64,000 nt of DNA from Dyadobacter chenhuakuii (lineage in GTDB: Bacteria; Bacteroidota; Bacteroidia; Cytophagales; Spirosomataceae): the NCBI RefSeq assembly GCF_023821985.2, contig NZ_CP098805.1, positions 1,178,001 through 1,242,000 of the forward strand, written 5' to 3'. The notes beneath the pieces were generated by a model that saw nothing but the letters and a program-made list of their open reading frames with translations, did not search any database and was not told the DNA's origin. Positions 1 through 64,000 of the stretch are shown one piece after another (within the stretch, counting starts at the first letter, position 1; every line of letters starts with the position of its first letter). A program made the position numbers and the translations under genes.

Positions 1-1974
1 AACATTGCGCCTATTGTGGGCGGAACCAATGGCATTTCTCCCATTTTCCTAACCACTGTTGATGTTACAGGGGGAATTGGAATAGATTTGAAAAACTGGG
101 TTAAGAAAGTGGACGAGAACGGAAACGTTGTTCGTAACGAAAGCGGAGATCCTGTTTTGGAAGAGGTTTATTCAGTTGCTACGGGCACTGTTTTGACCAT
201 TAATACAAAAACAAAAAAACTGTACAACGGCGACAAGGAACTGATTGACATTTCCAAAGCGCTTACGCCACAGAAAAAGGAATTTATCAGAGCAGGCGGC
301 TCCTATGCCATTGTTTTTGGTAAAAAAATACAAACGGTCGCGGCAAAGATCTTAGGCATCGAACCTACGCTTGTTTTCGCACCTTCCAAAGAAATTTCAA
401 ATGAAGGCCAGGGCCTTACTGCGGTTGAAAAGATCTTCAACAGAAATGCAGTTGGGACAACGCCGGGTAAAGTTTTGCACGCCGGTTCTGATGTTCGTGT
501 TGAGGTTAACATTGTCGGTTCGCAAGATACGACGGGTTTAATGACCGCTCAGGAACTGGAATCAATGGCTGCGACAACCATTTCGCCGATTGTGGACGGG
601 GCTTATCAATCTGGTTGCCACACCGCATCGGTTTGGGATAAAAAAGCGCAGGCTAACATTCCGAAACTGATGAAGTTTATGAATGATTTCGGCCTCATCA
701 CAGCGCGTGACCCGAAGGGCGAATATCACTCGATGACCGATGTGATCCACAAAGTCCTTAACGACATTACTATTGACGAATGGGCAATCATCATCGGTGG
801 CGACTCACATACAAGAATGTCCAAAGGCGTTGCTTTTGGTGCTGACTCGGGAACTGTTGCCATTGCACTTGCAACCGGTGAAGTTTCCATGCCAATTCCC
901 GAATCCGTTAAGGTAACATTTAAAGGTGACATGAAAGGGCACATGGATTTCCGTGATGTCGTTCACGCCACACAGGCGCAAATGTTGCAGCAATTTGGCG
1001 GCGAAAACGTTTTCCAGGGCCGCATCATTGAAGTGCATCTGGGAACATTACCCGCCGACCAGGCATTTACATTTACCGACTGGACTGCGGAAATGAAGGC
1101 GAAAGCTTCCATTTGTATTTCAGAAGATGACACGTTGATCGAATCCCTGGAAATTGCTAAAAACAGGATCCAGATTATGATTGATAAGGGCATGGAGAAC
1201 CACAAGCAGGTTCTTCAGGGACTGATCAACAAAGCAGATAAGCGCATTGCTGAAATCAAATCCGGTGAAAAACCTGCTTTGGTTCCTGATGCAAATGCTA
1301 AATATTATGCAGAAGTTGTCATTGATCTCGACGCGATCGTTGAACCGATGATTGCCGATCCGGATGTAAATAATAAAGAGGTTTCAAAGCGTTACACCCA
1401 CGATACAATCCGTCCGCTTTCTTTTTATGGAGAGGACAAAAAAGTTGATCTTGGTTTCGTAGGCTCTTGTATGGTTCATAAAGGGGATTTGAAAATCGTT
1501 TCTCAAATGCTCCGTAATCTGGAAGAACAAAAAGGCAAAGTTGAATTCTTCGCTCCGCTGGTTGTGGCCGCGCCGACTTACAATATTATAGAAGAGCTGA
1601 AAAAAGAAGGTGACTGGGATGTTTTGCAAAAATACTCAGGCTTTGAATTCGACGATAACGCTCCGAAAGTAGCGGCGCGTACGGAATATGAAAACATGAT
1701 GTATCTGGAACGTCCGGGCTGCAACCTTTGCATGGGTAACCAGGAAAAAGCCGCCAAAGGCGATACAGTTCTGGCTACTTCTACCCGTCTTTTCCAGGGA
1801 AGGGTTGTTGAAGATTCGGATCGTAAAAAAGGAGAGTCATTGCTGGCATCTACGCCGGTGGTCGTTTTGTCCGCAATCCTCGGACGCATTCCGAACATTG
1901 AGGAATACAAAGCGGCAGTGGTTGGCATTGACCTGACGAAGTTTGCACCGCCAGTTAAACAATTGGCGAGATAA
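1..1974 (+). CDS. acnB: Aconitate hydratase B (AcnB), 5' end outside window
   Basis: Isomerises citrate to isocitrate in the TCA cycle; AcnB enzymes can also hydrate 2-methylaconitate in the methylcitrate cycle. The reading frame is open from base 1 (codons NIAPIVGGTNG), so the gene starts before the window; 657 C-terminal residues are visible of a family that is usually about 850-930 long. AcnB-type features are seen in order: GSQDTTG and GCHTAS, GGDSHTR, GSCMVHKGD and PGCNLCMGNQ. The last two supply the three cysteines of the [4Fe-4S] cluster. The N-terminal HEAT-like domain and the start of the swivel domain are missing because of the window edge. A second, distantly related aconitase starts 57 bases downstream on the same strand, so the two are probably co-transcribed. 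Confidence 0.95.
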   Translation, partial: NIAPIVGGTNGISPIFLTTVDVTGGIGIDLKNWVKKVDENGNVVRNESGDPVLEEVYSVATGTVLTINTKTKKLYNGDKELIDISKALTPQKKEFIRAGGSYAIVFGKKIQTVAAKILGIEPTLVFAPSKEISNEGQGLTAVEKIFNRNAVGTTPGKVLHAGSDVRVEVNIVGSQDTTGLMTAQELESMAATTISPIVDGAYQSGCHTASVWDKKAQANIPKLMKFMNDFGLITARDPKGEYHSMTDVIHKVLNDITIDEWAIIIGGDSHTRMSKGVAFGADSGTVAIALATGEVSMPIPESVKVTFKGDMKGHMDFRDVVHATQAQMLQQFGGENVFQGRIIEVHLGTLPADQAFTFTDWTAEMKAKASICISEDDTLIESLEIAKNRIQIMIDKGMENHKQVLQGLINKADKRIAEIKSGEKPALVPDANAKYYAEVVIDLDAIVEPMIADPDVNNKEVSKRYTHDTIRPLSFYGEDKKVDLGFVGSCMVHKGDLKIVSQMLRNLEEQKGKVEFFAPLVVAAPTYNIIEELKKEGDWDVLQKYSGFEFDDNAPKVAARTEYENMMYLERPGCNLCMGNQEKAAKGDTVLATSTRLFQGRVVEDSDRKKGESLLASTPVVVLSAILGRIPNIEEYKAAVVGIDLTKFAPPVKQLAR

Positions 1975-2031
1975 TCGATACTGGCACAGTTGTTGACGCG
2001 TGTGAATGTATTAGCATAAATAATAATTACT

Positions 2032-4302
2032 ATGGCTTTTGACTTAGACATGATTAAGGGCGTTTATGCCCGTATGCAGGAAAGGGTGGAAGCTGCTCGT
2101 AAGATAGAGGGGCGGCCTTTAACGCTTGCAGAAAAGATTTTATATTCCCATTTGTGGGAAGGAACCCCTAAACAGGTTTACGAGCGCGGCAAGTCCTACG
2201 TGGATTTTGCTCCCGACCGTGTTGCTATGCAGGATGCCACCGCCCAAATGGCGCTGTTGCAGTTCATGCAGGCTGGACGGCCGCAGGTTGCAGTTCCTTC
2301 AACCGTGCATTGTGATCACTTGATCCAGGCAGAGGTTGGGGCGACGCAGGATTTGAAAAATGCGGTTGACAAAAACAAAGAAGTTTATGACTTCCTTTCT
2401 TCGGTTTCCAATAAATACGGCTTAGGCTTCTGGCGCGCAGGCGCTGGTATCATTCACCAGGTTGTGCTTGAAAACTATGCATTTCCGGGGGGTATGATGA
2501 TCGGGACGGACTCACACACGCCTAATGCAGGTGGTTTGGGTATGATCGCGATAGGTGTCGGCGGCGCGGATGCCAGTGACGTCATGTCCGGTTTGGCTTG
2601 GGAGCTTAAAATGCCTCGTTTGATCGGTGTTAAACTAACTGGTAAGCTAAGCGGATGGACTGCTGCGAAAGACGTTATTCTTTGGGTTGCAGGCCAGCTG
2701 ACTGTAAAAGGCGGAACCGGCTACATTGTCGAGTATTTCGGTGATGGTGCAGAAAGCATTTCAGCCACAGGTAAGGCGACGATCTGTAATATGGGAGCTG
2801 AAATCGGTGCTACTACATCGATTTTCGCATATGATGAAAGAAGCGCTGCTTATCTGAGAGCAACCGAAAGGGCTGAAATTGCAGATGCAGCGGACAACAT
2901 TAAGTCATATCTGCGCTCTGATGACGAGGTTTATGCAGATCCTGCGACCTATTATGATCAGTTGATCGAACTGGACCTTTCTACACTGGAACCGCACGTA
3001 AACGGACCATTTACACCGGATTTGGCCTGGCCTTTGTCTAAATTCGCCACTGCGGTGAAAGAAAATGGCTGGCCTGAAGTGCTTTCGGTTGGGTTGATCG
3101 GATCCTGTACAAATTCAAGTTATGAAGATGTTAGCCGTGCAGCGTCTTTGGCGCAGCAGGCTGTGGATAAGAAACTGACTGTAAGCTCGGAATATACCAT
3201 TACGCCAGGTTCGGAACTCGTTCGCTATACGGTGGAACGAGATGGTTACCTCGATACATTTGCCAAAATCGGCGGTGTTGTGCTGGCTAATGCTTGCGGA
3301 CCTTGTATTGGTCAGTGGGCGCGTCATGGGGCTGAAAAAGGAGAGAAAAACTCCATTATCACTTCCTTCAACCGTAATTTCTCGAAACGTGCGGATGGTA
3401 ACCCCAACACGCACTCATTCGTAGCTTCGCCTGAGATCGTAACTGCACTGGCCATCGCCGGTAGACTTACTTTTGATCCGAGAACAGACAAGCTGGTTAA
3501 CTCGGAAGGTGTTGAAGTAATGCTGGACGAGCCAACCGGTTTAGAGCAGCCGATAAGAGGGTATGCCGTAGAAGACGCCGGTTACCAAGCTCCTGCGGAA
3601 GATCCAAGTCAGGTTCAGGTTTTGGTAAGTCCAACTTCTGACCGCTTGCAATTGCTGGAACCGTTTGCTGAGTGGGAGGGGACAGATCTAAGAGGTTTGA
3701 AACTCCTTATCAAGGCAAAAGGAAAATGTACGACAGACCATATTTCAATGGCTGGCCCATGGTTGAAATACCGTGGTCACCTCGATAATATTTCCAATAA
3801 CATGCTGATTGGTGCGGTAAATTATTACAATGAAAAAACCAACACCATCAAAAATCAGCTTACCCACGAATATTCGGAAGTCCCCGCTGTGCAGCGTGAT
3901 TACAAAGCGCACGGAATCGGAACGATCGTTGTAGGTGATGAAAACTATGGAGAAGGTTCATCCCGCGAACACGCAGCGATGGAACCCCGTTTCCTTGGCG
4001 TCCGGGCTATTTTGACAAAATCATTTGCCCGTATCCACGAAACGAACCTGAAAAAGCAGGGAATGCTCGCATTAACCTTTGCTAATACAGGTGATTATGA
4101 TAAAATCCAGGAAGACGATACGATTGACATTGTCGGACTGCAAACTTTTGCAGAAGGTCAGCCGCTAACCATCGTTTTGCACCATGCAGATGGCACAAGC
4201 GAAGAGTTTCCGGTAAACCACACTTACAATGAGCAGCAGATCGAATGGTTCAAAGCAGGTTCTGCATTGAACATTATTCGCAAATCAGTTGCGGCTGCGT
4301 AA
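2032..4302 (+). CDS. acn: Aconitate hydratase, mitochondrial type
   Basis: A 756-residue TCA-cycle aconitase. Its length and domain order (catalytic domains 1-3, then a C-terminal swivel) fit the mitochondrial-type subfamily and not the roughly 890-residue bacterial AcnA/IRP1 type. Visible motifs are [21 protein letters not shown] and [10 protein letters not shown], which carry the three cluster cysteines, and [19 protein letters not shown] in the swivel domain. The ATG at 2032 follows an AT-rich 57-base gap after acnB and gives the usual N terminus. An intrinsic terminator lies 28 bases past the stop. Having AcnB and this type side by side suggests division of labour, for example different oxidative stability, but that is inference. 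Confidence 0.96.
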
Positions 4303-4329
4303 TCTTGTTGACATTGATGTATAAACGCA

Positions 4330-4357
4330 AAAAAGGCTTCCATACGGAGGCCTTTTT
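4330..4357 (+). terminator. Intrinsic terminator after the aconitase pair
   Basis: A 12-bp stem (AAAAAGGCTTCC with GGAGGCCTTTTT, one G-T wobble) closes a 4-base loop and ends in five T. It sits 28 bases after the aconitase stop and is the likely end of the acnB-acn transcript. Confidence 0.85.
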
Positions 4358-4403
4358 GCATAAAGAGAAATCACCAAAAGAATACAGAACTAAAATACAT
4401 TAT

Positions 4404-4703
4404 CGGTTACCTCCTACGGCGGCCGTCGCTGACGAATATATAAATCCCGGAGGGATATAATATCGGTAGCAAAGAAGATTGGGTTAATGTATAAATCCCG
4501 GAGGGATGCAACAATGTGCAAATCATTGCATCCCTCCGGGATTTATACATTCGTCAGCGACGGCCGCCGCAGGCGGTTACCGATATTTTATCCCTCTGGG
4601 ATTTGACGCTGCCCGACCTTTTGCTACCGATATTATATCCCTATGGGATTCGACGCTCCCCGACCTTTTTGCTACAGATATTTTATCCCTCCGGGATTTT
4701 GAC
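4404..4703. repeat. Cluster of ATCCCTCCGGGAT palindromic repeats
   Basis: The 403-base gap between the aconitase stop and the lspA stop contains no gene. It holds at least six copies of a palindromic core, ATCCCTCCGGGAT and variants, often followed by TTATACAT. Copies at 4404-4456 and 4530-4582 form a 53-bp inverted repeat. Nested inside, 4486-4510 and 4527-4551 are a perfect 25-bp inverted repeat around a 16-base loop. From about 4578, three units repeat head to tail with a 47-48 bp period (core, GACGCT, CCCGACCTTTT, GCTACCGATAT). The array stops two bases short of the lspA stop codon. It resembles interspersed REP-like elements; no transposase or cas gene is nearby. Confidence 0.85.
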
Positions 4704-4705
4704 AT

Positions 4706-5218
4706 TTACCTTAATATCCTGGCTTTTTGCCTGGTGTAGGATTGCATGAAAAAGATGAACATGCCCATCATGATCGACACGTCGGCCATGTTAAAAATGC
4801 CGGTTTGGAAGAAGCCAAGGTTAATGTGCAGAAAATCGGTTACCGAACCGTGCATGAGCCTGTCATAAATATTTCCTATGCCGCCGCCAATGGCAAAGCT
4901 CAGCGCCAGCGCGCTCATAAGCGTGAGGTTTCTTTTCAACAATATGTAGGCAACGCCAAAAAAGAGCACGATTAGCGGAATAACCGAGAGTAAGATGACC
5001 TTCATCGTGTGCGGAAGCCCCGCGCCAATGCTTAGGAAAGCACCGGTGTTTTCGACGTAGGTGATCGTCACAATGTCTTCCACAACGCTTATCGTTTGAT
5101 AAAAACCGACATTTTTACGCACGACATTCTTTGAAATCTGGTCGCAGCCGAAGTTGGAGATAAGGATTAAAAAAATAGCTATATTCCTGATCAGCCGGTC
5201 CGATTTTATATCAAACAT
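4706..5218 (-). CDS. lspA: Lipoprotein signal peptidase (signal peptidase II)
   Basis: Membrane aspartyl protease that removes signal peptides from lipoproteins after diacylglyceryl attachment. The 170-residue protein has about four hydrophobic segments and the family boxes CDQISK, ENTGAF, GGGIGNIYDR and FNMADV; the aspartates in the last two boxes are the expected catalytic pair. The start codon lies immediately after the DUF1080 stop (no intervening base), so the two form an operon. Several lipoproteins elsewhere in the window would be substrates. The 3' end abuts the palindromic repeat cluster. Confidence 0.95.
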   Translation of the reverse strand: MFDIKSDRLIRNIAIFLILISNFGCDQISKNVVRKNVGFYQTISVVEDIVTITYVENTGAFLSIGAGLPHTMKVILLSVIPLIVLFFGVAYILLKRNLTLMSALALSFAIGGGIGNIYDRLMHGSVTDFLHINLGFFQTGIFNMADVSIMMGMFIFFMQSYTRQKARILR

Positions 5219-5911
5219 TTATTTCGAGAACGATTTAATAGATGCAACTTTCACTTCCTTAAACTCAACTTCCGATCCTTCCGACTGCAAAGCAATCTGT
5301 CCTTTCTGTGCAGTCGCATTATAACCGTAGTTAACCATCACGCCATTCAGCCACACCTTGATCGAATTTTTTACACATTCGATCGTCATGGAGTTCCATT
5401 CACCCAGCGGCTTTTCCGTGCCGTCCGTCAGGTTGGGGACTCTTCTTAGTTTATCGCCGTTGACGCCCCATTTTTCTTTGGGGCCCCGCCTTTTCTCCAT
5501 ATCAGGCACCGTAATATCTTCCTGAATACACCAGAAATCACCGGCATTCTGATTCATCAGCTGCACCTCGATGGATTTTGGAAACATTTCATAAAGCGCC
5601 CTGGGCGTAGAAACGAAAACAAGCGCGCCGCAATTGCCCGGCTTACCAGCAAAGCGATATTGAAATGTGAAACGAAAATTCTCATACTGATCATCCGTAA
5701 TCAAATGTCCTCCCGGCGTTCCAAGGCTTACCAACAGACCATTACGCACAAGGAACGGTGTTTTCAGCGCAGGATTTTTATCCATATCGGGCACGTCAAT
5801 GTGCCAGCCTTTTAAGTCCTTGCCGTTGAAAAGTGTTTTTGTCTGGCTCTGTGATTGGTGGGAAACGCTAAGAAAGAAAAGGATGCAGAAGGGCAAAAGT
5901 ATTTGTTTCAT
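5219..5911 (-). CDS. DUF1080 (3-keto-disaccharide hydrolase family) secreted protein
   Basis: A 230-residue protein of the concanavalin-like DUF1080 fold. Family members act on 3-keto-glycosides or other sugar substrates outside the cytoplasm. Seen: signal peptide (MKQILLPFCILFFLSVSHQS), the LFNGKDLKGWH opening motif, GNCGALVF, EVQLMNQNAGDFWC and the C-terminal strand GQIALQSEGSEVEFKEVKV. I chose the ATG at 5911 instead of the upstream ATG at 5941 because it places the signal peptide at the N terminus. It is directly followed by lspA. The substrate cannot be told from sequence. The divergent intergenic region 5912-6048 must hold promoters for this gene and for the M61 peptidase. Confidence 0.88.
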   Translation of the reverse strand: MKQILLPFCILFFLSVSHQSQSQTKTLFNGKDLKGWHIDVPDMDKNPALKTPFLVRNGLLVSLGTPGGHLITDDQYENFRFTFQYRFAGKPGNCGALVFVSTPRALYEMFPKSIEVQLMNQNAGDFWCIQEDITVPDMEKRRGPKEKWGVNGDKLRRVPNLTDGTEKPLGEWNSMTIECVKNSIKVWLNGVMVNYGYNATAQKGQIALQSEGSEVEFKEVKVASIKSFSK

Positions 5912-6048
5912 CAATGAGCTTATTTCAGGTTCGGATATCATTTAGAACGGAAAAATTAAGCAATTATCCGCTCAGTGCAATCACCGCCGTATTAAATGTA
6001 GAAGATTAAGATTAAATTGGCCGCTTCCGTTTTCATTTTAAAGCTGCT

Positions 6049-7866
6049 ATGAAAAAACTCATTTACCTGTTTTCGCTCACATGCTTTGCGGGCAACGCTT
6101 TTGCGCAAAAGATTAGTTATGACATTTCTTTCCCCAATCTCATCCACCACGAAGCCAGCATTGCCGTAACGGTCACCGATGCTCCTCAGAAAGAACTGAC
6201 ATTCCGCATGAGCCGCTCATCGCCCGGCCGCTATGCCACACACGAGTACGGAAAGAATGTGTACGACGTAAAAGCAATGGATAAAGCAGGCCGCGACATG
6301 GCAATCCAACGCGTCGACGGTGATGTTTATAAAGTTTCAGGATTGAATGGTTTTGTAAAAGTACAATACACGCTTTACGCCAATCATGCCGACGGGACTT
6401 ACGCCGGTTTGGACCAGAACAGCATTCACTTGAATGCACCCGCCACTTTTCTATGGGTAAAGGAATTGCAGAATGCACCGATTGAAGTAAAATTCAATTT
6501 GCCCAAAGAAGGAAAATGGACCATTGCCACACAGCTCAAACCTGCCGCCCAACCAAACACATTCGACGCAGCCGATCTGCAATATTTGATGGATTCTCCG
6601 ATCAAGATCGGGAAGCTGATCATGAAGGAGTGGACATTGAATAATCCGGATAAGAAGCCCGTAAAATTCAGACTTGCGCTAGAAATTACCGGAAGTGATT
6701 CACTGTCAGACAGTTTTGCAGCGAAAATCAAACGCATCACACAAGAAAGCCAGATGATATTTGGCGAATTTCCGGCTTTCGATTTCGGCCAGTATACATT
6801 TCTTGCCAGCATTAATCCCTATGTGCGGGGTGACGGCATGGAGCACCGCAATAGCACGATGATCTCGATTCCCACTGCTTTCACGGGGGCAAATAATTTG
6901 CTGGGCGTATTTTCTCACGAGTTCTTTCATGCCTGGAATGTCGAACGCATCCGCCCGAAATCGCTCGAACCATTCAATTTTGAGAAAAGCAACATGAGTT
7001 TCGAGCTTTGGTTTGCCGAAGGTTTTACGCAATATTATGGCGACCTTATTCTGGCACGTGCCGGCTTTGATTCACCTGAGGAGTATTGCCAAACATTGAG
7101 TTTTTTGGTCAATACCAAAGAAAATACAGCTGGTGCGAAGCGCATTTCACCCGTTCAGGCTAGTAACAATGCGGTTTTTGTGGATGCTGGTGTCTCTATT
7201 GACAAGACAAATTATCCCAACATTTACACTTCCTACTATCCTTACGGCGCATCTATCGCATTAGCGCTTGATCTGCAACTGCGTGCGCGGGGGCTCACTT
7301 TGGACGGATATATGCAAGCCGTTTGGCAAAAGCTGGGAAAACCGGAAATAGCCTATCAGGTGAGTGACCTGGCGGATGTGCTTGTGGCTTACAGCAAGGA
7401 CAAAACGTTTGCAGAAGGTTTTTTTGCAAAATATATCAATGGCCACGAATCCTTCGACTATGCGCCATTGCTTCAAATGGCTGGCTTGACTTTGAAAAGA
7501 CAGTTTGCTGGCAAAGCATGGATGGGAGATGTGCGGTATAAGGAAGGAACGGAGCTTACTATTTTATCCAACACGATCATTGATTCACCCCTTTACAAGG
7601 CAGGCCTGGACATTGACGACCAGATATTAAAAGTGGATGGAAAAACTGTGACAACGCAAGCTGAGTTAAATGTCATCCTTAATGCGCACAAGCCGGGAGA
7701 GGAAATTGGCATTGAATACCGTCACCGTGAGGATGTCAAACTTGGCATGATCACATTCATGGAGAACCCGAAATGGGTGGTAGAACTAAATGAAACGGCC
7801 GGCATGCCAGTGACAGAAGAAATGAAAAAATTCCGCAAAGACTGGCTTGGAACCAAGATCAAATAA
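6049..7866 (+). CDS. M61 family metallopeptidase with PDZ domain
   Basis: Probable periplasmic zinc aminopeptidase of the M61 (glycyl aminopeptidase) family, 605 residues. Seen: an N-terminal signal peptide ending FAGNAFAQ, a beta-rich N domain, the zinc site HEFFH (His290, Glu291, His294) and, further on, the ELWFAEGFTQYYGD block that supplies the third zinc ligand. A C-terminal PDZ-like domain (about 480-570, with SPLYKAGLDIDDQILKVDGK) completes it. Length and order are typical of Bacteroidota M61 enzymes. It is monocistronic, divergent from DUF1080-lspA, and closed by a bidirectional terminator shared with the CotH gene. Confidence 0.92.
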   Translation: MKKLIYLFSLTCFAGNAFAQKISYDISFPNLIHHEASIAVTVTDAPQKELTFRMSRSSPGRYATHEYGKNVYDVKAMDKAGRDMAIQRVDGDVYKVSGLNGFVKVQYTLYANHADGTYAGLDQNSIHLNAPATFLWVKELQNAPIEVKFNLPKEGKWTIATQLKPAAQPNTFDAADLQYLMDSPIKIGKLIMKEWTLNNPDKKPVKFRLALEITGSDSLSDSFAAKIKRITQESQMIFGEFPAFDFGQYTFLASINPYVRGDGMEHRNSTMISIPTAFTGANNLLGVFSHEFFHAWNVERIRPKSLEPFNFEKSNMSFELWFAEGFTQYYGDLILARAGFDSPEEYCQTLSFLVNTKENTAGAKRISPVQASNNAVFVDAGVSIDKTNYPNIYTSYYPYGASIALALDLQLRARGLTLDGYMQAVWQKLGKPEIAYQVSDLADVLVAYSKDKTFAEGFFAKYINGHESFDYAPLLQMAGLTLKRQFAGKAWMGDVRYKEGTELTILSNTIIDSPLYKAGLDIDDQILKVDGKTVTTQAELNVILNAHKPGEEIGIEYRHREDVKLGMITFMENPKWVVELNETAGMPVTEEMKKFRKDWLGTKIK

Positions 7867-7885
7867 CTGCCTGGTGGTTGAAAAA

Positions 7886-7922
7886 AACAGCAAAAGCCGG
7901 GTTATGCCCGGCTTTTGCTGTT
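7886..7922. terminator. Bidirectional terminator between M61 peptidase and CotH gene
   Basis: A perfect 16-bp stem (AACAGCAAAAGCCGGG with its complement) closes a 5-base loop, with an A-run on the left that reads as T on the minus strand. It lies between the two converging stop codons at 7866 and 7936 and can serve both. Confidence 0.85.
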
Positions 7923-7935
7923 GATAACGGTTTCA

Positions 7936-10900
7936 TCAATGCGTGATCACCAACTTTTTCGTTTCCGTTGTTTCTCCATTTTTAATTTGAAGCAAATAAA
8001 CCCCCGCAGGCGCATCAGGCAACTTAATTTTTGCTTCCTGCTTACCAGTTCCTATTACTTTCGCAGTATGCCAAACGCGACCGCGAATGTCAGTAACGGT
8101 AATGGTTGCTCCATCCGGGCTGGAAAGGTTGAATTTAGCATTAAACTCTCCGGGTGCCGGATTAGGGAACACATTCAGGCGTTCGTCAGCTCCGCCCGGA
8201 TTGAACATGGTTTCCGGCGCGCCCAACCTTGCATTGGTCTGCCCGCTGCTGGTGAAGCATGCCTTATCCTGTCTGATACTCGGGCCATTTAATCCTTGGA
8301 TACGCACTGTGTTATTGCCTGCAGCAAGCGTCACATTGAACACCTCCTCACGAAATACAATGTTCCAGGAATAGGTCGCAGGCAGATTAGCCGCTGCAAT
8401 TGCCGTAGCATTGTTTACCGAAATTGAAATGTTAGGATTTGAACTCGCAGAATAGCGCAATTTCAGTTGGTACGTCCCGGCACTCGGCACGCCATTCACT
8501 GCATAATCCACATAATGGTTGGAGTTCTCCTTCAATCCCCGTGTGCTGCCGCCGGAAGCATTGGGATCGCCGGAAATCGCGCCGTTACCGGCCTGTAACT
8601 CCGATTCCAGGCACAATGCAAAGTCACCGCCGACCGGAGGCGTGCAGTTGCTAATGTTCAAAGTTACCGTTGCCGTTTTATCTGCGCAGCCGTTTTTCGA
8701 TGCTTTCACGGTGTAAGTATAGGAACCATTTGCGCCCGGCGCCGCAATGTTGATCGAGCTTCCGGTTTGGTTGATGCCATTTCCTGTCCAGGAGTAAGTC
8801 ACGCCGGAGCAATCTGCGCCCGTGCAACCGGATGATAATGTAACATTGGCAGAGCAGGCTGGATTTGTGTTGGAAGCGTTTGCCGTGAGGTCAAATGCGC
8901 AAGTCGGTTGTTGCGGGTTTTGTCCGCCCGGGCCGGTCACGCATATTTTGTCCTGCCGAATGCTGGCTCCCGGCAGTCCCTGGATCCTGAGCGTATTATT
9001 GCCCTGATTCAATGTTACATTAAATGTTTCCTCACGCCAGACAATGTTCCACGAATAGGTAGGAGGGAAACTGGCCGAAGATAAAACCACACTGCCATTC
9101 ACTGAAATGCTCGCCTGAGCAGCAGCATTGGCATAATAGCGCACTTTTACCTGATGCGAACCGGTCGCTTTCACCCCGTTGACGGCGTAATCCACGTAAT
9201 GATTGTAGTTATCCTTATCACCCCGCGTGCTGCCATTTGAGGCATTGGGGTCGCCGGTAATCGACCCATTTCCACTTTGGTTTTCCGCTTCCAGACATGC
9301 GCTGAATGGATCACCACCGACCGGCGGGGCGCAATTGGTAATGTTCAATGTTACCGTTGCGGTCTTGTCCGCACAGCCATTTTTTGATGCTTTTACGGTG
9401 TAAACGTACGAACCGTTTGCGCCAGGGGCCGCAATGTTGATCGAGCTTCCTGTTTGGTTAATGCCATTTCCTGTCCAGGTGTACGTTACGCCCGAGCAAT
9501 CTGCACCCGTGCAACCGGATGATAATGTAACATTGGCAGAGCAGGCAGGATTTGTGTTGGAAGCGTTTGCAGTAATGTCAAATGCACAAGTCGGTTGTTG
9601 CGGGTTTTGTCCGCCCGGGCCGGTCACGCATATTTTATCCTGCCGAATACTGGCTCCCGGCAAGCCCTGAATCCTGAGCGTATTATTGCCCTGATTCAAT
9701 GTTACATTGAATGTTTCCTCGCGCCAGACAATGTTCCAGGAATAAGTGGGAGGAAAACTGGCCGATGGTATAACCACATTTCCATTCACAGAAAAACTTG
9801 CCTGCGCTGATGCGTTGGCATAATAACGAACTTTCACCTGATGCGCCCCGGTTGCTTTGACACCATTGATAGCGTAGTCCACGTAATGATTGTAATTATC
9901 TTTATCACCCCGCGTGCTGCCATTTGAAGCATTCGGATCGCCGGTTATAGGGCCATTTCCACTTTGGTTCTCTGCTTCCAGGCATGCACTGAATGGATCG
10001 TTGCCCACTGGCGGGTTGCAATTGCTAATGTTCAAAGTCACTGTCGCCGTTTTGTCCGCACAGCCGCTTTTAGATGCTTTTACAGTGTAAACATAGGACC
10101 CGTTTGCGCCCGGAGCCGTAATGTTAATCGAGCTTCCCGTTTGGTTAATGCCATTTCCTGTCCAGGTGTACGTTACGCCGGAACAATCTTGGCCTGTGCA
10201 ATTGGCTGATAATGATACATTTGCAGAGCAAGCCGGACTGGTGTTGGAAGCATTCGCTGTGACGTCAAATGCGCAGGTTGGTTGACCATTGCAGCCTCCA
10301 TCTTTCATAGGGCAGAAATAAGCATCCAACCAGCTGAGCCTTTGCGTAATGTAATTGTTGACGTATGCCAAACCTCCCGAACGATTGGCGCCGCCGTAAT
10401 TGTCTTGTGAAACGGCTGCGTCGCGTTCGTAAATCAGATTCGAATTGAGCAAATTATAATTTGCCTGAAAACGGTTCTTAAGATTGGCTTCTGCGAGAAT
10501 ATTTTGCCTGAGCTCGAAATATCGGGTGGCGAGTTTGTTTTTGAAGCCATCAGGATTGGTACGAAAGAGCTTTTTGAATAGTCCGTTTTGCCTGTCACCC
10601 TGCGTTTTATTACTTCTTACCCCATCCGGAAAGTAGCCCCAGGCCCCGTCGAGATCCCAGGGAATAAAAAACCAGGGCTGTCCCTTGTCGTAGCGACCGA
10701 TAAAATAATTCTTTTCCATGTTATCCTCCACTGACAACAGGTTTAGGAAAATGAAATAGTCAATAACATTTTCCTGCTTGAAAAGCGTCCAGATGTTAGC
10801 ACGGAACTCATCGTCTGATGATTCAATAACGCCTTTCAACAAATTCTGATGATTGTTCCAGTCGCTGTAATCGGGATATTCCAATTCCCAGCTCTGCCAT

Positions 10901-11742
10901 TCTTCCGCGCCGGGCGAAGGCCTGGCCACTCCGATTCCTTCCCATGCGGCGGAAAGCGACCAGTCATCCGCTTTGAACAACTCGCCTCTGATCACATCGC
11001 CATCATTCTTCTTCAATTGCAGTTGCTTGCGGTCCATATCCTCACCGATCATATATACACCTTTGTAGGATTTATTCATAAAAACCTCCACATATCTGGT
11101 GCGGATTGAAGACACTGCTGACGGCTCGGAAGCAGCGTAATACAGCTTGTGCATATCAATCCAAAGGCTGTGCGAAACATTGTTTGTAGAGCGCAATTCC
11201 TCATTCCACATGCCAAAAAACAGCCAGCGCTTATCGCTTCTCAACCCTAGAATGGATTCATCTTTGTTCTTTCCCTGTGCATCTTTGAACTGGACACGGT
11301 AATTCTTTTTCGGGAAAAATGACGAGCTGTTACCACGGATCCGGATCGCCATATTGGAAATGAGCGGAGAATTTGCGGCTTCCGCAATCGATATGCCGCC
11401 AGGAATCTCTTCTTCCAAGTTGATCTGAGAGGGATCCGGCACGTCCAGGTTCACCAATGGGAGCTGCGTGAAGTATAAACTATATTGCTGTCCGCCGTTT
11501 GTCACCAGGTATTTCACTCCATGTGTTAGGCTAGTGACACTTCCGGAAAATGTAAAGACCTTCGCCGCGAACTGCATTTGAATAGGAGAGCCTGTTATCT
11601 GGGACGCGGTTGGAACCTGGTTACAGACAATCATTTTGCGCCCCTCGTCTACATAAAACCTGTAATTGTCCGCGGGAATTTGGGCGTGCGCACCTAGTGA
11701 GACAACCCATAATAAGGTTAAGTAAAAGAGGTTTTTCATCAT
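7936..11742 (-). CDS. CotH-kinase family secreted protein with triplicated modules and T9SS sorting domain
   Basis: About 1268 residues. After the signal peptide (MMKNLFYLTLLWVVSLGAHA) comes a short beta domain. A CotH-type protein-kinase-like domain follows (about 120-480), with RIRGNSS, GVYMIGEDMD and the active-site-like PWDLDGAWG. Then three copies of a 229-residue module: an Ig-like PKD-style part (PACSANV...YTWTGNGINQTG) and a carbohydrate-binding part (CLEAENQSGNG...YVDYAVNGV...DKICV). The C terminus is a T9SS type A sorting domain (NVFPNPAPGEF...GVYLLQIKNG...KKLVITH). It is probably exported to the cell surface. The start at 11742 (or 11739) is preferred to the ATG at 11793 because a TAAGTTTG promoter element covers 11791-11798. 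The substrate is unknown; CotH domains phosphorylate proteins in spore formers. Confidence 0.88.
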   Translation of the reverse strand: MMKNLFYLTLLWVVSLGAHAQIPADNYRFYVDEGRKMIVCNQVPTASQITGSPIQMQFAAKVFTFSGSVTSLTHGVKYLVTNGGQQYSLYFTQLPLVNLDVPDPSQINLEEEIPGGISIAEAANSPLISNMAIRIRGNSSSFFPKKNYRVQFKDAQGKNKDESILGLRSDKRWLFFGMWNEELRSTNNVSHSLWIDMHKLYYAASEPSAVSSIRTRYVEVFMNKSYKGVYMIGEDMDRKQLQLKKNDGDVIRGELFKADDWSLSAAWEGIGVARPSPGAEEWQSWELEYPDYSDWNNHQNLLKGVIESSDDEFRANIWTLFKQENVIDYFIFLNLLSVEDNMEKNYFIGRYDKGQPWFFIPWDLDGAWGYFPDGVRSNKTQGDRQNGLFKKLFRTNPDGFKNKLATRYFELRQNILAEANLKNRFQANYNLLNSNLIYERDAAVSQDNYGGANRSGGLAYVNNYITQRLSWLDAYFCPMKDGGCNGQPTCAFDVTANASNTSPACSANVSLSANCTGQDCSGVTYTWTGNGINQTGSSINITAPGANGSYVYTVKASKSGCADKTATVTLNISNCNPPVGNDPFSACLEAENQSGNGPITGDPNASNGSTRGDKDNYNHYVDYAINGVKATGAHQVKVRYYANASAQASFSVNGNVVIPSASFPPTYSWNIVWREETFNVTLNQGNNTLRIQGLPGASIRQDKICVTGPGGQNPQQPTCAFDITANASNTNPACSANVTLSSGCTGADCSGVTYTWTGNGINQTGSSINIAAPGANGSYVYTVKASKNGCADKTATVTLNITNCAPPVGGDPFSACLEAENQSGNGSITGDPNASNGSTRGDKDNYNHYVDYAVNGVKATGSHQVKVRYYANAAAQASISVNGSVVLSSASFPPTYSWNIVWREETFNVTLNQGNNTLRIQGLPGASIRQDKICVTGPGGQNPQQPTCAFDLTANASNTNPACSANVTLSSGCTGADCSGVTYSWTGNGINQTGSSINIAAPGANGSYTYTVKASKNGCADKTATVTLNISNCTPPVGGDFALCLESELQAGNGAISGDPNASGGSTRGLKENSNHYVDYAVNGVPSAGTYQLKLRYSASSNPNISISVNNATAIAAANLPATYSWNIVFREEVFNVTLAAGNNTVRIQGLNGPSIRQDKACFTSSGQTNARLGAPETMFNPGGADERLNVFPNPAPGEFNAKFNLSSPDGATITVTDIRGRVWHTAKVIGTGKQEAKIKLPDAPAGVYLLQIKNGETTETKKLVITH
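8205..10282 (-). repeat. Three tandem 687-bp repeats inside the CotH gene
   Basis: The same landmark (TCAAATGCGCAAGTCGG and variants) recurs at 8891, 9578 and 10265, exactly 687 bases apart each time, equal to 229 codons. Long stretches are identical between the copies at the DNA level, most strikingly between the second and third copies in protein order. The last copy, nearest the C terminus, is the most diverged in its carbohydrate-binding half. Recent internal duplication or homogenisation is implied. Confidence 0.9.
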
Positions 11743-11790
11743 ATTAAGTTTTGTGTATAAAATGCTAACCGATATTCGGATAGTGCATTT

Positions 11791-11798
11791 CAAACTTA
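11791..11798 (-). promoter_or_regulatory. Predicted -7 promoter element for the CotH gene
   Basis: Reads TAAGTTTG on the minus strand, a match to the Bacteroidota TAnnTTTG element, with a TTG 16 bases upstream. It would start transcription about 43 bases before the ATG at 11742. The rest of the 11743-11963 gap shows only AT-rich sequence. Confidence 0.5.
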
Positions 11799-11963
11799 AT
11801 ATATTTACATGCTACAACCTTACCGAATAATAACTGAAAACCACCGTTTAATTACAAAAACCAGCCGTTAATCCAAATATTATCAAATAAATTCCTGTGT
11901 TGAGATAGAATAATTTTGTAGATATTGCTAAAAAGATGTTGTCTCTAATGAGCATGGCAGTCG

Positions 11964-12734
11964 TCATCCTTGTTTCTCTGAAAGATATTTCCAGTAACGC
12001 TTCGGCACGTGGCGGATGTGCAGTTTCATGTTTTTCCGCGCGGGAATGTTGACACTGCGGAAATAATCTTTCCAAAGCAGCGCATATAATTCTTCTTGCG
12101 AATCAAGCACATTAACTGGAAGCGCATTGAGGGCCGGAGACATTTCCGCTGTGAAATCAAAAGTGATCTCTTCCACTTTTTCGAGATCGTAGAATAATCC
12201 GTATTTCCGTTTCAAATCGTAGATGATCCACTTCTGGTCGGCGTAGCGGTTTTTGAAATGATCTATGAGTAAGGGCAGCACATTGAAATCGGGTTCAATG
12301 TGGGCGTAGAAGATATGGTCGGCCGTTTTTTGAAAGCGAATAAAAGCTTCCATCCGATGCTTTTCCCGATGAACTTTATGGCTCATCTTCGAGATTTCTA
12401 AAACATATTTGTTTCCGAAATTAGCCTCGGCGCCCGGCGGACTGTCGATAATGTAACGAATAAATTCAAACAGATCCTGAAATGTTGCGGGCTGCTCGGA
12501 AAGGAATGCTCTATAGATAGATTTCATCCAGTTGCTATCCAGCTTTTTGGCCAAACCCTTCCACACCCGTTTTGCTTTCGCATCTTCACTAATGACAGCG
12601 AATGCTTCCTTGAAAACATCAGGCACGTAATGCGTTTGACTGACAAGCTTTACGGCCTCAGATTTTTTCTGATAACATTCAAAAACTGCCGTTAGCAAAC
12701 CCTCCAACGTCCCGTCAAACACAAATATTTCCAT
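11964..12734 (-). CDS. TIGR03915 family / DUF4130 protein, partner of radical SAM
   Basis: A 256-residue protein of the DUF4130 family (TIGR03915, putative DNA metabolism protein). Recognisable features are the opening FDGTLEGLLTAVFECYQ, the middle MSHKVHREKHRMEAFIRFQK and the C-terminal YWKYLSEKQ. In many bacteria this family sits next to the radical SAM protein TIGR03916, and that is so here: its ATG overlaps the radical SAM stop by one base (TGATG), so the two are translated together. The pair is predicted to act in DNA or nucleic-acid modification or repair, but no reaction has been shown as far as I know. No signal peptide; cytoplasmic. Confidence 0.88.
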   Translation of the reverse strand: MEIFVFDGTLEGLLTAVFECYQKKSEAVKLVSQTHYVPDVFKEAFAVISEDAKAKRVWKGLAKKLDSNWMKSIYRAFLSEQPATFQDLFEFIRYIIDSPPGAEANFGNKYVLEISKMSHKVHREKHRMEAFIRFQKTADHIFYAHIEPDFNVLPLLIDHFKNRYADQKWIIYDLKRKYGLFYDLEKVEEITFDFTAEMSPALNALPVNVLDSQEELYALLWKDYFRSVNIPARKNMKLHIRHVPKRYWKYLSEKQG

Positions 12735-13990
12735 CAGAAAATAGAAAGCTGGTTCTTGGGGACTTTCGTGTATTTACTGCTACTTTCCGACAAGATCACC
12801 GCCTTAATGTGCCCTGCTTCATAGTCCCGCAGTTGCAGCGGACTATCGGCATAGCGGATAAAATGTTTGGCTTTATTGAATGAGATCCCGATCTTTTTAA
12901 GCTGGTCCTGGTGAAGTCTGCCGAATTTTCTGGCCTGAACAATTTTCAAAGCAGAAGCCACGCCGATGCCCGGCACACGCATGATCATCTTATAATCGGC
13001 CGTATTGACGTCAACGGGGAAATCTTCGAGGTGCCTTAATGCCCAGCTCAGTTTTGGATCAATGTCCACATCGAGATTGGGATGGGCATCATTTAAGATT
13101 TCCTTGACATCGAATCCATAAAAGCGCATCAGCCAGTCTGTCTGATATAACCGGTTTTCCCTGATCAGCGGCGGCTGCGATCCTATAACAGGCAATCGGG
13201 CATCCTGGCTGATGGGGATATAGCCTGAATAATAGACTCTTTTCAGCGAGAAATTTTTATAGAATGTATTCGCCGTATGCATAATCTCCTTGTCGGATTC
13301 CGGCGTTGCGCCAATCACCATTTGCGTGCTCTGACCGGCCGGCACAAACTTGGGAACAGCCTTAATAAGGCCTTTTTCGCTCGAAAATTGCGTAATAGTC
13401 TGTTGAATGTAATTCAGCGGCTTTTTCACATCTTCATGCGATTTTTCCGGAGCCAGCAATTTCAATCCCGATTCGGTGGGCATTTCCAGGTTAATGCTCA
13501 TCCTGTCGGCATACATGCCCGCCTCTTTCAATAACTCTTCACTTGCTCCGGGAATGGTTTTCAGGTGAATGTAGCCATTGAAACGCTGCTCGTTCCGCAG
13601 CTTTTTTACAATCCTTACCAGCCTCTCCATGGTATAATCGGCATTTTTGAAAATACCGGAGCTCAGGAAAAGGCCTTCAATATAGTTGCGGCGATAAAAA
13701 TTCATCGTCAGCTCCACCACTTCATCCACCGTAAATGCCGCTCGTTTGATATCATTGCTGCGCCTTGAAACGCAGAATGCGCAATCGTAAATGCAGTGAT
13801 TGGTGAGAAGGATTTTGAGCAGCGATACGCAGCGCCCATCTTCAGTGTAGGTGTGACAAATTCCCGTTCCTTCCGCATCGCCTAGTCCCTTATTTTCATT
13901 CTTTCTATTACTGCCACTGGATGAACAAGATACGTCATACTTAGCTGCATCCGCCAAAATTTCCAACTTCTCACGAATCCTCTCGAACAT
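12734..13990 (-). CDS. Putative DNA modification/repair radical SAM protein (TIGR03916)
   Basis: A 418-residue radical SAM enzyme. The cluster motif is CIYDCAFC (CxxxCxxC), preceded by an extra cysteine-bearing segment near the N terminus (GTGICHTYTEDGRC). A C-terminal helix-hairpin-helix-like segment (IMRVPGIGVASALKIVQARKFG) resembles non-specific DNA-binding motifs and supports a nucleic-acid substrate. It overlaps the downstream DUF4130 gene by one base. Its 5' side is the 141-base divergent region shared with the thioredoxin-like gene, which carries a perfect 20-bp palindrome. Confidence 0.9.
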   Translation of the reverse strand: MFERIREKLEILADAAKYDVSCSSSGSNRKNENKGLGDAEGTGICHTYTEDGRCVSLLKILLTNHCIYDCAFCVSRRSNDIKRAAFTVDEVVELTMNFYRRNYIEGLFLSSGIFKNADYTMERLVRIVKKLRNEQRFNGYIHLKTIPGASEELLKEAGMYADRMSINLEMPTESGLKLLAPEKSHEDVKKPLNYIQQTITQFSSEKGLIKAVPKFVPAGQSTQMVIGATPESDKEIMHTANTFYKNFSLKRVYYSGYIPISQDARLPVIGSQPPLIRENRLYQTDWLMRFYGFDVKEILNDAHPNLDVDIDPKLSWALRHLEDFPVDVNTADYKMIMRVPGIGVASALKIVQARKFGRLHQDQLKKIGISFNKAKHFIRYADSPLQLRDYEAGHIKAVILSESSSKYTKVPKNQLSIF

Positions 13991-14080
13991 ATATTTTTTT
14001 GAATAAGTGGACTTCCTCTAAAATATTGTGAAGCACTAACCAGTTATAACAACGATATTTGCGTTTTGATAGTGCAATAT

Positions 14081-14100
14081 AGTATCAAATATTTGATACT
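14081..14100. promoter_or_regulatory. Perfect 20-bp palindrome, candidate operator
   Basis: AGTATCAAATATTTGATACT is its own exact reverse complement. It lies in the divergent region between the radical SAM gene (start 13990) and the thioredoxin-like gene (start 14132), 32 bases from the latter. A symmetric site of this size suits a dimeric helix-turn-helix repressor. No regulator gene is adjacent. Confidence 0.5.
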
Positions 14101-14131
14101 CACAGAATCTTAATTAATAAAAACGTTCCAG

Positions 14132-14881
14132 ATGAATTTCGGTCGTACTGAGATTTTTTTACACATTTTTTTCTTCACTGTCTGCTCCATCGCTTATGCT
14201 CAGCCGCAGGAGCCAAAGGTTACCCGTTACAACGGGAAAGTGAGCCAGCAGATCGTTATGACCAGGGATTCTCCGATCTACGATCACGCCTCCGGCAAGC
14301 GGATCAGCTATGCTGTGTATGACGAAATGCTGCGAAAAAATCCGGGCGTTTACCGGACGCAGCCGATATTCGATAAATTCGGGAAAGCATCGTCTTTTGA
14401 AATAGTAAAAAAGAGCCAGTTACTGATCCAGGACAATGGATCGGTCATGCAAAATTCGGATCTGATGCCCGAGATAGGGGAGCCTCTGCCGCCGTTTGTT
14501 ATGCAGGGCCTGGACGGGAGGGAATATAATTCGGAGAAACTGAAAGGAAAATATGTGCTGCTCGGATTTTGGGTCAAATTTGAAAAGCCTCTTTATACGT
14601 TCGCCAGCACCAAAGTGATCTCTGATTTTATTAATGAGAACAAGAAGAAAGGGATTGACATCGTGTCACTTGGGACTACATTGAACACGGAAGAGGAATG
14701 TTTGGATGCGATCCCGAAACGGAACTGTGGTTTCATTCCCGTTCCGGAATCGTATGGTTTTAATCAGCGTTACAAAATCAGTGAGACGCCTTTTTTCATT
14801 TTATTAGACAAAAAAGGAAACATTAAAGCGATGGCTCCGCATACGGAGTTTTCCTCGATCAGCGATTTAGTACTCAGATGA
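14132..14881 (+). CDS. Thioredoxin-fold (TlpA/AhpC-like) secreted protein lacking the CxxC site
   Basis: A 249-residue protein with a signal peptide (IFFFTVCSIAYA). Residues about 110-245 look like a TlpA/AhpC-TSA fold: IGEPLPPFVMQGLDGREYNSEKLKGKYVLLGFW, then a cis-proline loop (ISETPFFILLDKKGNI). Where redox-active relatives have WCxxC after GFW, this protein has VKFEKP, so the catalytic cysteines are gone. Two cysteines near ECLDAIPKRNCG could form a disulfide but are not at the usual site. Probably a structural or binding role, not a thiol reductase. Its stop codon directly abuts the stop of the converging DUF2059 gene. Confidence 0.75.
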   Translation: MNFGRTEIFLHIFFFTVCSIAYAQPQEPKVTRYNGKVSQQIVMTRDSPIYDHASGKRISYAVYDEMLRKNPGVYRTQPIFDKFGKASSFEIVKKSQLLIQDNGSVMQNSDLMPEIGEPLPPFVMQGLDGREYNSEKLKGKYVLLGFWVKFEKPLYTFASTKVISDFINENKKKGIDIVSLGTTLNTEEECLDAIPKRNCGFIPVPESYGFNQRYKISETPFFILLDKKGNIKAMAPHTEFSSISDLVLR

Positions 14882-15328
14882 TCAGTAACCTTTGGCTTTC
14901 AGCTTTTCCTGAAATTCCATAGCAATTTTCCGTCCCCACTGCTGCCCGACTTGCATGGATTCCTGCATGATAATGGGCGTTTTGGAAGCGTATTTCTTAC
15001 CAACAGGCGTCTCATAAAAGGCAATGAGTTGCTGTAAATCATCCTGCGTCAGGCTTTTAACGTAGACCGGTTCCAGCATTTCCACCAGATCATCCAGTGA
15101 TGTTTTTAAGAATTCGCCTTCAAATTGCTTCCATATGCTGTCCGGAACGGTGGTTTTTTGCTGTTTAAACATTGTGAACATTTGCTCAATCGCAACTTTG
15201 TAGGATTTTTCTGAGCCAGAGGCTTCAAACATTTGCTTCAATTTGGCCTTATACTCAGCATTCCCTTGCGCATTTGAGAATGTAACACAGCTTAAAACAA
15301 GTAACAGGGTGTACCAGGATTTTCTCAT
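14882..15328 (-). CDS. DUF2059 domain secreted protein
   Basis: A 148-residue protein with a signal peptide (SWYTLLLVLSCVTFSNA) followed by an all-helical DUF2059 domain. The family core is LDDLVEMLEPVYVKSLTQDD and LIAFYETPVGKKYASKTP. Members are periplasmic proteins of unknown function. It converges on the thioredoxin-like gene with no base between the two stop codons and lies 38 bases after the GNAT gene on the same strand, so it may be the second gene of that transcript. Confidence 0.85.
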   Translation of the reverse strand: MRKSWYTLLLVLSCVTFSNAQGNAEYKAKLKQMFEASGSEKSYKVAIEQMFTMFKQQKTTVPDSIWKQFEGEFLKTSLDDLVEMLEPVYVKSLTQDDLQQLIAFYETPVGKKYASKTPIIMQESMQVGQQWGRKIAMEFQEKLKAKGY

Positions 15329-15366
15329 GACTTTTGGTTTAAATGGTGGATGTTCATTGATTGTGT

Positions 15367-16167
15367 TTAGCCCAATTGGCCACTGATGCGGTTATAAATC
15401 CCGGTGGGTTGCCAGTTTCTTTTTTCTCCCAGAAACATGCGTCGCGACAATTTGTAATGTTGAAATGACAGTTCATTTAAATAATTGATCGCAAAAATGT
15501 GATCGGACGGTAATACGGCCGCGCTTTCGTCCTGCACCCGTCGTTTAATCAATGCAGCTCCCGCCGCTTCGGAAATGGCCATGATCGGTCCATCGCCCCA
15601 GCCCGGAATGTAGAATCCCAGCACCTGATTGTCCGCAACATATAACAATGCTGAATCAATAAAATCGGAAAGCACGCCGCTGCGGTCTTCTCCTGAAATG
15701 TGCTGATCGATTGCAAGAATCTGCGGAAGATAATGTGCCTCAAACGGCACGATGGATTCGGATGAAGAAGCAGCTTGCAAATTGCTCGTGCTTCTTAAAT
15801 GCGTATAAGTGGTTTCAACTTCAAACCCTAATTTCAGATAGACAGGATATCCATATTCGGTCGCATCCAGATAAATGGTCTTGAATTTAGTCCGGTCAAT
15901 GTTGGCAATAAGGTCTTCCGTGATCGCGTTTCCAAGGCCCTTTTTCCGATGCCCGGCATGCACAACAACACAGGCAAGCCAGGCCGTATCCGCATGCAAA
16001 ATAGAGGTTCCGATGGCTACAAGTTCTCCCTGTTCCGAAATTTTGATCGGATGGCAGTGTGGTGAACTGATAAAATATTCGAATCTGGGGATCAGACTGC
16101 CCCAGTCAGGAGGCTGTAATGCAGACAATTGTGCTAAGTCCGCAGGCAGAAATTCGGAACTCTTCAT
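15367..16167 (-). CDS. GNAT family N-acetyltransferase
   Basis: A 266-residue cytoplasmic protein. The first half is a GNAT acetyltransferase domain: WLACVVVHAGHRKKGLGNAI is the strand-4/pyrophosphate-loop region that binds acetyl-CoA (R/Q-x-x-G-x-G/A type), and YPVYLKLGFEV is the C-terminal GNAT motif. The second half (about 135-266) looks like the extra domain found in longer GNAT proteins of the YitH/acetyltransf_18 sort. The substrate is unknown. Confidence 0.82.
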   Translation of the reverse strand: MKSSEFLPADLAQLSALQPPDWGSLIPRFEYFISSPHCHPIKISEQGELVAIGTSILHADTAWLACVVVHAGHRKKGLGNAITEDLIANIDRTKFKTIYLDATEYGYPVYLKLGFEVETTYTHLRSTSNLQAASSSESIVPFEAHYLPQILAIDQHISGEDRSGVLSDFIDSALLYVADNQVLGFYIPGWGDGPIMAISEAAGAALIKRRVQDESAAVLPSDHIFAINYLNELSFQHYKLSRRMFLGEKRNWQPTGIYNRISGQLG

Positions 16168-16220
16168 GGTTGGCTAATAACTTTTTCGAGCTGCTAAATA
16201 GTTAAAAATCCTTTTCGGAA

Positions 16221-16250
16221 TTGACGGCAGGTCATAAATATTTATATTTT
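16221..16250 (+). promoter_or_regulatory. Predicted promoter for sulfurtransferase
   Basis: TTG at 16221-16223, a 19-base spacer, then TATATTTT at 16243-16250, one base off the Bacteroidota TAnnTTTG consensus. It leaves a leader of roughly 20 bases before the ATG at 16278. Confidence 0.5.
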
Positions 16251-16277
16251 TAGCAATCAATTCCAAATCCGAAACCT

Positions 16278-17117
16278 ATGGAGATCATTAAAGCCGCAGA
16301 TGTCAGACAGCTCATCAAAGATCAGAAAACCGTCATTGTCGATGCCAGGGGCGGTCCGGATGCGTGGGAACGTTTTCGCTCTGCACACATTGAAAACGCT
16401 CTTTTTGTAAATCTGGAAACGGATCTTTCGCATAAGTCAGACAATGCTGCGCATGGTGGCCGGCATCCTTTGCCAGCGCCGGAAGTCTTTGGTGAAACGT
16501 TGGGGAAATTGGGCATTACTCCGGATGCCGTTGTGATTGTTTACGACGATAAAAAGGGTGCAAATGCTGCTGCGCGGTTTTGGTGGATGCTGAAAGCTGC
16601 GGGGCATGAGAAAGTATTTGTAGTAAGCGGCGGAATTGAAGCGCTGCAAAAAGCAGGTTTACAGACGGTAAAGGGCGAAGCTCCAAGCCCGGTTGCTGCA
16701 CCAAAATATCCATTCGTCGATTATCAATTGCGCCGCGCGGATGCCGATGAAGTTGCCGAGGCAGCGGAAAACCCTGACTATATGGTGATTGATGTTCGTG
16801 AAAATTACCGGTATGTGGGTGAAAGTGAGCCGATTGATCTTGTTGCCGGGCATATTCCCGGTGCTGTCAACATTCCTTTTGCCGGAAACCTGGATAAGGA
16901 CGGAAACTTTTTGCCGAGCGAAGAATTGGCCGAAAAATATAAAAGTGCATTGGGTTCACGGGATCCGAAGAATATAATCGTGCATTGCGGTTCCGGTGTG
17001 ACGGCTTGTCATACATTGCTGGCGCTCACCGATGCAGGTATGGATGGCGCCGCACTTTACGTGGGATCATGGAGCGAATGGTCGCGCAATGATCGTCCTG
17101 TGGCGACTGGAAATTAG
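16278..17117 (+). CDS. sseA: Sulfurtransferase, mercaptopyruvate/thiosulfate type
   Basis: A 279-residue protein made of two rhodanese domains. It transfers sulfur from 3-mercaptopyruvate or thiosulfate to a thiophilic acceptor. The N-terminal domain (about 5-120, VDARGGPDAWERFRSAHI) is inactive. The C-terminal domain carries the active loop HCGSGVTACH with catalytic Cys237; the CGSGVT form is typical of mercaptopyruvate sulfurtransferases. VIDVRENYRYVGE and AGHIPGAVNIPF are the usual C-domain motifs. No signal peptide. It is a single-gene unit upstream of an AraC regulator. Confidence 0.92.
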   Translation: MEIIKAADVRQLIKDQKTVIVDARGGPDAWERFRSAHIENALFVNLETDLSHKSDNAAHGGRHPLPAPEVFGETLGKLGITPDAVVIVYDDKKGANAAARFWWMLKAAGHEKVFVVSGGIEALQKAGLQTVKGEAPSPVAAPKYPFVDYQLRRADADEVAEAAENPDYMVIDVRENYRYVGESEPIDLVAGHIPGAVNIPFAGNLDKDGNFLPSEELAEKYKSALGSRDPKNIIVHCGSGVTACHTLLALTDAGMDGAALYVGSWSEWSRNDRPVATGN

Positions 17118-17199
17118 GTTGTAAAGGCTTAACAGTATGGTACGACGCTTTTTTGCCTCCGTTCAGTAACTCAAAATGAACGTGTGTAGCGAAACGGGT

Positions 17200-17207
17200 T
17201 ATTTTTG
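17200..17207 (+). promoter_or_regulatory. Possible -7 element upstream of the AraC gene
   Basis: TATTTTTG matches TAnnTTTG and lies 46 bases before the ATG at 17253. No clear TTG is found at the expected distance upstream, so support is limited. Confidence 0.35.
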
Positions 17208-17252
17208 TTTTGATTAAAAAATGAAACAAACTAAATCTGTAAAACGCGCGAA

Positions 17253-18284
17253 ATGGGTGCTTATGTCCTTAACTCAACTGACATTCTTGAATTTAATAAT
17301 TATCCCAACCCGCAATATGTCGGAGCAGATCATTATGCTTCGCAGGGTGACGGCTTCATTTGTTTCCGGGAAGAAAAAGTAGGAACACTCCGGTTTAAGA
17401 ATGCGCTTTTCCCGCACATGCATGTGATGGATCTGCGTTGGAGCACCAATAAGGAGATTTGCATTCAAGGGAATGATGTAGGCGATAATGTTAACATCAA
17501 TTTCCATATGCGGGGAAAGCTGAATACTCAGTTTAAGGGTTTGAACCAGGAACTGAAAATGCGGCCGTCAACGCATAATCTGGTTTTTTCGCCTAATGAT
17601 GGCGATGTCAACCATGTCGAGGCGCATGCAGAATTGGAAATGTTTCACATCAGTTTTAACAAAGCATTTTTCGCCGATATCATTGGCTGCGATGATGCAT
17701 GGAGTGAAAAAGTTTTAAATAATCTGGCTCAGAACAAGCCTTTTTCCGGCGTGAATGGAACGATGGATCTCACGCCCACCATGCAGCTTTTGGTTAATGA
17801 TGTGAGGAACTGCCAGTCGGCAGGCCCGCTTCGAAATTTGTTCATCCAATCAAAAACGCTTGAACTGCTTGGTCACCAGATCAGCCAGTTCCGGAATTCC
17901 GATTCCGTCCATGAAGACATTAAGCCCGATGAAGCAGAAAAACTGTATCATCTGAGAGCATATCTCGACGCTCACTTCCTGGATGAACTAAGTCTGACGC
18001 AGCTAAGCCGCATTTGTATTCTAAATGAGTTTAAGCTAAAAAAAGGCTTTAAACTGCTTTTCGGGATGACTATTTTTCATTATCTGCGTGAAAAACGAAT
18101 GGAATATGCGCGCAAACTTTTGCTGGACTGTTCGCTATCTGTGGAAGAAGTAGCCCATAAACTGGGATATGAGCATGCCCATCATTTTTCCATAGCTTTT
18201 AAGAAATTCTACAAAACATGTCCATCTAGTTTTAAGATCGGCAAATATGCAACTATGCACCGGTTTCCAGACTTTGTGGTATGA
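17253..18284 (+). CDS. AraC family transcriptional regulator
   Basis: A 343-residue regulator with a long N-terminal ligand or dimer domain (about 1-230). The C-terminal AraC double helix-turn-helix is at about 240-330: LSLTQLSRICILNEFKLKKGFKLLFG for the first, LSVEEVAHKLGYEHAHHFSIAFKKFY for the second, followed by the common CPSSFK ending. The N domain resembles siderophore- and metal-type Bacteroidota AraC proteins in layout, but the ligand cannot be read. An unrelated short frame also opens with ATG at 17221; I prefer 17253 because it gives an uninterrupted AraC protein. Confidence 0.9.
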   Translation: MGAYVLNSTDILEFNNYPNPQYVGADHYASQGDGFICFREEKVGTLRFKNALFPHMHVMDLRWSTNKEICIQGNDVGDNVNINFHMRGKLNTQFKGLNQELKMRPSTHNLVFSPNDGDVNHVEAHAELEMFHISFNKAFFADIIGCDDAWSEKVLNNLAQNKPFSGVNGTMDLTPTMQLLVNDVRNCQSAGPLRNLFIQSKTLELLGHQISQFRNSDSVHEDIKPDEAEKLYHLRAYLDAHFLDELSLTQLSRICILNEFKLKKGFKLLFGMTIFHYLREKRMEYARKLLLDCSLSVEEVAHKLGYEHAHHFSIAFKKFYKTCPSSFKIGKYATMHRFPDFVV

Positions 18285-18319
18285 TATTTTGAATCTAGTA
18301 CAAACGTTTGAACAGAGCC

Positions 18320-18598
18320 ATGAAAAATCATATTGAGTGCCATTACAAAGACGGAGCACTTGTTTTTTGCACCACGCACAGTTATTCATATACAACTGCG
18401 CACCAGATTCTGGATGTTTTCAATGTGCTCGGCTTGGTTTCTAAATTGCGTGTTAAATCCTCCGATTTATTCGGCGTGGTTGGCCGCCTTCATGTCAATT
18501 ACGATCCTTTTCAAAACGATCCAGGAAAGTGGAGCGAAGTTGTTTCAGAGCTTGTTCGCAACAAAACATTCCTGGAAGAAAAACTCGAATCTTTTTAA
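18320..18598 (+). CDS. Hypothetical protein, 92 aa
   Basis: Not recognised. A 92-residue soluble protein beginning MKNHIECHYKDGALVFCTT with a mixed alpha/beta look, and WSEVVSELVRNKTFLEEKLESF at the C terminus. It follows the AraC gene by 36 bases on the same strand. The ATG at 18320 is chosen over a TTG 12 bases upstream. Its TAA overlaps the stop of the converging small gene by 4 bases. An overlapping frame from 18333 gives a basic, low-quality peptide and is unlikely. Confidence 0.6.
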   Translation: MKNHIECHYKDGALVFCTTHSYSYTTAHQILDVFNVLGLVSKLRVKSSDLFGVVGRLHVNYDPFQNDPGKWSEVVSELVRNKTFLEEKLESF

Positions 18599-18861
18599 CC
18601 CTTATTAAGCTCTTGAAGCTGCTTAATTAATTCATTCAAGTCCCTTTCCGTTGTTCTGAGCGCTTTTACTTCATCAGTATCCAAAACGCTCTCGGCAGGA
18701 TCGTCAAAATTCTTTGATTCCTCCATCACCTCCGGATTTTCCCTGTTCTCCTGTGAAAATTCGGTTGCAAGACTCAAATTTTTCCGTTCAAATTCAATCT
18801 GCTGCCGTTTTGAAAGAATTCGTTCTTCCAGATCTCTCTTCATGTCCTGTTCCGTATTCAT
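18595..18861 (-). CDS. Hypothetical charged helical protein, 88 aa
   Basis: Not recognised. It is 88 residues, strongly charged (about half E, K, R, D or N), with no cysteine or hydrophobic segment. The N-terminal (DLEERILSKRQQIEFERKNL) and C-terminal (LRTTERDLNELIKQLQELNK) stretches look like amphipathic coiled-coil helices around an acidic disordered middle. It could be a cytoplasmic stress or scaffold protein. It converges with the 92-residue gene, sharing a TTAA that contains both stop codons. Confidence 0.6.
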   Translation of the reverse strand: MNTEQDMKRDLEERILSKRQQIEFERKNLSLATEFSQENRENPEVMEESKNFDDPAESVLDTDEVKALRTTERDLNELIKQLQELNKG

Positions 18862-19030
18862 AGTGTTTTTTATTGTTTAAAAATGAGCTGAAAAAACCAA
18901 GCCACTACCTTCTGCTCAATAGACTTTACCGTTCATTCATTGGTTTGTTGCTGAAAATTTTGGTTTACTAAGATTTGCGAAATGGGGACTTGATGTCGCC
19001 TGCAAATTTGTAAACCCTAAAATTCACAAT

Positions 19031-22000
19031 ATGAAACAGCACTACAAAAAGGGCCTTTATCTCATATTATTTATGCTGTGGGCCGCGGCTTACATATTGA
19101 AAATGAGCGAGCTGGTAACAGGCACACATATCCCGGACCTTCCCACACAAATCAAAGCAAAGGATATCCCGGACCAAAGCAATGTCGTCCACGACAGCAC
19201 TGTCAGCAACATTCAGCAAAGCCTGGCCAAACGGGAATACAACATTTCTTTTGACGACGAAAAAAAATCGCTGCAAAGCCCAAACCGCAAGCAGGGCCTG
19301 CGCGCCTACTATAAGCCAGGCGAGCTGATGGTGAATAACCGCGTTGACTCGGCAGGCCATAACTTCTCTTTCAAACTCATCAATGAAGGGATTTACGCAG
19401 ACGGTCAAAAAATTCTAGGGCCGCAAACTGATGCAACGCTTCACCACGCAGATAACAAATTGCAGATCAGGCATCACGGCTTTACCGAAGAGTTCATAAA
19501 TAACGAGGAAGGCGTACGCCAGAACTTCATCGTCAGTTTCGCACCAAAAGCGACCATAGAACTTCAAGTAAGGCTATCCGCCAAAGGCTTAAAAGTCAAA
19601 GATCTTCAAAATAACCAGCTGCAATTTTACGCCGAAAACAAGAGAGGCGAGGTGGTCAGCAGTTTGATTTATAAAGATATTAAATGCTGGGATGCGAAAG
19701 GGGATACATTACCCGCAACATTAAGCTACAAAAATGGCCTGGTAATGCTGAGCGTAGCAGTGGAAGATGCCAGTTATCCGGTTACCATTGACCCGATTGT
19801 CGTGAACGGTAACCCAGCCAATGCCAATTCAGTGCTGGAAAGCAATCAGGCTGGTGCCCAGGCAGGCTATGCAGTTTCTTCTGCAGGAGATGTCAACGGG
19901 GACGGTTACAGCGATGTGATCGTAGGTGCGCCTTTCTTTGATAAGGGTGAAAGCAATGAAGGGGCTGCGTTTATTTACCATGGTTCGGCTTCGGGCATTG
20001 CATCGAGTGCTGCCATAACATTGGAAGGCAACCAGAACGAGGCCCAATTTGGCATAAGTGCAGCCTCTGCGGGCGACATTAACAAAGATGGGTTTAGTGA
20101 CATTATTATAGGCGCGCCCTTTTATAGCAAAGGCGAAAACAAAGAAGGCGTGGCGATGGTTTTTTACGGTTCAGCCCTAGGCATCAAAAGCAACGGGACT
20201 ATTATGGAAGTCAACCAGCCTGATGCGAAGTTTGGCAGGGCTGTGGAAGGGTTGGGTGATGTGAATGGAGATGGTTATAGTGACGTGATTGTCGGCGCCC
20301 CCATGTACGACAAAGGGCAGGCAGACGAAGGTGCAGGTTTCATTTATCACGGCTCGGCCGGCGGCATTGGCCTGGCAGCCGCTATGATTTTGGAAGCCGA
20401 CCAGGCCGGTGCTCAATATGGTTACAGCCTGGCAGGTGCAGGCGACGTTAACGGAGATGGTTATAATGATGTAATCATCGGTGCTTATGCCTATGACAAT
20501 GGTCAAACCAACGAAGGAGCTGCGTTTGTCTATCACGGATCGGCAATTGGTATTGCTAAAAACGCTGCTATCTTCTTCGAAAGCAACCAGATCAATGCGC
20601 AGTTTGGCTGGGCTGTGGCAACAGCCGGCGATGTGAACGGCGATGGTTACTCCGATATCATTATCGGCAGTTATCTCTATGATTATGGTCAGGCTAATGA
20701 AGGCGCGGCATTCATTTATCAAGGATCAGCCCAAGGCATTAAAACAGGGGCGATCAGGCTGGAAAGCAACCAGGCCGAAGCACGACTGGGCATTTCGGTC
20801 GCATGCGCAGGGGACGTCAACGGGGACGGTTATAGCGACATTATGATCGGCATTTGGCAATACGACAAAGGTGAAAGCAATGAAGGTGCAGTCGTGGTAC
20901 ACCATGGCTCTGCAAACGGAATCACCACCACAGCAGCATCGACACTCGAAAGCAACCAGGCTGATGCAGGGCTAGGGTGGGCAGCGAAGAGCGCTGGTGA
21001 TGTGAATGGGGACGGGTATAGCGATATTATTATCGGAGCGAATGGGTATGATAAGGGGCAGGCGGATGAGGGGGTGGCGTTTGTTTGGCTGGGGATGGCC
21101 GAGGGGGTAGCTGCCACCCCAATTTTGCTTGAAATGAACCAAGGTCATGCTTTGTTCGGCTGGTCAGTTTCTAATGCCGGAGATGTTAATGGAGACGGTT
21201 TTAGTGATATTATAATTGGGGCCGACGGATTTGACAATGGCCAAAGTGATGAAGGTGCAGCATTTATCTTTCACGGATCAACTACTGGAATAAATATAAA
21301 CGCCACCACTCAACTTGAAAGTAATAGAACCCATGCATTATTGGGGAAATCTGTATCGAGCGCTGGTGATATAAATGGAGATGGTTATGGAGATGTTATT
21401 GTTGGTGCAATTGGATATTCCAATGGTGAGGCATATGAAGGGGCAGCCTTTATATTTTATGGGTCAACTACGGGAATTGACAAAAATTCAGCCGTAATCT
21501 TAGAAAGTAACCAAGCAGACGCCTTAATGGGACGATCTGCTACAAGTGCTGGCGACGTAAATGGAGACGGTTATGGAGATGTGATTATAGGTGCTGAAGC
21601 ATTTGATAATTCTTTATTTAATGAAGGGGCTGCATTTGTTTATCATGGCTCAAAAAACGGAATAATTTCGCAATATCACATTCGCATGGAAAGCGATCAG
21701 GAAACGGCTTACATGGGATATTCAGTAGCAAGTGCTGGCGATGTCAATGGAGATGGGTATAGTGACGTACTCATTGGAATTCCTTGGTATACTAACGGGC
21801 AAATTAGAGAAGGTGTCGCTTATCTACATTATGGCTCAGCCAACGGCTTGACAGACTTAAACAAGGTATTGCTCGAAAGTGATCAAGATGAATCACAATT
21901 CGGCTGGTCTGTTTCAGGAGCTGGCGATGTGAATGGTGATGGGTTTGAAGACATAATAATCGGTTCGCCAACGGAAGTAAGCAAAGATAGAGTTCACATA

Positions 22001-23116
22001 TACTACGGCTCGGTAACCGGAGTCAGTCCTGCCAATCATTCTTCATTGAAAATTGCTGATGAAACGGCATTTTTCGGCGCTTGTGTAAGAAGTGCGGGTG
22101 ACATAAATGGCGATGGCTATACCGACATTATTATTGGAGCACCTCATTATACCGGAAGCATTCTCTATCAAGGAGCAGCTTTCATATTTTCCGGTAGTGT
22201 AAATGGAATACCTGACGGATCACTACCAAGCAATATATTAACAACTCCTCAATTACAAACGGCTAGCTTCACAGGGGAAGCTGTTTCAGGAGCCGGCGAC
22301 ATAAATGGTGACGGATACAGCGACATCATTTTAGGGTCCTATAAGTATTCTAATGGCTCAGCAGATGAAGGTATTGCTCTAACCTTTTACGGCAACTCCA
22401 ACAACAATCTCCAAAACAACCTCCGCCTCTACAACTCTGACCTCACAACCCCCATCAACCAATCCCAAAAAGCCAAAAACAACTTCGGAATTAGCCTTTA
22501 TGCAAAGTCTTTTCTTGGGAGGAGCAAGGGTAAGCTGGTTTGGGAGACAAAGGCTAAGGGCCAGGGGTTTTCTAAGGGGGCGAATAATGTGATTACGAAT
22601 AGCACAATGTCGTCGGGCTCTTGGATTGGTTATGCGAGTTTGGGGTTGACGGGGGTGGAGATGAAAAGTTTGATTGCCAAGCAAGGGACTTCAACCAAGG
22701 TGCGTGTGCGGGTGAAATATGATCCGGCGTTGGCGTTGACCGGCCAGCTTTATGGTCCGTGGCGCTATTTGCCTGCTTATCTTTTGGGTAACAGCGCTGC
22801 GCCGGTTCCGGAGAGCGTTGTGGATGATATGTCGGAGACGGTCAGGAGGAAGGTCGGCGAGACGATGGCGGAAAAGGAAGGAGAATTGGTTTACGTATAT
22901 CCTAATCCGGCATCTGATCGGTTGATGTTGAAGTCGGATGATTTTGATAAGATAAAAAGTATTCAAATGTTGACGGTCACGGGCCGGTCGGTTTATCGCT
23001 CTTCGGCTCCGTTTACGGAAATTGATGTCCGGAATTTTGCGGCGGGTAATTATATTTTATTGATCACCCATGCTGACGGTTCCGTGAGTACGCGTAAAGT
23101 AGTGATTGAAAAGTGA
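19031..23116 (+). CDS. FG-GAP repeat (integrin-alpha-like) double propeller protein, T9SS cargo, copy 1
   Basis: A 1361-residue surface or secreted protein. After an N-terminal hydrophobic segment comes a 268-residue N module ending in the YPVTIDPIV motif common ahead of FG-GAP arrays. Fourteen FG-GAP blades of about 60 residues follow, each with a calcium-loop pattern such as AGDVNGDGYSDVIVGAP. Fourteen blades would make two seven-bladed beta-propellers (269-699 and 700 to about 1120). A C module follows, and then a T9SS type A domain (VYPNPASDRL...GNYILLITHADG...RKVVIEK). Third-position base use becomes clearly more A/T-rich from blade 8 (about 21128) and returns in the C module. A likely role is adhesion or ligand binding. 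It is a tandem paralogue of the next gene. Confidence 0.9.
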   Translation: MKQHYKKGLYLILFMLWAAAYILKMSELVTGTHIPDLPTQIKAKDIPDQSNVVHDSTVSNIQQSLAKREYNISFDDEKKSLQSPNRKQGLRAYYKPGELMVNNRVDSAGHNFSFKLINEGIYADGQKILGPQTDATLHHADNKLQIRHHGFTEEFINNEEGVRQNFIVSFAPKATIELQVRLSAKGLKVKDLQNNQLQFYAENKRGEVVSSLIYKDIKCWDAKGDTLPATLSYKNGLVMLSVAVEDASYPVTIDPIVVNGNPANANSVLESNQAGAQAGYAVSSAGDVNGDGYSDVIVGAPFFDKGESNEGAAFIYHGSASGIASSAAITLEGNQNEAQFGISAASAGDINKDGFSDIIIGAPFYSKGENKEGVAMVFYGSALGIKSNGTIMEVNQPDAKFGRAVEGLGDVNGDGYSDVIVGAPMYDKGQADEGAGFIYHGSAGGIGLAAAMILEADQAGAQYGYSLAGAGDVNGDGYNDVIIGAYAYDNGQTNEGAAFVYHGSAIGIAKNAAIFFESNQINAQFGWAVATAGDVNGDGYSDIIIGSYLYDYGQANEGAAFIYQGSAQGIKTGAIRLESNQAEARLGISVACAGDVNGDGYSDIMIGIWQYDKGESNEGAVVVHHGSANGITTTAASTLESNQADAGLGWAAKSAGDVNGDGYSDIIIGANGYDKGQADEGVAFVWLGMAEGVAATPILLEMNQGHALFGWSVSNAGDVNGDGFSDIIIGADGFDNGQSDEGAAFIFHGSTTGININATTQLESNRTHALLGKSVSSAGDINGDGYGDVIVGAIGYSNGEAYEGAAFIFYGSTTGIDKNSAVILESNQADALMGRSATSAGDVNGDGYGDVIIGAEAFDNSLFNEGAAFVYHGSKNGIISQYHIRMESDQETAYMGYSVASAGDVNGDGYSDVLIGIPWYTNGQIREGVAYLHYGSANGLTDLNKVLLESDQDESQFGWSVSGAGDVNGDGFEDIIIGSPTEVSKDRVHIYYGSVTGVSPANHSSLKIADETAFFGACVRSAGDINGDGYTDIIIGAPHYTGSILYQGAAFIFSGSVNGIPDGSLPSNILTTPQLQTASFTGEAVSGAGDINGDGYSDIILGSYKYSNGSADEGIALTFYGNSNNNLQNNLRLYNSDLTTPINQSQKAKNNFGISLYAKSFLGRSKGKLVWETKAKGQGFSKGANNVITNSTMSSGSWIGYASLGLTGVEMKSLIAKQGTSTKVRVRVKYDPALALTGQLYGPWRYLPAYLLGNSAAPVPESVVDDMSETVRRKVGETMAEKEGELVYVYPNPASDRLMLKSDDFDKIKSIQMLTVTGRSVYRSSAPFTEIDVRNFAAGNYILLITHADGSVSTRKVVIEK

Positions 23117-23227
23117 TGTATATCTTAGTGAATAGCCATACATGGTTTTTATTTTTTTACGCCTGCCCTTGAGAACAGGATATGTACTGTCTACTACAAA
23201 TTTTTTAAAAACACGAAAACTCAGAAT

Positions 23228-26200
23228 ATGAAACAGCACTACAAAAAAGGCCTTTATTTCGTTTTATTCTCAATGTTGGTAATCGCTTATATATTAAACA
23301 CACAGCGGCTAACATTGAGCAAAAGCGTTTCATATATAACTAAAATGGTTAGGCTGAATGAATATCAACAACAAAGCAGTGTCGTCCACGACAGCACCGT
23401 CAGCAACATTCAGCAAAGCCTGGCCAAACGGGAATACAACATTTCTTTTGACGACGAAAAAAAATCGCTGCAAAGCCCGAACCGCAAGCAGGGCCTGCGC
23501 GCCTACTATAAACCCGGCGAGCTGACGGTGAACAACCGCGTTGACTCGGCAGGTCATAACTTCTCCTTCAAACTCATCAACGAAGGCATTTACGCAGACG
23601 GTCAAAAAATTCTAGGGCCTCAAACTGATGCAGCACTTCACCACGCAGATAACAAATTGCAGATCAGGCACCGCGGCTTTACCGAAGAGTTCATAAACAA
23701 CGAGGAAGGCGTACGCCAGAACTTCATCATCAGTTCCGCACCAAAAGCGACCAGAGAACTTCAAGTAAGGCTATCCGCCAAAGGCCTAAAAGTCAAAGAT
23801 CTTCAAAATAACCAGCTGCAATTTTATGCTGAAAATAAGAGAGGCGAGTTGGTCAGAAGTTTGATTTATAAAGATATTAAATGCTGGGATGCGAAAGGGG
23901 ATACATTACCCGCAACATTAAGCTACAAAAATGGCCTGGTAATGCTGAGCGTAGCAGTAGAGGATGCCACTTATCCGGTCACCATTGACCCGATTGTGAT
24001 CAATGGGAATCCAGCGAATGCCAGTGCCGCATTCGAAAGCAACCAGACTAGCGCGTGGATGGGCTATGCCGTTTCAAGCGCAGGGGATATAAACAGCGAC
24101 GGGTACAGCGACTTACTGGTTGGGGCGCCGATGTTTGACAAAGGCCATACAAACGAAGGCGTTGTATTTGTTTATCATGGTTCAGCAAGCGGCCCAATTC
24201 TGAACCCGGTGTTGATCCTGGAAGGCAACCAGAACGAAGCGCAATATGGCTATGCCGTCTCCACTGCCGGCGATGTGAACAAGGACGGTTACAGCGACAT
24301 CATAATCGGCGCCCGTTTCTATGACAAGGGGCAAACCAATGAAGGTGCGGCCTTTGTCTACCACGGCTCAGCCAATGGCATCGTCGTAAATGCAACTGTT
24401 TTGCAAAGCAATCAGGCCGATGCCAATTTTGGAAAGTCGGTATCGCTTGCTGGTGATGTTAATGCGGACGGTTACAGCGACCTGTTAGTGGGAGCGCCAT
24501 TATTCGAAAGCGGAGGACAAGCAGATGAAGGTGCTGCTTTTATCTTTCACGGCTCGGCGAGCGGCATAAACCCAATCGCAGCCATTACCCTGGAAGGCAA
24601 CCAAGCCAGCGGGCAGTTTGGCCATGCAACGGCTGGGGCCGGGGATATAAATGGAGATGGATACAGTGACATCGTCATCGGCGCTTATGCCTATGATAAA
24701 GGCCAGACAAACGAAGGGGTTGCATTTATCTATCACGGCTCGGCCCTTGGCATTAGCAACAATGCAAATACAATTTTAGAAGGCAACCAGGCCAACGCCC
24801 AATTCGGCATATCGGTCTCGGGCGCCGGAGACATCAATGGCGACGGTTACAGCGATCTGGTAGTCGGGGCAAGTGCTTATGACAAAAATTTTGGCGATGA
24901 GGGCGCTGCTTTCATTTATAAAGGTTCAGCCAATGGCGTCATTACCGCTCCTGCATCTATCATTTACTCCAACCAAGGAGCTGCCCAACTCGGCGCGGCC
25001 GTTGCCAATGCCGGGGACGTAAATGGCGATGGTTTTAGCGACCTGCTATTAACAGCATCAAGATATGATAAAGGCCAAACCAATGAAGGCGTCGTCTTTC
25101 TGCACCTGGGTTCACCAACAGGAATCCAAAACACACCCACCAGCACTTTCGAAGGCGACCAAGCCGAAGCCTTCCTGGGAAGCGCCACCGGAGTAGCCAG
25201 CGCCGGTGACGTAAATGGCGACGGATACAGCGACATTGTCATTGGGGCGTATAGCTTTGATAAGGGGCAAGTGGATGAAGGGGCGGCGTTTGTTTGGATG
25301 GGGATGGCAAGTGGGGTTCCGAATGTTGCTGCTCTTGAATTAAAAGCTATTCAAAAAGATGCCTTGTTTGGATCCTCTGTTGCTTCCGCAGGCGATTTGA
25401 ATGGAGATGGGTTTGATGATATAGTTATCGGAGCAAGCGCATATGATAACGGCCAGGATCGTGAAGGTGTCGCTTTCATTTACTATGGATCGCCATCCGG
25501 CCCAAATCCGGTTCCGGTTATGTTAGAGGTTAATAAAGAGGGCGCTTGTTTTGGCGGTTCCGTGTCGAGTGCCGGCGATGTGAATGGTGATGGCTTCGAT
25601 GATGTGATTATAGGTGCCGATTTCTATGATAAGGTTCAGGAAGATGTTGGAGCTTTCTTTGTATTCCATGGGTCTTCGAAAGGAATAAGCAATGTACCAA
25701 ATTTTCAATATTTTGGCTTACAAGAAGAGGAGTGGTTGGGCTATTCTGTTTCTGGTGCAGGAGACATAAATGGTGACGGCTTCGCCGATGTAGTTATTGG
25801 GGCCTTTGGCGCCGACGTGGGAGACTTCGACCACGGCTACGAAGGTCGATTTTTGGTTTTTTACGGTTCTCAGAATGGAATTATACAAATCCCTACAAGA
25901 ATCGATGGGGTTGACAATGGAATGCATTTTGGAAGTTCACTAAGTAGCGCAGGTGATATAAATGGTGATGGATTTTCAGATATTGTAGTAGGTAACCCCC
26001 ATTATTATGACGGTGAGGAGAATGAAGGCGCAGTTTATGTTTATACAGGTTCTATAACCGGTCTAAATCCTACACCGTCTATTTTACAAGGCAATGTAGC
26101 GTTGGCTGAAATTGGAACCTCCGTCTCATCTGCAGGCGATGTAAATGGAGATGGTTACGGCGACATCATTGCTGGAGCGAGATATTTTACAAACGGACAG

Positions 26201-27331
26201 ACTAATGAAGGGGCAGCTTTTCTATATTACGGATCTATTAGTGGGATCGCCAACAAACAACCTGTTATATTAGAGAGTAATAAAATAAATGGATATATGG
26301 GCTATGATGTCGGTGCAGCCGGAGATATTAATGGCGATGGTTATGGAGATATTATTGTTGGAGCTCCCGCCGACGAAACTTCTAATGGCAATGTGTTTAT
26401 TTACTACGGATCAAGTTCTGGAATTTTGCCAGGTTCTACCCAAAACTGCAATTTAAAAGATCCATCTGGTATGCTCGGCAGTTATTTCGGCTTAAGGACA
26501 GCGGGCGCAGGCGATATCAATGGTGATGGTTATGCTGATGTACTCATTGGTGCTCTTGATTGGAACAATGGTCAAAATACTGAGGCAAGCGTATTTCAAT
26601 ACAATGGCAACTCCAACAAAAACCTCCAAAACAACCTCCGCCTCTACAACTCCGACCTCACAACCCCTATCAACCAATCCCAAAAAGCCAAAAACAACTT
26701 TGGAATTAGCCTTTATGCAAAGTCTTTTCTTGGGAGGAGCAAGGGTAAGCTGGTTTGGGAGACAAAGGCTAAGGGCCAGGGGTTTTCTAAGGGGGCTAAT
26801 AATGTGATTACGAATAGCACAATGTCCTCGGGCTCTTGGATTGGTTATGCGAGTTTGGGGTTGACGGGGGTTGAGATGAAAAGTGTGATTGGAAAGCAAG
26901 GGACTTCAACCAAGGTGCGTGTGCGGGTGAAATATGATCCGGCGTTGGCATTAACCGGCCAGCTGTATGGTCCGTGGCGTTATTTGCCTGCTTACCTTTT
27001 GGGTAACAGCGCTGCGCCGGTTCCGGAGAATGTTGTGGATGATATGTCGGAGACGGTCAGGAGGAAGGTCGGGGAGACGATGGCGGAAAAGGAGGGAGAA
27101 TTAGTCAACGTATATCCTAATCCAGCATCTGATCGGTTAATGTTAAAGTCGGATGATTTTGATAAGATAAAAAGTACTCAAATGTTGACGGTCACGGGCC
27201 GGTCGGTTTATCGCTCGTTGGCTCCGGTTACGGAAATTGATGTCCGGAATTTTGCGGCGGGTAATTATATTTTATTGATCACCCATGCTGACGGTTCCGT
27301 GAGTACGCGTAAAGTAGTAATTGAAAAATAA
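23228..27331 (+). CDS. FG-GAP repeat double propeller protein, T9SS cargo, copy 2
   Basis: A 1367-residue tandem paralogue of the gene at 19031, 111 bases downstream. The N module from VVHDSTVSNIQQSLAKR to YPVTIDPIV and the C module from about 26607 to the stop are nearly identical to copy 1 in DNA. The first 40 or so residues and all 14 blades differ. The second propeller starts at residue 703 (nt 25334), where codon use again turns A/T-rich. The blades keep DxNGDGxxD calcium loops; blade 1 has SDG and blade 3 has ADG variants. The T9SS type A sorting domain is intact. It may be co-transcribed with copy 1, since no terminator is obvious between them. A hairpin follows the stop. Confidence 0.9.
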   Translation: MKQHYKKGLYFVLFSMLVIAYILNTQRLTLSKSVSYITKMVRLNEYQQQSSVVHDSTVSNIQQSLAKREYNISFDDEKKSLQSPNRKQGLRAYYKPGELTVNNRVDSAGHNFSFKLINEGIYADGQKILGPQTDAALHHADNKLQIRHRGFTEEFINNEEGVRQNFIISSAPKATRELQVRLSAKGLKVKDLQNNQLQFYAENKRGELVRSLIYKDIKCWDAKGDTLPATLSYKNGLVMLSVAVEDATYPVTIDPIVINGNPANASAAFESNQTSAWMGYAVSSAGDINSDGYSDLLVGAPMFDKGHTNEGVVFVYHGSASGPILNPVLILEGNQNEAQYGYAVSTAGDVNKDGYSDIIIGARFYDKGQTNEGAAFVYHGSANGIVVNATVLQSNQADANFGKSVSLAGDVNADGYSDLLVGAPLFESGGQADEGAAFIFHGSASGINPIAAITLEGNQASGQFGHATAGAGDINGDGYSDIVIGAYAYDKGQTNEGVAFIYHGSALGISNNANTILEGNQANAQFGISVSGAGDINGDGYSDLVVGASAYDKNFGDEGAAFIYKGSANGVITAPASIIYSNQGAAQLGAAVANAGDVNGDGFSDLLLTASRYDKGQTNEGVVFLHLGSPTGIQNTPTSTFEGDQAEAFLGSATGVASAGDVNGDGYSDIVIGAYSFDKGQVDEGAAFVWMGMASGVPNVAALELKAIQKDALFGSSVASAGDLNGDGFDDIVIGASAYDNGQDREGVAFIYYGSPSGPNPVPVMLEVNKEGACFGGSVSSAGDVNGDGFDDVIIGADFYDKVQEDVGAFFVFHGSSKGISNVPNFQYFGLQEEEWLGYSVSGAGDINGDGFADVVIGAFGADVGDFDHGYEGRFLVFYGSQNGIIQIPTRIDGVDNGMHFGSSLSSAGDINGDGFSDIVVGNPHYYDGEENEGAVYVYTGSITGLNPTPSILQGNVALAEIGTSVSSAGDVNGDGYGDIIAGARYFTNGQTNEGAAFLYYGSISGIANKQPVILESNKINGYMGYDVGAAGDINGDGYGDIIVGAPADETSNGNVFIYYGSSSGILPGSTQNCNLKDPSGMLGSYFGLRTAGAGDINGDGYADVLIGALDWNNGQNTEASVFQYNGNSNKNLQNNLRLYNSDLTTPINQSQKAKNNFGISLYAKSFLGRSKGKLVWETKAKGQGFSKGANNVITNSTMSSGSWIGYASLGLTGVEMKSVIGKQGTSTKVRVRVKYDPALALTGQLYGPWRYLPAYLLGNSAAPVPENVVDDMSETVRRKVGETMAEKEGELVNVYPNPASDRLMLKSDDFDKIKSTQMLTVTGRSVYRSLAPVTEIDVRNFAAGNYILLITHADGSVSTRKVVIEK

Positions 27332-27357
27332 GTGTTTTTTTTGGTGAATGTGAAGAG

Positions 27358-27385
27358 AAAATCCTTCTGGGTTCAGGAGGATCTT
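27358..27385 (+). terminator. Probable terminator after FG-GAP copy 2
   Basis: AAAATCCTTCTG pairs with CAGGAGGATCTTT (one bulged C, one G-T pair) around a GGTT loop, followed by a short T-rich stretch, 26 bases after the FG-GAP stop. It could also serve the converging small gene. Confidence 0.55.
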
Positions 27386-27418
27386 TCTGTTCTTAATATG
27401 CGGGAACAAATGCTCGAA

Positions 27419-27661
27419 TCAAACCAAAATTGCCATGTCCGGATCGTTCGAATTTTGAAAGGTGTCCGAAGAATAGCCCAAACCAACTCGTTTTCCCGTG
27501 TTTTCAGCCTGTTCTAGTAGTTGAAAGACTTTTTCTTCTCCTTCCAGTTGGAGCGCTTGGTATAAAACATTCCCGTAATGAAATTCCTGGGAACCTAGTC
27601 CGTTTTTTAGGGCAGCCAACTGGCAACGGTCAAAAATTTCCTTTCCTGTCATGGTTTGCAA
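27419..27661 (-). CDS. Hypothetical protein, 80 aa
   Basis: Not recognised. An 80-residue soluble, mostly helical protein (MTGKEIFDRCQLAALKNGLG, then VLYQALQLEGEEKVFQLLEQ). The true start may be the second ATG (27652). The opposite strand also has an open frame here, but its product is rich in Pro, Arg and Phe and lacks a plausible fold, so the minus-strand reading is preferred. It lies just downstream of the PNPOx-family gene on the same strand and may be its operon partner. Confidence 0.5.
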   Translation of the reverse strand: MQTMTGKEIFDRCQLAALKNGLGSQEFHYGNVLYQALQLEGEEKVFQLLEQAENTGKRVGLGYSSDTFQNSNDPDMAILV

Positions 27662-27726
27662 TGTTTGGGTTCATCTGGTATCAATCTGACCGAAAGATGC
27701 GCAAATTTTGCCCAAGGTTGCATGGG

Positions 27727-28356
27727 TTAAGCCAAATGTTTTGGCAACGGGATGTTCTGGCTCAGCTCGTCCGCGACCGGCGCCAGATATTTTGTCTGGA
27801 TGGGAATAAGGCCCGACCAGATCGGAAGCTCCAAATCCTCCTCTTCGTCCTTAGGCATGCCCGACCGCGTTTTGGCACAGGCTTCTTCCAATGAGAATGC
27901 TAATGCAGTTGTTTTCCTGACTTCGCTGTCTTTCATCGGACGGAGATAATCCCAGCTGTTTGGAACGATCTTGGTCGTAAGCCATTCAAATGCAGCCTTT
28001 TTCGTATCCCAGTCCTCCACTTTTTCGGCATTCGAAAATATTATAACCGACCGGTAGTTGACAGAATGACTGAACGCAGACTTCGCCACAACAAGCGCAT
28101 CGGTGAGCATAACGGTAATGCAAACCGGAATCCCTTTCTCGATCTCCCTGATAAAATGACTGCCTACTGAGCCGTGAATGTAGATTTTGTCCTCATAGCG
28201 CACAAAGGCAGTTGGAATAGAAAAGGGGCGATTGTCAACGGCGTAACTGATCGTACAGAATAACGCTTCATCAAGAATCGTGTAGATCACCTCATTGTCG
28301 GAAGTGGATCTTTTGGGTAATCTGCTGGGTAAAAGATGGGATGGAGGAGTGCTCAT
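27727..28356 (-). CDS. Pyridoxamine 5'-phosphate oxidase family (flavin-nucleotide-binding) protein
   Basis: A 209-residue split-barrel flavoprotein of the PNPOx-like family. Seen: the N-terminal LPSRLPKRSTSD, the barrel stretch LFCTISYAVDNRPFSIPTAFVRYEDKIYIHGS and SVNYRSVIIFSNAEKVED. Relatives bind FMN and are often annotated as flavin-nucleotide-binding, with unproven substrates. The ATG at 28356 is chosen because the upstream ATG at 28410 would put 18 residues across a promoter-like sequence. It diverges from a MocR regulator, which is a common arrangement for regulator and target. Confidence 0.85.
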   Translation of the reverse strand: MSTPPSHLLPSRLPKRSTSDNEVIYTILDEALFCTISYAVDNRPFSIPTAFVRYEDKIYIHGSVGSHFIREIEKGIPVCITVMLTDALVVAKSAFSHSVNYRSVIIFSNAEKVEDWDTKKAAFEWLTTKIVPNSWDYLRPMKDSEVRKTTALAFSLEEACAKTRSGMPKDEEEDLELPIWSGLIPIQTKYLAPVADELSQNIPLPKHLA

Positions 28357-28372
28357 GTGTTTTTGTTTTTTA

Positions 28373-28380
28373 CAAAAATA
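28373..28380 (-). promoter_or_regulatory. Predicted -7 element of the PNPOx-family gene
   Basis: TATTTTTG on the minus strand matches TAnnTTTG and would place the transcript start about 11 bases before the ATG at 28356. The -33 position is a poor match (TTT), consistent with a promoter that needs an activator. Confidence 0.5.
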
Positions 28381-28404
28381 TGCTGAAATTGGCTGCTCGA
28401 AAGA

Positions 28405-28434
28405 GTCCAATATTTAGAAATTAAGTGGTCCAAT
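28405..28434. promoter_or_regulatory. Direct repeat GTCCAAT, candidate MocR/PdxR binding boxes
   Basis: GTCCAAT occurs at 28405-28411 and again at 28428-28434, 23 bases apart (about two helical turns) and in the same orientation. The boxes read AAAGAGTCCAAT and TAAGTGGTCCAAT. A CCAAT core also appears inverted at 28388-28392. MocR-type regulators such as PdxR are known to bind directly repeated boxes. Relative to the flavoprotein promoter the nearer box falls near -40, and the farther box touches the regulator's own start codon, which suits activation of one gene and autorepression of the other. Confidence 0.55.
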
Positions 28435-28435
28435 T

Positions 28436-29929
28436 ATGGTGCAGGTTCTCTCCACTTTGCTGCATGTTGAAAAGGGCAGCAAGCAGCCCGTATATCTGCA
28501 AATTGCCAACCAACTCATGGCGCTTATCCGTAACGGAACATTGCAAACAGGATACAGATTGCTTAGTACCAGGCAATTGGCGACATTATTGAAGGTGCAT
28601 CGACGAACCGTGGTGCAGGCGTACGACGAATTACTGGCGCAGGGCTGGCTGGAAAGCCACACCGGGAACGGAACATTTGTGGCCAAACATTTGCCCGAAA
28701 TCCAATCAGCCAAAAAGGACATGCATGCGGAAAAGGCCATTATGCCTGCTTCGAAAGCAGGTTTTCATTTCAAGCAGGCACCGCACCTCGACCGGGCGGT
28801 CCTTCGCAATAGCACGCGCTTGCATTTAGACGATGGTTTTCCCGATCCCCGGCTTGCACCGCTGGACGACTTGTCGAGAGCATACCGGAGTCAGTTATTG
28901 GGTGCGAATCCATATGCAAGGTTGGGTTATGGTGACACGAAAGGCGCTTCCTGGCTAAGGGAAGAGCTTTCTGCCTACCTCAATGAGACGCGCGGGATGA
29001 AAACATCGCCCGGCAACATATTGATCGTCCGGGGAGTGATCATGGGTTTGTATCTCGTGAGTACGGCCCTGCTGGAACCTGGGGATAATGTGGTGGTTTC
29101 CGCACCGGGGTGGTTTGGCGCTAATATGAATTTTACGCAGGCCGGCGCGAATGTGCTGCGGCTGCCTGCGGATGAACACGGGATAGATGTGGCCGCATTG
29201 GAACAAATGTGTCAGAAACAGAAGATCAGGCTGGTTTATGTGACTTCACATCACCATTATCCCACCACCGTCGCGCTTCGTGCCGACCGACGTCTTAATC
29301 TGCTGAAACTGGCCGAGCAATATGGTTTTATCGTATTTGAGGACGATTACGATTGCGATTTTCATTATTTAAGCAAGCCACTCATGCCCCTTGCAGGGGC
29401 GGATCCGGCAGGAATGGTCATGTATTGCGGATCTTTTACCAAAACAATTTCACCCGCTTTCCGCATCGGTTATCTGGTCGGGCCGGCGGATGTGATCTCT
29501 TATCTGGCCAAATTGAGGCGGATCATCGACCGGCAGGGGGACCAGATGCTCGAAAATGCCATCGCAGAATTGCTGCATACAGGCGTCATTCAAAGGCATT
29601 TACGCAAGTCGGTGCGGATATACAAGCAGCGCAGGGACTTATTCTGTGACCTGCTGCGGAGCCAGCTCGGCGATCACGTAACGTTCCAGGTTCCCGATGG
29701 CGGTATGGCGGTCTGGACGCAGTTTGATCCTAACATTAACCTTGTCAGACTTGCGCAGAAAGCGCTGCAGAAAGATTTGTATATGTCCAGTGGAACATCC
29801 GGAATTCCGGCGGGAAATGCTTACGACGAGCCACCGGGCAGCGCTATACGGCTTGGTTTTGCCTCTTCCAATGCACAGGAATTGGAAGAAAGTGTTGAGA
29901 TAATCAGGAATTTATTGGGAAATTTGTGA
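28436..29929 (+). CDS. MocR/PdxR-like GntR regulator fused to aminotransferase domain
   Basis: A 497-residue MocR-family regulator. The N terminus (about 15-85) is a GntR winged helix (PVYLQIANQLMALIRNGTLQ, LSTRQLATLLKVHRRTVVQAYDELLAQGWLESHTGNGTFV). The rest is a fold-type I aminotransferase domain with FEDDYDCDFHY and the PLP-binding SFTKT (Lys336). Such proteins sense PLP or amino compounds and control neighbouring genes. Here it diverges from a PNPOx-family flavoprotein with repeated boxes between them, and an MFS transporter follows 24 bases downstream. It probably regulates both. Confidence 0.9.
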   Translation: MVQVLSTLLHVEKGSKQPVYLQIANQLMALIRNGTLQTGYRLLSTRQLATLLKVHRRTVVQAYDELLAQGWLESHTGNGTFVAKHLPEIQSAKKDMHAEKAIMPASKAGFHFKQAPHLDRAVLRNSTRLHLDDGFPDPRLAPLDDLSRAYRSQLLGANPYARLGYGDTKGASWLREELSAYLNETRGMKTSPGNILIVRGVIMGLYLVSTALLEPGDNVVVSAPGWFGANMNFTQAGANVLRLPADEHGIDVAALEQMCQKQKIRLVYVTSHHHYPTTVALRADRRLNLLKLAEQYGFIVFEDDYDCDFHYLSKPLMPLAGADPAGMVMYCGSFTKTISPAFRIGYLVGPADVISYLAKLRRIIDRQGDQMLENAIAELLHTGVIQRHLRKSVRIYKQRRDLFCDLLRSQLGDHVTFQVPDGGMAVWTQFDPNINLVRLAQKALQKDLYMSSGTSGIPAGNAYDEPPGSAIRLGFASSNAQELEESVEIIRNLLGNL

Positions 29930-29953
29930 GCCAATTAGCCTTGAAAATAAAGT

Positions 29954-31168
29954 ATGCTGAATAAGATCATTGAAAGTTATCGCGTCTCATTTAGCGGATT
30001 AAGCCGGGAAACCTGGTTGCTGAGTCTGGTCATTCTGGTTAACCGCTGCGGCTATATGGCGGTGCCTTTTATGAGTATGTACATTACCCAAAGCCTGCAT
30101 CGCAGCATTGCGGACGCAGGTTTGGTCATCACCTTATTTGGTGCGGGTTCCGTTCTCGGCGGCATGGCGGGCGGTTACCTGACGGACATCTGGGGTTTCC
30201 GGCCCGTACAAATAGTTTGCCTCATTATCAGCGGAATACTCTTCATTCTCTTCGGAATGGTCACCGATTTCACTGCTCTTTGTTTTCTGATTGTGTTGCT
30301 CAGTTTCTTCGTGGAGGCTTTCAAGCCTGCGAACAGCACGGCGGTTGCCGCTTATTCCTCTCCGGAAAATCTTACACGGTCTTATGCATTGAACCGGCTT
30401 GCAACCAACATTGGCTTTGGTTTCGGCACTTCTGTGGGCGGAATCCTGGCGGCCATTAATTACAGCTTGCTGTTTTGGGTGGACGGAATCGTATATGCAA
30501 TGGCTGGCGTGTTAATCCTGTTTTTGCTCCCGAATGCAAAATTGGTTCGGTCTGTTAGTCGTGAGGATAGCAATGCCAAATCGGGGCAATCGCCGTGGAA
30601 AGACATGCTGTTTGTCCGCTTTATGGTGATTGTAATGTTGTATATGATCTGCTTTGTGCTGTTATTCAGGCTGGTGCCGGTGTATTGGAAAGAACAGATG
30701 CACATTCATGAAGCTACGATCGGCATATTGCTGGGAATGAATGGGCTGGTTATTGCGCTCTTTGAAATGGTCCTGATCCAGAATCTGGCAAACCGACGTC
30801 CGGATTCATACTATATGATCGCTGGAACACTATTCAGTGCACTGGCTTTCAGTATGCTGGTTGTTCCGGTAGTTACGCCGATCATTCTGGCGGGTGCTGC
30901 GGTGCTGTTTTTTACGATCGGGGAAATGCTCGCATTGCCTTATATCAGCACTTTCGTGCTTGCCCGCGCTTCGGAATTTAACAGAGGGAAATACTCCGCC
31001 GCCTATTCCGTTTCCCAGTCGGTTGCGCAGATTATCGGCCCGGCAGCCGGTGCCTACATTGCGGCACATTGGGGCTATAATGTTTTGTGGATTGCATTGA
31101 TTTTTCTCAGCCTCGTGTGCGCAGCAGGGTTCAAAACGCTTTTTCAAGAAAGAATGGGGCTCGGTTAA
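29954..31168 (+). CDS. MFS transporter
   Basis: A 404-residue inner-membrane protein with about 12 hydrophobic segments and the MFS loop 2-3 signature GGMAGGYLTDIWGFRP. It resembles drug/metabolite efflux carriers of the MDR sort (YttB/MFS_1). It follows the MocR regulator closely on the same strand, so its substrate may be the compound that regulator senses. Its stop codon overlaps the converging XRE gene by 4 bases (TTAA). Confidence 0.88.
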   Translation: MLNKIIESYRVSFSGLSRETWLLSLVILVNRCGYMAVPFMSMYITQSLHRSIADAGLVITLFGAGSVLGGMAGGYLTDIWGFRPVQIVCLIISGILFILFGMVTDFTALCFLIVLLSFFVEAFKPANSTAVAAYSSPENLTRSYALNRLATNIGFGFGTSVGGILAAINYSLLFWVDGIVYAMAGVLILFLLPNAKLVRSVSREDSNAKSGQSPWKDMLFVRFMVIVMLYMICFVLLFRLVPVYWKEQMHIHEATIGILLGMNGLVIALFEMVLIQNLANRRPDSYYMIAGTLFSALAFSMLVVPVVTPIILAGAAVLFFTIGEMLALPYISTFVLARASEFNRGKYSAAYSVSQSVAQIIGPAAGAYIAAHWGYNVLWIALIFLSLVCAAGFKTLFQERMGLG

Positions 31169-31521
31169 GCCTCATTTTCTTCTGATTTCCGTGCTTGTTC
31201 CAACAGGTCGAGCAATTCTTTATTTTTCTCAGCTTCCCGTTCCAGGGCCTTCTTTTGCAGTTCGATCAGATCGTCTTTTTTCACCATCACATAATTTTCC
31301 TGAGGCTCTTCAAACTGCGGGCTTTCACCGATGAGGTAGGCTGCGGTTGTGCTGAATAGTTCTGCCAGTTTTTTGAATTCAGCAATGGAGGGTTCGTTCT
31401 TATTTGTTTCCCAATTTGAAATCGTTCCCTTTCCCTTTTTCGCCATAATTAGCGCCAGCTGTTCCTGGCTCAAACCTAATTTTTCGCGACCCTGCTTTAT
31501 TCTTTGGCCTATACTAATCAT
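31165..31521 (-). CDS. XRE family helix-turn-helix regulator
   Basis: A 118-residue DNA-binding protein. The Cro/C1-type HTH is at about 3-62: IGQRIKQGREKLGLSQEQLALIMAKKGKGTISNWETNKNEPSIAEFKKLAELF. The C terminus (about 80-118) is a charged helix (LIELQKKALEREAEKNKELLDLLEQ) likely to form a coiled coil for dimerisation. It diverges from a small unknown gene at 31647 whose promoter lies in the shared gap, a typical regulator-target layout. Confidence 0.88.
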   Translation of the reverse strand: MISIGQRIKQGREKLGLSQEQLALIMAKKGKGTISNWETNKNEPSIAEFKKLAELFSTTAAYLIGESPQFEEPQENYVMVKKDDLIELQKKALEREAEKNKELLDLLEQARKSEENEA

Positions 31522-31545
31522 TTATTTAGAATTTAGTGCAGTTAA

Positions 31546-31577
31546 TTTGATAATAATATATTTTTATTGTACTTTTG
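31546..31577 (+). promoter_or_regulatory. Predicted promoter of the 92-aa gene opposite the XRE regulator
   Basis: TTTG at 31546-31549 and TACTTTTG at 31570-31577 are 20 bases apart, matching the Bacteroidota TTTG / TAnnTTTG pair. It argues that the gene to the right starts at 31647 and not at the alternative codon at 31575, which lies inside the element. Confidence 0.55.
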
Positions 31578-31646
31578 TATATCGCTTTCAGTAACGCACA
31601 AATTACAAAAAAGCAAGTATACTCTCACACATTATCGCTGTATCAA

Positions 31647-31925
31647 ATGGAAAAACACCAGACCAGGGTGAAAGAGTACGGTTGTATGACAATCAAAGAG
31701 CGCCTGCTCCTCCGGTTCATCAAGTCAAGAAATGTTGTTGGTAAAAACTGGCGCGGCGTGTTAGCCTCCCGCGATCCCTTTTTTAACACCAAGCTGGGCG
31801 GAGATTATTTAACCTCCGTCGCCCAGGCAGTGTCAGACAGTAGTCGCGGCAATGTCGACCGCATTGAGCGCGTGACTGTTGCGCTCGAAAAAATTGCAGG
31901 CATTAAGCCGGTTAACGTTGTGTAA
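31647..31925 (+). CDS. Hypothetical small basic protein, 92 aa
   Basis: Not recognised. A 92-residue, lysine/arginine-rich soluble protein (MTIKERLLLRFIKSRNVVGKNW, then GDYLTSVAQAVSDSSRGNVD and VTVALEKIAGI). The sequence is mostly helical and could bind DNA or a protein partner. It faces the XRE regulator across a 125-base gap with a good promoter. The ATG at 31647 is used; the next ATG at 31686 is a possible alternative. The cupin gene ends 9 bases beyond it on the opposite strand. Confidence 0.6.
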   Translation: MEKHQTRVKEYGCMTIKERLLLRFIKSRNVVGKNWRGVLASRDPFFNTKLGGDYLTSVAQAVSDSSRGNVDRIERVTVALEKIAGIKPVNVV

Positions 31926-31933
31926 CCTAACCG

Positions 31934-32290
31934 TTACTTTAATTCCGTAGTAATGAATTCCAGAACGCCGGTGCCGGTATTTTTTAGATCATGAATGGAG
32001 CTGCCCTGCTCAATGATATTTTGAAAGGAGGTTTGCCCTTTTTTGAATGTAAAACTTACCTGGCTGCCGTCCTCCTGGTTGGAAACGCCCTGGCCGTCCT
32101 GTAAAACCGTCCAGAAATAATCGTAGTTATGACGATGATAATGGATGCGCTCGCCAGGTTGCAGGCTAATGTGCCATACTTTCACTTTATCATTCTCAAA
32201 AAGCAAAGTATCGCCAACGGCTTGGTTCTGCGTGTTTTCTACTAGTTCTTCCCGAAGTTGTTCAGGGGATAATGCATCGGTTCTGGACAT
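31934..32290 (-). CDS. Cupin-domain protein
   Basis: A 118-residue single-domain cupin. The first cupin motif is visible as WHISLQPGERIHYHRHNYDYFWTVLQDGQG, with the metal-ligand pattern HxH near Tyr, and the second as HDLKNTGTGVLEFITTELK. It is a small cytoplasmic beta-barrel; its metal and substrate are unknown. It is a single-gene unit converging on the 92-residue gene. Confidence 0.8.
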   Translation of the reverse strand: MSRTDALSPEQLREELVENTQNQAVGDTLLFENDKVKVWHISLQPGERIHYHRHNYDYFWTVLQDGQGVSNQEDGSQVSFTFKKGQTSFQNIIEQGSSIHDLKNTGTGVLEFITTELK

Positions 32291-32417
32291 CGTTCCTCGC
32301 GGTTTTGTTTATCGTTGATTGACTTTTTATGTTCTTTTGGAATTGACAAAAGGGTTTTTGGTTAAAAAATTACTCTAATTCAGGTCGTAGGATCAGGCAA
32401 AAAGCATTGGATAATAG

Positions 32418-32454
32418 CCAGGAAAAGGAGCGGCTTCCCAACTTCTTTTCCTGG
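32418..32454. terminator. Hairpin past the TonB-receptor stop
   Basis: CCAGGAAAAG at 32418-32427 pairs perfectly with CTTTTCCTGG at 32445-32454 around 17 bases, and GTTTTTT follows on the plus strand. The T-run is on the plus side, where no gene ends. On the minus strand it lies directly after the receptor stop at 32460, so it may act there as a 3' hairpin. Confidence 0.45.
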
Positions 32455-32459
32455 GTTTT

Positions 32460-34430
32460 TTACAAATTAATTTTGATGCCGCCGTTGAACACAAAACCGT
32501 CTAATGGTGCGTAAATGTCGCGGAAAACGGGATTAGTGATTGAACCTGAGTTGATGCTGTCGAAGCGCGTCTGCCGTGCGTCGAGGAAATTTTCAAAATT
32601 AATGTAGATGGAAAACCGCTCCCACAGTCGCTCCACCATGAAACCGAGGATAACATATTCTTTGCCGGTTTTGCCGTCGCTTAGTTTTTGTTTACTAAAA
32701 TAATAAGCTTCCAATCCGGCCTTCCATTTTTCCTCTACTTCATAAAACAACACAGAGTTAATCCTGTGTTTGGGCGTCAGGAAATTCTGCTGATGACGGC
32801 CGTTTTCTGAAATTCTGGCATCCGTATAAGTGTAGCCAAGAAATAGTTTGAAGTCGCTGTAACCCAGTTTCAAATTGGTTTCCGTTCCACGCGTGTCGAT
32901 GTGCCCGTTAATGTTCTGAAACAGATATCCTCCGTCGCGGTCCGGTTTCAGAATCAGGGGCTTGTTGATGTAAGTATAAAAGAACAACTGGTTAACGCTC
33001 AGGCTCAGTTGGTCATTAAATAGCATGGTCTGATAATTCAGATCCCAGTTTCCGCCATAGCTGTGTTCGAGGCGGTTTCTGTCTTTATCAATTCCTGAAA
33101 CCCGCTGATACTGAATCCGCTCGCTCTCTTCCGTGAAAATTGTGGGCGCTTTATAGCCCATGCCGCCACCGATCCGGGAAGTAAAGGCAGGCGAAAATTT
33201 CAGTAATGCCGAAATCCTGGGCAGAAAAGCCAGGCCGTAATCCATCACATAATCGGCACGCAAACCGGTTTCCACATGCATCCATTCAGCTGCTTTCCAG
33301 GTATTTTGTGCGAATGCGCCGAATGTGTTGAGGTTATAGTCGCGTTTTGGAGCATTAACAGGCATCTTTTCCTTGAACTGGTCCGTCCACAAATTGGCTC
33401 CCGCGATCCATTCCAGTTTTTCACCATGATTGGCATAGGACGCTTCCGTGAATGTCGAATATTGCGTTCCGTCAAATGTGTACCCGGGCGTCGTAAGCTT
33501 TCTGTTGAAATAGCTGACGCTGTTTTTCACGATAAAGTGCTCATGGTTTCCAAAGATGTGATCGAACAAAAACTGCGTGCTGATGCGCTCCGTTTTGTTC
33601 TTTTCGAAATAGGTGTGACCCGGCTCGTTTTGGTTTTTAATCAAATGCATATCCCCGCCAATCCGATTTTCAAATGCCGTGTTCACGCTCAGACTGATCG
33701 TTGTGTTCTGATTGGGATACACAAAAAAACGTGGATTGAATGTAAAACGCTCAAATTTCGGAATGGCTGAGAGGTCATTTCCGGAAGGGTCATAGGCTGC
33801 ATTGCGATTATGCGCAGCGAAGATGGTGGCACCCGTTTTCCCAAATTTTTTGGAATAAAAACCATTGGCGTCAAAGCCGCCTGCGCTTGTCCCATTCAAA
33901 TGAAATCTCAGTTCCTGCTCGTCCCTGGGCGTTTTCGAGATCAGGTTGACCAGACCGGCAATCGCGCCGCCTCCGTATAATGTAGATGCGGCACCTTTGA
34001 TCACCTCCACTTGTTTGAGATCCAGCGGTGGAATTTGCAGCAAGCCCAACCCGCTCGAAGCGCCCGAATAAAGCGGGAAGCCATCCTTCAAAATCTGTGT
34101 ATACCGGCCGTCCAGGCCTTGGATACGAATGCTGGCGTTGGCGCTTGTGGCCGAAGTGGTCTGCACCTGAATGCCCGTGCTTTCGCTGAGCACCATGCGG
34201 ATGTCGCCTGGTTTCATGTTTGCTTTTTCGTCCAGTTCTTCGCCGGCAATGAATTCCACGCGGGTAGGAATGTCGCGGATTGTGCGAGAGCTGCGGGTGG
34301 AGGAGATAGTGACTTCCTCCATTTCCTGGGTTTTGTCTGTTTGGTAAACAGACGTTGTATCGGTTTTATCTTGTGCCTGAATTCGGCCGGCATATAGCAC
34401 AACCAGCACAAGCAAGAAAAATTTCTGCAT
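32460..34430 (-). CDS. TonB-dependent outer-membrane receptor
   Basis: A 656-residue receptor: signal peptide (FFLLVLVVLYAGRIQA), a TonB-box-like segment (EMEEVTISSTR), a plug domain (about 45-160 with IRIQGLDGRYTQILKDGFPLYSG and QVEVIKGAASTLYGGGAIAG) and a 22-strand-type barrel ending in FNGGIKINL. It lacks the CarboxypepD-like N-terminal extension of SusC proteins, so it resembles siderophore, vitamin or metal receptors. It is the third gene of a minus-strand run behind a zinc-type P-ATPase and a Cys-rich protein, which suggests a metal or metallophore ligand. Confidence 0.9.
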   Translation of the reverse strand: MQKFFLLVLVVLYAGRIQAQDKTDTTSVYQTDKTQEMEEVTISSTRSSRTIRDIPTRVEFIAGEELDEKANMKPGDIRMVLSESTGIQVQTTSATSANASIRIQGLDGRYTQILKDGFPLYSGASSGLGLLQIPPLDLKQVEVIKGAASTLYGGGAIAGLVNLISKTPRDEQELRFHLNGTSAGGFDANGFYSKKFGKTGATIFAAHNRNAAYDPSGNDLSAIPKFERFTFNPRFFVYPNQNTTISLSVNTAFENRIGGDMHLIKNQNEPGHTYFEKNKTERISTQFLFDHIFGNHEHFIVKNSVSYFNRKLTTPGYTFDGTQYSTFTEASYANHGEKLEWIAGANLWTDQFKEKMPVNAPKRDYNLNTFGAFAQNTWKAAEWMHVETGLRADYVMDYGLAFLPRISALLKFSPAFTSRIGGGMGYKAPTIFTEESERIQYQRVSGIDKDRNRLEHSYGGNWDLNYQTMLFNDQLSLSVNQLFFYTYINKPLILKPDRDGGYLFQNINGHIDTRGTETNLKLGYSDFKLFLGYTYTDARISENGRHQQNFLTPKHRINSVLFYEVEEKWKAGLEAYYFSKQKLSDGKTGKEYVILGFMVERLWERFSIYINFENFLDARQTRFDSINSGSITNPVFRDIYAPLDGFVFNGGIKINL

Positions 34431-34477
34431 TGTGAGATTTAAATCAAAGTAAAAAAAAAAGGATTGTTATTACTGAT

Positions 34478-34798
34478 TTAAACCAGCTTGGGCGGCTGCC
34501 AGATGGCAATGGGGATTATTTCGAAATAGGGATCTTTGTAAAAAGCGGTTTGAAATGCAGCCCGAACATGCGATTGCAATGCAAAATAAGGCGTTGATAA
34601 CACATTCAAAACCTGCCCGCAGCACGCACAAATGCAGAATGGTGAGCAATTTTCCGAGTGATTTTCGTGATCCTGCTGCGTGTTATTGTTGAAAGCCGTT
34701 TCATACCGGTCATCGTCCATGCATTCCACCTCGTCGCCGCAGGGAAGCAGCGCCAGCAGGAGCATATAGGCAGACAGCAGGATGGCCAGAAACTTCAT
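34478..34798 (-). CDS. Small exported Cys/His-rich protein (DUF6660-like)
   Basis: A 106-residue protein with a hydrophobic N terminus (FLAILLSAYMLLLALLPCGDEVEC) and a metal-binding-looking cluster (HENHSENCSPFCICACCGQ). The length and the CSPFCxCxCCG pattern recall small Bacteroidota proteins annotated DUF6660 that sit next to metal efflux genes; I am only moderately sure of that family. It lies between the P-ATPase (19 bases upstream) and the TonB receptor (47 bases downstream) on one strand. It could be a periplasmic metal chaperone or sensor. Confidence 0.65.
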   Translation of the reverse strand: MKFLAILLSAYMLLLALLPCGDEVECMDDDRYETAFNNNTQQDHENHSENCSPFCICACCGQVLNVLSTPYFALQSHVRAAFQTAFYKDPYFEIIPIAIWQPPKLV

Positions 34799-34817
34799 TG
34801 AATGTGTTTTTTTTTGC

Positions 34818-36851
34818 CTAAATTTTCTTTCCCTGTATTCTGAAAGCGTTCAGGATCGCCAGCAAAGCTACGCCAACATCTGCAAAAACCGCTTCCCATA
34901 ATGTTGCAATTCCTCCGGCGCCGAGGATCATCACGAGCACTTTGACGCCCATGGCGGCCGAAATGTTTTGATATACAATGCTTTTGGTAATCTTCCCGAC
35001 TTTGATGGCGGAAGCAATTTTTACAGGCTGATCGTTCTGGATCACAATGTCGGCCGTCTCAATTGCCACATCTGAGCCCAAAGCGCCCATAGCAATGCCC
35101 ACAACAGCCAGCGCAATCACAGGCGCATCATTCACGCCGTCGCCCGCAAAGGCAATGTGCCTGCCCTCCGCTTTCAGCTGCTCCACAATCCGGACCTTGT
35201 CCTCGGGCAGTAAATTTCCATAGCTTCGACCGATTTGCAGCTGTCCGGCGATATGCGAAACAACCGCTTCCTTATCTCCCGAAAGCATAATCGTCTCAAT
35301 TCCAAGCTTTTTCAGCTCTAAAACCGCCTCCAACGCATCCTCTTTGATCTCGTCGGCAATGGTAATGTAGCCGGCATAGGCATTGTTAATCGCTACGGCG
35401 ACAATGGTTTCGGCAATGCTGGCAAGCTCACTGGGGTAAGCGACCTGGAATTTGTCCAGCAATTTCAAGTTTCCGGCCAGCATTAAGTCTTCGCCGATCT
35501 TCCCTTTGAGACCATGACCCGAAATCTCTTGCACGTCGGTTGGTTTAATCAATCTGAGACCGGAAGCATGTGCAACGACGGCCTTTGCCACAGGATGGGT
35601 GGAATAGCTTTCCAGCGAAGCCGTTTTGGTAAGAAAGTCATTGATATTTAGTATGGTCTCTACTTTCTGCACCTTGAAAACTCCTTTGGTCAATGTGCCT
35701 GTTTTGTCCGAAACCAGCGTATCAATTTTAGTAATGACATCGAGGAAATTCGCTCCCTTTACAAGAATCCCATTGCGGGACGCCAGCCCGATCCCGCCGA
35801 AATAGCCCAGCGGAATTGAAATTGTCAGCGCACAAGGGCATGCGATCACGAGGAACACCATGCCGCGATAAAGCCATTGGTCAAAAACATAATTACTTAC
35901 AAAAAAGTAGGGCAGGAGGATGATCAGCAATGCCAGGAGAAAAACGATAGGCGTATAAATCTTTGCTAACCGGCTTATCAGCAATTGAGTAGGTGCTTTT
36001 CTCCCGGTTGCTTCCTGCACCATTTCCAGAATCCGCGAAAGTTTTGAGTCTTTAAAAAGCGCTGTAACCTCCACTTCAACCGACTTCTCCGTGTTGATCA
36101 TTCCAGCCAGAACAGCTTCATTTTGACTCTTCTGGTCGGGAACGGATTCGCCGGTAAGAGCGGCTGTGTTGAATGTGCCGTTAAGCGATTTTAATGTGCC
36201 ATCCAAAGCCACTTTTTCGCCCGCTTTCACGACAATCGTCTCGCCAACGGCCACAGAACCGGGAGCAACCTGAATATCTTTACCATCGCGGATGACAGTA
36301 ACCTGCTCGGGCCGGATGTCCAGAAGCGCCTTAATTGACCGCTTGGACCTGCTAACAGCCAGATCCTGAAACAGTTCTCCGATCTCGTAAAAGATCATCA
36401 CCGCAACGCCTTCACTGAATTCGCCTATATAGAAAGCACCGATGGTCGCAATGGTCATCAATGTAAATTCATTGAAAAAGTCGCCGCGCATCACGCGACG
36501 GAAGGCAGTTGCAATGGTTTTGTTTCCAGCCAGCACATATGCAGTCAGCATGAGGACGATCTCAGCATTCCTGTCAACCTCGATTTTTAAAATAAACGTG
36601 GCAAAAAGGAAACCAAATAAGATCGCCAGACTCACCCAAAGCATCCAGCGGCTTTTCAGCAGTCCCGCATCTGAGCCGCTGCCATGGTCGTGGCTATGAT
36701 CATGATCGTGGTCATCGTTATCCCCGTGGTCATGCCCGTCATGTGCTGCGTGAGAATGTTCTTTTTTATGGCTTATCAAAACCGGCATATCTGCCGAACA
36801 GCAATCCTTACTATCCTGATGTATATGTTTTTTATCTGGCTCAATCTTCAT
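34818..36851 (-). CDS. Heavy-metal P1B-type ATPase (Zn/Cd/Co type), His-rich N terminus
   Basis: A 677-residue inner-membrane pump that exports divalent metal using ATP. Seen: a His/Asp-rich N terminus of about 55 residues (CCSADMP, then HDGHDHGDNDDHDHDHSHDH) in place of a classical HMA domain, the CPC metal site (ACPCALTIS), the phosphorylated DKTGTLTKG (Asp382) and the hinge GDGVNDAPV. CPC with a His-rich tail fits Zn/Cd/Co specificity (P1B-2/4). The ATG at 36851 is chosen over 36944 because a promoter element covers 36919-36926; 36890 is a second option. The imperfect inverted repeat GTGCAAC-AGG-GTTACAA (36939-36955) just upstream could be an operator. Confidence 0.9.
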   Translation of the reverse strand: MKIEPDKKHIHQDSKDCCSADMPVLISHKKEHSHAAHDGHDHGDNDDHDHDHSHDHGSGSDAGLLKSRWMLWVSLAILFGFLFATFILKIEVDRNAEIVLMLTAYVLAGNKTIATAFRRVMRGDFFNEFTLMTIATIGAFYIGEFSEGVAVMIFYEIGELFQDLAVSRSKRSIKALLDIRPEQVTVIRDGKDIQVAPGSVAVGETIVVKAGEKVALDGTLKSLNGTFNTAALTGESVPDQKSQNEAVLAGMINTEKSVEVEVTALFKDSKLSRILEMVQEATGRKAPTQLLISRLAKIYTPIVFLLALLIILLPYFFVSNYVFDQWLYRGMVFLVIACPCALTISIPLGYFGGIGLASRNGILVKGANFLDVITKIDTLVSDKTGTLTKGVFKVQKVETILNINDFLTKTASLESYSTHPVAKAVVAHASGLRLIKPTDVQEISGHGLKGKIGEDLMLAGNLKLLDKFQVAYPSELASIAETIVAVAINNAYAGYITIADEIKEDALEAVLELKKLGIETIMLSGDKEAVVSHIAGQLQIGRSYGNLLPEDKVRIVEQLKAEGRHIAFAGDGVNDAPVIALAVVGIAMGALGSDVAIETADIVIQNDQPVKIASAIKVGKITKSIVYQNISAAMGVKVLVMILGAGGIATLWEAVFADVGVALLAILNAFRIQGKKI

Positions 36852-36918
36852 TGCATTATAATCAAAAGGTGTTTGCGTTATCGCAATCATTTGTAACCGG
36901 CATTCGATAACGACATAG

Positions 36919-36926
36919 CAAATATA
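36919..36926 (-). promoter_or_regulatory. Predicted -7 element of the metal module
   Basis: TATATTTG on the minus strand matches TAnnTTTG and would start the P-ATPase transcript near 36912. A TTG lies 15 bases upstream, closer than usual, inside an imperfect inverted repeat, which may mean the promoter is regulated. Confidence 0.45.
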
Positions 36927-37007
36927 TGCGCTAACACCGTGCAACAGGGTTACAAGTCCTGAAAATCAGCTAATTGCAATGTTGTTGCAGTGGAATTGCT
37001 GCGTTTG

Positions 37008-37036
37008 ATCCGGTCAGCAGAACACCGGATTTTTTT
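37008..37036 (+). terminator. Orphan intrinsic terminator upstream of mazE
   Basis: ATCCGGT pairs perfectly with ACCGGAT around 9 bases and is followed by a run of seven T. No plus-strand gene lies before it; the P-ATPase to the left reads the other way. It may insulate mazEF from readthrough or be the leftover end of a lost gene. Confidence 0.6.
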
Positions 37037-37062
37037 GCATCCGGCTGAATTTCAGTTGACAA

Positions 37063-37093
37063 TTTGATTTGTTATAACAATATTATAACTTTG
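37063..37093 (+). promoter_or_regulatory. mazEF promoter with embedded palindromes
   Basis: TTTG at 37063-37066, a 19-base spacer and TAACTTTG at 37086-37093 form a near-ideal Bacteroidota promoter. The spacer holds a perfect palindrome TTGTTATAACAA (37069-37080) and the inverted pair GTTATAA-CAATA-TTATAAC (37071-37089), good candidates for autorepression by the MazE-MazF complex. The -7 element ends only 4 bases before the mazE ATG, implying an almost leaderless mRNA. Confidence 0.65.
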
Positions 37094-37097
37094 GAAT

Positions 37098-37346
37098 ATG
37101 TTGGTCAGAGTGCGTAGGATCGGAAACTCCCAGGGTGTTATCCTTTCAAAAAACATGATGGAACAGTGCGATATCAAGGACCTTGTGAATGTGGAGGTCA
37201 AAGGAAATTCCATTGTCATTGAACCTGCCACGCAGAGTCCGCGCGCGGGTTGGGAACAGCAATTTGAGTTGGCTAATAAAGGGAGTGAGGAAGATTTGAT
37301 GGAGGGGTTTTCCAATGAATTCGATGACGCCGAGTGGACATGGTGA
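37098..37346 (+). CDS. mazE: MazE-type antitoxin
   Basis: An 82-residue antitoxin with the AbrB/MazE swapped-hairpin DNA-binding domain at about 1-45 (VRVRRIGNSQGVILSKNMME, then VNVEVKGNSIVIEP) and an acidic, flexible C terminus (EEDLMEGFSNEFDDAEWTW) that would wrap the toxin. The start is fixed by the family, which normally begins within a few residues of the IGNS motif. It overlaps the toxin gene by 13 bases, ensuring coupled translation. Likely autoregulated through the palindromes upstream. Confidence 0.9.
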   Translation: MLVRVRRIGNSQGVILSKNMMEQCDIKDLVNVEVKGNSIVIEPATQSPRAGWEQQFELANKGSEEDLMEGFSNEFDDAEWTW

Positions 37347-37660
37347 TCAAAAGATTTGAAATTTATCTTGTTTCTCTTGATCCTACCGTCGGAAGTGAAA
37401 TAAAGAAATCGCGGCCGTGCGTCGTGATCTCTCCCGACGAAGTCAACCGGTCGCTCAACACGGTCATCATAGCACCGCTTACATCCACCATCAAAAAATA
37501 CCCTACACGCATTGCCTGTTCCGTAGCAAACAAAGCCGGGCAGATCGCTTTGGATCAGCTCAGGACCGTTGATAAAGTGAGGCTCAGCAAGAAGATCGGC
37601 ATCCTGGACGCCGAGACTTCCGAAGGCGTGCTGGATATACTTAAAGCATTATTCGCCTGA
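37334..37660 (+). CDS. mazF: MazF/PemK family toxin (endoribonuclease)
   Basis: A 108-residue CcdB/MazF-fold toxin predicted to cut mRNA at short motifs. Visible family motifs are RFEIYLVSLDPTVGSEIKKSRPCVVISPD, NTVIIAPLTSTIKKYPTRI and the active-site-side ALDQLRTVDKVRL. The conserved Arg of the RP(C)V segment and the Thr/Ser of PLTS are present, so the toxin looks intact. The start may be the internal ATG at 37340. Its 3' end is followed directly by a minus-strand remnant of an aminotransferase gene. Confidence 0.92.
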   Translation: MDMVIKRFEIYLVSLDPTVGSEIKKSRPCVVISPDEVNRSLNTVIIAPLTSTIKKYPTRIACSVANKAGQIALDQLRTVDKVRLSKKIGILDAETSEGVLDILKALFA

Positions 37661-37821
37661 CTTTCAAAACGGCCTGTTTCGAAGAAATTTCCAATAGCAG
37701 CGTGTGTGGGGGTTGCCGAGGAAACGGTTTGCGTGATCTTATTGGTGAGCACTTGATCCCGAAATTTCCCCGGAATGCACCAGCCCACGCGATAGCCGGG
37801 CACGAATGGCCTCCGTAAGTG
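37661..37821 (-). pseudogene. Remnant of a MocR/class I aminotransferase gene
   Basis: On the minus strand about 50 codons read RPFVPGYRVGWCIPG, KFRDQVLTNKITQTVSS and ATPTHAAIGNFFETGRFE. This matches the stretch after the PLP lysine in MocR-type aminotransferases (PGYRVGW...SSATPTQAAIAxFLETGRYE). A stop codon lies in frame shortly upstream, and the homology ends where the mazF coding region begins. No start codon fits. I take it as the broken core of a lost gene, with mazEF next to the break. Confidence 0.6.
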
Positions 37822-37874
37822 CCTTATCCGGAATGTTTGTTACATTACGCTGCACATTAATAAAACTGTTAGCT

Positions 37875-38330
37875 ATGAAAACTGAGATCCTTGTCCAACT
37901 TTTCGAACGAGACCTTAAAAAATTACGGGACGAAATTCAACAATATCCTTCCGATGATTCACTATGGGTCCGGTTGCCTGGGACGATCAATACGGGCGGC
38001 AACCTTTGCCAGCATTTGATCGGGAATCTGAGGACTTATGTTGGGCTTGCACTCGGCCAGGTCCATTATGTGAGGAACCGCGACGCGGAATTTACTGAGC
38101 GACTTTTTACACAAACAGAATTGCTCGTTGAGTTGGATGAACTGCTTCCCATCGTAGTGAAATCCGTGGAGAGCCTTTCGGATGCGCAGCTCGGTGCCGA
38201 ATATCCCCGGAATGTACTGGATATGTTTGCTAATCAAACCACTGCATTGGTTCTTACCCATTTATTAACCCATTTATCATACCACTTGGGCCAGATCAAT
38301 TATCACCGAAGATGGATCTCGACGCTTTAA
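37875..38330 (+). CDS. DinB-like / DUF1572 family protein
   Basis: A 151-residue four-helix-bundle protein of the DinB/YfiT superfamily (DUF1572 type). Seen: the metal-ligand pattern GNLCQHLIGNLRTYVG early and HLLTHLSYHLGQINYHRR at the C terminus, which together would give the His triad. Relatives are thiol transferases or stress proteins of mostly unknown role. The ATG at 37875 is used; an upstream in-frame start at 37806 would add 23 residues that overlap the aminotransferase remnant and look non-native. Confidence 0.85.
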   Translation: MKTEILVQLFERDLKKLRDEIQQYPSDDSLWVRLPGTINTGGNLCQHLIGNLRTYVGLALGQVHYVRNRDAEFTERLFTQTELLVELDELLPIVVKSVESLSDAQLGAEYPRNVLDMFANQTTALVLTHLLTHLSYHLGQINYHRRWISTL

Positions 38331-38385
38331 GCAGTTTGTTAAGGGGGAAAAATTTGTTTAGAAAAGGCGCATAATAACGACTAAA

Positions 38386-39789
38386 ATGAACATTCAATTA
38401 GAAAATGATCTGTTGCATCTGGAAGAGATTTTGGAAAATGTGAAGAATAGAAGTCTGGACTTTCTCACGCAACTCAATGACCTTCCTACCTATATTAAAG
38501 ATCAGCAAGCCGATGCCGACACCTTGGGAATAAATGGGTTAGGCGTTGAGAAAAGCCTGGAACGGTTCAAAGAAAAATATCAGAAACTGATGGTAGCAAG
38601 TTCGGGGCCGAGATTTTGGGGCTTCGTTACCGGAGGTGCAACCCCAGCTGCCATTGCGGGTGACTGGCTCACATCTGTTTTTGATCAAAACACACAGAGC
38701 ACGAGCGGAACAGGCGATGTTTCTGCGATTGTGGAAAAGCAAACGATCCGTTTGTTATGCCAGCTGTTCAACTTGCCTGAGGATTTCAACGGCGGTTTTG
38801 TCACGGGTGCGACCATGTCCAATTTCACGGGCCTTGCTGTGGGCAGGCAGTGGGCTGGTAAGAAATTGGGGATTGATATCTCCAAAGAAGGAATGTCGTC
38901 TGGCCTTGTTGTAATGGCCGCAACGCCGCATTCTTCGGTGATCAAATCGATTGCTATGCTGGGATTTGGCAGCAATAATCTGGTGAAGGTCAATGCACTG
39001 TCGGGCCGGGAGGCGATGGACATTTCGGATCTGGAAGCGAAATTAAATGAGAATAAAGGAAAACCGGTCATCCTGAATTGCAGCGCCGGAACCGTTAACA
39101 CCGTCGACTTTGACGACATTAATGCGATTGTAGCATTGAAGAAAAAGTACGATTTCTGGCTGCACATTGATGCTGCTTTTGGCGGTTTCGTGGCTTGTTC
39201 TCCTGCGCACAATCATTTGCTCAAAGGCTGGGAGCAGGCCGATAGCATTACCATTGATTGTCACAAATGGATGAATGTGCCTTACGACAGTGCCGTGATC
39301 CTTGTGCGAAAAGAACATGATCGATTGCAGGTGGAGACTTTCCAGAATAGTAATGCACCGTATTTGGGAGACACTTTCGAGAATTTTTCTTACCTGAATC
39401 GTTTGCCCGAAAACTCGCGCCGGTTCCGTGCTTTACCCGCATGGTTTTCGCTGACGGCTTACGGACGGGACGGATTTCAGTGGATCGTGGAAAACAGCAT
39501 TGCTCGCGCAAATGAGCTGGGTAATTACATTATAGGAAGCGAACTTTTCGAGCTGGCAGCGCCCGTAAGGCTTAATGTGGTCAGTTTCCGCCTGAAAAAA
39601 TCGAATGAGGTGGCTGGTTTCCTGGAAAAACTGAACCAGAATGGTAAGGTCTTTATGACCCCGACAATGTTAGATGGCAAGAGCGCAGTACGTGCAGCAT
39701 TTGTTAATTACCGGACCACTTCCGCCGACATTGCCATAGCAGTCAAAGAAATGGAAGCAGCTTATCATTCTCTGCTACAACCAGACTAG
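38386..39789 (+). CDS. Group II PLP-dependent amino-acid decarboxylase
   Basis: A 467-residue cytoplasmic enzyme of the aromatic-amino-acid/glutamate decarboxylase family. Seen: GGATPAAIAGDWL, GFVTGATMSNFTGLAVGRQ, the cofactor-stacking ATPHSSVIKSIAMLG, HIDAAFGGFVAC and the PLP lysine in DCHKWMNVPYDSA (Lys294). Decarboxylation of an amino acid such as an aromatic residue, or a C-C or C-N lyase variant, is likely; substrate choice cannot be read. Its TAG overlaps the TAG of the converging phosphatase gene (CTAG). Confidence 0.9.
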   Translation: MNIQLENDLLHLEEILENVKNRSLDFLTQLNDLPTYIKDQQADADTLGINGLGVEKSLERFKEKYQKLMVASSGPRFWGFVTGGATPAAIAGDWLTSVFDQNTQSTSGTGDVSAIVEKQTIRLLCQLFNLPEDFNGGFVTGATMSNFTGLAVGRQWAGKKLGIDISKEGMSSGLVVMAATPHSSVIKSIAMLGFGSNNLVKVNALSGREAMDISDLEAKLNENKGKPVILNCSAGTVNTVDFDDINAIVALKKKYDFWLHIDAAFGGFVACSPAHNHLLKGWEQADSITIDCHKWMNVPYDSAVILVRKEHDRLQVETFQNSNAPYLGDTFENFSYLNRLPENSRRFRALPAWFSLTAYGRDGFQWIVENSIARANELGNYIIGSELFELAAPVRLNVVSFRLKKSNEVAGFLEKLNQNGKVFMTPTMLDGKSAVRAAFVNYRTTSADIAIAVKEMEAAYHSLLQPD

Positions 39790-41894
39790 TAAACTGCCAG
39801 CTTGCGAACAACGCTCCGGCCATTCACGGTGACCTTCAATAAATAGGTCCCGGCAGCAACATTATCCGGCAAGAAGGGCGCGGGCGATTCTGTTAGGGTA
39901 ATTGTTTTCTCAACCAGGATCCTTCCGGAAACGTCCATCAATTGCATTTCGGCTTTCAATGAAGCTCTTTCGGAAAGCTTGACCTGCATTTGCCGAGCCG
40001 AGGAAGGGTTAGGAATCACTTCTATGTCGAACGGTTTTGCATTGGGATTTACAGCAAGAATGATCTCTTGCAAACGAATGCTCGTAATGCGTGAATAGGA
40101 AATCCGGCCATCGAGCGCCACCATTTTAAGGCTGTAATAAATCGACTGGTTCAGATCAAGTTTTGGGCTTTGCTCGTCTTTGAAAATATAATTCTTGATG
40201 GTGGTAGAAGTAGGCCCGCCGGCCACGCGGCCTACTTCCGCCCATTTGAGATCATCCTGTGCTCGCTCGATCAGAAAATGTGAAAACGCATTTTCAAACT
40301 CGGTCGCCCAGGACAGGGTAACCACGTTCGCAGCGTCCGCTTCGCGTGAAAAACTAATGAGCTTAACGGGGTCGGCAAGCGTTACTTTAACATGAAATAC
40401 ATCAGTAATGCAATTCTGGGCATCCTTTACACTATAATCCGTTGTCTTATCCGGAGTAACGGTTATGGAGGATGTTTTGGCACCGTTGTTCCAAACGTAT
40501 TCGCCTATGAAAGAAGATTTTAATTCGATGCTTTCGCCGGCATCAACTTCAATGGTCGTCTCATTGTTTACATCTTTCTCAATAGTGAATTGGTCATAAA
40601 TTATTCCGTCAACGCCTATCCACTTGGCGTCGAGGCGGTTTCCTTCCACTTCCAGCACCATGCCGCCCGAGCGTTCTGCATCCGAATAATACATGGCTTT
40701 GTGGGGAAAACCGGCGGCCTTCGATCCCAGCTGTCCGGCCGAGCCCGAAACCACATATACGGTGCCCTTATTGATCCCCGATTTCTTTAAATAAGGACAA
40801 GATTCTTGTGACCCGTCGTATCGGCCAGAGGAATTGCTGACGTTATGTTTTGCCGGATCGAATGTGTCCGCTTTGTCATAATGTCCCTCCATAAGCCGCG
40901 AGCGCTCGTATACGTGGCTATGTCCGCAAAGGATAAGATCAACGCCGTTCCTTTCCAGGATGCCGATGAAATTTTCACGGATTTTAATCATATCAAGTTC
41001 GGTTTCCGAATTGCGCGAGCCCTGGGAATAGGGTGGGTGATGCCAGTATGCAACGATCCAATCCTTGTTCTGATTAGCCGCCAGGTCCTTTTTAATCCAC
41101 TGGACCTGCCTGCCGAGTGTGTCATACAAGCGCGTCGCCTGGTCTTCTTTTCCATAAGAATCGAGGGACAGAAAATGCACATTGCCGTAATCGTAGGAAT
41201 AGAAAGCCTCCGTTTCGGATGCTACACCGCCTGCTTCACCTTGTGTGGGCAATGTGAAAATGTCGTAATAGGGAACATTATGATCCTTCTGGCGGTCCGA
41301 ATTGTCGTTGTTGTAATCGTGGTTTCCCGGAGTGGGGAAAACCGGGTTCTTTTTCAGGAAGTTGCTTTTGTAATGATTAAAAAAATTGGATTGATACTCG
41401 GCATCTTTTCCAAAAGCGTATGCATTATCGCCGAGCAGCAGCAGCGCGTTCATGTAATTTTGCCCCAGATAACTGGAAATCCTTTCACGCACCATGTCCT
41501 GCGTGGCTGAATTTGTCCCGCAGTCGCCCAGCACCCCGAATCTGTATTTTCCTTTTGTACCTGGTTCTGGCGCAGTTTCGAAATAGTTGTCTTCACCGCC
41601 TTCGAGGGTCTCGGTCCCAGAACCAATCGCATAATAATAGCGAGTGGCCGGATCCAGTTCCGACAATTTTACTTCGTGCTCCGTTTCTTTTGCGGCAAGG
41701 TTAACCAGCATGGTCAATGCAGCATATGAGGTGCCATAGCGAACCGTACTCGTGGTCGCTATGTCCGTGCGCCAGCGTATGACCATGCTGGTGGACGTGG
41801 CCGATTGCAGGTAAGGTCCACGCAGCAACGCGGTCTGCGCCTGCACACATGGCACTATGTAAATGAGTACAATGAGGAGTAAATATTTCTTCAT
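39786..41894 (-). CDS. Purple acid phosphatase-like metallophosphoesterase, T9SS cargo
   Basis: A 702-residue secreted protein: signal peptide (YLLLIVLIYIVPCVQA), an N-terminal FN3-like purple-acid-phosphatase domain (about 25-115, RGPYLQSATSTSMVIRWRT) and a metallophosphoesterase domain (about 120-400). That domain shows GDCGTN, LLGDNAY, GNHDY, YWHHPPYS and GHSHVYER, the five metal-binding blocks. An Ig-like part and a T9SS type A sorting domain (IEVIPNPSSARQMQVKL...GTYLLKVTVNGRSVVRKLAVY) follow. It is likely to release phosphate from extracellular esters. The ATG overlaps the stop of the upstream peroxidase gene by 4 bases, so the two are translationally coupled. Confidence 0.92.
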   Translation of the reverse strand: MKKYLLLIVLIYIVPCVQAQTALLRGPYLQSATSTSMVIRWRTDIATTSTVRYGTSYAALTMLVNLAAKETEHEVKLSELDPATRYYYAIGSGTETLEGGEDNYFETAPEPGTKGKYRFGVLGDCGTNSATQDMVRERISSYLGQNYMNALLLLGDNAYAFGKDAEYQSNFFNHYKSNFLKKNPVFPTPGNHDYNNDNSDRQKDHNVPYYDIFTLPTQGEAGGVASETEAFYSYDYGNVHFLSLDSYGKEDQATRLYDTLGRQVQWIKKDLAANQNKDWIVAYWHHPPYSQGSRNSETELDMIKIRENFIGILERNGVDLILCGHSHVYERSRLMEGHYDKADTFDPAKHNVSNSSGRYDGSQESCPYLKKSGINKGTVYVVSGSAGQLGSKAAGFPHKAMYYSDAERSGGMVLEVEGNRLDAKWIGVDGIIYDQFTIEKDVNNETTIEVDAGESIELKSSFIGEYVWNNGAKTSSITVTPDKTTDYSVKDAQNCITDVFHVKVTLADPVKLISFSREADAANVVTLSWATEFENAFSHFLIERAQDDLKWAEVGRVAGGPTSTTIKNYIFKDEQSPKLDLNQSIYYSLKMVALDGRISYSRITSIRLQEIILAVNPNAKPFDIEVIPNPSSARQMQVKLSERASLKAEMQLMDVSGRILVEKTITLTESPAPFLPDNVAAGTYLLKVTVNGRSVVRKLAVY

Positions 41895-43720
41895 ATTTTG
41901 TCGGTTAGGGCATGCATAAAAGCGATAATGTCTTGTTTCTCCTGATCTGTGAGATTGAGCGGAAGCTTTGAAAGTGTTTGCTTGGGAATGTCCAGCCCGA
42001 GCCCTGCGCCGCCGCCTTGGTCGTAAAAATCAATTACTTTTTCGAGCGATGTAAATGCCCCATTGTGCATGTAGGGGCCGGTTACCGCAGCGTTCCTGAC
42101 CGTCGGTGTTTTAAATGCGGCTTCGTAATAAGGAGTCGCGCGGATATCCATGCGACCATTATCCGGGTCTTTTTTCGGCTTCAAAAAATCGTCTGTGGCT
42201 GTTGTGCCGATGATTTCGAATTCTGTCAGTGCGTAGAATGGTGGGATAAGGCCATTGAACAGCGGCGCGAAGTGGCAGGTCCCGCATTGGGCCTTACCCA
42301 TAAACAAATTGAATCCGCTGATCTGGGAGTCGGTCATGGCTTGCCGGTTTCCTGCTATATATTGGTCAAAATCAGATGCATAGGGATTTAATGTTTTGAT
42401 AAATTCCGCCAGTGCTGAAAAAATCTGCTGCTCATCCTGCTTCTTTTTGCTTGTGTTTGGAAAAGCCTTTTTAAACACAAGTTTGTACGACTTGTCTTTG
42501 AGCAACATTCGCATGCTCCCCGCCGGACTCGCATTCATTTCGGAAGAATCGCGCATTACGGCTTCAATTTGCGCTTCCAGTGTTTTCGCGCGTCCGTCCC
42601 AGAACTGGTTATGCTGCGCTGCTGCATAAAATAGTGAAGGGGCATTTCTTTTTACGACTGCATGCGCCTTAATGCCCATGCTTTTTGGAAGGCCATCTGT
42701 AAAATAGTTGGCAGGATTGTGACAGGATGCGCAGCTTTTGGAACTGTTGCCGGACAGCCGTGTTTCAAAAAACAGCTTTTTCCCAAGCGCAGCCCGCTTT
42801 GAAGATAAACCTTCATCTCGCACCGAAGCGGCCGGTTGCAACGCCCCGGGGCTCAACATATGCGGCGCATCATAGCGTAACATCCCCGGCGCTGCCGTGT
42901 CCAGGCCCATTTCGCGGATCATCAGGTTCAAATGCTTTTGGAGCGGCAGCGCATTCCCGGTTAGGAATTTTAGCCGGTCAAATGAATCGAATTCTTCATT
43001 AACGCGGAGGAAGCGGACCGAACTTTCAAGATAATGCCTCACGCTGTCCTGCTTGCTGTGGTCCAGGTAAGGTTTCAATGTGAGGGAAATTGTTTCCATG
43101 GCAGACGCAGATTCCCATATGCCGCTCTTCAACTGGGGTGCGTCAAAACCTGTTATGCCGAGTGCGATAATGCGGATTAGTTCAAGCCGGACGGCGGCAA
43201 GCAATTGCTTGTCAGTAGTTTCAAATTTATATAGTAATGCGTGCAGGTCATTCGCTGCATTGGTCAGCAACGCCGCCTGAACCAGCAATTCTTTCTTGGA
43301 ATCGGTTGTAATGCTGTCAAATAAAATAGCCTCCATATACTGCATACCGGCCGGTTCCATGTATTCCAGATGGGGTTCTTCAATTTCGTTTTTGGGTGCG
43401 CGGTTGTAAATCCGGGATGAAGTGTAGAAAAAATGTTCGAGAAAATATTCGATCCGTTTGTAAGCCAACCTGCTGTATATCAATTTAGTCTTGACATTGG
43501 CAATTGTTTCAGGCGCACCGGGGACCATATCCTCAACAGCTTGTTTGAGATCTGCCAGGCTTGATGCATAAGATTTGGAATCGACCCTGAACCGCGCAAT
43601 GCTTTGCTCCACACCTATTTTACCAGACGCTGTTCTTCGGTTGAAAGCAAGTATCAGAAGGGACGCAAGAAGCAGGAGGGTAAAGGTTTTGGGCATCGGC
43701 AACGGGTTCAGTTTGCTCAT
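41891..43720 (-). CDS. MauG/cytochrome c peroxidase family protein with helical N-terminal domain
   Basis: A 609-residue exported di-heme protein. After an N-terminal anchor (FTLLLLASLLILAF) come about 260 mostly helical residues without a known motif. The di-heme peroxidase domain follows, with heme sites CASCHN and CGTCH and the MauG/CCP motifs FFETRLSGN, WDGRAKTLEAQ and TPTVRNAAVTGPYMHNGAFTSLEKVIDFYDQG. The usual family is about 330-400 residues, so the N-terminal domain is an addition. It may start at 43696. It overlaps the phosphatase gene by 4 bases (ATGA). Confidence 0.88.
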   Translation of the reverse strand: MSKLNPLPMPKTFTLLLLASLLILAFNRRTASGKIGVEQSIARFRVDSKSYASSLADLKQAVEDMVPGAPETIANVKTKLIYSRLAYKRIEYFLEHFFYTSSRIYNRAPKNEIEEPHLEYMEPAGMQYMEAILFDSITTDSKKELLVQAALLTNAANDLHALLYKFETTDKQLLAAVRLELIRIIALGITGFDAPQLKSGIWESASAMETISLTLKPYLDHSKQDSVRHYLESSVRFLRVNEEFDSFDRLKFLTGNALPLQKHLNLMIREMGLDTAAPGMLRYDAPHMLSPGALQPAASVRDEGLSSKRAALGKKLFFETRLSGNSSKSCASCHNPANYFTDGLPKSMGIKAHAVVKRNAPSLFYAAAQHNQFWDGRAKTLEAQIEAVMRDSSEMNASPAGSMRMLLKDKSYKLVFKKAFPNTSKKKQDEQQIFSALAEFIKTLNPYASDFDQYIAGNRQAMTDSQISGFNLFMGKAQCGTCHFAPLFNGLIPPFYALTEFEIIGTTATDDFLKPKKDPDNGRMDIRATPYYEAAFKTPTVRNAAVTGPYMHNGAFTSLEKVIDFYDQGGGAGLGLDIPKQTLSKLPLNLTDQEKQDIIAFMHALTDKI

Positions 43721-43929
43721 ATAATATTACAGAAAAAATCAGTTTTTCCCGCTATCCCGGGCTGTATTGCGTATAGTTGAACACGTTCCGCTTTATGACC
43801 GGGCGATTTTCCAGCAAAGCTTCTGGCATAGTAATTTATGTTACGGGCACATTCTGGTTCGTTTTAGTATCTGGATTTTTACAGAAAAAGAAAGCGGATC
43901 GCACATTCATCAACATTCACATTTGTATA

Positions 43930-45144
43930 ATGATCGATACCCCAATCAGCAACGATTTTTCCGCAAAACAGTTGCAGCACCTGACCCTGGCGGGAGATGA
44001 GGAGCAGGATTCGCTCCCCAGGAACCTGCTTTGCTTTTCTCATCTCAGATGGGATTTTGTTTACCAACGTCCACAGCATTTGCTCACGCGGTTTTCAGAC
44101 ATTGCTGCGGTTTACTTTTTGGAAGAGCCGATATTCGGTAAAACCGATGTTCCATATCTAACTTTTTCCCAGCGCCTTCCGGAACTCTGGGTCTGCGTGC
44201 CGCACCTGGCCGACGGTCTTACCAAGGACGAGGTGAACGCGCAGCTGCGGGAACTGATCCGGGTATTTTTCATCAATAAAAAGCTTGACGAATTCATCTT
44301 CTGGTATTACACACCCATGGCGCTTGAATTTTCATCGCATCTGTCTCCGGGGCTTACCGTATACGATTGCATGGACGAGCTTTCGGCATTCAAGTTTGCG
44401 CCTGAATCCTTGAAAAGCCTGGAAAAGGAACTGATGACGCGGGCAGATGTTGTTTTCACGGGAGGTCATTCTCTGTTTGAATCCAAACGCCATCAGCACG
44501 CAAACATTTATCCGTTCCCGAGCAGCATTGATAAAAAGCATTTCGGACAGGCAAGAAAACGAAACTATGAGCCAGCCGATCAGGCGAAAATTAAAGGAAA
44601 AAAGATTGGTTTCTATGGCGTGATCGACGAGCGTTTTGACATTGATCTCATTCGCGACATCGCCGCAGAACGGCCCGACTGGAACATTATCCTCATCGGT
44701 CCCGTAGTGAAAATTGACCCGGCTACATTGCCGCGTCAGGCTAACATTCATTATCTGGGAGCGAGATCTTATGAGCAGTTACCCGCTTATCTATCCGGAT
44801 GGGACGTCGCATTGGTGCCATTCATGCTGAACGAATCCACGAAGTTCATCAGCCCGACAAAAACACCTGAATATCTGTGCGCCGGAAAGCCGGTTGTATC
44901 CACACCCATCCGCGATGTCGTAAATCCATATGGAACCAAAAACCTGGTGTCTATTGGTAACAATAGCAAGGAGTTCGTGGAAGCGATTGCGTACTGGATT
45001 GCTATGCAGGATAAAAAGGAATGGCTAGGAAATGTTGACAAGTTTTTGAGCACAATCTCCTGGGATCTTACCTGCGCCGATATGATCGATAATATGTCAT
45101 CCGTTCACCAGGACAGGAAAGTTGTTAAGATTGGTCGGCAGTGA
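43930..45144 (+). CDS. Glycosyltransferase family 1 / GT4-like
   Basis: A 404-residue GT-B glycosyltransferase. Seen: the N-terminal CFSHLRWDFVYQRPQHLLTRF typical of a family paired with UDP-galactopyranose mutase-type genes, YDCMDELSAF, a C-terminal Rossmann half (KIGFYGVIDERFD, WNIILIGPV) and the nucleotide-sugar site PTKTPEYLCAGKPVVSTPI. Cytoplasmic, probably acting on a cell-surface glycan or glycolipid. The ATG at 43930 is preferred to 43777, whose extra 51 residues look non-native. It is a single-gene unit ahead of an AraC regulator. Confidence 0.87.
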   Translation: MIDTPISNDFSAKQLQHLTLAGDEEQDSLPRNLLCFSHLRWDFVYQRPQHLLTRFSDIAAVYFLEEPIFGKTDVPYLTFSQRLPELWVCVPHLADGLTKDEVNAQLRELIRVFFINKKLDEFIFWYYTPMALEFSSHLSPGLTVYDCMDELSAFKFAPESLKSLEKELMTRADVVFTGGHSLFESKRHQHANIYPFPSSIDKKHFGQARKRNYEPADQAKIKGKKIGFYGVIDERFDIDLIRDIAAERPDWNIILIGPVVKIDPATLPRQANIHYLGARSYEQLPAYLSGWDVALVPFMLNESTKFISPTKTPEYLCAGKPVVSTPIRDVVNPYGTKNLVSIGNNSKEFVEAIAYWIAMQDKKEWLGNVDKFLSTISWDLTCADMIDNMSSVHQDRKVVKIGRQ

Positions 45145-45161
45145 GAGACTATATTGTTAAA

Positions 45162-45193
45162 TTGCCGGGAAGATAATGTCCGATCTATTTTTG
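45162..45193 (+). promoter_or_regulatory. Predicted promoter abutting the AraC start codon
   Basis: TTG at 45162-45164 and TATTTTTG at 45186-45193 are 21 bases apart and match the Bacteroidota promoter. The -7 element ends one base before the ATG at 45195. Either the mRNA is leaderless or translation begins at the next ATG (45258). Confidence 0.5.
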
Positions 45194-45194
45194 C

Positions 45195-46079
45195 ATGCAG
45201 ACAACTTTCCCGCGGCTTGACATTGGCCCGCTATCTGAGTATAAGGAGAATGATGTAATGATCAGCCGGTTTGAGGATTACCTGGCAGAGCACCAGAACC
45301 TGGTGTTCCCGCACCGGCATGGCTTTTACCATCTGGTCCTCTTTACGAAGGGCGGGGGCTTTTATACCATTGATTTCAACCACTTTGAAGTAAACCCGTT
45401 ACAGATCTATTTCATGACACCGGGTCAGGTGCATTCCTGGCATTTTGAGGGCGAAATGGAAGGATTTGTCGTGAATTTTTCCGAGGCTTTTTTCCGTTCG
45501 TTCCTGCTAAAACCTGATTATCTGGAATCTTTTTCGTTTTTTGACGGGGACAGCAACAATAGCGTCATCACCGTTCCGTATGATATTCAGAAGAATGTTG
45601 TGGGACTATTTGAAGACCTGTTGTTGCAGGTAAAGAAGGCCAAATTCCGGGAAGATATCATCAGGGTTTTACTGCTGCACATTTTCCTTCTGCTCGAACA
45701 GGGCCAGGCGCAAGAGAAAAAGCAAGAGGTCAAAAACCAGCAGAATCCTTTGATCAAAAACTTTCAAAAACTTGTTGAGAAAAACTTCATCAAGATCAGG
45801 CAGCCGGGTGAATATGCTGAAATGCTGCATGTTACGCCCAATCACCTGAATGCGCTGAGCAAGGAACATTTAAGCCTGCAAGCAGGGGCGGTCATCCGGA
45901 ACCGCATTGCGCTGGAAGCGAAGCGATTATTGATCAATCTGGATTTTACAGTGTCCGAGATTGCCTACAAGCTTAATTTTAATGACAACTCTTATTTTTC
46001 CCGCTTTTTTAAAAAAGAAACCGGTATGACCCCGGAAGCATTCCGGGCTGAGTCTGCCAACCACTCCGTTAAACCTTAG
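45195..46079 (+). CDS. AraC family transcriptional regulator
   Basis: A 294-residue regulator with an N-terminal cupin-like AraC ligand domain (FPHRHGFYHLVLFTKGGGFYTIDF and FMTPGQVHSWHF). The C-terminal double HTH is at about 190-290: PGEYAEMLHVTPNHLNALSKEHL, then FTVSEIAYKLNFNDNSYFSRFFKKETGMTPEAFR. The ligand may be a small aromatic or sugar. The neighbouring glycosyltransferase could be its target, though no site was identified. Its TAG overlaps the stop of the converging DUF983 gene by 4 bases. Confidence 0.92.
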   Translation: MQTTFPRLDIGPLSEYKENDVMISRFEDYLAEHQNLVFPHRHGFYHLVLFTKGGGFYTIDFNHFEVNPLQIYFMTPGQVHSWHFEGEMEGFVVNFSEAFFRSFLLKPDYLESFSFFDGDSNNSVITVPYDIQKNVVGLFEDLLLQVKKAKFREDIIRVLLLHIFLLLEQGQAQEKKQEVKNQQNPLIKNFQKLVEKNFIKIRQPGEYAEMLHVTPNHLNALSKEHLSLQAGAVIRNRIALEAKRLLINLDFTVSEIAYKLNFNDNSYFSRFFKKETGMTPEAFRAESANHSVKP

Positions 46080-46459
46080 CGCTTAACGGTTTCCTGATTC
46101 GCTGGCTTGATAAATAAAGCCAGCCACGAACGCCGCGCCAACCGGTAAAAATAGGGCGTCAGGATGATCAATACGGGAATGATCGACATTAAAAAGTAGT
46201 CCAGATACTCCTCGAAAAAGTTGACGAAGATCAGGAAATAGATCACCATAAAGGCTACGTAAAAAGAGTAGCTCATGTACAGCGCACCCTGGTAAAAGCC
46301 GGGCTCGGGAACCAGGTTTTCGCCACAATGCGGGCAGTGCTTATTCATTTTGTCAAAGTTTTTAAGGTTATAGGCGCTTTTGGAAATAAAAAAATCGCCC
46401 ACACCGCATCTAGGACATTTATTGAAAAGGACGCTATATAGTTTATTTGGCTTTGCCAT
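46076..46459 (-). CDS. DUF983 membrane protein
   Basis: A 127-residue protein with two zinc-ribbon-like pairs (NKCPRCGVGDFF and HCPHCGENL) followed by two hydrophobic helices (about 65-87 and 92-110). This is the DUF983 layout, found across Bacteroidota and Proteobacteria with unknown function, often associated with respiratory-chain genes; here its neighbours do not explain it. The ATG at 46459 (MAKPNKLYSVLFNKCPRCG) is the family-like start rather than 46483. Confidence 0.85.
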   Translation of the reverse strand: MAKPNKLYSVLFNKCPRCGVGDFFISKSAYNLKNFDKMNKHCPHCGENLVPEPGFYQGALYMSYSFYVAFMVIYFLIFVNFFEEYLDYFLMSIIPVLIILTPYFYRLARRSWLALFIKPANQETVKR

Positions 46460-46594
46460 GGTGTTGAAGTTTTGGATTAACACAAATTACGCGAGAAATC
46501 AGCTCAGAAAGAAAGACTGATGGTATGTTTTGTGGTACAGATCAACGATCGCCTATAAAACCCGTGCCAATTTTTCCGGACACCCCGGCCGACC

Positions 46595-47176
46595 TCAGTG
46601 CAAGGTGTTAATGAAATGTGCCATTTGTGCAATGTCGCACACGTGGTCAATTACGGCGTGCGCCAAGGCATAGTTCGGCATGTACGGCATCTGGGCTGTT
46701 TCCGGGTTTTGAACGAGGGTAATTCCCCCTGTTTTCTTCACAGCTAAGAGACCTTTTGTCCCATCCTCATTAGCACCCGACAGTAACAATGCAGCCAGTG
46801 AAGAACCATATACTTCCGCCGCAGATTCAAATGTAACGTCTATGCTGGGCCGACTGAAATTGACCTTTTCTGAATAGTCCAGTGAAAAAGTCTCACCCTT
46901 TTCGATCAGCAGATGGTAATCCGCCGGCGCGAGGTATATATGCCCTGGCAGGATCACGTCTTTGTCGTCTACTTCATGGGTACGCAATGCAGTTTTTGTA
47001 GATAGCAACTCAGAAAGTGATGAGTCTGCCGAATGGCGGCGGTGGAGCACCACAATGATGGCGAACGGAAGGGTTTTGTTCAACAACGGAAGCAGATGGA
47101 AGAGCACCTGCAAGCTTCCGGCAGATCCTCCGATCAGCAGCGCCTTAACAGGTTTTTTTACATCACTTTCTTCCAT
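46595..47176 (-). CDS. cheB: CheB-type methylesterase domain, no receiver
   Basis: A 193-residue stand-alone CheB catalytic domain. The catalytic triad blocks are visible: GGSAGS (Ser), VVLHRRH (His) and LSGANEDGTKGL (Asp). True chemotaxis CheB carries an N-terminal receiver; this one does not. It overlaps the cheR stop by 19 bases and ends a five-gene signalling operon with no methyl-accepting chemotaxis protein, CheA or CheW in the window. The esterase probably removes glutamyl methyl groups added by the neighbouring CheR on an unknown target. Confidence 0.9.
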   Translation of the reverse strand: MEESDVKKPVKALLIGGSAGSLQVLFHLLPLLNKTLPFAIIVVLHRRHSADSSLSELLSTKTALRTHEVDDKDVILPGHIYLAPADYHLLIEKGETFSLDYSEKVNFSRPSIDVTFESAAEVYGSSLAALLLSGANEDGTKGLLAVKKTGGITLVQNPETAQMPYMPNYALAHAVIDHVCDIAQMAHFINTLH

Positions 47177-47967
47177 ATTTTTTCCCGGTTAAGCTGCTTA
47201 TACTTGTTTTGTATCACCGAAAATTTTAATGTTTCCTTTGTTCCCAATGCGAGATAACCCAGTGTTCCCAGGCTGGCATCGAAGAGCTTCAAAACCCTGT
47301 CTTGCAGGTCTTTGTCAAAGTAAATGAGCACATTCCGGCATAATATCAGGTCAAACTCATTAAAAGAGCTGTCGGAGACCAGGTTATGCGTGGAAATAAT
47401 GATTTTTTCAGACAGTTCTTTGTCGAATTTCGCCTGTCCGTAATTGGCTGTGTAATATTCCGAAAAGTCTTTCAGGCCGCCCGATTCAATGTAACTTTCC
47501 GAATATTGCTTCATCTGGTGCATTGGGAAAATCCCTTTCCGCACTTTTTCCAGCACGCTGGGATTAAGATCGGTCGCATATAGCAGCGATTTCCGCAACA
47601 GTCCGGCTTCTTTCAGCAAAATAGCCATTGAAAATACTTCCTCACCAGTGGAACAGCCTGCATGCCACACTCTTATGAAGGGCTTCGTGCCCAGAACCGG
47701 CAAAATGTCTTCCCGTAACGACTTGTAGAAAGTGGGGTCGCGAAACATCTCGGTCACATTCACCGTAATTTCTTCAACAAACCTTTTCAGGTAGTTTTCA
47801 TCCGTCCTGACCTTGTATCGAAATTCGGCGAAACTCGGAAATTTGTCAATTGAGACAAGCCGCACAATGCGTCTTTTCAGGGACGCCCTGGAATAGCTCG
47901 TAAAGTCGTAGCCATAGATGTCCAATAAGTCTGTCAGCAGTATCTCAACTTCCTCGTCCTCAATCAT
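47158..47967 (-). CDS. cheR: CheR-type SAM-dependent methyltransferase
   Basis: A 269-residue CheR. The N-terminal helical domain (SYSRASLKRRIVRLVSIDKF) and the SAM-binding domain (FIRVWHAGCSTGEEVFSMAILL, FDLILCRNVLIYF) are seen, together with EMFRDPTFYKSLREDILPVL. It methylates glutamate side chains on receptor proteins in chemotaxis relatives; here the acceptor could be the hybrid kinase of the same operon. The ATG at 47967 follows the receiver gene by 5 bases. An upstream start at 48054 would overlap the receiver gene and add foreign sequence. It is also coupled to cheB by a 19-base overlap. Confidence 0.9.
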   Translation of the reverse strand: MIEDEEVEILLTDLLDIYGYDFTSYSRASLKRRIVRLVSIDKFPSFAEFRYKVRTDENYLKRFVEEITVNVTEMFRDPTFYKSLREDILPVLGTKPFIRVWHAGCSTGEEVFSMAILLKEAGLLRKSLLYATDLNPSVLEKVRKGIFPMHQMKQYSESYIESGGLKDFSEYYTANYGQAKFDKELSEKIIISTHNLVSDSSFNEFDLILCRNVLIYFDKDLQDRVLKLFDASLGTLGYLALGTKETLKFSVIQNKYKQLNREKIWKKVM

Positions 47968-47972
47968 TTCGT

Positions 47973-48338
47973 CTAAATGTCTTTTAAAACCTGCAATAAT
48001 CTGTCGACGTTGATCGGTTTGGAGATATAATCGTCCGCACCAGCTTTGAGGCATTTCTCGCGGTCGCCTACCATGGCTTGCGCGGTCACTGCGTACACAG
48101 GCGTATTTCTTCTGCTTTCTATGTTCTTAATCAATGGGATAGCTTCATAACCATCCATTTCGGGCATCATCATATCAATCAGGATCGCATCGACAGGTTC
48201 ATTTGTCCTAAGCAATTCTAATGCCTCGGCAGCGCCCGTGCAGGAAATGCAATCGTAGGATTTGGATTTCAATGTGGCTTTCAGGGCGAATATGTTCCTG
48301 GAATCATCATCGATAATCAGCACTTTTTTCTTATTCAT
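47973..48338 (-). CDS. Single-domain response regulator
   Basis: A 121-residue receiver with the acidic pocket IIDDDS, the phosphoacceptor Asp in AILIDMMMPEMDGYEA, the Thr of VYAVTAQAM and the Lys of ISKPINVDRL. It has no output domain. It closely resembles the third receiver of the upstream hybrid kinase (shared MMMPEMDGYE-type and VTAxAMxGDREKC blocks), so phosphorelay or competition between them is plausible. It sits between the hybrid kinase (48 bases) and cheR (5 bases). The ATG at 48338 is preferred to 48350. Confidence 0.92.
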   Translation of the reverse strand: MNKKKVLIIDDDSRNIFALKATLKSKSYDCISCTGAAEALELLRTNEPVDAILIDMMMPEMDGYEAIPLIKNIESRRNTPVYAVTAQAMVGDREKCLKAGADDYISKPINVDRLLQVLKDI

Positions 48339-48386
48339 ATGGAAGGTCATTTTCTTTGGATCCGGATCTTACGCCATTTTCCAGGT

Positions 48387-51300
48387 TCAGGATTTTTCAT
48401 ACAGCCACACGCGCAGCAGTGACATCAGCTGGTCAATGTCCACAGGCTTGGTAATGTAGTCGGACGCGCCGGCATTAATGCATTTTTCGCGGTCACCTGT
48501 CATTGCTTTGGCTGTTACGGCAATCACCGGCAGGTTGCGCCACTGGTAATTCTCCCGGATACGTCTGGCGGTTTCATAGCCATCCATCTGCGGCATCATC
48601 ATGTCCAGCAGCACCACGTCCACGTCCGGGTTTTCTTCCAGCCGCTGCAATGCTTCTTTTCCGTCAAGTGCGGTTAACACATTCATTTTATAGTTTTCCA
48701 AAGATTTGGAAAGCGAGAAGATATTCCGCACATCGTCGTCGGCAATAAGCACCGTTTTACCTTGCAGGATTTCACTGAGGCCGCCCAGTTTCTGCCTGTC
48801 CGAAGCTTTTTGCGGAGCTTTTTTACTCTCTTCAACCACATGCAGGAAAAGCGAAACTTCGTCCAGCATCCGCTGGTAGGAGTGGGCAGTCTTCACCACG
48901 ATGGAATCCGCATATTGCTTGATACGCAGCTCTTCGGTCATCGAAAGGCTTTTTCCCGTAAAAACTATAATCGGGATATGTTCGAAGCTTGGATTCATTT
49001 TCGCCATTTCCAGCATTTCGTAAGCTTTCTTGTCGGGTATGCCCATATCCAGGATCACGCAGTCGACCTCATTGTTTTGCAAAGCCTGCAACCCTTCGTC
49101 AATGTCGCTTTTCAGTTGGGAATTAATGTTGAAAGAGGACAAATAATAAGCAAGCGCTTTCGCATGCATGGAATTATCTTCCACGATAAGCACTTTCTTG
49201 CTCCGCTTACTGACTACAAACTCAATCTTTTTAAAGATCTCTTCCATCTTCTCGAAGGCAACCGGCTTGTCAATGAAGTCCACGGCGCCTTTCAGCAGGC
49301 TTTCATTTTTCATGCGGTGCGATGACATAATGTGCACCGGGATGTGCCTTGTTTCCGGCTTGGATTTCAATTCGTCCATGACCTCCCAGCCGCTCAGGAT
49401 AGGAAGCTGAATGTCGAGCAAAATACCCATCGGTTTGAAGGTTTGTGCCAGTTCCAGCCCCTCATCTCCGCGAACGGCCACGATTCCTTTATAGCCTTGC
49501 TTCCGGGTATAATCGAGCAGCGACTTGGCAAACATGGTGTCATCTTCCACGATCAAGATTGTTTTGTCGGTGGCCTGAATGTTGTCGCGGTCGTCGGCAA
49601 TGCTGGCCGGGATTACCGTGCTGATGAAACGTGCATCGTTTCCTTCCGGCTTCGTCTTTAATGCTTCTTCGCTGTGGTTCAGGAAATACGTTTTTGGCTC
49701 GCTGCTGTTTCCGGCAAAAGCTTTTGCAACAGGAATGGAGAGGGTGAAAACGCTGCCTTCATTTAATTTGCTTGATAGTTCAATCTCACCACCCAGCAGT
49801 TTAACAAGCTCACGACTGATGGACAGCCCCAGTCCGGTTCCGCCGTACTTTCTTTTTGTAGAACCGTCGGCTTGCTGGAATGCTTCGAAGATGTGCAGTT
49901 GCTTCTCCGGCGCCACGCCTATGCCCGTATCTGTTACCGCAAAGCTGAGCATATTCTCCGAGCCGGATTTGCGCTTGATATCAATGCGGACAGAACCCTG
50001 TGAAGTGAATTTCAATGCATTGGAAATCAAATTTTTAAGTATTTGTTCCAAACGCATCTTATCCGTTTCGATCACCAGGGGAACACCGTTTTCAATGTCA
50101 ACCACGAAATCAAGTCCTTTTTCCCGCGCAACCGGGGCGAACAAACCTTTCAGATCGTCCACAATTTCCTTTACCGTAACATTAACATAGTCCAGCTCCA
50201 TTTTGCCAGCCTCAATTTTAGAAAGGTCCAGGATCTCGTCGATCAGCCCGAGCAATCCGTTTCCGGAAGATTGGATCACAGTTGCGTATTCCACTTGTTC
50301 AGTGCTCAGGTTTTTCTCGTCATTTTCGGACAATAACCGGCTCAGTAGTAAAATAGAGTTTAGCGGTGTGCGCAGCTCATGGGACATATTGGCCAGGAAT
50401 TCGGACTTATAGCGTGTCGTCAATTCCAGTTCCTCGGCCTTCTTTTGTATCTCTGCATTTTTTTCTTCCAGCAGTCCGCTGCGTTCTTCCAGTTCTTCGT
50501 TGGTTTGTTGCAGTTCTTCCTGCTGCACGCGCAGCTCTTCTTCGGATGCCTGCAATTTCTGCGACTGTGCTTCGAGCTCGGCATTCAGATTTTCCAGCTC
50601 ATTATGCTGCGTTTGCAATTCCTCGGACTGGGCCTGTGTCTCTTCCAGGAAGTTCTGCAATCTCAGGTAATCCAATGCTGAGTTGACGCCCGTAGCAATG
50701 GATTCCAAACTGCCTTCCAAAAACTGGATTTCAAGCTTGTCCGGTTTCGAAAGAAAGGCCAATTCTATCACCCCAATGCATTCATAGGCGTAAATAAGCG
50801 GCAGGATCGCAAGCGCAGCTGGCTTGGTTTCGCCGAGCGTTGACGTTACTTTCAGGTAATTTTCGGGTACATCATATACCACGATTGGCTTCTTACTATG
50901 GATCACCTGCCCGGCGAGCCCTGATCCGGGAGTGATGGTTTCCGGCGCATTCTCCGTGGCATAACTGCTTGCTAATTTGAAATTCCAGTCGTTATCCTGG
51001 ATATAGATAGTTCCGAGGTGTGCTTTGGAATAACGCGTAATGGTTTCGATGAGGTTCGCCGCCAGTTTTTTCAAAATTCGCTCGCCGCGGATCGCATCGC
51101 TGATCTCCACCATTCCGGTTTGCATCCAGTTCCTGGTGTTAAGATCATTGAATGTCTGTTCGAGGGAAGCGGTCATTTTATTCAGCGCTGCTGAGATGCG
51201 GCCAATGTCATCATCACTTTCATCCTGAGATCTTACAGCATAATCTCCTTCCGAAACCTGCCTTGTAATCTGTTCGATCCGGTTGATCCTGCGTTCTGTG

Positions 51301-51989
51301 GTTCTGTATTTTTCTTCTTCCAAAAGCTGCTGAGCAAGTCTCTTGTCCATATCGTTCTTGATGCGCATGTATGCAAACACCGTGATCAGGATCGAGATCA
51401 ATGCGGCCACAACGAGCAGGATAGGCGTGTATTGAATGTAGATCTGCTGTTGTTCCAGTCGGGTCTGGAGAATTTTATTTTCTTCGGATTTAATGCGCTC
51501 TGTGGTCAGCCGCAGGTCGTCCATGATCTTTTTTCCTTTGACCATTTCGCGCAGCCGACCGCTCTGATCATCTGCAAAGTTGCTATTCCGGCGTGTCTGG
51601 TCAATAATGTATTGCATTTGCCCGAATTTGGCTTCATACAATGCTTTTATTTCCCGCAGGTTTTTTTGTTGCGCCGGGTTGTCGGCGGTTAGCTCGCTAA
51701 GGTTGTTGTAGCTGTTGGTTGTTTTTGCATACGCATCATTATAAGGGTCCAGGAATGTTGCGTCTGAGGTGATCAGATATCCTCGCTGGCCCGTTTCCGC
51801 ATCCTTAACGAAAGAGATAATGGATTCGGCTTCTATGAGGACCTGGTTGGTGTGGTTAACCAGTTCTGAATTATTGATAAGCTTCTGAGTGCTGTAATAG
51901 GAGGCCAAAAGGCTGAATATAAGCAGCAGAATGGAAAAGGAGAATACAATTTGTAATTGCTGAATTATCGAGTTAGAGGTTTTTTTCAT
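48387..51989 (-). CDS. CHASE3-HAMP-GAF hybrid histidine kinase with three receivers
   Basis: A 1200-residue membrane sensor. Order: TM1 (about 12-34), CHASE3 sensor (DAETGQRGYLITSD), TM2 (about 183-206), HAMP, GAF (about 290-440), a long Gln/Glu-rich coiled coil, HisKA (NMSHELRTPLNSILLLSRLL), HATPase (GTGLGLSISRELVKLLGG) and three receivers. REC1 has LLDIQLPILSG, REC2 has VILDMGIPDKKAYE and REC3 has VLLDMMMPQMDGYE. REC2 lacks the usual MP-GxDG stretch and its Lys context is altered, so it may be degenerate. The gene start overlaps the upstream kinase gene by 17 bases. CHASE3-GAF kinases in this kind of operon occur in Bacteroidota; the signal is unknown. Confidence 0.92.
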   Translation of the reverse strand: MKKTSNSIIQQLQIVFSFSILLLIFSLLASYYSTQKLINNSELVNHTNQVLIEAESIISFVKDAETGQRGYLITSDATFLDPYNDAYAKTTNSYNNLSELTADNPAQQKNLREIKALYEAKFGQMQYIIDQTRRNSNFADDQSGRLREMVKGKKIMDDLRLTTERIKSEENKILQTRLEQQQIYIQYTPILLVVAALISILITVFAYMRIKNDMDKRLAQQLLEEEKYRTTERRINRIEQITRQVSEGDYAVRSQDESDDDIGRISAALNKMTASLEQTFNDLNTRNWMQTGMVEISDAIRGERILKKLAANLIETITRYSKAHLGTIYIQDNDWNFKLASSYATENAPETITPGSGLAGQVIHSKKPIVVYDVPENYLKVTSTLGETKPAALAILPLIYAYECIGVIELAFLSKPDKLEIQFLEGSLESIATGVNSALDYLRLQNFLEETQAQSEELQTQHNELENLNAELEAQSQKLQASEEELRVQQEELQQTNEELEERSGLLEEKNAEIQKKAEELELTTRYKSEFLANMSHELRTPLNSILLLSRLLSENDEKNLSTEQVEYATVIQSSGNGLLGLIDEILDLSKIEAGKMELDYVNVTVKEIVDDLKGLFAPVAREKGLDFVVDIENGVPLVIETDKMRLEQILKNLISNALKFTSQGSVRIDIKRKSGSENMLSFAVTDTGIGVAPEKQLHIFEAFQQADGSTKRKYGGTGLGLSISRELVKLLGGEIELSSKLNEGSVFTLSIPVAKAFAGNSSEPKTYFLNHSEEALKTKPEGNDARFISTVIPASIADDRDNIQATDKTILIVEDDTMFAKSLLDYTRKQGYKGIVAVRGDEGLELAQTFKPMGILLDIQLPILSGWEVMDELKSKPETRHIPVHIMSSHRMKNESLLKGAVDFIDKPVAFEKMEEIFKKIEFVVSKRSKKVLIVEDNSMHAKALAYYLSSFNINSQLKSDIDEGLQALQNNEVDCVILDMGIPDKKAYEMLEMAKMNPSFEHIPIIVFTGKSLSMTEELRIKQYADSIVVKTAHSYQRMLDEVSLFLHVVEESKKAPQKASDRQKLGGLSEILQGKTVLIADDDVRNIFSLSKSLENYKMNVLTALDGKEALQRLEENPDVDVVLLDMMMPQMDGYETARRIRENYQWRNLPVIAVTAKAMTGDREKCINAGASDYITKPVDIDQLMSLLRVWLYEKS

Positions 51990-53598
51990 CTGCGCTTATA
52001 GCTGATTTTTCAGTTTTGATTTCGTTTAGTGCCTGCTCCTGGACGAGGGGCAGTATGAGAATAAATTGGGCGCCGCGGTTCTCCGCACTTCTTGCTGAGA
52101 TGACGCCATTGTGCTTGTCCATAATTTTTTTGGCAATCGCCAGCCCGATACCCGTCCCTTCATAGCTGTTCATATTGTTGAGCCGCTGGAAAATGACGAA
52201 TATCCTGTCCAGAAATTTCTCGTCGAAGCCGATGCCGTTATCTTCGATCACGATTTTACAATATTGCCCTTCATAGTGCTCAGCTGCGTCCACGTGCTTG
52301 TCGGCAATGATCGTGGATGTCACGTTTATGACCGGCGGAATTCCTTCTTTGGAAAATTTGAGCGCATTACTGATCAGGTTTTGGAAAACCTGCCGAATCT
52401 GGCTCGGTATGGTATCGATGATGGGCAGCTTGCTGATCCTTATCTCTGCTTGCTTGTTCAGGATGATCTCGTCGAAGTCGGAAAGCAAATCGTCCAGTAA
52501 GGAATTGAGGTCCGTAGGCTGGAAGTGGGCTTTAACCGAAAGCCTGGAATAATCAAGCAGGTCACTGATCAGGCGGGACATTCTGGCCGACGAGCTGATG
52601 GACCGGTTGAGATAAGAAACGGCCTCCGCATTTTCATTCAGATACTTATCTTTTACCAAATGGCTGAAAGTCTGTATTTTACGCAATGGCTCTTTCAAGT
52701 CATGTGAAACAACCCAGGCAAATTGTTGCAGCTCGTGATTGGTCGTTTCGAGTTCCGAATTTTTGTCAAGCAGCTCCTTCGTCCGGACTTCTACTTTGTG
52801 TTCAAGCAGCTCATTCGCCATTTTTTGCTGGTGAATGTCTGTAAATGTGCCTACCCAGCGGATGGTTATCCCGTTTTGAAGAATCGGGATGATTTTGATC
52901 AGAAAATATTTGTATTCCTGCGTTTCTAAATGTCTTAACCTTGCTTCGCCGGTAAATTCCTGTCCGTTCCTGAATGATGTTTCCCAGCGCTCATACAGGT
53001 TGTCCTCGGGATGCGATTCGGGAAATACGTTTGCATCCGCTGAAACCTGAAACCAGTGTTCATTTACAAATTCTATTTTTCCATCCACACCAATGGTGAA
53101 TGCGATCTGCGGAAGCGATTCAAGTATAACCCGCAACTCCTCCATTCTCCCGGCGAGTTCTTCCTGGGCTTTTTTTCTTATTTCAATTTCATATTGAAGT
53201 GAGTGCTGAATTGCTTTCAGCTCCTGCTGCTGTTCATAAAGTTTGTAGAAAGTCTTTACTTTAAGCAGCAAAATGTCCGCATCCACGGGCTTGGTAAGAT
53301 AATCAATACCACCGGAGGAATAACCTTTGGTAATAAATTTCTTCTCTTTGTTAACAGCAGAAAGGAAAATGATGGGTGTATCCTTAGCTTTCCCGAAACC
53401 CGAAATTGCCTCGGCAACCTCAAAGCCGTCCATGCCGGGCATCTGGACGTCCATAATGATCACAGAATAGCTGTTTTTCAGTATTTTTTTTAACGCCTCT
53501 TCTCCTGACTCTGCACTATCCGTTTTGAAATCGTGCAGTTCCAGGATTTTTTTAAGTGGAAGTATATTTTCGGGCCTGTCGTCGACAATCAGAATCAT
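51973..53598 (-). CDS. Response regulator-PAS-histidine kinase
   Basis: A 541-residue cytoplasmic kinase beginning with a receiver (VIIMDVQMPGMDGFEVAE, DYLTKPVDADILLLKVKTF). Then come a coiled coil, a PAS/PAC sensor (about 155-285), a second coiled coil, a HisKA of the phytochrome-like type (WVVSHDLKEPLRKIQTFSHL) and HATPase (GTGIGLAIAKKIMDKHNG). This REC-PAS-HK layout is common in phosphorelays. It is the first gene of the operon and overlaps the hybrid kinase by 17 bases. The 235-base gap upstream (53599-53833) is AT-rich and must hold the promoter; no clear element was found. Confidence 0.9.
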   Translation of the reverse strand: MILIVDDRPENILPLKKILELHDFKTDSAESGEEALKKILKNSYSVIIMDVQMPGMDGFEVAEAISGFGKAKDTPIIFLSAVNKEKKFITKGYSSGGIDYLTKPVDADILLLKVKTFYKLYEQQQELKAIQHSLQYEIEIRKKAQEELAGRMEELRVILESLPQIAFTIGVDGKIEFVNEHWFQVSADANVFPESHPEDNLYERWETSFRNGQEFTGEARLRHLETQEYKYFLIKIIPILQNGITIRWVGTFTDIHQQKMANELLEHKVEVRTKELLDKNSELETTNHELQQFAWVVSHDLKEPLRKIQTFSHLVKDKYLNENAEAVSYLNRSISSSARMSRLISDLLDYSRLSVKAHFQPTDLNSLLDDLLSDFDEIILNKQAEIRISKLPIIDTIPSQIRQVFQNLISNALKFSKEGIPPVINVTSTIIADKHVDAAEHYEGQYCKIVIEDNGIGFDEKFLDRIFVIFQRLNNMNSYEGTGIGLAIAKKIMDKHNGVISARSAENRGAQFILILPLVQEQALNEIKTEKSAISADEKNL

Positions 53599-53833
53599 AA
53601 TATGGGTAAAAAACTATCCATTCAAATCCTTGCTAATGTCAGCTGTGAAGTGATCTAGTATCCTTAAATTAAACCTGCATGTGTATACGCTGTAATTCAA
53701 TTAGTTAAGATAGAGTGATAGCAACAAGTCAAAAAATTCAATGTAAGGTAATCGATATTATATATTTAACATAAAAATCATACCAAATTTGCATCAAAAG
53801 GCACTTTTTGTTGAATTCGCGCAATGTTATGAC

Positions 53834-54067
53834 CTAGCCTTCACGCACAATTTCTTTAAGTTCTTCCGACCACTTTTGAATGGTAATCATGGGATGAATG
53901 AAGGGTGTATTAAAATCTTCTGAAATCGAAGTATATCCCTTTTCGTCGACCATTTTGACAATGGCTTGTACCAGATATTCCTCGGAAGAGTCGTAAACCG
54001 TATCCTCATTCATTTCGCTTACTTTATGCAGAAATGCCAGCATTTCCGGCTGCATGTTTTTGTCCAT
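53834..54067 (-). CDS. Hypothetical protein, 77 aa
   Basis: Not recognised. A 77-residue acidic, helical soluble protein (MQPEMLAFLHKVSEMNED, EYLVQAIVKMVDEKGYTS, ITIQKWSEELKEIVREG). It is divergent from the GlgX gene across a 193-base gap and lies upstream of the signalling operon on the same strand, with 235 bases between. The start at 54067 is chosen because an upstream extension to 54316 has the look of random sequence. Confidence 0.6.
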   Translation of the reverse strand: MDKNMQPEMLAFLHKVSEMNEDTVYDSSEEYLVQAIVKMVDEKGYTSISEDFNTPFIHPMITIQKWSEELKEIVREG

Positions 54068-54260
54068 CTCCTTGTTGTTATGTGTCAAATAAGAGCCCTT
54101 GTGGAATATTTTCCCGAATCCATCGGTGCCGTACTGGCATAATTTTATAGCAAATTGTGTTCTCAAACAAAAATTCCGGCGAGAATGGTCTGTGTAATAT
54201 ATGTTCAGGCGGCTTTTTCCGCATGAGCAAGAAGGAGAATTTGTAACAAAAATTTTAAAA

Positions 54261-56441
54261 ATGAAAAAAGTATCCAATAATACCGTTGTCAAGAAATCAG
54301 AACATAGTGACGTCATAGTGTACCCCGGAGAACCCTATCCATTGGGCGCAACGTATGACGGTGAAGGAGTTAATTTCGCATTATATTCCGAGAATGCCAC
54401 TGGTGTTGAGCTTTGCCTGTTCGAAAGCCAGGAAAGTGAACGGGAGCATATCAAGATTGAAATTCAGGAAGCGTCGCATCATGTGTGGCATGTGTATGTG
54501 CCTGGTTTAAAGCCTGGTCAATTATATGGTTACCGTGTCCACGGGCCTTTCGTCCCCACAGCAGGGTTCAGATTTAATCCCAATAAACTTCTTATCGATC
54601 CTTATGCAAAGTCCATTTCCGGGACAATCCAATGGCATGATGCGCTTTTCGGCTATGTGATTGGTGATGAAAATGAAGATCTCAGTTTCAGCGAGCTGGA
54701 TAGCGCTCCTTACATTCCTAAATCGGTGGTGATCGATTCGGGTTTTGACTGGGAGGGCGTACAGCCACCCGAGATTCCTTATCATGATACGATCATTTAC
54801 GAAACGCACGTAAAAGGGTTTACGGTGTTGAACGAGCAGATTCCTGAGGAAATACGGGGAACGTATGCTGCTATGGGGCATCCGGCCACCATTAAATATC
54901 TCAAAGAACTCGGCGTAAACGCAGTTGAGCTGATGCCGGTTCACCATTTTATTGCCGACCGGCATTTGAAAGAGCGCGAACTGACCAACTATTGGGGTTA
55001 TAATTCCATTGGTTTCTTCGCGCCGGACGTGCGTTACAGCAGTGCAGGAACGCTGGGCGAGCAGGTTGTTGAGTTCAAAAATATGGTGAAGGAATTGCAT
55101 AAGGCGGGCATTGAAGTGATCCTGGATGTGGTTTATAACCATACAGGAGAAGGTAACCATATGGGGCCGACTTTATCATTCAGGGGCATTGACAATATGT
55201 CTTATTACCGGCTTATGGAAGGTCGTTACTATATGGATTACACGGGAACCGGTAACACCCTGAATGCCCGGCTTCCGAGCGTGCTGCGCCTGATCATGGA
55301 CAGCCTGCGTTACTGGATCACCGAAATGCATGTGGATGGTTTCCGGTTCGACCTTGCTTCTACGCTTGCCAGAGAGTTGCATGAAGTGGACAGGTTGAGC
55401 GCATTCTTCGATATTATTCACCAGGATCCTATCATTTCGCAGGTGAAACTTATCGCCGAGCCCTGGGATATTGGTTTCAATGGCTATCAGGTAGGGAAGT
55501 TTCCGATCGGATGGGCCGAGTGGAACGGGCAATACCGCGATTGTATGCGCGATTACTGGCGTGGTGCCGATAGTATGCTCGCCGAATTCGCAGAGCGCTT
55601 TACAGGAAGTTCGGATTTATACAAAGGAGAATACCGCAGGCCTACGGCGAGCATTAACTTCATCACCGCACACGATGGCTTTACATTGAACGACCTCGTA
55701 TCGTATAATGATAAACGTAATTTTGCCAATGGTGAAAATAACAATGATGGAGACGATCATAACCGCTCATGGAACTGCGGGGTTGAAGGACCATCGGATG
55801 ACCCGGAGGTTAATGCATTGAGAAATAAACAAAAACGTAATTTCCTGACAACCCTGTTTTTATCACAAGGTGTTCCTATGCTGGTCGCCGGGGACGAGTG
55901 GGGCAGGACGCAGGGCGGGAATAACAATGCTTACTGCCAGGACAATGAGATATCCTGGCTCAACTGGGACAAGGCGGATACCGAATTATTGACATTCTCG
56001 CAAAAGCTGATTGCTTTCAGTAAAGCGCACCGTTCGTTCAGAAGACGGGACTGGTTCCGGGGCTTACCGATTAAGGGAAAAGGATTGGAGGATATTGCAT
56101 GGTTCCTGCCTGATGGAAGCGAGATGCCGGAAGAAAACTGGAACCACGACTACGCCAAATCACTGGCCGTTTTCCTGAATGGTAAGGGGATCCGTCACGT
56201 GAATAAAAAGGGCGAACCGATTTATGATGATAGCTTTTATATGATCTTCAATGCGCATTATGAACCCGTTGAATACATGCTGCCTCCAAAAAAATACGGG
56301 ACGGAATGGCGAAAAGTAATTGATACGAGTGAAGGCACAGTGAACGAAGAAGGCGAACTGTTCGGACCAGATGCGTCGGTGACGGTGGACAGCAGTTCGA
56401 TCATTGTATTTAAACATGCATTGGAACAACAGAAAATATGA
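54261..56441 (+). CDS. glgX: Glycogen debranching enzyme GlgX / isoamylase-type
   Basis: A 726-residue GH13 alpha-1,6-glucosidase: N-terminal carbohydrate-binding beta domain (about 25-120, PLGATYDGEGVNFALYSENA, VHGPFVPTAGFRFNPNKLLIDPYA), the catalytic barrel and a C-terminal beta domain. Active-site blocks: VILDVVYNHTGEGN, DGFRFDLAS (nucleophile Asp), LIAEPWDIG (acid/base Glu) and FITAHDGFTLNDLV. It debranches glycogen or acts as TreX making linear chains for trehalose synthesis. Its TGA overlaps the treZ ATG by 4 bases. The ATG at 54261 is chosen; an upstream start at 54201 is less family-like. Confidence 0.93.
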   Translation: MKKVSNNTVVKKSEHSDVIVYPGEPYPLGATYDGEGVNFALYSENATGVELCLFESQESEREHIKIEIQEASHHVWHVYVPGLKPGQLYGYRVHGPFVPTAGFRFNPNKLLIDPYAKSISGTIQWHDALFGYVIGDENEDLSFSELDSAPYIPKSVVIDSGFDWEGVQPPEIPYHDTIIYETHVKGFTVLNEQIPEEIRGTYAAMGHPATIKYLKELGVNAVELMPVHHFIADRHLKERELTNYWGYNSIGFFAPDVRYSSAGTLGEQVVEFKNMVKELHKAGIEVILDVVYNHTGEGNHMGPTLSFRGIDNMSYYRLMEGRYYMDYTGTGNTLNARLPSVLRLIMDSLRYWITEMHVDGFRFDLASTLARELHEVDRLSAFFDIIHQDPIISQVKLIAEPWDIGFNGYQVGKFPIGWAEWNGQYRDCMRDYWRGADSMLAEFAERFTGSSDLYKGEYRRPTASINFITAHDGFTLNDLVSYNDKRNFANGENNNDGDDHNRSWNCGVEGPSDDPEVNALRNKQKRNFLTTLFLSQGVPMLVAGDEWGRTQGGNNNAYCQDNEISWLNWDKADTELLTFSQKLIAFSKAHRSFRRRDWFRGLPIKGKGLEDIAWFLPDGSEMPEENWNHDYAKSLAVFLNGKGIRHVNKKGEPIYDDSFYMIFNAHYEPVEYMLPPKKYGTEWRKVIDTSEGTVNEEGELFGPDASVTVDSSSIIVFKHALEQQKI

Positions 56442-58273
56442 TAGATAACGAAAAATTGATACCGGGTGTACGGTTCAACGAATTCGGTGAGGCGCAGGTG
56501 GTCGTATGGGCTCCCGAATTAGAAGAAATTGCATTGCTGCTGGAAAACACACAGGAGCAGCGTCCGCTAAAAAAGCAGGAAATGGGTTACTGGCTGCTGA
56601 GGACCGATGCGCTGAAACCGGGCGATCTATACCAGTTTGTAGTAAAAGATAAGCCACAGCCGGATCCCGCATCCCTATGGCAGCCTCAGGGCGTTCACGG
56701 ACCTTCCGCTGCCTACGACGTTCGTAATTTCAAATGGACCGATAAGGACCTCCCGCAACTGGCGCTGAAAGATTACATTATCTATGAGCTCCATACCGGG
56801 ACTTTTACAGAGGAAGGCACATTTGCAGCAATGGAAAGCAAGCTGGATTATCTGGTTGAACTCGGTATTAATGCGATTGAAATTATGCCTGTTTCGCAAT
56901 TTGCGGGCGCGCGTAACTGGGGCTATGATGGGGTTCTTCCTTATTGTGTCCAGGATTCTTACGGCGGGCCGGAGGCGTTACAGCATCTTGTAAACGCCTG
57001 TCACAAGAAGGGAATCGCGGTTATCTTGGATGTCGTTTACAATCACATCGGCCCGGAAGGCAATGTGCTGCCGCAGTACGGCCCTTATTTTACGGATAAA
57101 TACAACACACCCTGGGGCGACGCGCTCAATTTTGACTCTCCCTGGTGCGATGGCGTCCGGGAATATTTTGTCGAAAATGTGCTGATGTGGTTCCGGGATT
57201 TCCACATCGATGCGTTGCGGATGGATGCGGTTCATGCCATAAAGGACATGAGTCCCGTGCATATCTTGCAGGAAATGAGGACGCATGTCGATGAGCTGGC
57301 TCAGCAGACTGGGAAAAGTCATTACCTAATCGTGGAGATGGACCTGAATGACACACGTTACATTAAGCCGATCGCAAATGGCGGTTACGGCATGGACGGA
57401 CAGTGGATAGATGAATTTCACCATGCATTGCGCGTTTCCTCAGGCCAGCAGCGAAGCGGTTACTACTCTGATTTTGAGCCTATAACATCCCTGGCTAAGT
57501 CGTATAAAGATGCCTACGTATATGACGGAGGGTTTTCTGAACATCGCAAGCGTAAGTTCGGTGTGAAGGCGGACGGACATTCCGGAGAGCAATTTGTGGT
57601 TTTTTCTCAAAATCACGATCATGTAGGAAACCGGATGCTGGGTGAGCGTACAAGTCAGCTTGTCTCGTTTGAAATGCAGAAATTGCTGGCCGGTGCTGTT
57701 TTTGTGAGCCCTTATTTGCCGATGCTTTTCATGGGCGAAGAATACAGCGAGAGCAATCCATTTCAGTATTTTGTGAGCCATACCGATCCTGAACTAGCGG
57801 AAGCTGTCAGAAAAGGCAGGAAGCGGGAGTTCGCAGCATTCCATTTGGATGGCGAAGCTCCGGACCCGATGTCTGAGGAAACTTTCAATAACTCCAAACT
57901 CCAATGGTCACTGCCGGAAGAAGGTCAGCATAAGACGATGTTGCAGTTTTACAAAGAGCTGATCCGTCTGAGAAAATCACAGCCGGCATTAACCAGCAAT
58001 GATCGCGAAGCATTGGAGGTTGAGCCCAACACGGTAAATGAAACGATTACCCTGCGTCGCTGGACTTCGGAACAGCAGATTGTCGCTGTCCTGAATTTCT
58101 CTAAAACGGTACGCGAAATGTGGTTACCAGAGCAGGGAAGCGGCTGGAAGAAACTGATCGCGTCCTCGGACCAAGTTTGGAATGGATTGGGGAATGTTAC
58201 CGACCCGCCGGCTGACCGACTGATTATGCTGCCGCCGGAGAGCTTTGCTATTTTTACAGATTCCGTATTTTAA
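56438..58273 (+). CDS. treZ: Malto-oligosyltrehalose trehalohydrolase
   Basis: A 611-residue GH13 enzyme that releases trehalose from malto-oligosyltrehalose. Seen: an N-terminal beta domain (GVRFNEFGEAQVVVWAPELEEIALLLE), YELHTGTFTEEGTFAAMESKLDYLVELGINAIEIMPVSQFAGARNWGYDGV and the TreZ-type LDVVYNHIGPEGNVLPQYGPYFTDKYNTPWGDALNFD. Catalytic blocks are IDALRMDAVHAI and VEMDLNDTRY, followed by FSQNHDHVGNRMLGER and LFMGEEYSESNPFQYFVSH. It is coupled to glgX by a 4-base overlap. The usual partner TreY (malto-oligosyltrehalose synthase) is not next to it; the following gene is on the other strand and overlaps its last 20 bases. Confidence 0.95.
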   Translation: MIDNEKLIPGVRFNEFGEAQVVVWAPELEEIALLLENTQEQRPLKKQEMGYWLLRTDALKPGDLYQFVVKDKPQPDPASLWQPQGVHGPSAAYDVRNFKWTDKDLPQLALKDYIIYELHTGTFTEEGTFAAMESKLDYLVELGINAIEIMPVSQFAGARNWGYDGVLPYCVQDSYGGPEALQHLVNACHKKGIAVILDVVYNHIGPEGNVLPQYGPYFTDKYNTPWGDALNFDSPWCDGVREYFVENVLMWFRDFHIDALRMDAVHAIKDMSPVHILQEMRTHVDELAQQTGKSHYLIVEMDLNDTRYIKPIANGGYGMDGQWIDEFHHALRVSSGQQRSGYYSDFEPITSLAKSYKDAYVYDGGFSEHRKRKFGVKADGHSGEQFVVFSQNHDHVGNRMLGERTSQLVSFEMQKLLAGAVFVSPYLPMLFMGEEYSESNPFQYFVSHTDPELAEAVRKGRKREFAAFHLDGEAPDPMSEETFNNSKLQWSLPEEGQHKTMLQFYKELIRLRKSQPALTSNDREALEVEPNTVNETITLRRWTSEQQIVAVLNFSKTVREMWLPEQGSGWKKLIASSDQVWNGLGNVTDPPADRLIMLPPESFAIFTDSVF

Positions 58274-58826
58274 TCTTCATCTCATGCGGCGCCACTTCGT
58301 CGCCGCCAAAATAGGGAAGGAGCTTATAAGCAATGCCCACGCCGCCTGAACAGTGGCGTGGCATTTTTGTATCCACCCCATGGTAAGAAAATATGTAAGC
58401 ATTATCCTCCAAAGCTATTTTGAAGCTGTTGGTCTCGTTCAGTTCGGCAGTGCCCAGGTCTTTTACTTCCCGGATGCCATTTGCGTAGGTATATGCATAG
58501 ATGTGTATGTTGCCCTCCAACCAGTTCCAGCCGAATCTTGCACTGTTGTTTTGATGTTGGGAGCTGCAATCAGAAAATCCATAGAGCTTATTGATGTCAA
58601 ACTGGTTTTCGGGAATGGCTGTCTGATAAATGCAGGAGCTGTCGAAAACGACCTGAAAACGCATTGAGCTGGCTGTGAAGGGCGTATTAGCATTTTTCTC
58701 GACCTCATGGTCACCGGCTTTAATGGTGTAAGTGATAAAATCATCACCGAAGCTAGGCGTGTTGCCAATCCAGTCGCAGGATATGGTGGCAACCAGCAGA
58801 ATGGCACAAAAAAGGAATGTTCTCAT
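58254..58826 (-). CDS. Hypothetical lipoprotein
   Basis: Not recognised beyond its export signal. A 190-residue protein with a lipoprotein signal (MRTFLFCAILLVATISC; cysteine at residue 17). The mature part is beta-rich and rich in aromatic and polar residues (SMRFQVVFDSSCIYQT, FGWNWLEGNIHIYAYTYANGIREV, PRHCSGGVGIAYKLLPYFGG). Four cysteines remain after the lipid one. The N-terminal ATG at 58826 is chosen over 58850. It overlaps the end of treZ by 20 bases, tail to tail, so the two coding ends constrain each other. Confidence 0.75.
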   Translation of the reverse strand: MRTFLFCAILLVATISCDWIGNTPSFGDDFITYTIKAGDHEVEKNANTPFTASSMRFQVVFDSSCIYQTAIPENQFDINKLYGFSDCSSQHQNNSARFGWNWLEGNIHIYAYTYANGIREVKDLGTAELNETNSFKIALEDNAYIFSYHGVDTKMPRHCSGGVGIAYKLLPYFGGDEVAPHEMKIKIRNL

Positions 58827-58919
58827 AACAATGTGCTGCATTACCGGCAAAGTTTAACCGATAATCAGCTAATGAACGAATGGTTGAGCTTAAAATTGAA
58901 TAAAATCCAAAGTGTGTGA

Positions 58920-59645
58920 TCAGTGTTTTGCAATCATGTAAGTATGGAATGTGAGCGGCGCGTCTTTCAATTTCTCCCGAAACTCTTCCACATTGCTGAA
59001 TTGCAGTTGTGTCATTGTTTTTGATTCAAAATTAATCTGAAAACTATCCACATCAAAAGGCCACGGAGTAACGCTGAGTTCGTTTTCGGCCGGTGACCAG
59101 AGCTCATAGTTCTGCTGATCCGGCCCGGCGCTGATCTCTATTTTGCGGCCTTCGGGCGGGACAAGATTTTGGCATAGCAACAAGGAAAATGCATCGCACC
59201 ATTCGAGGATAGCATAAGCCGTTTTGATCTCTTTCTCATCCAGCTGCGCTTCGTTAAGCCATTTTTGATCCCACTTTTTGAGTTTGGCACAATATGCGAT
59301 GATCTTTTTGTCGCTTTCTTTTTCGTATAAAAACTGCAAATGCTGCGATGTGAGCAATGCGATGAATCTGCTTTTGGATAACGCCAGTTGCAGGAGCTCT
59401 TCACATTTGTCCTCATCAAATTTCCGCATCTTGAAGTTCACAGGCCCGCCATTCTCGTTCAGGAGCGTGTTATCGTTCACAAATTCGTTGAATGCGTCGT
59501 CATGCTCCGTTGTGGCAATGATCGTTTCCAGCCACCTTTCCGGCCTTAGGTCCTGTTTCCAGTGAAAGCAGATTTGCCCGGAAAGCAGCCCGTGCGCGCG
59601 CTGTGAGATGATCTGCCAGCCATTTTCCTGATAATTAACAATCAT
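58920..59645 (-). CDS. DUF3891 family protein
   Basis: A 241-residue cytoplasmic protein of the DUF3891 family: IVNYQENGWQIISQRAHGLLSGQICFHW at the N terminus, ATTEHDDA as a possible metal-ligand HD pair and AILEWCDAFSLLLCQN further on. No biochemical role is known to me. The ATG at 59645 is preferred to 59678. The space between it and the terminator upstream is only about 30 bases, so its promoter must be compact or within the preceding hairpin. Confidence 0.8.
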   Translation of the reverse strand: MIVNYQENGWQIISQRAHGLLSGQICFHWKQDLRPERWLETIIATTEHDDAFNEFVNDNTLLNENGGPVNFKMRKFDEDKCEELLQLALSKSRFIALLTSQHLQFLYEKESDKKIIAYCAKLKKWDQKWLNEAQLDEKEIKTAYAILEWCDAFSLLLCQNLVPPEGRKIEISAGPDQQNYELWSPAENELSVTPWPFDVDSFQINFESKTMTQLQFSNVEEFREKLKDAPLTFHTYMIAKH

Positions 59646-59676
59646 ATTGTTAGTGAAATTTGAATTGATATATTGC

Positions 59677-59704
59677 AAAAAAGGCCAGGAACGAATCCTG
59701 GCCT
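59677..59704 (-). terminator. Intrinsic terminator of the small disordered-protein gene
   Basis: On the minus strand GGCCAGGA pairs with TCCTGGCC around 5 bases and is followed by a run of six T. It lies about 30 bases after the 58-residue gene's stop codon. It supports that gene being transcribed as its own unit. Confidence 0.8.
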
Positions 59705-59733
59705 ACCTTCACAAAACTGCATTTTCACAACGG

Positions 59734-59910
59734 CTATTGCTGCTGTTTTTGCTGTTTTGAATTGCTATGTTGCTCTTTGTGATTATTTGTAATGTGGTCT
59801 CCTTTAACCATTTCCTCTTCCTTATGCCTGCTGTCGATATTGTCTTTATTGTCAGGCTTGCGGTTGCTCTGCGTTTGTTGCATCGATCCCGAATTTTGTG
59901 ACTGTTTCAT
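59734..59910 (-). CDS. Small disordered Q/N/K-rich protein, 58 aa
   Basis: Not recognised. A 58-residue hydrophilic protein made almost entirely of Q, N, K, S, D, E, H and M (MKQSQNSGSMQQTQSNRKPD, then KGDHITNNHKEQHSNSKQQ). It has no hydrophobic core, so it is likely intrinsically disordered and perhaps stress-related. A start eight codons earlier (59934) is possible. A strong terminator just downstream and clear spacing from its neighbours argue that it is a real gene. Confidence 0.5.
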   Translation of the reverse strand: MKQSQNSGSMQQTQSNRKPDNKDNIDSRHKEEEMVKGDHITNNHKEQHSNSKQQKQQQ

Positions 59911-59949
59911 GACAATCTTTATTTGGTTATGCACACTACATTTTAAAAA

Positions 59950-61140
59950 TTATGCCAGCGGTGCGGGCTCCTTGTTAAATTCTCTTCGAGTTCCTTCATA
60001 AAGTTCGTATTCCAGTAAGCGACAGTCTATTGTGCTGGTATAGAACTCAATTCTGCGCTTGGCTTTCAATCCGATTTTTTTTGCAAGGTCCAGGTTTCCG
60101 GTAAATACATATCCGAAATATCCGCCACACTTTTGTTTCATAAAATCGCCAATCCGCGCATATGTTTCTTCCAGCTCTGCTATTTCGCCCAGCCGGTCGC
60201 CGTACTCGGGATTGATAAAAAATACACCTTTATTTTCTTTCGGCACTTCTGTATCGGCAAAGTCGCAGCATTCAAATTCTATGAGTTCGGCTACGCCGGC
60301 TGCGATGGCATTCTTCTTTGCATTGGCAATGGCCACATTGCTGTAATCTGTTGCAATAATTCGTAAGCCGGGCAGTTCCCTGATCTGCTGTTCCAGCTTG
60401 TCTTGCTCAGCGTAATATATTTCCTGGTCGTAGCCAAGCACGTGCATAAATGCGAAGTTATCCCTGAACAGGCCCGGGCGGCTGTTAGTAGCGATCAAAG
60501 CAGCTTCAATGGCCAATGTTCCCGACCCGCACATTGGATTAATGAATGTCGAATTTCGGTCCCAGCGGCTGGCAAGAATTGTGGCGGAGGCCAGCGCTTC
60601 GAGCATGGGCGCCCTGCCCGGAATTTTCCGGTAACTATGCCGCGCAAGCGAATCGCCCGATGTGTCTATAAAAATTTCAGCAGAATCATTTTTCCAAAAT
60701 AAGTGGATCACTGTGCCTATCAGGTCCGAACCTGTGGTTGGCCGCGTGCCTTTTTTATCGCGGAAACGGTCTACGATGGCATCCTTAACACGCAGGTTTG
60801 CAAACATGCTGTTATTGATGGTCGGGTTCTGAACATTGCTGGTAACGGAAAAATATCCTTCGCCGGCAATGATATCCTCCCAGGGCATTTGCAGCAGAAA
60901 CCGGTAAACGTCATCGGGATGGTGCGCTGTGAATGAACCCAGACTATACAAAACCTGGCTTGCGCAATAGAGATTAAGGTTTAGCTTAATGCACTCATTG
61001 ATAGATGCTTTGATCCGTAATCCGGTAACAAATGCTTCCTCGATATCAAATCCAAGGTCCTTAACCTCTTGTTCCAGATAGGGCGCAAGGCGTTTATGAC
61101 AAGTGATAATAACGCGGGAAGGTGTTGTGAAATATGACAT
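59950..61140 (-). CDS. THUMP-domain RNA methyltransferase (RlmL/TrmN-like)
   Basis: A 396-residue cytoplasmic N2-guanine RNA methyltransferase. The first half is a THUMP RNA-binding domain (about 45-160, VTGLRIKASINECIKLNL) with ferredoxin-like start. The second half is a Rossmann methyltransferase: INPMCGSGTLAIEAALIA binds SAM, IIATDYSNVAIANAKKNA is motif II and VFFINPEYGDRLGE is motif IV. Most family members have NPPYGER in motif IV; here the second proline is glutamate. It resembles the N-terminal half of RlmKL, which methylates 23S rRNA G2445; the exact site is uncertain. Confidence 0.87.
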   Translation of the reverse strand: MSYFTTPSRVIITCHKRLAPYLEQEVKDLGFDIEEAFVTGLRIKASINECIKLNLNLYCASQVLYSLGSFTAHHPDDVYRFLLQMPWEDIIAGEGYFSVTSNVQNPTINNSMFANLRVKDAIVDRFRDKKGTRPTTGSDLIGTVIHLFWKNDSAEIFIDTSGDSLARHSYRKIPGRAPMLEALASATILASRWDRNSTFINPMCGSGTLAIEAALIATNSRPGLFRDNFAFMHVLGYDQEIYYAEQDKLEQQIRELPGLRIIATDYSNVAIANAKKNAIAAGVAELIEFECCDFADTEVPKENKGVFFINPEYGDRLGEIAELEETYARIGDFMKQKCGGYFGYVFTGNLDLAKKIGLKAKRRIEFYTSTIDCRLLEYELYEGTRREFNKEPAPLA

Positions 61141-61191
61141 GCGTGAATTTGAGCTTTCGGCGGTCAGCTCTTTTGTTTTATTTTAAAAGAA

Positions 61192-61199
61192 CAAACTTA
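61192..61199 (-). promoter_or_regulatory. Predicted -7 element of the RNA methyltransferase gene
   Basis: TAAGTTTG on the minus strand matches TAnnTTTG and lies about 52 bases before the ATG at 61140. The -33 position is GTTA, only a partial match. Confidence 0.4.
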
Positions 61200-61219
61200 G
61201 TGCTTTCTGTCTTAACCGC

Positions 61220-63538
61220 CTATATTCCGTTCAGCTCACTTTCTGTAAATGCTTTTTCACGCCCGGTTAACTTCTGGCGCGTTTTTTCAACTTCCTCAGT
61301 AGTGATTTTGTCCGCATCATTACGCCATGATTTTCTGATAAAACTCAGCAGCTGGGCAATGTCTTCGCTAGGCATATCCTTGTCGTAGCCAATGCCGGGC
61401 ATATCGCCGCTTACCTCGGGCGTTTGGTACACGCGGCCATTTACTTTAACAGGACCGGTTAAGCCATAAAGAATGATGGAAATGAGCTTGTCCTTATTCC
61501 CCGTAACCCATTCCGACTGGTTCAATGGCGGAGCGAGCGACTTGATCCCAGCGCCATCTGCGCCGTGGCATGTCTGGCAAATGGATGTGAACAATGCTTC
61601 GCCTTTGGGAAATTCCTTTTTCAGCATGTCGGGATTCCGGTTGCCGCGCGCGCTCTGGACTGTGCTGATAACCCGTTGCAATTGCTTGTTCAACAGAAAG
61701 TCGGGATTGGATAGGGAAGCGGAAATTTCGGATTGGAAACTTTCTTCCTGATCCTGTAAGTTGCTGATAATGGCGTCGCTGACGTAACGGTTGTTTGGAT
61801 ATTTCGCAGCCAGCTTGGTAAGCAGTCCGCGGGCAGCGGTTGTATCGAATGGTTGGATGGTTTTTGCTGCAAGCGCAATGTAAGGGGCTGCTAATGTGTC
61901 ATTAGCGTCCACCATAGTATTGAATGCCGAAGCAAATTGCTGATAGGAACCGGGCGTCATCAATGCTGGCGAAACGGCAAGGCCTTGCATACGGAACTTC
62001 CAGTCAGCCTGTCTAAGCCATGCCAAAGCTTCCTCTGTTTTCAGGGAGTTAAGGCCTTCCAATGTCCATAATGCATGAATAGCAAGCAGCGGATTTGTTG
62101 TCTGCTTAATAGCGGCACGCAGGGCAGGAACGGTCTGATTATATTTCCCATCGATCAGCTTCTGTTGTGCGCGGTCTCTTACCCAGCCATTGGCATGGCC
62201 CAGCAATTTTACAAGGTCATCGGCGCCCGAGGGAATCATTACCGGTTTAGCCTTTGCGTTTTTTGGGACAATTTTATAAATACGTCCGCTGGAAAGTGGC
62301 TGTGTAAGGCTTCGCTTGCCAATCTGGTCTTTCAGATAGGGCGTCAGATAAGTTTTGTGCTGGATGATGCCGCGATACATGTCCAGAATATACATGGCGC
62401 CATCCGGTCCATTGTACAGGCTTACCGGGCGAAAACGCTCATCTGTGCTGGCGAGAAATTCTTTGTTTTTGTATGCCTGTTCTCCTTTAACAACATAGCC
62501 GTTTTCGCTGAGCACATTCCTTTTAATGAGGTTTGCCGATGGTTCGGGAACGAACGCGTTGAATGCGTAGCTGTCGCCAAACAGGTCGCCGCGGTAAACT
62601 ACTGGCGCTGCTGCTGCAGTGAAGTTGGTCAGGCGCAGGCTGTCGTCAAGGACATTTTTCATGTAGCCGCGGTTCACGCCGGGTGTAGGATGCAATGGGA
62701 AAACGCGGTTATTGGCCACCCATTTTTCATTGTAACCTGCCACATTCTTCTGGTTTTTGTTGGAAGCACCAAGTCCTGCCGGAAAATAGTCGCCGATCAG
62801 GTTTTGCGAATTGTTGTTATAATAAAGGCGTCCGTAATTATCCTGGCTGATGCCCCACTGGCCGCGGAAATGCGTATGTTCAATTTCCCATTTGTTGCCG
62901 CGCTTGCGGTAACGCTTGTCTGATTTGGCGTTGTAAATCCAGTTGTCCAGCGCCCGGAAAAGCCCGTTAGGCTGGTGCTCAACATTACCGCCTTCGGTGT
63001 ATTTCGGATCGACTAATGTTCTTTTTCCGACCTTATCATTTTTAATCTCATAAAACCAGAGGCTGGTTGGTTCTGCAACCAGTATGCCATTCTCAATAAG
63101 ACAGATCGCGCGTGGAAGAACAAGGGAATCGATCACTACTGTGCGGTCGTCATACACGCCGTCTTTGTTTTTGTCGTCCAGAATCACAATGTTCCCGTTC
63201 GGAATATCTTCGCCTGTACCGATGGTGTCGGGCATATAACCCGTCATTTCCACGACCCACATTCTGGCCTTGTCGTCGAACTGCATGGCAACGGGCGCAC
63301 TTACGAGCGGCTCGGCGGCGATCAGTTTTACTTTAAAACCATCTTCCACCTGCATTTTTGCAATGGTCTTTTCGGGTGAAATAAATGGTGCCAATGCTGA
63401 AACCTCAGCCTTGGCAGGCACTTCTTTTTCCACTTTCTCGGAAACGACCTGTTGTGAGCCGGTTTGCTTATTGGATTTACAATAAAACAATGTGACCGAA
63501 ATTGTCAGGAAAAGAATATAGAATCGGGACTTTTTCAT
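61220..63538 (-). CDS. PVC-type heme-binding cytochrome c lipoprotein with propeller and HEAT regions
   Basis: A 772-residue exported lipoprotein (MKKSRFYILFLTISVTLFYC; cysteine at 20). Residues about 60-430 look like the membrane-bound-dehydrogenase beta-propeller domain (PVAMQFDDKARMWVVEMTGY, NVEHQPNGLFRALDNWIYNAKS). HEAT-like helices follow (GHANGWVRDRAQQKLIDG), and a C-terminal cytochrome c domain has CQTCHG and a Met ligand region. Family members are thought to pass electrons from sugar oxidation to the respiratory chain; the substrate is unknown. The ATG at 63538 is preferred to 63607. It follows an ExuT-like transporter. Confidence 0.85.
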   Translation of the reverse strand: MKKSRFYILFLTISVTLFYCKSNKQTGSQQVVSEKVEKEVPAKAEVSALAPFISPEKTIAKMQVEDGFKVKLIAAEPLVSAPVAMQFDDKARMWVVEMTGYMPDTIGTGEDIPNGNIVILDDKNKDGVYDDRTVVIDSLVLPRAICLIENGILVAEPTSLWFYEIKNDKVGKRTLVDPKYTEGGNVEHQPNGLFRALDNWIYNAKSDKRYRKRGNKWEIEHTHFRGQWGISQDNYGRLYYNNNSQNLIGDYFPAGLGASNKNQKNVAGYNEKWVANNRVFPLHPTPGVNRGYMKNVLDDSLRLTNFTAAAAPVVYRGDLFGDSYAFNAFVPEPSANLIKRNVLSENGYVVKGEQAYKNKEFLASTDERFRPVSLYNGPDGAMYILDMYRGIIQHKTYLTPYLKDQIGKRSLTQPLSSGRIYKIVPKNAKAKPVMIPSGADDLVKLLGHANGWVRDRAQQKLIDGKYNQTVPALRAAIKQTTNPLLAIHALWTLEGLNSLKTEEALAWLRQADWKFRMQGLAVSPALMTPGSYQQFASAFNTMVDANDTLAAPYIALAAKTIQPFDTTAARGLLTKLAAKYPNNRYVSDAIISNLQDQEESFQSEISASLSNPDFLLNKQLQRVISTVQSARGNRNPDMLKKEFPKGEALFTSICQTCHGADGAGIKSLAPPLNQSEWVTGNKDKLISIILYGLTGPVKVNGRVYQTPEVSGDMPGIGYDKDMPSEDIAQLLSFIRKSWRNDADKITTEEVEKTRQKLTGREKAFTESELNGI

Positions 63539-63603
63539 TTCAATGAATAACCTCTTTGCAGTAATGGTGAAATTAAATATAGCAGGTTGGAAGAACCAAA
63601 CAA

Positions 63604-64000
63604 TCAATCTCTTAACGCTTCTTCAACCGGTTTCATATTTTTGGTAAGGAAATGAATGATGAGCCATGCTACCAGATAGGCCAGGCCGCATATAATGAAT
63701 AAAATATTGTACCCCGCACCAATGTTCCCCGCTGCTTTATAATAGTCCAGTAAAGAACCCACCAGCAATGGAAACAGCGTGGAGCCAATGGACCCGGCCA
63801 TGCCGCCGATTCCTACGACGGAACTTACCGCGCGCTTTGGGAAAATGTCGGATACAATCGTAAAAATATTTGCGCTCCAAGCCTGGTGCGCTGCTGCTGC
63901 AATGCTGATAATGCCCACGGCCACCCAGATATCAGTCGCAAATTGTGCCAGAATGATCGGTAAGACAGCGATTGCAACGACCAGCAATGTCGTTTTCCGC
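63604..64000 (-). CDS. MFS transporter, ExuT/hexuronate-type, N-terminal part outside window
   Basis: The C-terminal 131 residues of a 12-TM carrier; the frame runs through the window edge. Seen: AHQAWSANIFTIVSDIFPKRAVSSVVGIGGMAGSIGSTLFPLLVGSLLDYY, characteristic of anion:cation symporters of the ExuT/hexuronate sort. It lies 65 bases upstream of the cytochrome c lipoprotein on the same strand and is probably in one transcript with it. Together they may import and oxidise a sugar acid or its derivative; that is inference. Confidence 0.88.
   Translation of the reverse strand, partial: RKTTLLVVAIAVLPIILAQFATDIWVAVGIISIAAAAHQAWSANIFTIVSDIFPKRAVSSVVGIGGMAGSIGSTLFPLLVGSLLDYYKAAGNIGAGYNILFIICGLAYLVAWLIIHFLTKNMKPVEEALRD

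Follow-up and report, generated by a model that had tools for sequence, protein, structure and literature searches.

Complete beta-propellers appear to be replaced as units between constant ends in a Dyadobacter family of double-propeller proteins

Within the window, a 64,000-nt stretch of Dyadobacter chenhuakuii contig NZ_CP098805.1, two open reading frames lie on the forward strand with a spacing of 111 nt. Gene A (19031–23116) encodes a 1361-aa and gene B (23228–27331) a 1367-aa double-propeller protein with a type IX secretion system (T9SS) tail, as judged from the reading frames, Pfam matches and synteny. Pfam profiles identified 14 FG-GAP stretches (PF01839) in each protein (E = 7.4e-109, 354.9 bits for A; E = 9.6e-110, 357.7 bits for B; cut-off 22.1) and a T9SS C-terminal sorting domain (PF18962) at residues 1289–1359 of A (E = 3.2e-9, 37.4 bits) and 1295–1365 of B (E = 2.6e-7, 31.3 bits; cut-off 27), in agreement with a first-pass annotation that had proposed a common plan of N module, 14 FG-GAP blades and C module with T9SS tail. 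The domain content suggests T9SS export, a surface location and ligand binding for both proteins. A and B are members of a Dyadobacter-centred family built from a leader, an N module, propeller 1 (P1), propeller 2 (P2) and a C module with T9SS tail. A Pfam search for a functional partner among ten neighbouring genes (acetyltransferase, rhodanese, AraC regulator, pyridoxamine oxidase-like, GntR/aminotransferase, MFS transporter, TonB receptor, E1-E2 ATPase, radical SAM and thioredoxin-like families) found none.

Alignment of A and B in 60-nt windows revealed non-uniform divergence. The N modules (codons 51–262; A, 19181–19816; B, 23378–24013) and the C modules (22415–23116 and 26623–27331) are 94% and 96% identical in DNA, with dS of 0.20 and 0.16, and enclose 14 divergent blades, much as the first-pass annotation had described. 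Identity is 0.59–0.69 in blades 1–7, which form P1 (19817–21118 and 24014–25307; dS 2.76), and drops a second time at blade 8, to 0.48–0.59 in blades 8–14, which form P2 (21119–22414 and 25308–26622; dS saturated). The leader or signal region (codons 1–50; 19031–19180 and 23228–23377) has diverged too (0.56), unlike the adjoining N module. The leader of A is 0.96 identical in nucleotides to a truncated gene lying at the end of D. alkalitolerans contig C9, and that of B is 0.89 identical to gene 3 of the D. alkalitolerans array. Base composition also changes at blade 8, and the fall in third-position GC content (GC3) previously reported there was recovered in both copies, between blade 7 (0.59 in A, 0.59 in B) and blade 8 (0.29 and 0.31). 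Per-blade GC3 in A is 0.37–0.59 for blades 1–7 and 0.21–0.40 for blades 8–14, with blade 4 (0.37) as the single overlap; in B it is 0.43–0.67 and 0.21–0.42, and P2 as a whole has a GC3 of 0.31 in A and 0.33 in B. Across 95 family genes mean GC3 is 0.50–0.54 at each of blades 1–7 and 0.42–0.46 at each of blades 8–14, and P2 lies below P1 in 69 genes and not in the other 26 (Wilcoxon p = 3e-10, on rows that are related by descent).

Structure searches of single propellers covered P1 of B and P2 of A, and in both the predicted models agree with the earlier proposal of two seven-bladed propellers. The model of B P1 (residues 212–646) aligned to 4wk0_A over 383 residues with Z = 43.9 and an rmsd of 2.1, and reached Z values up to 44.1 with rmsd 2.1–2.6 across the VIA matches; A P2 (model residues 2–435) matched an integrin alpha propeller with Z = 42.5 and rmsd 2.3 over 383 aligned residues. 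In these models, blades 1–7 of B and blades 8–14 of A match complete integrin-alpha-type seven-bladed propellers. The likeness to metazoan integrins, which are alpha/beta heterodimers with leg and transmembrane parts, extends to the predicted propeller fold only. Integrin propellers took up the VIA-align and Foldseek lists, and so said little about the fold of the N module, which is strand-rich in the predicted model of B; confidence is low around model residues 440–600 in the C module of A, to which no fold was assigned.

Trees of the separate modules gave discordant histories. The N tree (96/87) and the C tree (100/99) join A and B as sisters, and for P1 (p-AU 1e-8) and P2 (p-AU 3e-87) such a grouping is rejected. 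In P1, B clusters with D. alkalitolerans and A with G087, G154 and G160 (100/99); in P2, B clusters with G125_C7 (100/99; 64% aa identity, its closest relative), and the closest P2 to that of A is G130_C28, at 55% aa. The N and P1 trees contain one partial, out-of-register row, the D. alkalitolerans gene on contig C9; its position in the trees is consistent with the identities measured for it. Sisterhood in the N and C trees but not in P1 or P2 points to conversion at the ends and exchange between them. For the window alone, sister ends with differences everywhere between them would also follow from an old duplication: A and B would have diverged through ordinary mutation, conversion would have homogenised nothing but their ends, and no propeller would have been exchanged.

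Comparison of B with its ortholog, gene 3 of the array at the syntenic D. alkalitolerans locus, makes that account very unlikely. Nucleotide identity is about 91% through blade 7, falls to about 53% over exactly P2 and then recovers, with the C module at 91% and the flank at 95%; the low-identity island begins abruptly at 25308, identity is back at 26623, and the window from 26623 to 36334 is 94.7% identical to D. alkalitolerans. Correspondingly, dS is 0.16 in the leader, 0.34 in N, 0.27 in P1 and 0.37 in C and is saturated in P2, which indicates that P2 was probably replaced rather than mutating fast. The old-duplication account fails equally for G154, which holds a single copy at the cut-off used, and the G160 gene in the same flanks, where P1 is 0.93 and P2 0.46 identical. 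Because the D. alkalitolerans array is interrupted by a gap and contig ends, collapsed repeats in the assembly might be suspected; A and B, however, sit within a single contig of a genome assembled into two, and the pattern repeats in G154 (2 contigs) against G160 (1 contig), which leaves an artefact of this kind barely conceivable.

The same signature was sought across the family, whose loci were listed at E 1e-30 (G193:C4 and G205:C10 are not in the set) to retain 111 ORFs; 95 full-length genes of 1200–1500 aa were aligned, with broken or partial ORFs and one 1895-aa ORF excluded from pair counts. The comparison set includes no two strains of any one species, and the comparisons run between species and between loci of one genome. 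Among the 4465 pairs, P1 is at least 0.85 identical in amino acids in 21, and P2 in these is at most 0.60 in 16 (0.40–0.57; pairs spanning 18 genomes), 0.69 in one and at least 0.75 in four; after thinning to 14 pairs without common genes, P2 is at most 0.60 in 11. Retention of a similar P2 in 4 of the 21 counts against replacement. Two free change points fitted to 21 hand-picked pairs, partly chosen, like the dS pairs, for high P1 and low P2, placed a border at residues 664–705 of the first-named protein in 12. Nine fitted pairs have a low-identity segment starting from blade 7, and in one of them (G125) the right edge lies deep in the C module, at residue 1342, because its tail differs too. 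Two G125 loci of one genome, which share no flanks, have P1 0.97 and P2 0.45 identical, and blastn homology between them ends at the end of P1 and picks up again over 438 nt where C begins. A chimera was also found: G202_C11_168318 resembles G207_170682 in N and the start of P1, and G207_157819 in P2 and C.

P2 is the most variable part of the protein, with 38 clusters against 3 for P1 at 60% aa identity among 73 genes, and 53 against 19 at 70%. Positive selection on point mutations could produce such variability with no DNA imported, but synonymous sites are saturated within P2 and not outside it, the edge is abrupt, and a P2 held in common by G130_C67 and G145_C12 has a dN of 0.03 against a dS of 0.28; we regard accelerated evolution as highly improbable. 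Blade-by-blade shuffling was considered as the main unit of change: in B against G125_C7, the best partner of six of the seven P2 blades is the blade at the same position, in favour of the whole propeller as the unit. In A against G130_C28 this is so for just three of seven, which points to some part for smaller units, or for deep divergence, as well. New propellers might also come from amplification of a single blade, as in the title of PMC9218822; this was rejected, since no more than 61% (A) or 54% (B) likeness exists among the blades of P2, arguing against recent amplification.

The age of the exchanges bears on a further alternative, in which divergent P1 and P2 types are older than the species and were sorted among lineages as genes were lost and now and then recombined, new exchange being scarce. 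It overlaps with the replacement of whole propellers and differs mainly in age and rate. Types do cross species borders, as in B P2 with G125_C7 and A P1 with G087, G154 and G160, and arrays of up to six genes carry many propeller types. The P2 regions of D. jiangsuensis and D. fermentans, in turn, are 98% identical in nucleotides with a dS of 0.03, against 1.24 in N, 1.52 in P1 and 0.25 in C and a downstream flank at 0.79–0.96 per 300-nt window. This P2 appears to have been transferred between the species, and its dS looks recent; it is the one clear case found of a P2 dS far below the species baseline. As N and P1 of this pair are also more diverged than the flank, several exchanges, or exchange of N and P1 rather than of P2 alone, are possible. 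Since histories differ from module to module within a gene, recombination is needed in any event, and we consider ancient retention possible, if on the unlikely side.

Together, these results suggest, with a probability of about 85%, that whole propellers, above all P2, are replaced as units and that the N and C modules are homogenised within the genome. The first-pass annotation had suspected a separate history for the second propeller, now borne out by incongruent P1 and P2 trees and by islands confined to P2 in orthologs, and had offered cassette exchange or ends kept alike by conversion as alternatives. Both apply, to different parts: the P2 islands, the incongruent trees, the interspecies transfer and the chimera speak for exchange, and the sisterhood of A and B for N and C, even with B P1 grouping with D. 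alkalitolerans, speaks for conversion of the ends. By comparison, what is replaced is usually a whole propeller: DNA coding for a different P2, less often a different P1, has displaced the resident, and its borders lie close to the linker between blades 7 and 8 and to where the C module starts. We propose that the exchange proceeds by homologous recombination (gene conversion), for which the conserved end of blade 7, the N module and the C module would serve as anchors; its partners may be array neighbours, distant paralogs of one genome or DNA of other strains or species.

A search of the D. chenhuakuii genome itself (2 contigs, 99.8% complete) at E 1e-5 found no silent P2 donor copies outside A and B: all 9 matches to A P2 and all 12 to B P2 fall inside A or B, suggesting that the putative donor is absent from the genome, a point against the exchange reading. 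Other FG-GAP proteins are present, and the P2s of A and B remain unmatched by them at this threshold. Programmed variation by a diversity-generating retroelement, an invertible element or a silent-cassette system would fit a layout like that of known cassette systems, and two reverse-transcriptase matches occur in the genome, both outside the window. A retroelement target would carry adenine-directed changes confined to a short region and be served by a template repeat and its own dedicated reverse transcriptase. Against programmed variation, the differences span an entire propeller (~1.3 kb), no store of propellers is present in the genome, the ten Pfam-scanned neighbours include no recombinase family, and the 19 inverted-repeat pairs at the locus (16–35 nt, 70–88% complementary) are short and imperfect, on which ground segment flipping was also rejected; such a system is very unlikely indeed. 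A C-rich, G-poor tract spans the P2/C border on the forward strand of both genes (22394–22489 in A, 26609–26704 in B) and is a correlate only. A bolder proposal holds that this tract, maintained through codon choice beyond amino-acid need, promotes recombination at the border and that, genus-wide, cells keep taking up finished seven-bladed binding propellers of other strains into a fixed export frame, for recognition directed against phages or for distinguishing kin from strangers; we regard it as unlikely.

Several known systems resemble parts of this arrangement. In Helicobacter pylori, the adhesin paralogs BabA and BabB form chimeras via gene conversion between loci (PMC4552749). Constant ends, a divergent middle and chimeras between paralogs were likewise found in the A/B family; as far as the cited account goes, BabA/BabB differ in having phase-variable CT repeats, and the A/B family in that its unit is a complete propeller, that P1 and P2 have separate histories and that one exchange crosses species. 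The fold and export route of BabA/BabB presumably differ as well. Type I restriction specificity subunits have constant repeats on either side of two variable recognition domains, and recombination in these repeats moves the domains, between loci too (PMC3077401). Both systems combine two variable domains with constant parts and recombination also between loci, but the subunit, as described there, is part of a restriction enzyme and its domains shift between positions 1 and 2. Bacterial tandem integrin-type propellers with two times seven FG-GAP repeats in one protein share the architecture of A and B (PMC3192720); the part of that source on which we draw mentions neither propeller exchange nor T9SS, unlike the family described here. 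In Neisseria, the surface protein encoded by pilE varies through gene conversion, with a guanine-rich DNA element close to its gene (PMC3547852, PMC10094033), and, in these accounts, this system uses many silent donor copies. Donor copies of the pilE/pilS or vls type were not found in the genome that carries A and B, and the C-rich tract, compared with the guanine-rich element, is only a correlate. Among open-licence papers, we found none on this double-propeller family or on propeller exchange.

The middle parts of adhesins have been described as targets of gene conversion chiefly in pathogens exposed to immune attack. Dyadobacter, a mostly environmental genus, would seem to do something similar with complete beta-propellers, the edges of the modules being the edges of the fold. 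Fold and variability suggest that P2 may be an outward, adhesin- or lectin-like recognition domain that diversifies in response to changes in its ligand or attacker. Nature has provided an experiment in this family on how propeller surfaces determine binding; its 95 full-length proteins are a resource for propeller grafting studies, and the locus can serve as a marker of DNA exchange among species of Dyadobacter. Should P2 be a phage receptor or a kin-recognition surface, the selective cause would be directly testable at this locus.

Genes A (19031–23116, plus strand, 1361 aa) and B (23228–27331, plus strand, 1367 aa) lie in tandem, 111 nt apart, in a 6.08-Mb genome of two contigs, and the ten neighbours scanned belong to ordinary families. 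Each encodes 14 FG-GAP stretches and a T9SS sorting tail, as the first-pass annotation had described, and its picture of near-identical N and C modules around divergent blades was borne out in DNA: identity is 0.94 in N and 0.96 in C, compared with 0.59–0.69 in blades 1–7 (the first propeller, P1) and 0.48–0.59 in blades 8–14 (the second, P2); the leader (first 50 codons) stands at 0.56. A structural model of B codons 51–1134 (pLDDT 85.7) predicts an N module rich in strands and then a long run of propeller strands, with four low-confidence stretches that include the blade 7/8 linker (residues 645–650); its pTM is 0.55, so the placement of the domains relative to each other is unsure. Residues 211–648 of this model (P1) matched integrin alpha propellers with Z up to 44.1 (rmsd 2.1–2.6 over 383–386 residues), and residues 2–435 (P2) of a model of A codons 690–1361 (pLDDT 79.1, pTM 0.77) matched the same propellers with Z 42.5 and rmsd 2.3. 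These matches support the proposed seven-bladed fold, as a prediction, for the propellers tested, P1 of B and P2 of A. Tandem seven-bladed FG-GAP propellers are described from bacteria (PMC3192720).

In D. alkalitolerans the syntenic locus is an array with three or more copies and an assembly gap; a further family gene, truncated, lies where contig C9 ends. B and the third array gene are orthologous by position and by their leader, N and P1 (nucleotide identity 0.89, 0.92 and 0.91); C is 0.91 identical and P2 0.53. Identity stops at 25308, among the last codons of blade 7; it restarts at 26623, the start of the C module, and from there to 36334 it is 94.7% to D. alkalitolerans. Uniform divergence along the gene, named beforehand as evidence against exchange, was not seen between A and B, and in the ortholog comparison the drop to 0.53 is confined to P2. 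Had the protein simply evolved fast, dS would have stayed level along the gene; because dS was 0.16–0.37 outside P2 and saturated inside P2 only, these data argue that P2 was replaced rather than fast-evolving.

Trees of the single modules gave different relationships. A and B were sisters in the N tree (support 96/87), apart from two D. alkalitolerans copies, and in the C tree (100/99), apart from three. In the P1 tree, B grouped with two copies from D. alkalitolerans (100/100) and A clustered with genes of genomes G087, G154 and G160 (100/99); an A+B grouping was rejected (p-AU 1e-8). In the P2 tree, A joined G130_C28 (99/98) and B joined G125_C7 (100/99); both the A+B grouping (p-AU 3e-87) and a single clade of the three D. 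alkalitolerans copies (p-AU 1e-5) were rejected. Cassette exchange between constant ends and gene conversion of the ends, offered earlier as alternatives, both held, for different parts of the genes, and the ends N and C are, at the level of sequence, demonstrably homogenised. Since the truncated C9 gene joins an A-type leader (0.96 nt) to a B-type P1 (0.92 nt), P1 is evidently exchanged too.

The C module was searched in 48 genomes of the genus, with E of 1e-30 or better in 31, and the fetched stretches, covering all listed places but two, yielded 111 ORFs, from which the 95 full-length ones were aligned. P1 was at least 0.85 identical (amino acids) in 21 of 4465 pairs, among which P2 identity was at most 0.60 in 16, 0.69 in one and at least 0.75 in four; with each gene used once, 14 such pairs remained, 11 of them with P2 at most 0.60. 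Five of the 21 were same-genome pairs, all with P2 at 0.40–0.57. Two change points were fitted freely to 21 pairs chosen by hand, in part because their P1 identity was high and their P2 identity low; in 12 of them a border fell close to where blade 7 ends (residues 664–705). The other nine diverged from P1 onwards (A/B and A with D. alkalitolerans), lacked such a swap, or were dominated by deletions or by a stretch conserved elsewhere. Clustering of the 73 genes of 1300–1420 aa gave 3 P1 and 38 P2 clusters at 60% amino acid identity, and 19 and 53 at 70%. Together, these comparisons demonstrate that propellers have been replaced largely as units, with defined borders, across the genus, as read from the aligned genes.

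Relatives of the C module occur at 52 named loci, 51 in Dyadobacter and one in a Chitinophagales MAG. At E 1e-8, a search with the tail-less C module hit 14 of 291 genomes of the order (four outside the genus), and one with the N module hit 17 of 291 (seven outside). Matches outside the genus have identities of 40–54% for C and 28–41% for N, so the family is centred on Dyadobacter. A sister subfamily (loci L139–L157, ~1420–1440 aa) has the same FG-GAP repeats and a C-module match limited to the first 125–150 residues, and several members end in another tail.

Between D. jiangsuensis and D. fermentans, P2 is 98% identical in nucleotides (dS 0.03), with dS of 1.24 in N, 1.52 in P1 and 0.25 in C and a downstream flank 0.79–0.96 identical per 300-nt window. 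By these values, other species are demonstrably one source of P2, with one recent interspecies exchange apparent; N and P1, being more diverged than the flank, may have been exchanged as well. In the D. fermentans gene (L105, G172:C35:93642), ~124 codons are absent at the blade 7/8 junction, next to the P2 that is almost the same in both species; this gap may be a scar left by exchange. Array neighbours are a second probable source, as suggested by the D. jiangsuensis chimera G202_C11_168318, in which N and the start of P1 resemble one array gene of genome G207, and P2 and C another. A third, unlinked paralogs within one genome, is indicated by two loci of Dyadobacter sp. CY347 without common flanks, alike in N and P1 (94.5% nt) and in the first 438 nt of C, and not in P2. 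The window's own genome held no further P2 donor, all P2 matches (9/9 for A, 12/12 for B) falling in A or B. Two reverse-transcriptase-family matches are present in this genome (G000:C1:4209955-4210419 and 1353341-1353727). Five- or six-gene family arrays were seen in genomes G166, G210, G207 and G204 (L057, L058, L107, L108, L116, L117, L133, L134), with broken ORFs among the members in G210 and G204.

The shift in third-position composition that the first-pass annotation placed at blade 8 was confirmed in both copies, GC3 falling from 0.59 to 0.29 in A and from 0.59 to 0.31 in B. Across the 95 full-length genes, mean GC3 is 0.50–0.54 in each of blades 1–7 and 0.42–0.46 in each of blades 8–14, with P2 below P1 in 69 genes and not in 26. 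An AT-richer source pool for P2 would fit frequent import; composition by itself is no proof.

A C-rich, almost G-free coding-strand tract lies at the P2/C border (22394–22489 in A, 26609–26704 in B). The G-poorest 75-nt window at the C-module start holds two G in each gene (gene mean 20), and in 52 of 95 genes the gene's G-poorest such window is centred there. Measured against a resampling that drew on the codons of the gene itself, the G4Hunter score at this position was more than 2 s.d. negative in 37 of 95 genes. The corresponding figure was 0–5 of 94–95 in seven of the nine other segments, and 16/94 and 7/94 in the two at the N-module start; these counts run over related rows and hence are not independent. 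At the blade-7 border the skew is opposite. Amino acids account for part of the G-poor tract, but in many family genes it goes further than they require; it is a possible recombination-border element, a lead and not a mechanism. Another C-rich stretch marks the start of the other constant module, N (19211–19345, A codons 61–105). The mean share of its two-fold codons with a final C is 0.67, compared with 0.44 in P1, and in 81 of 94 genes the share is higher than in the remainder of N.

In the open-licence literature searched, we found no precedent for whole integrin-type propellers being exchanged genus-wide in a protein with a T9SS tail. The arrangement resembles H. pylori BabA/BabB, where constant ends flank an exchanged middle (PMC4552749), and Type I specificity subunits, where two recognition domains are exchanged between constant repeats (PMC3077401). 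Homologous recombination would be the agent of propeller exchange, in proteins that would be displayed on the surface through T9SS, with P2 as the putative ligand-binding part.
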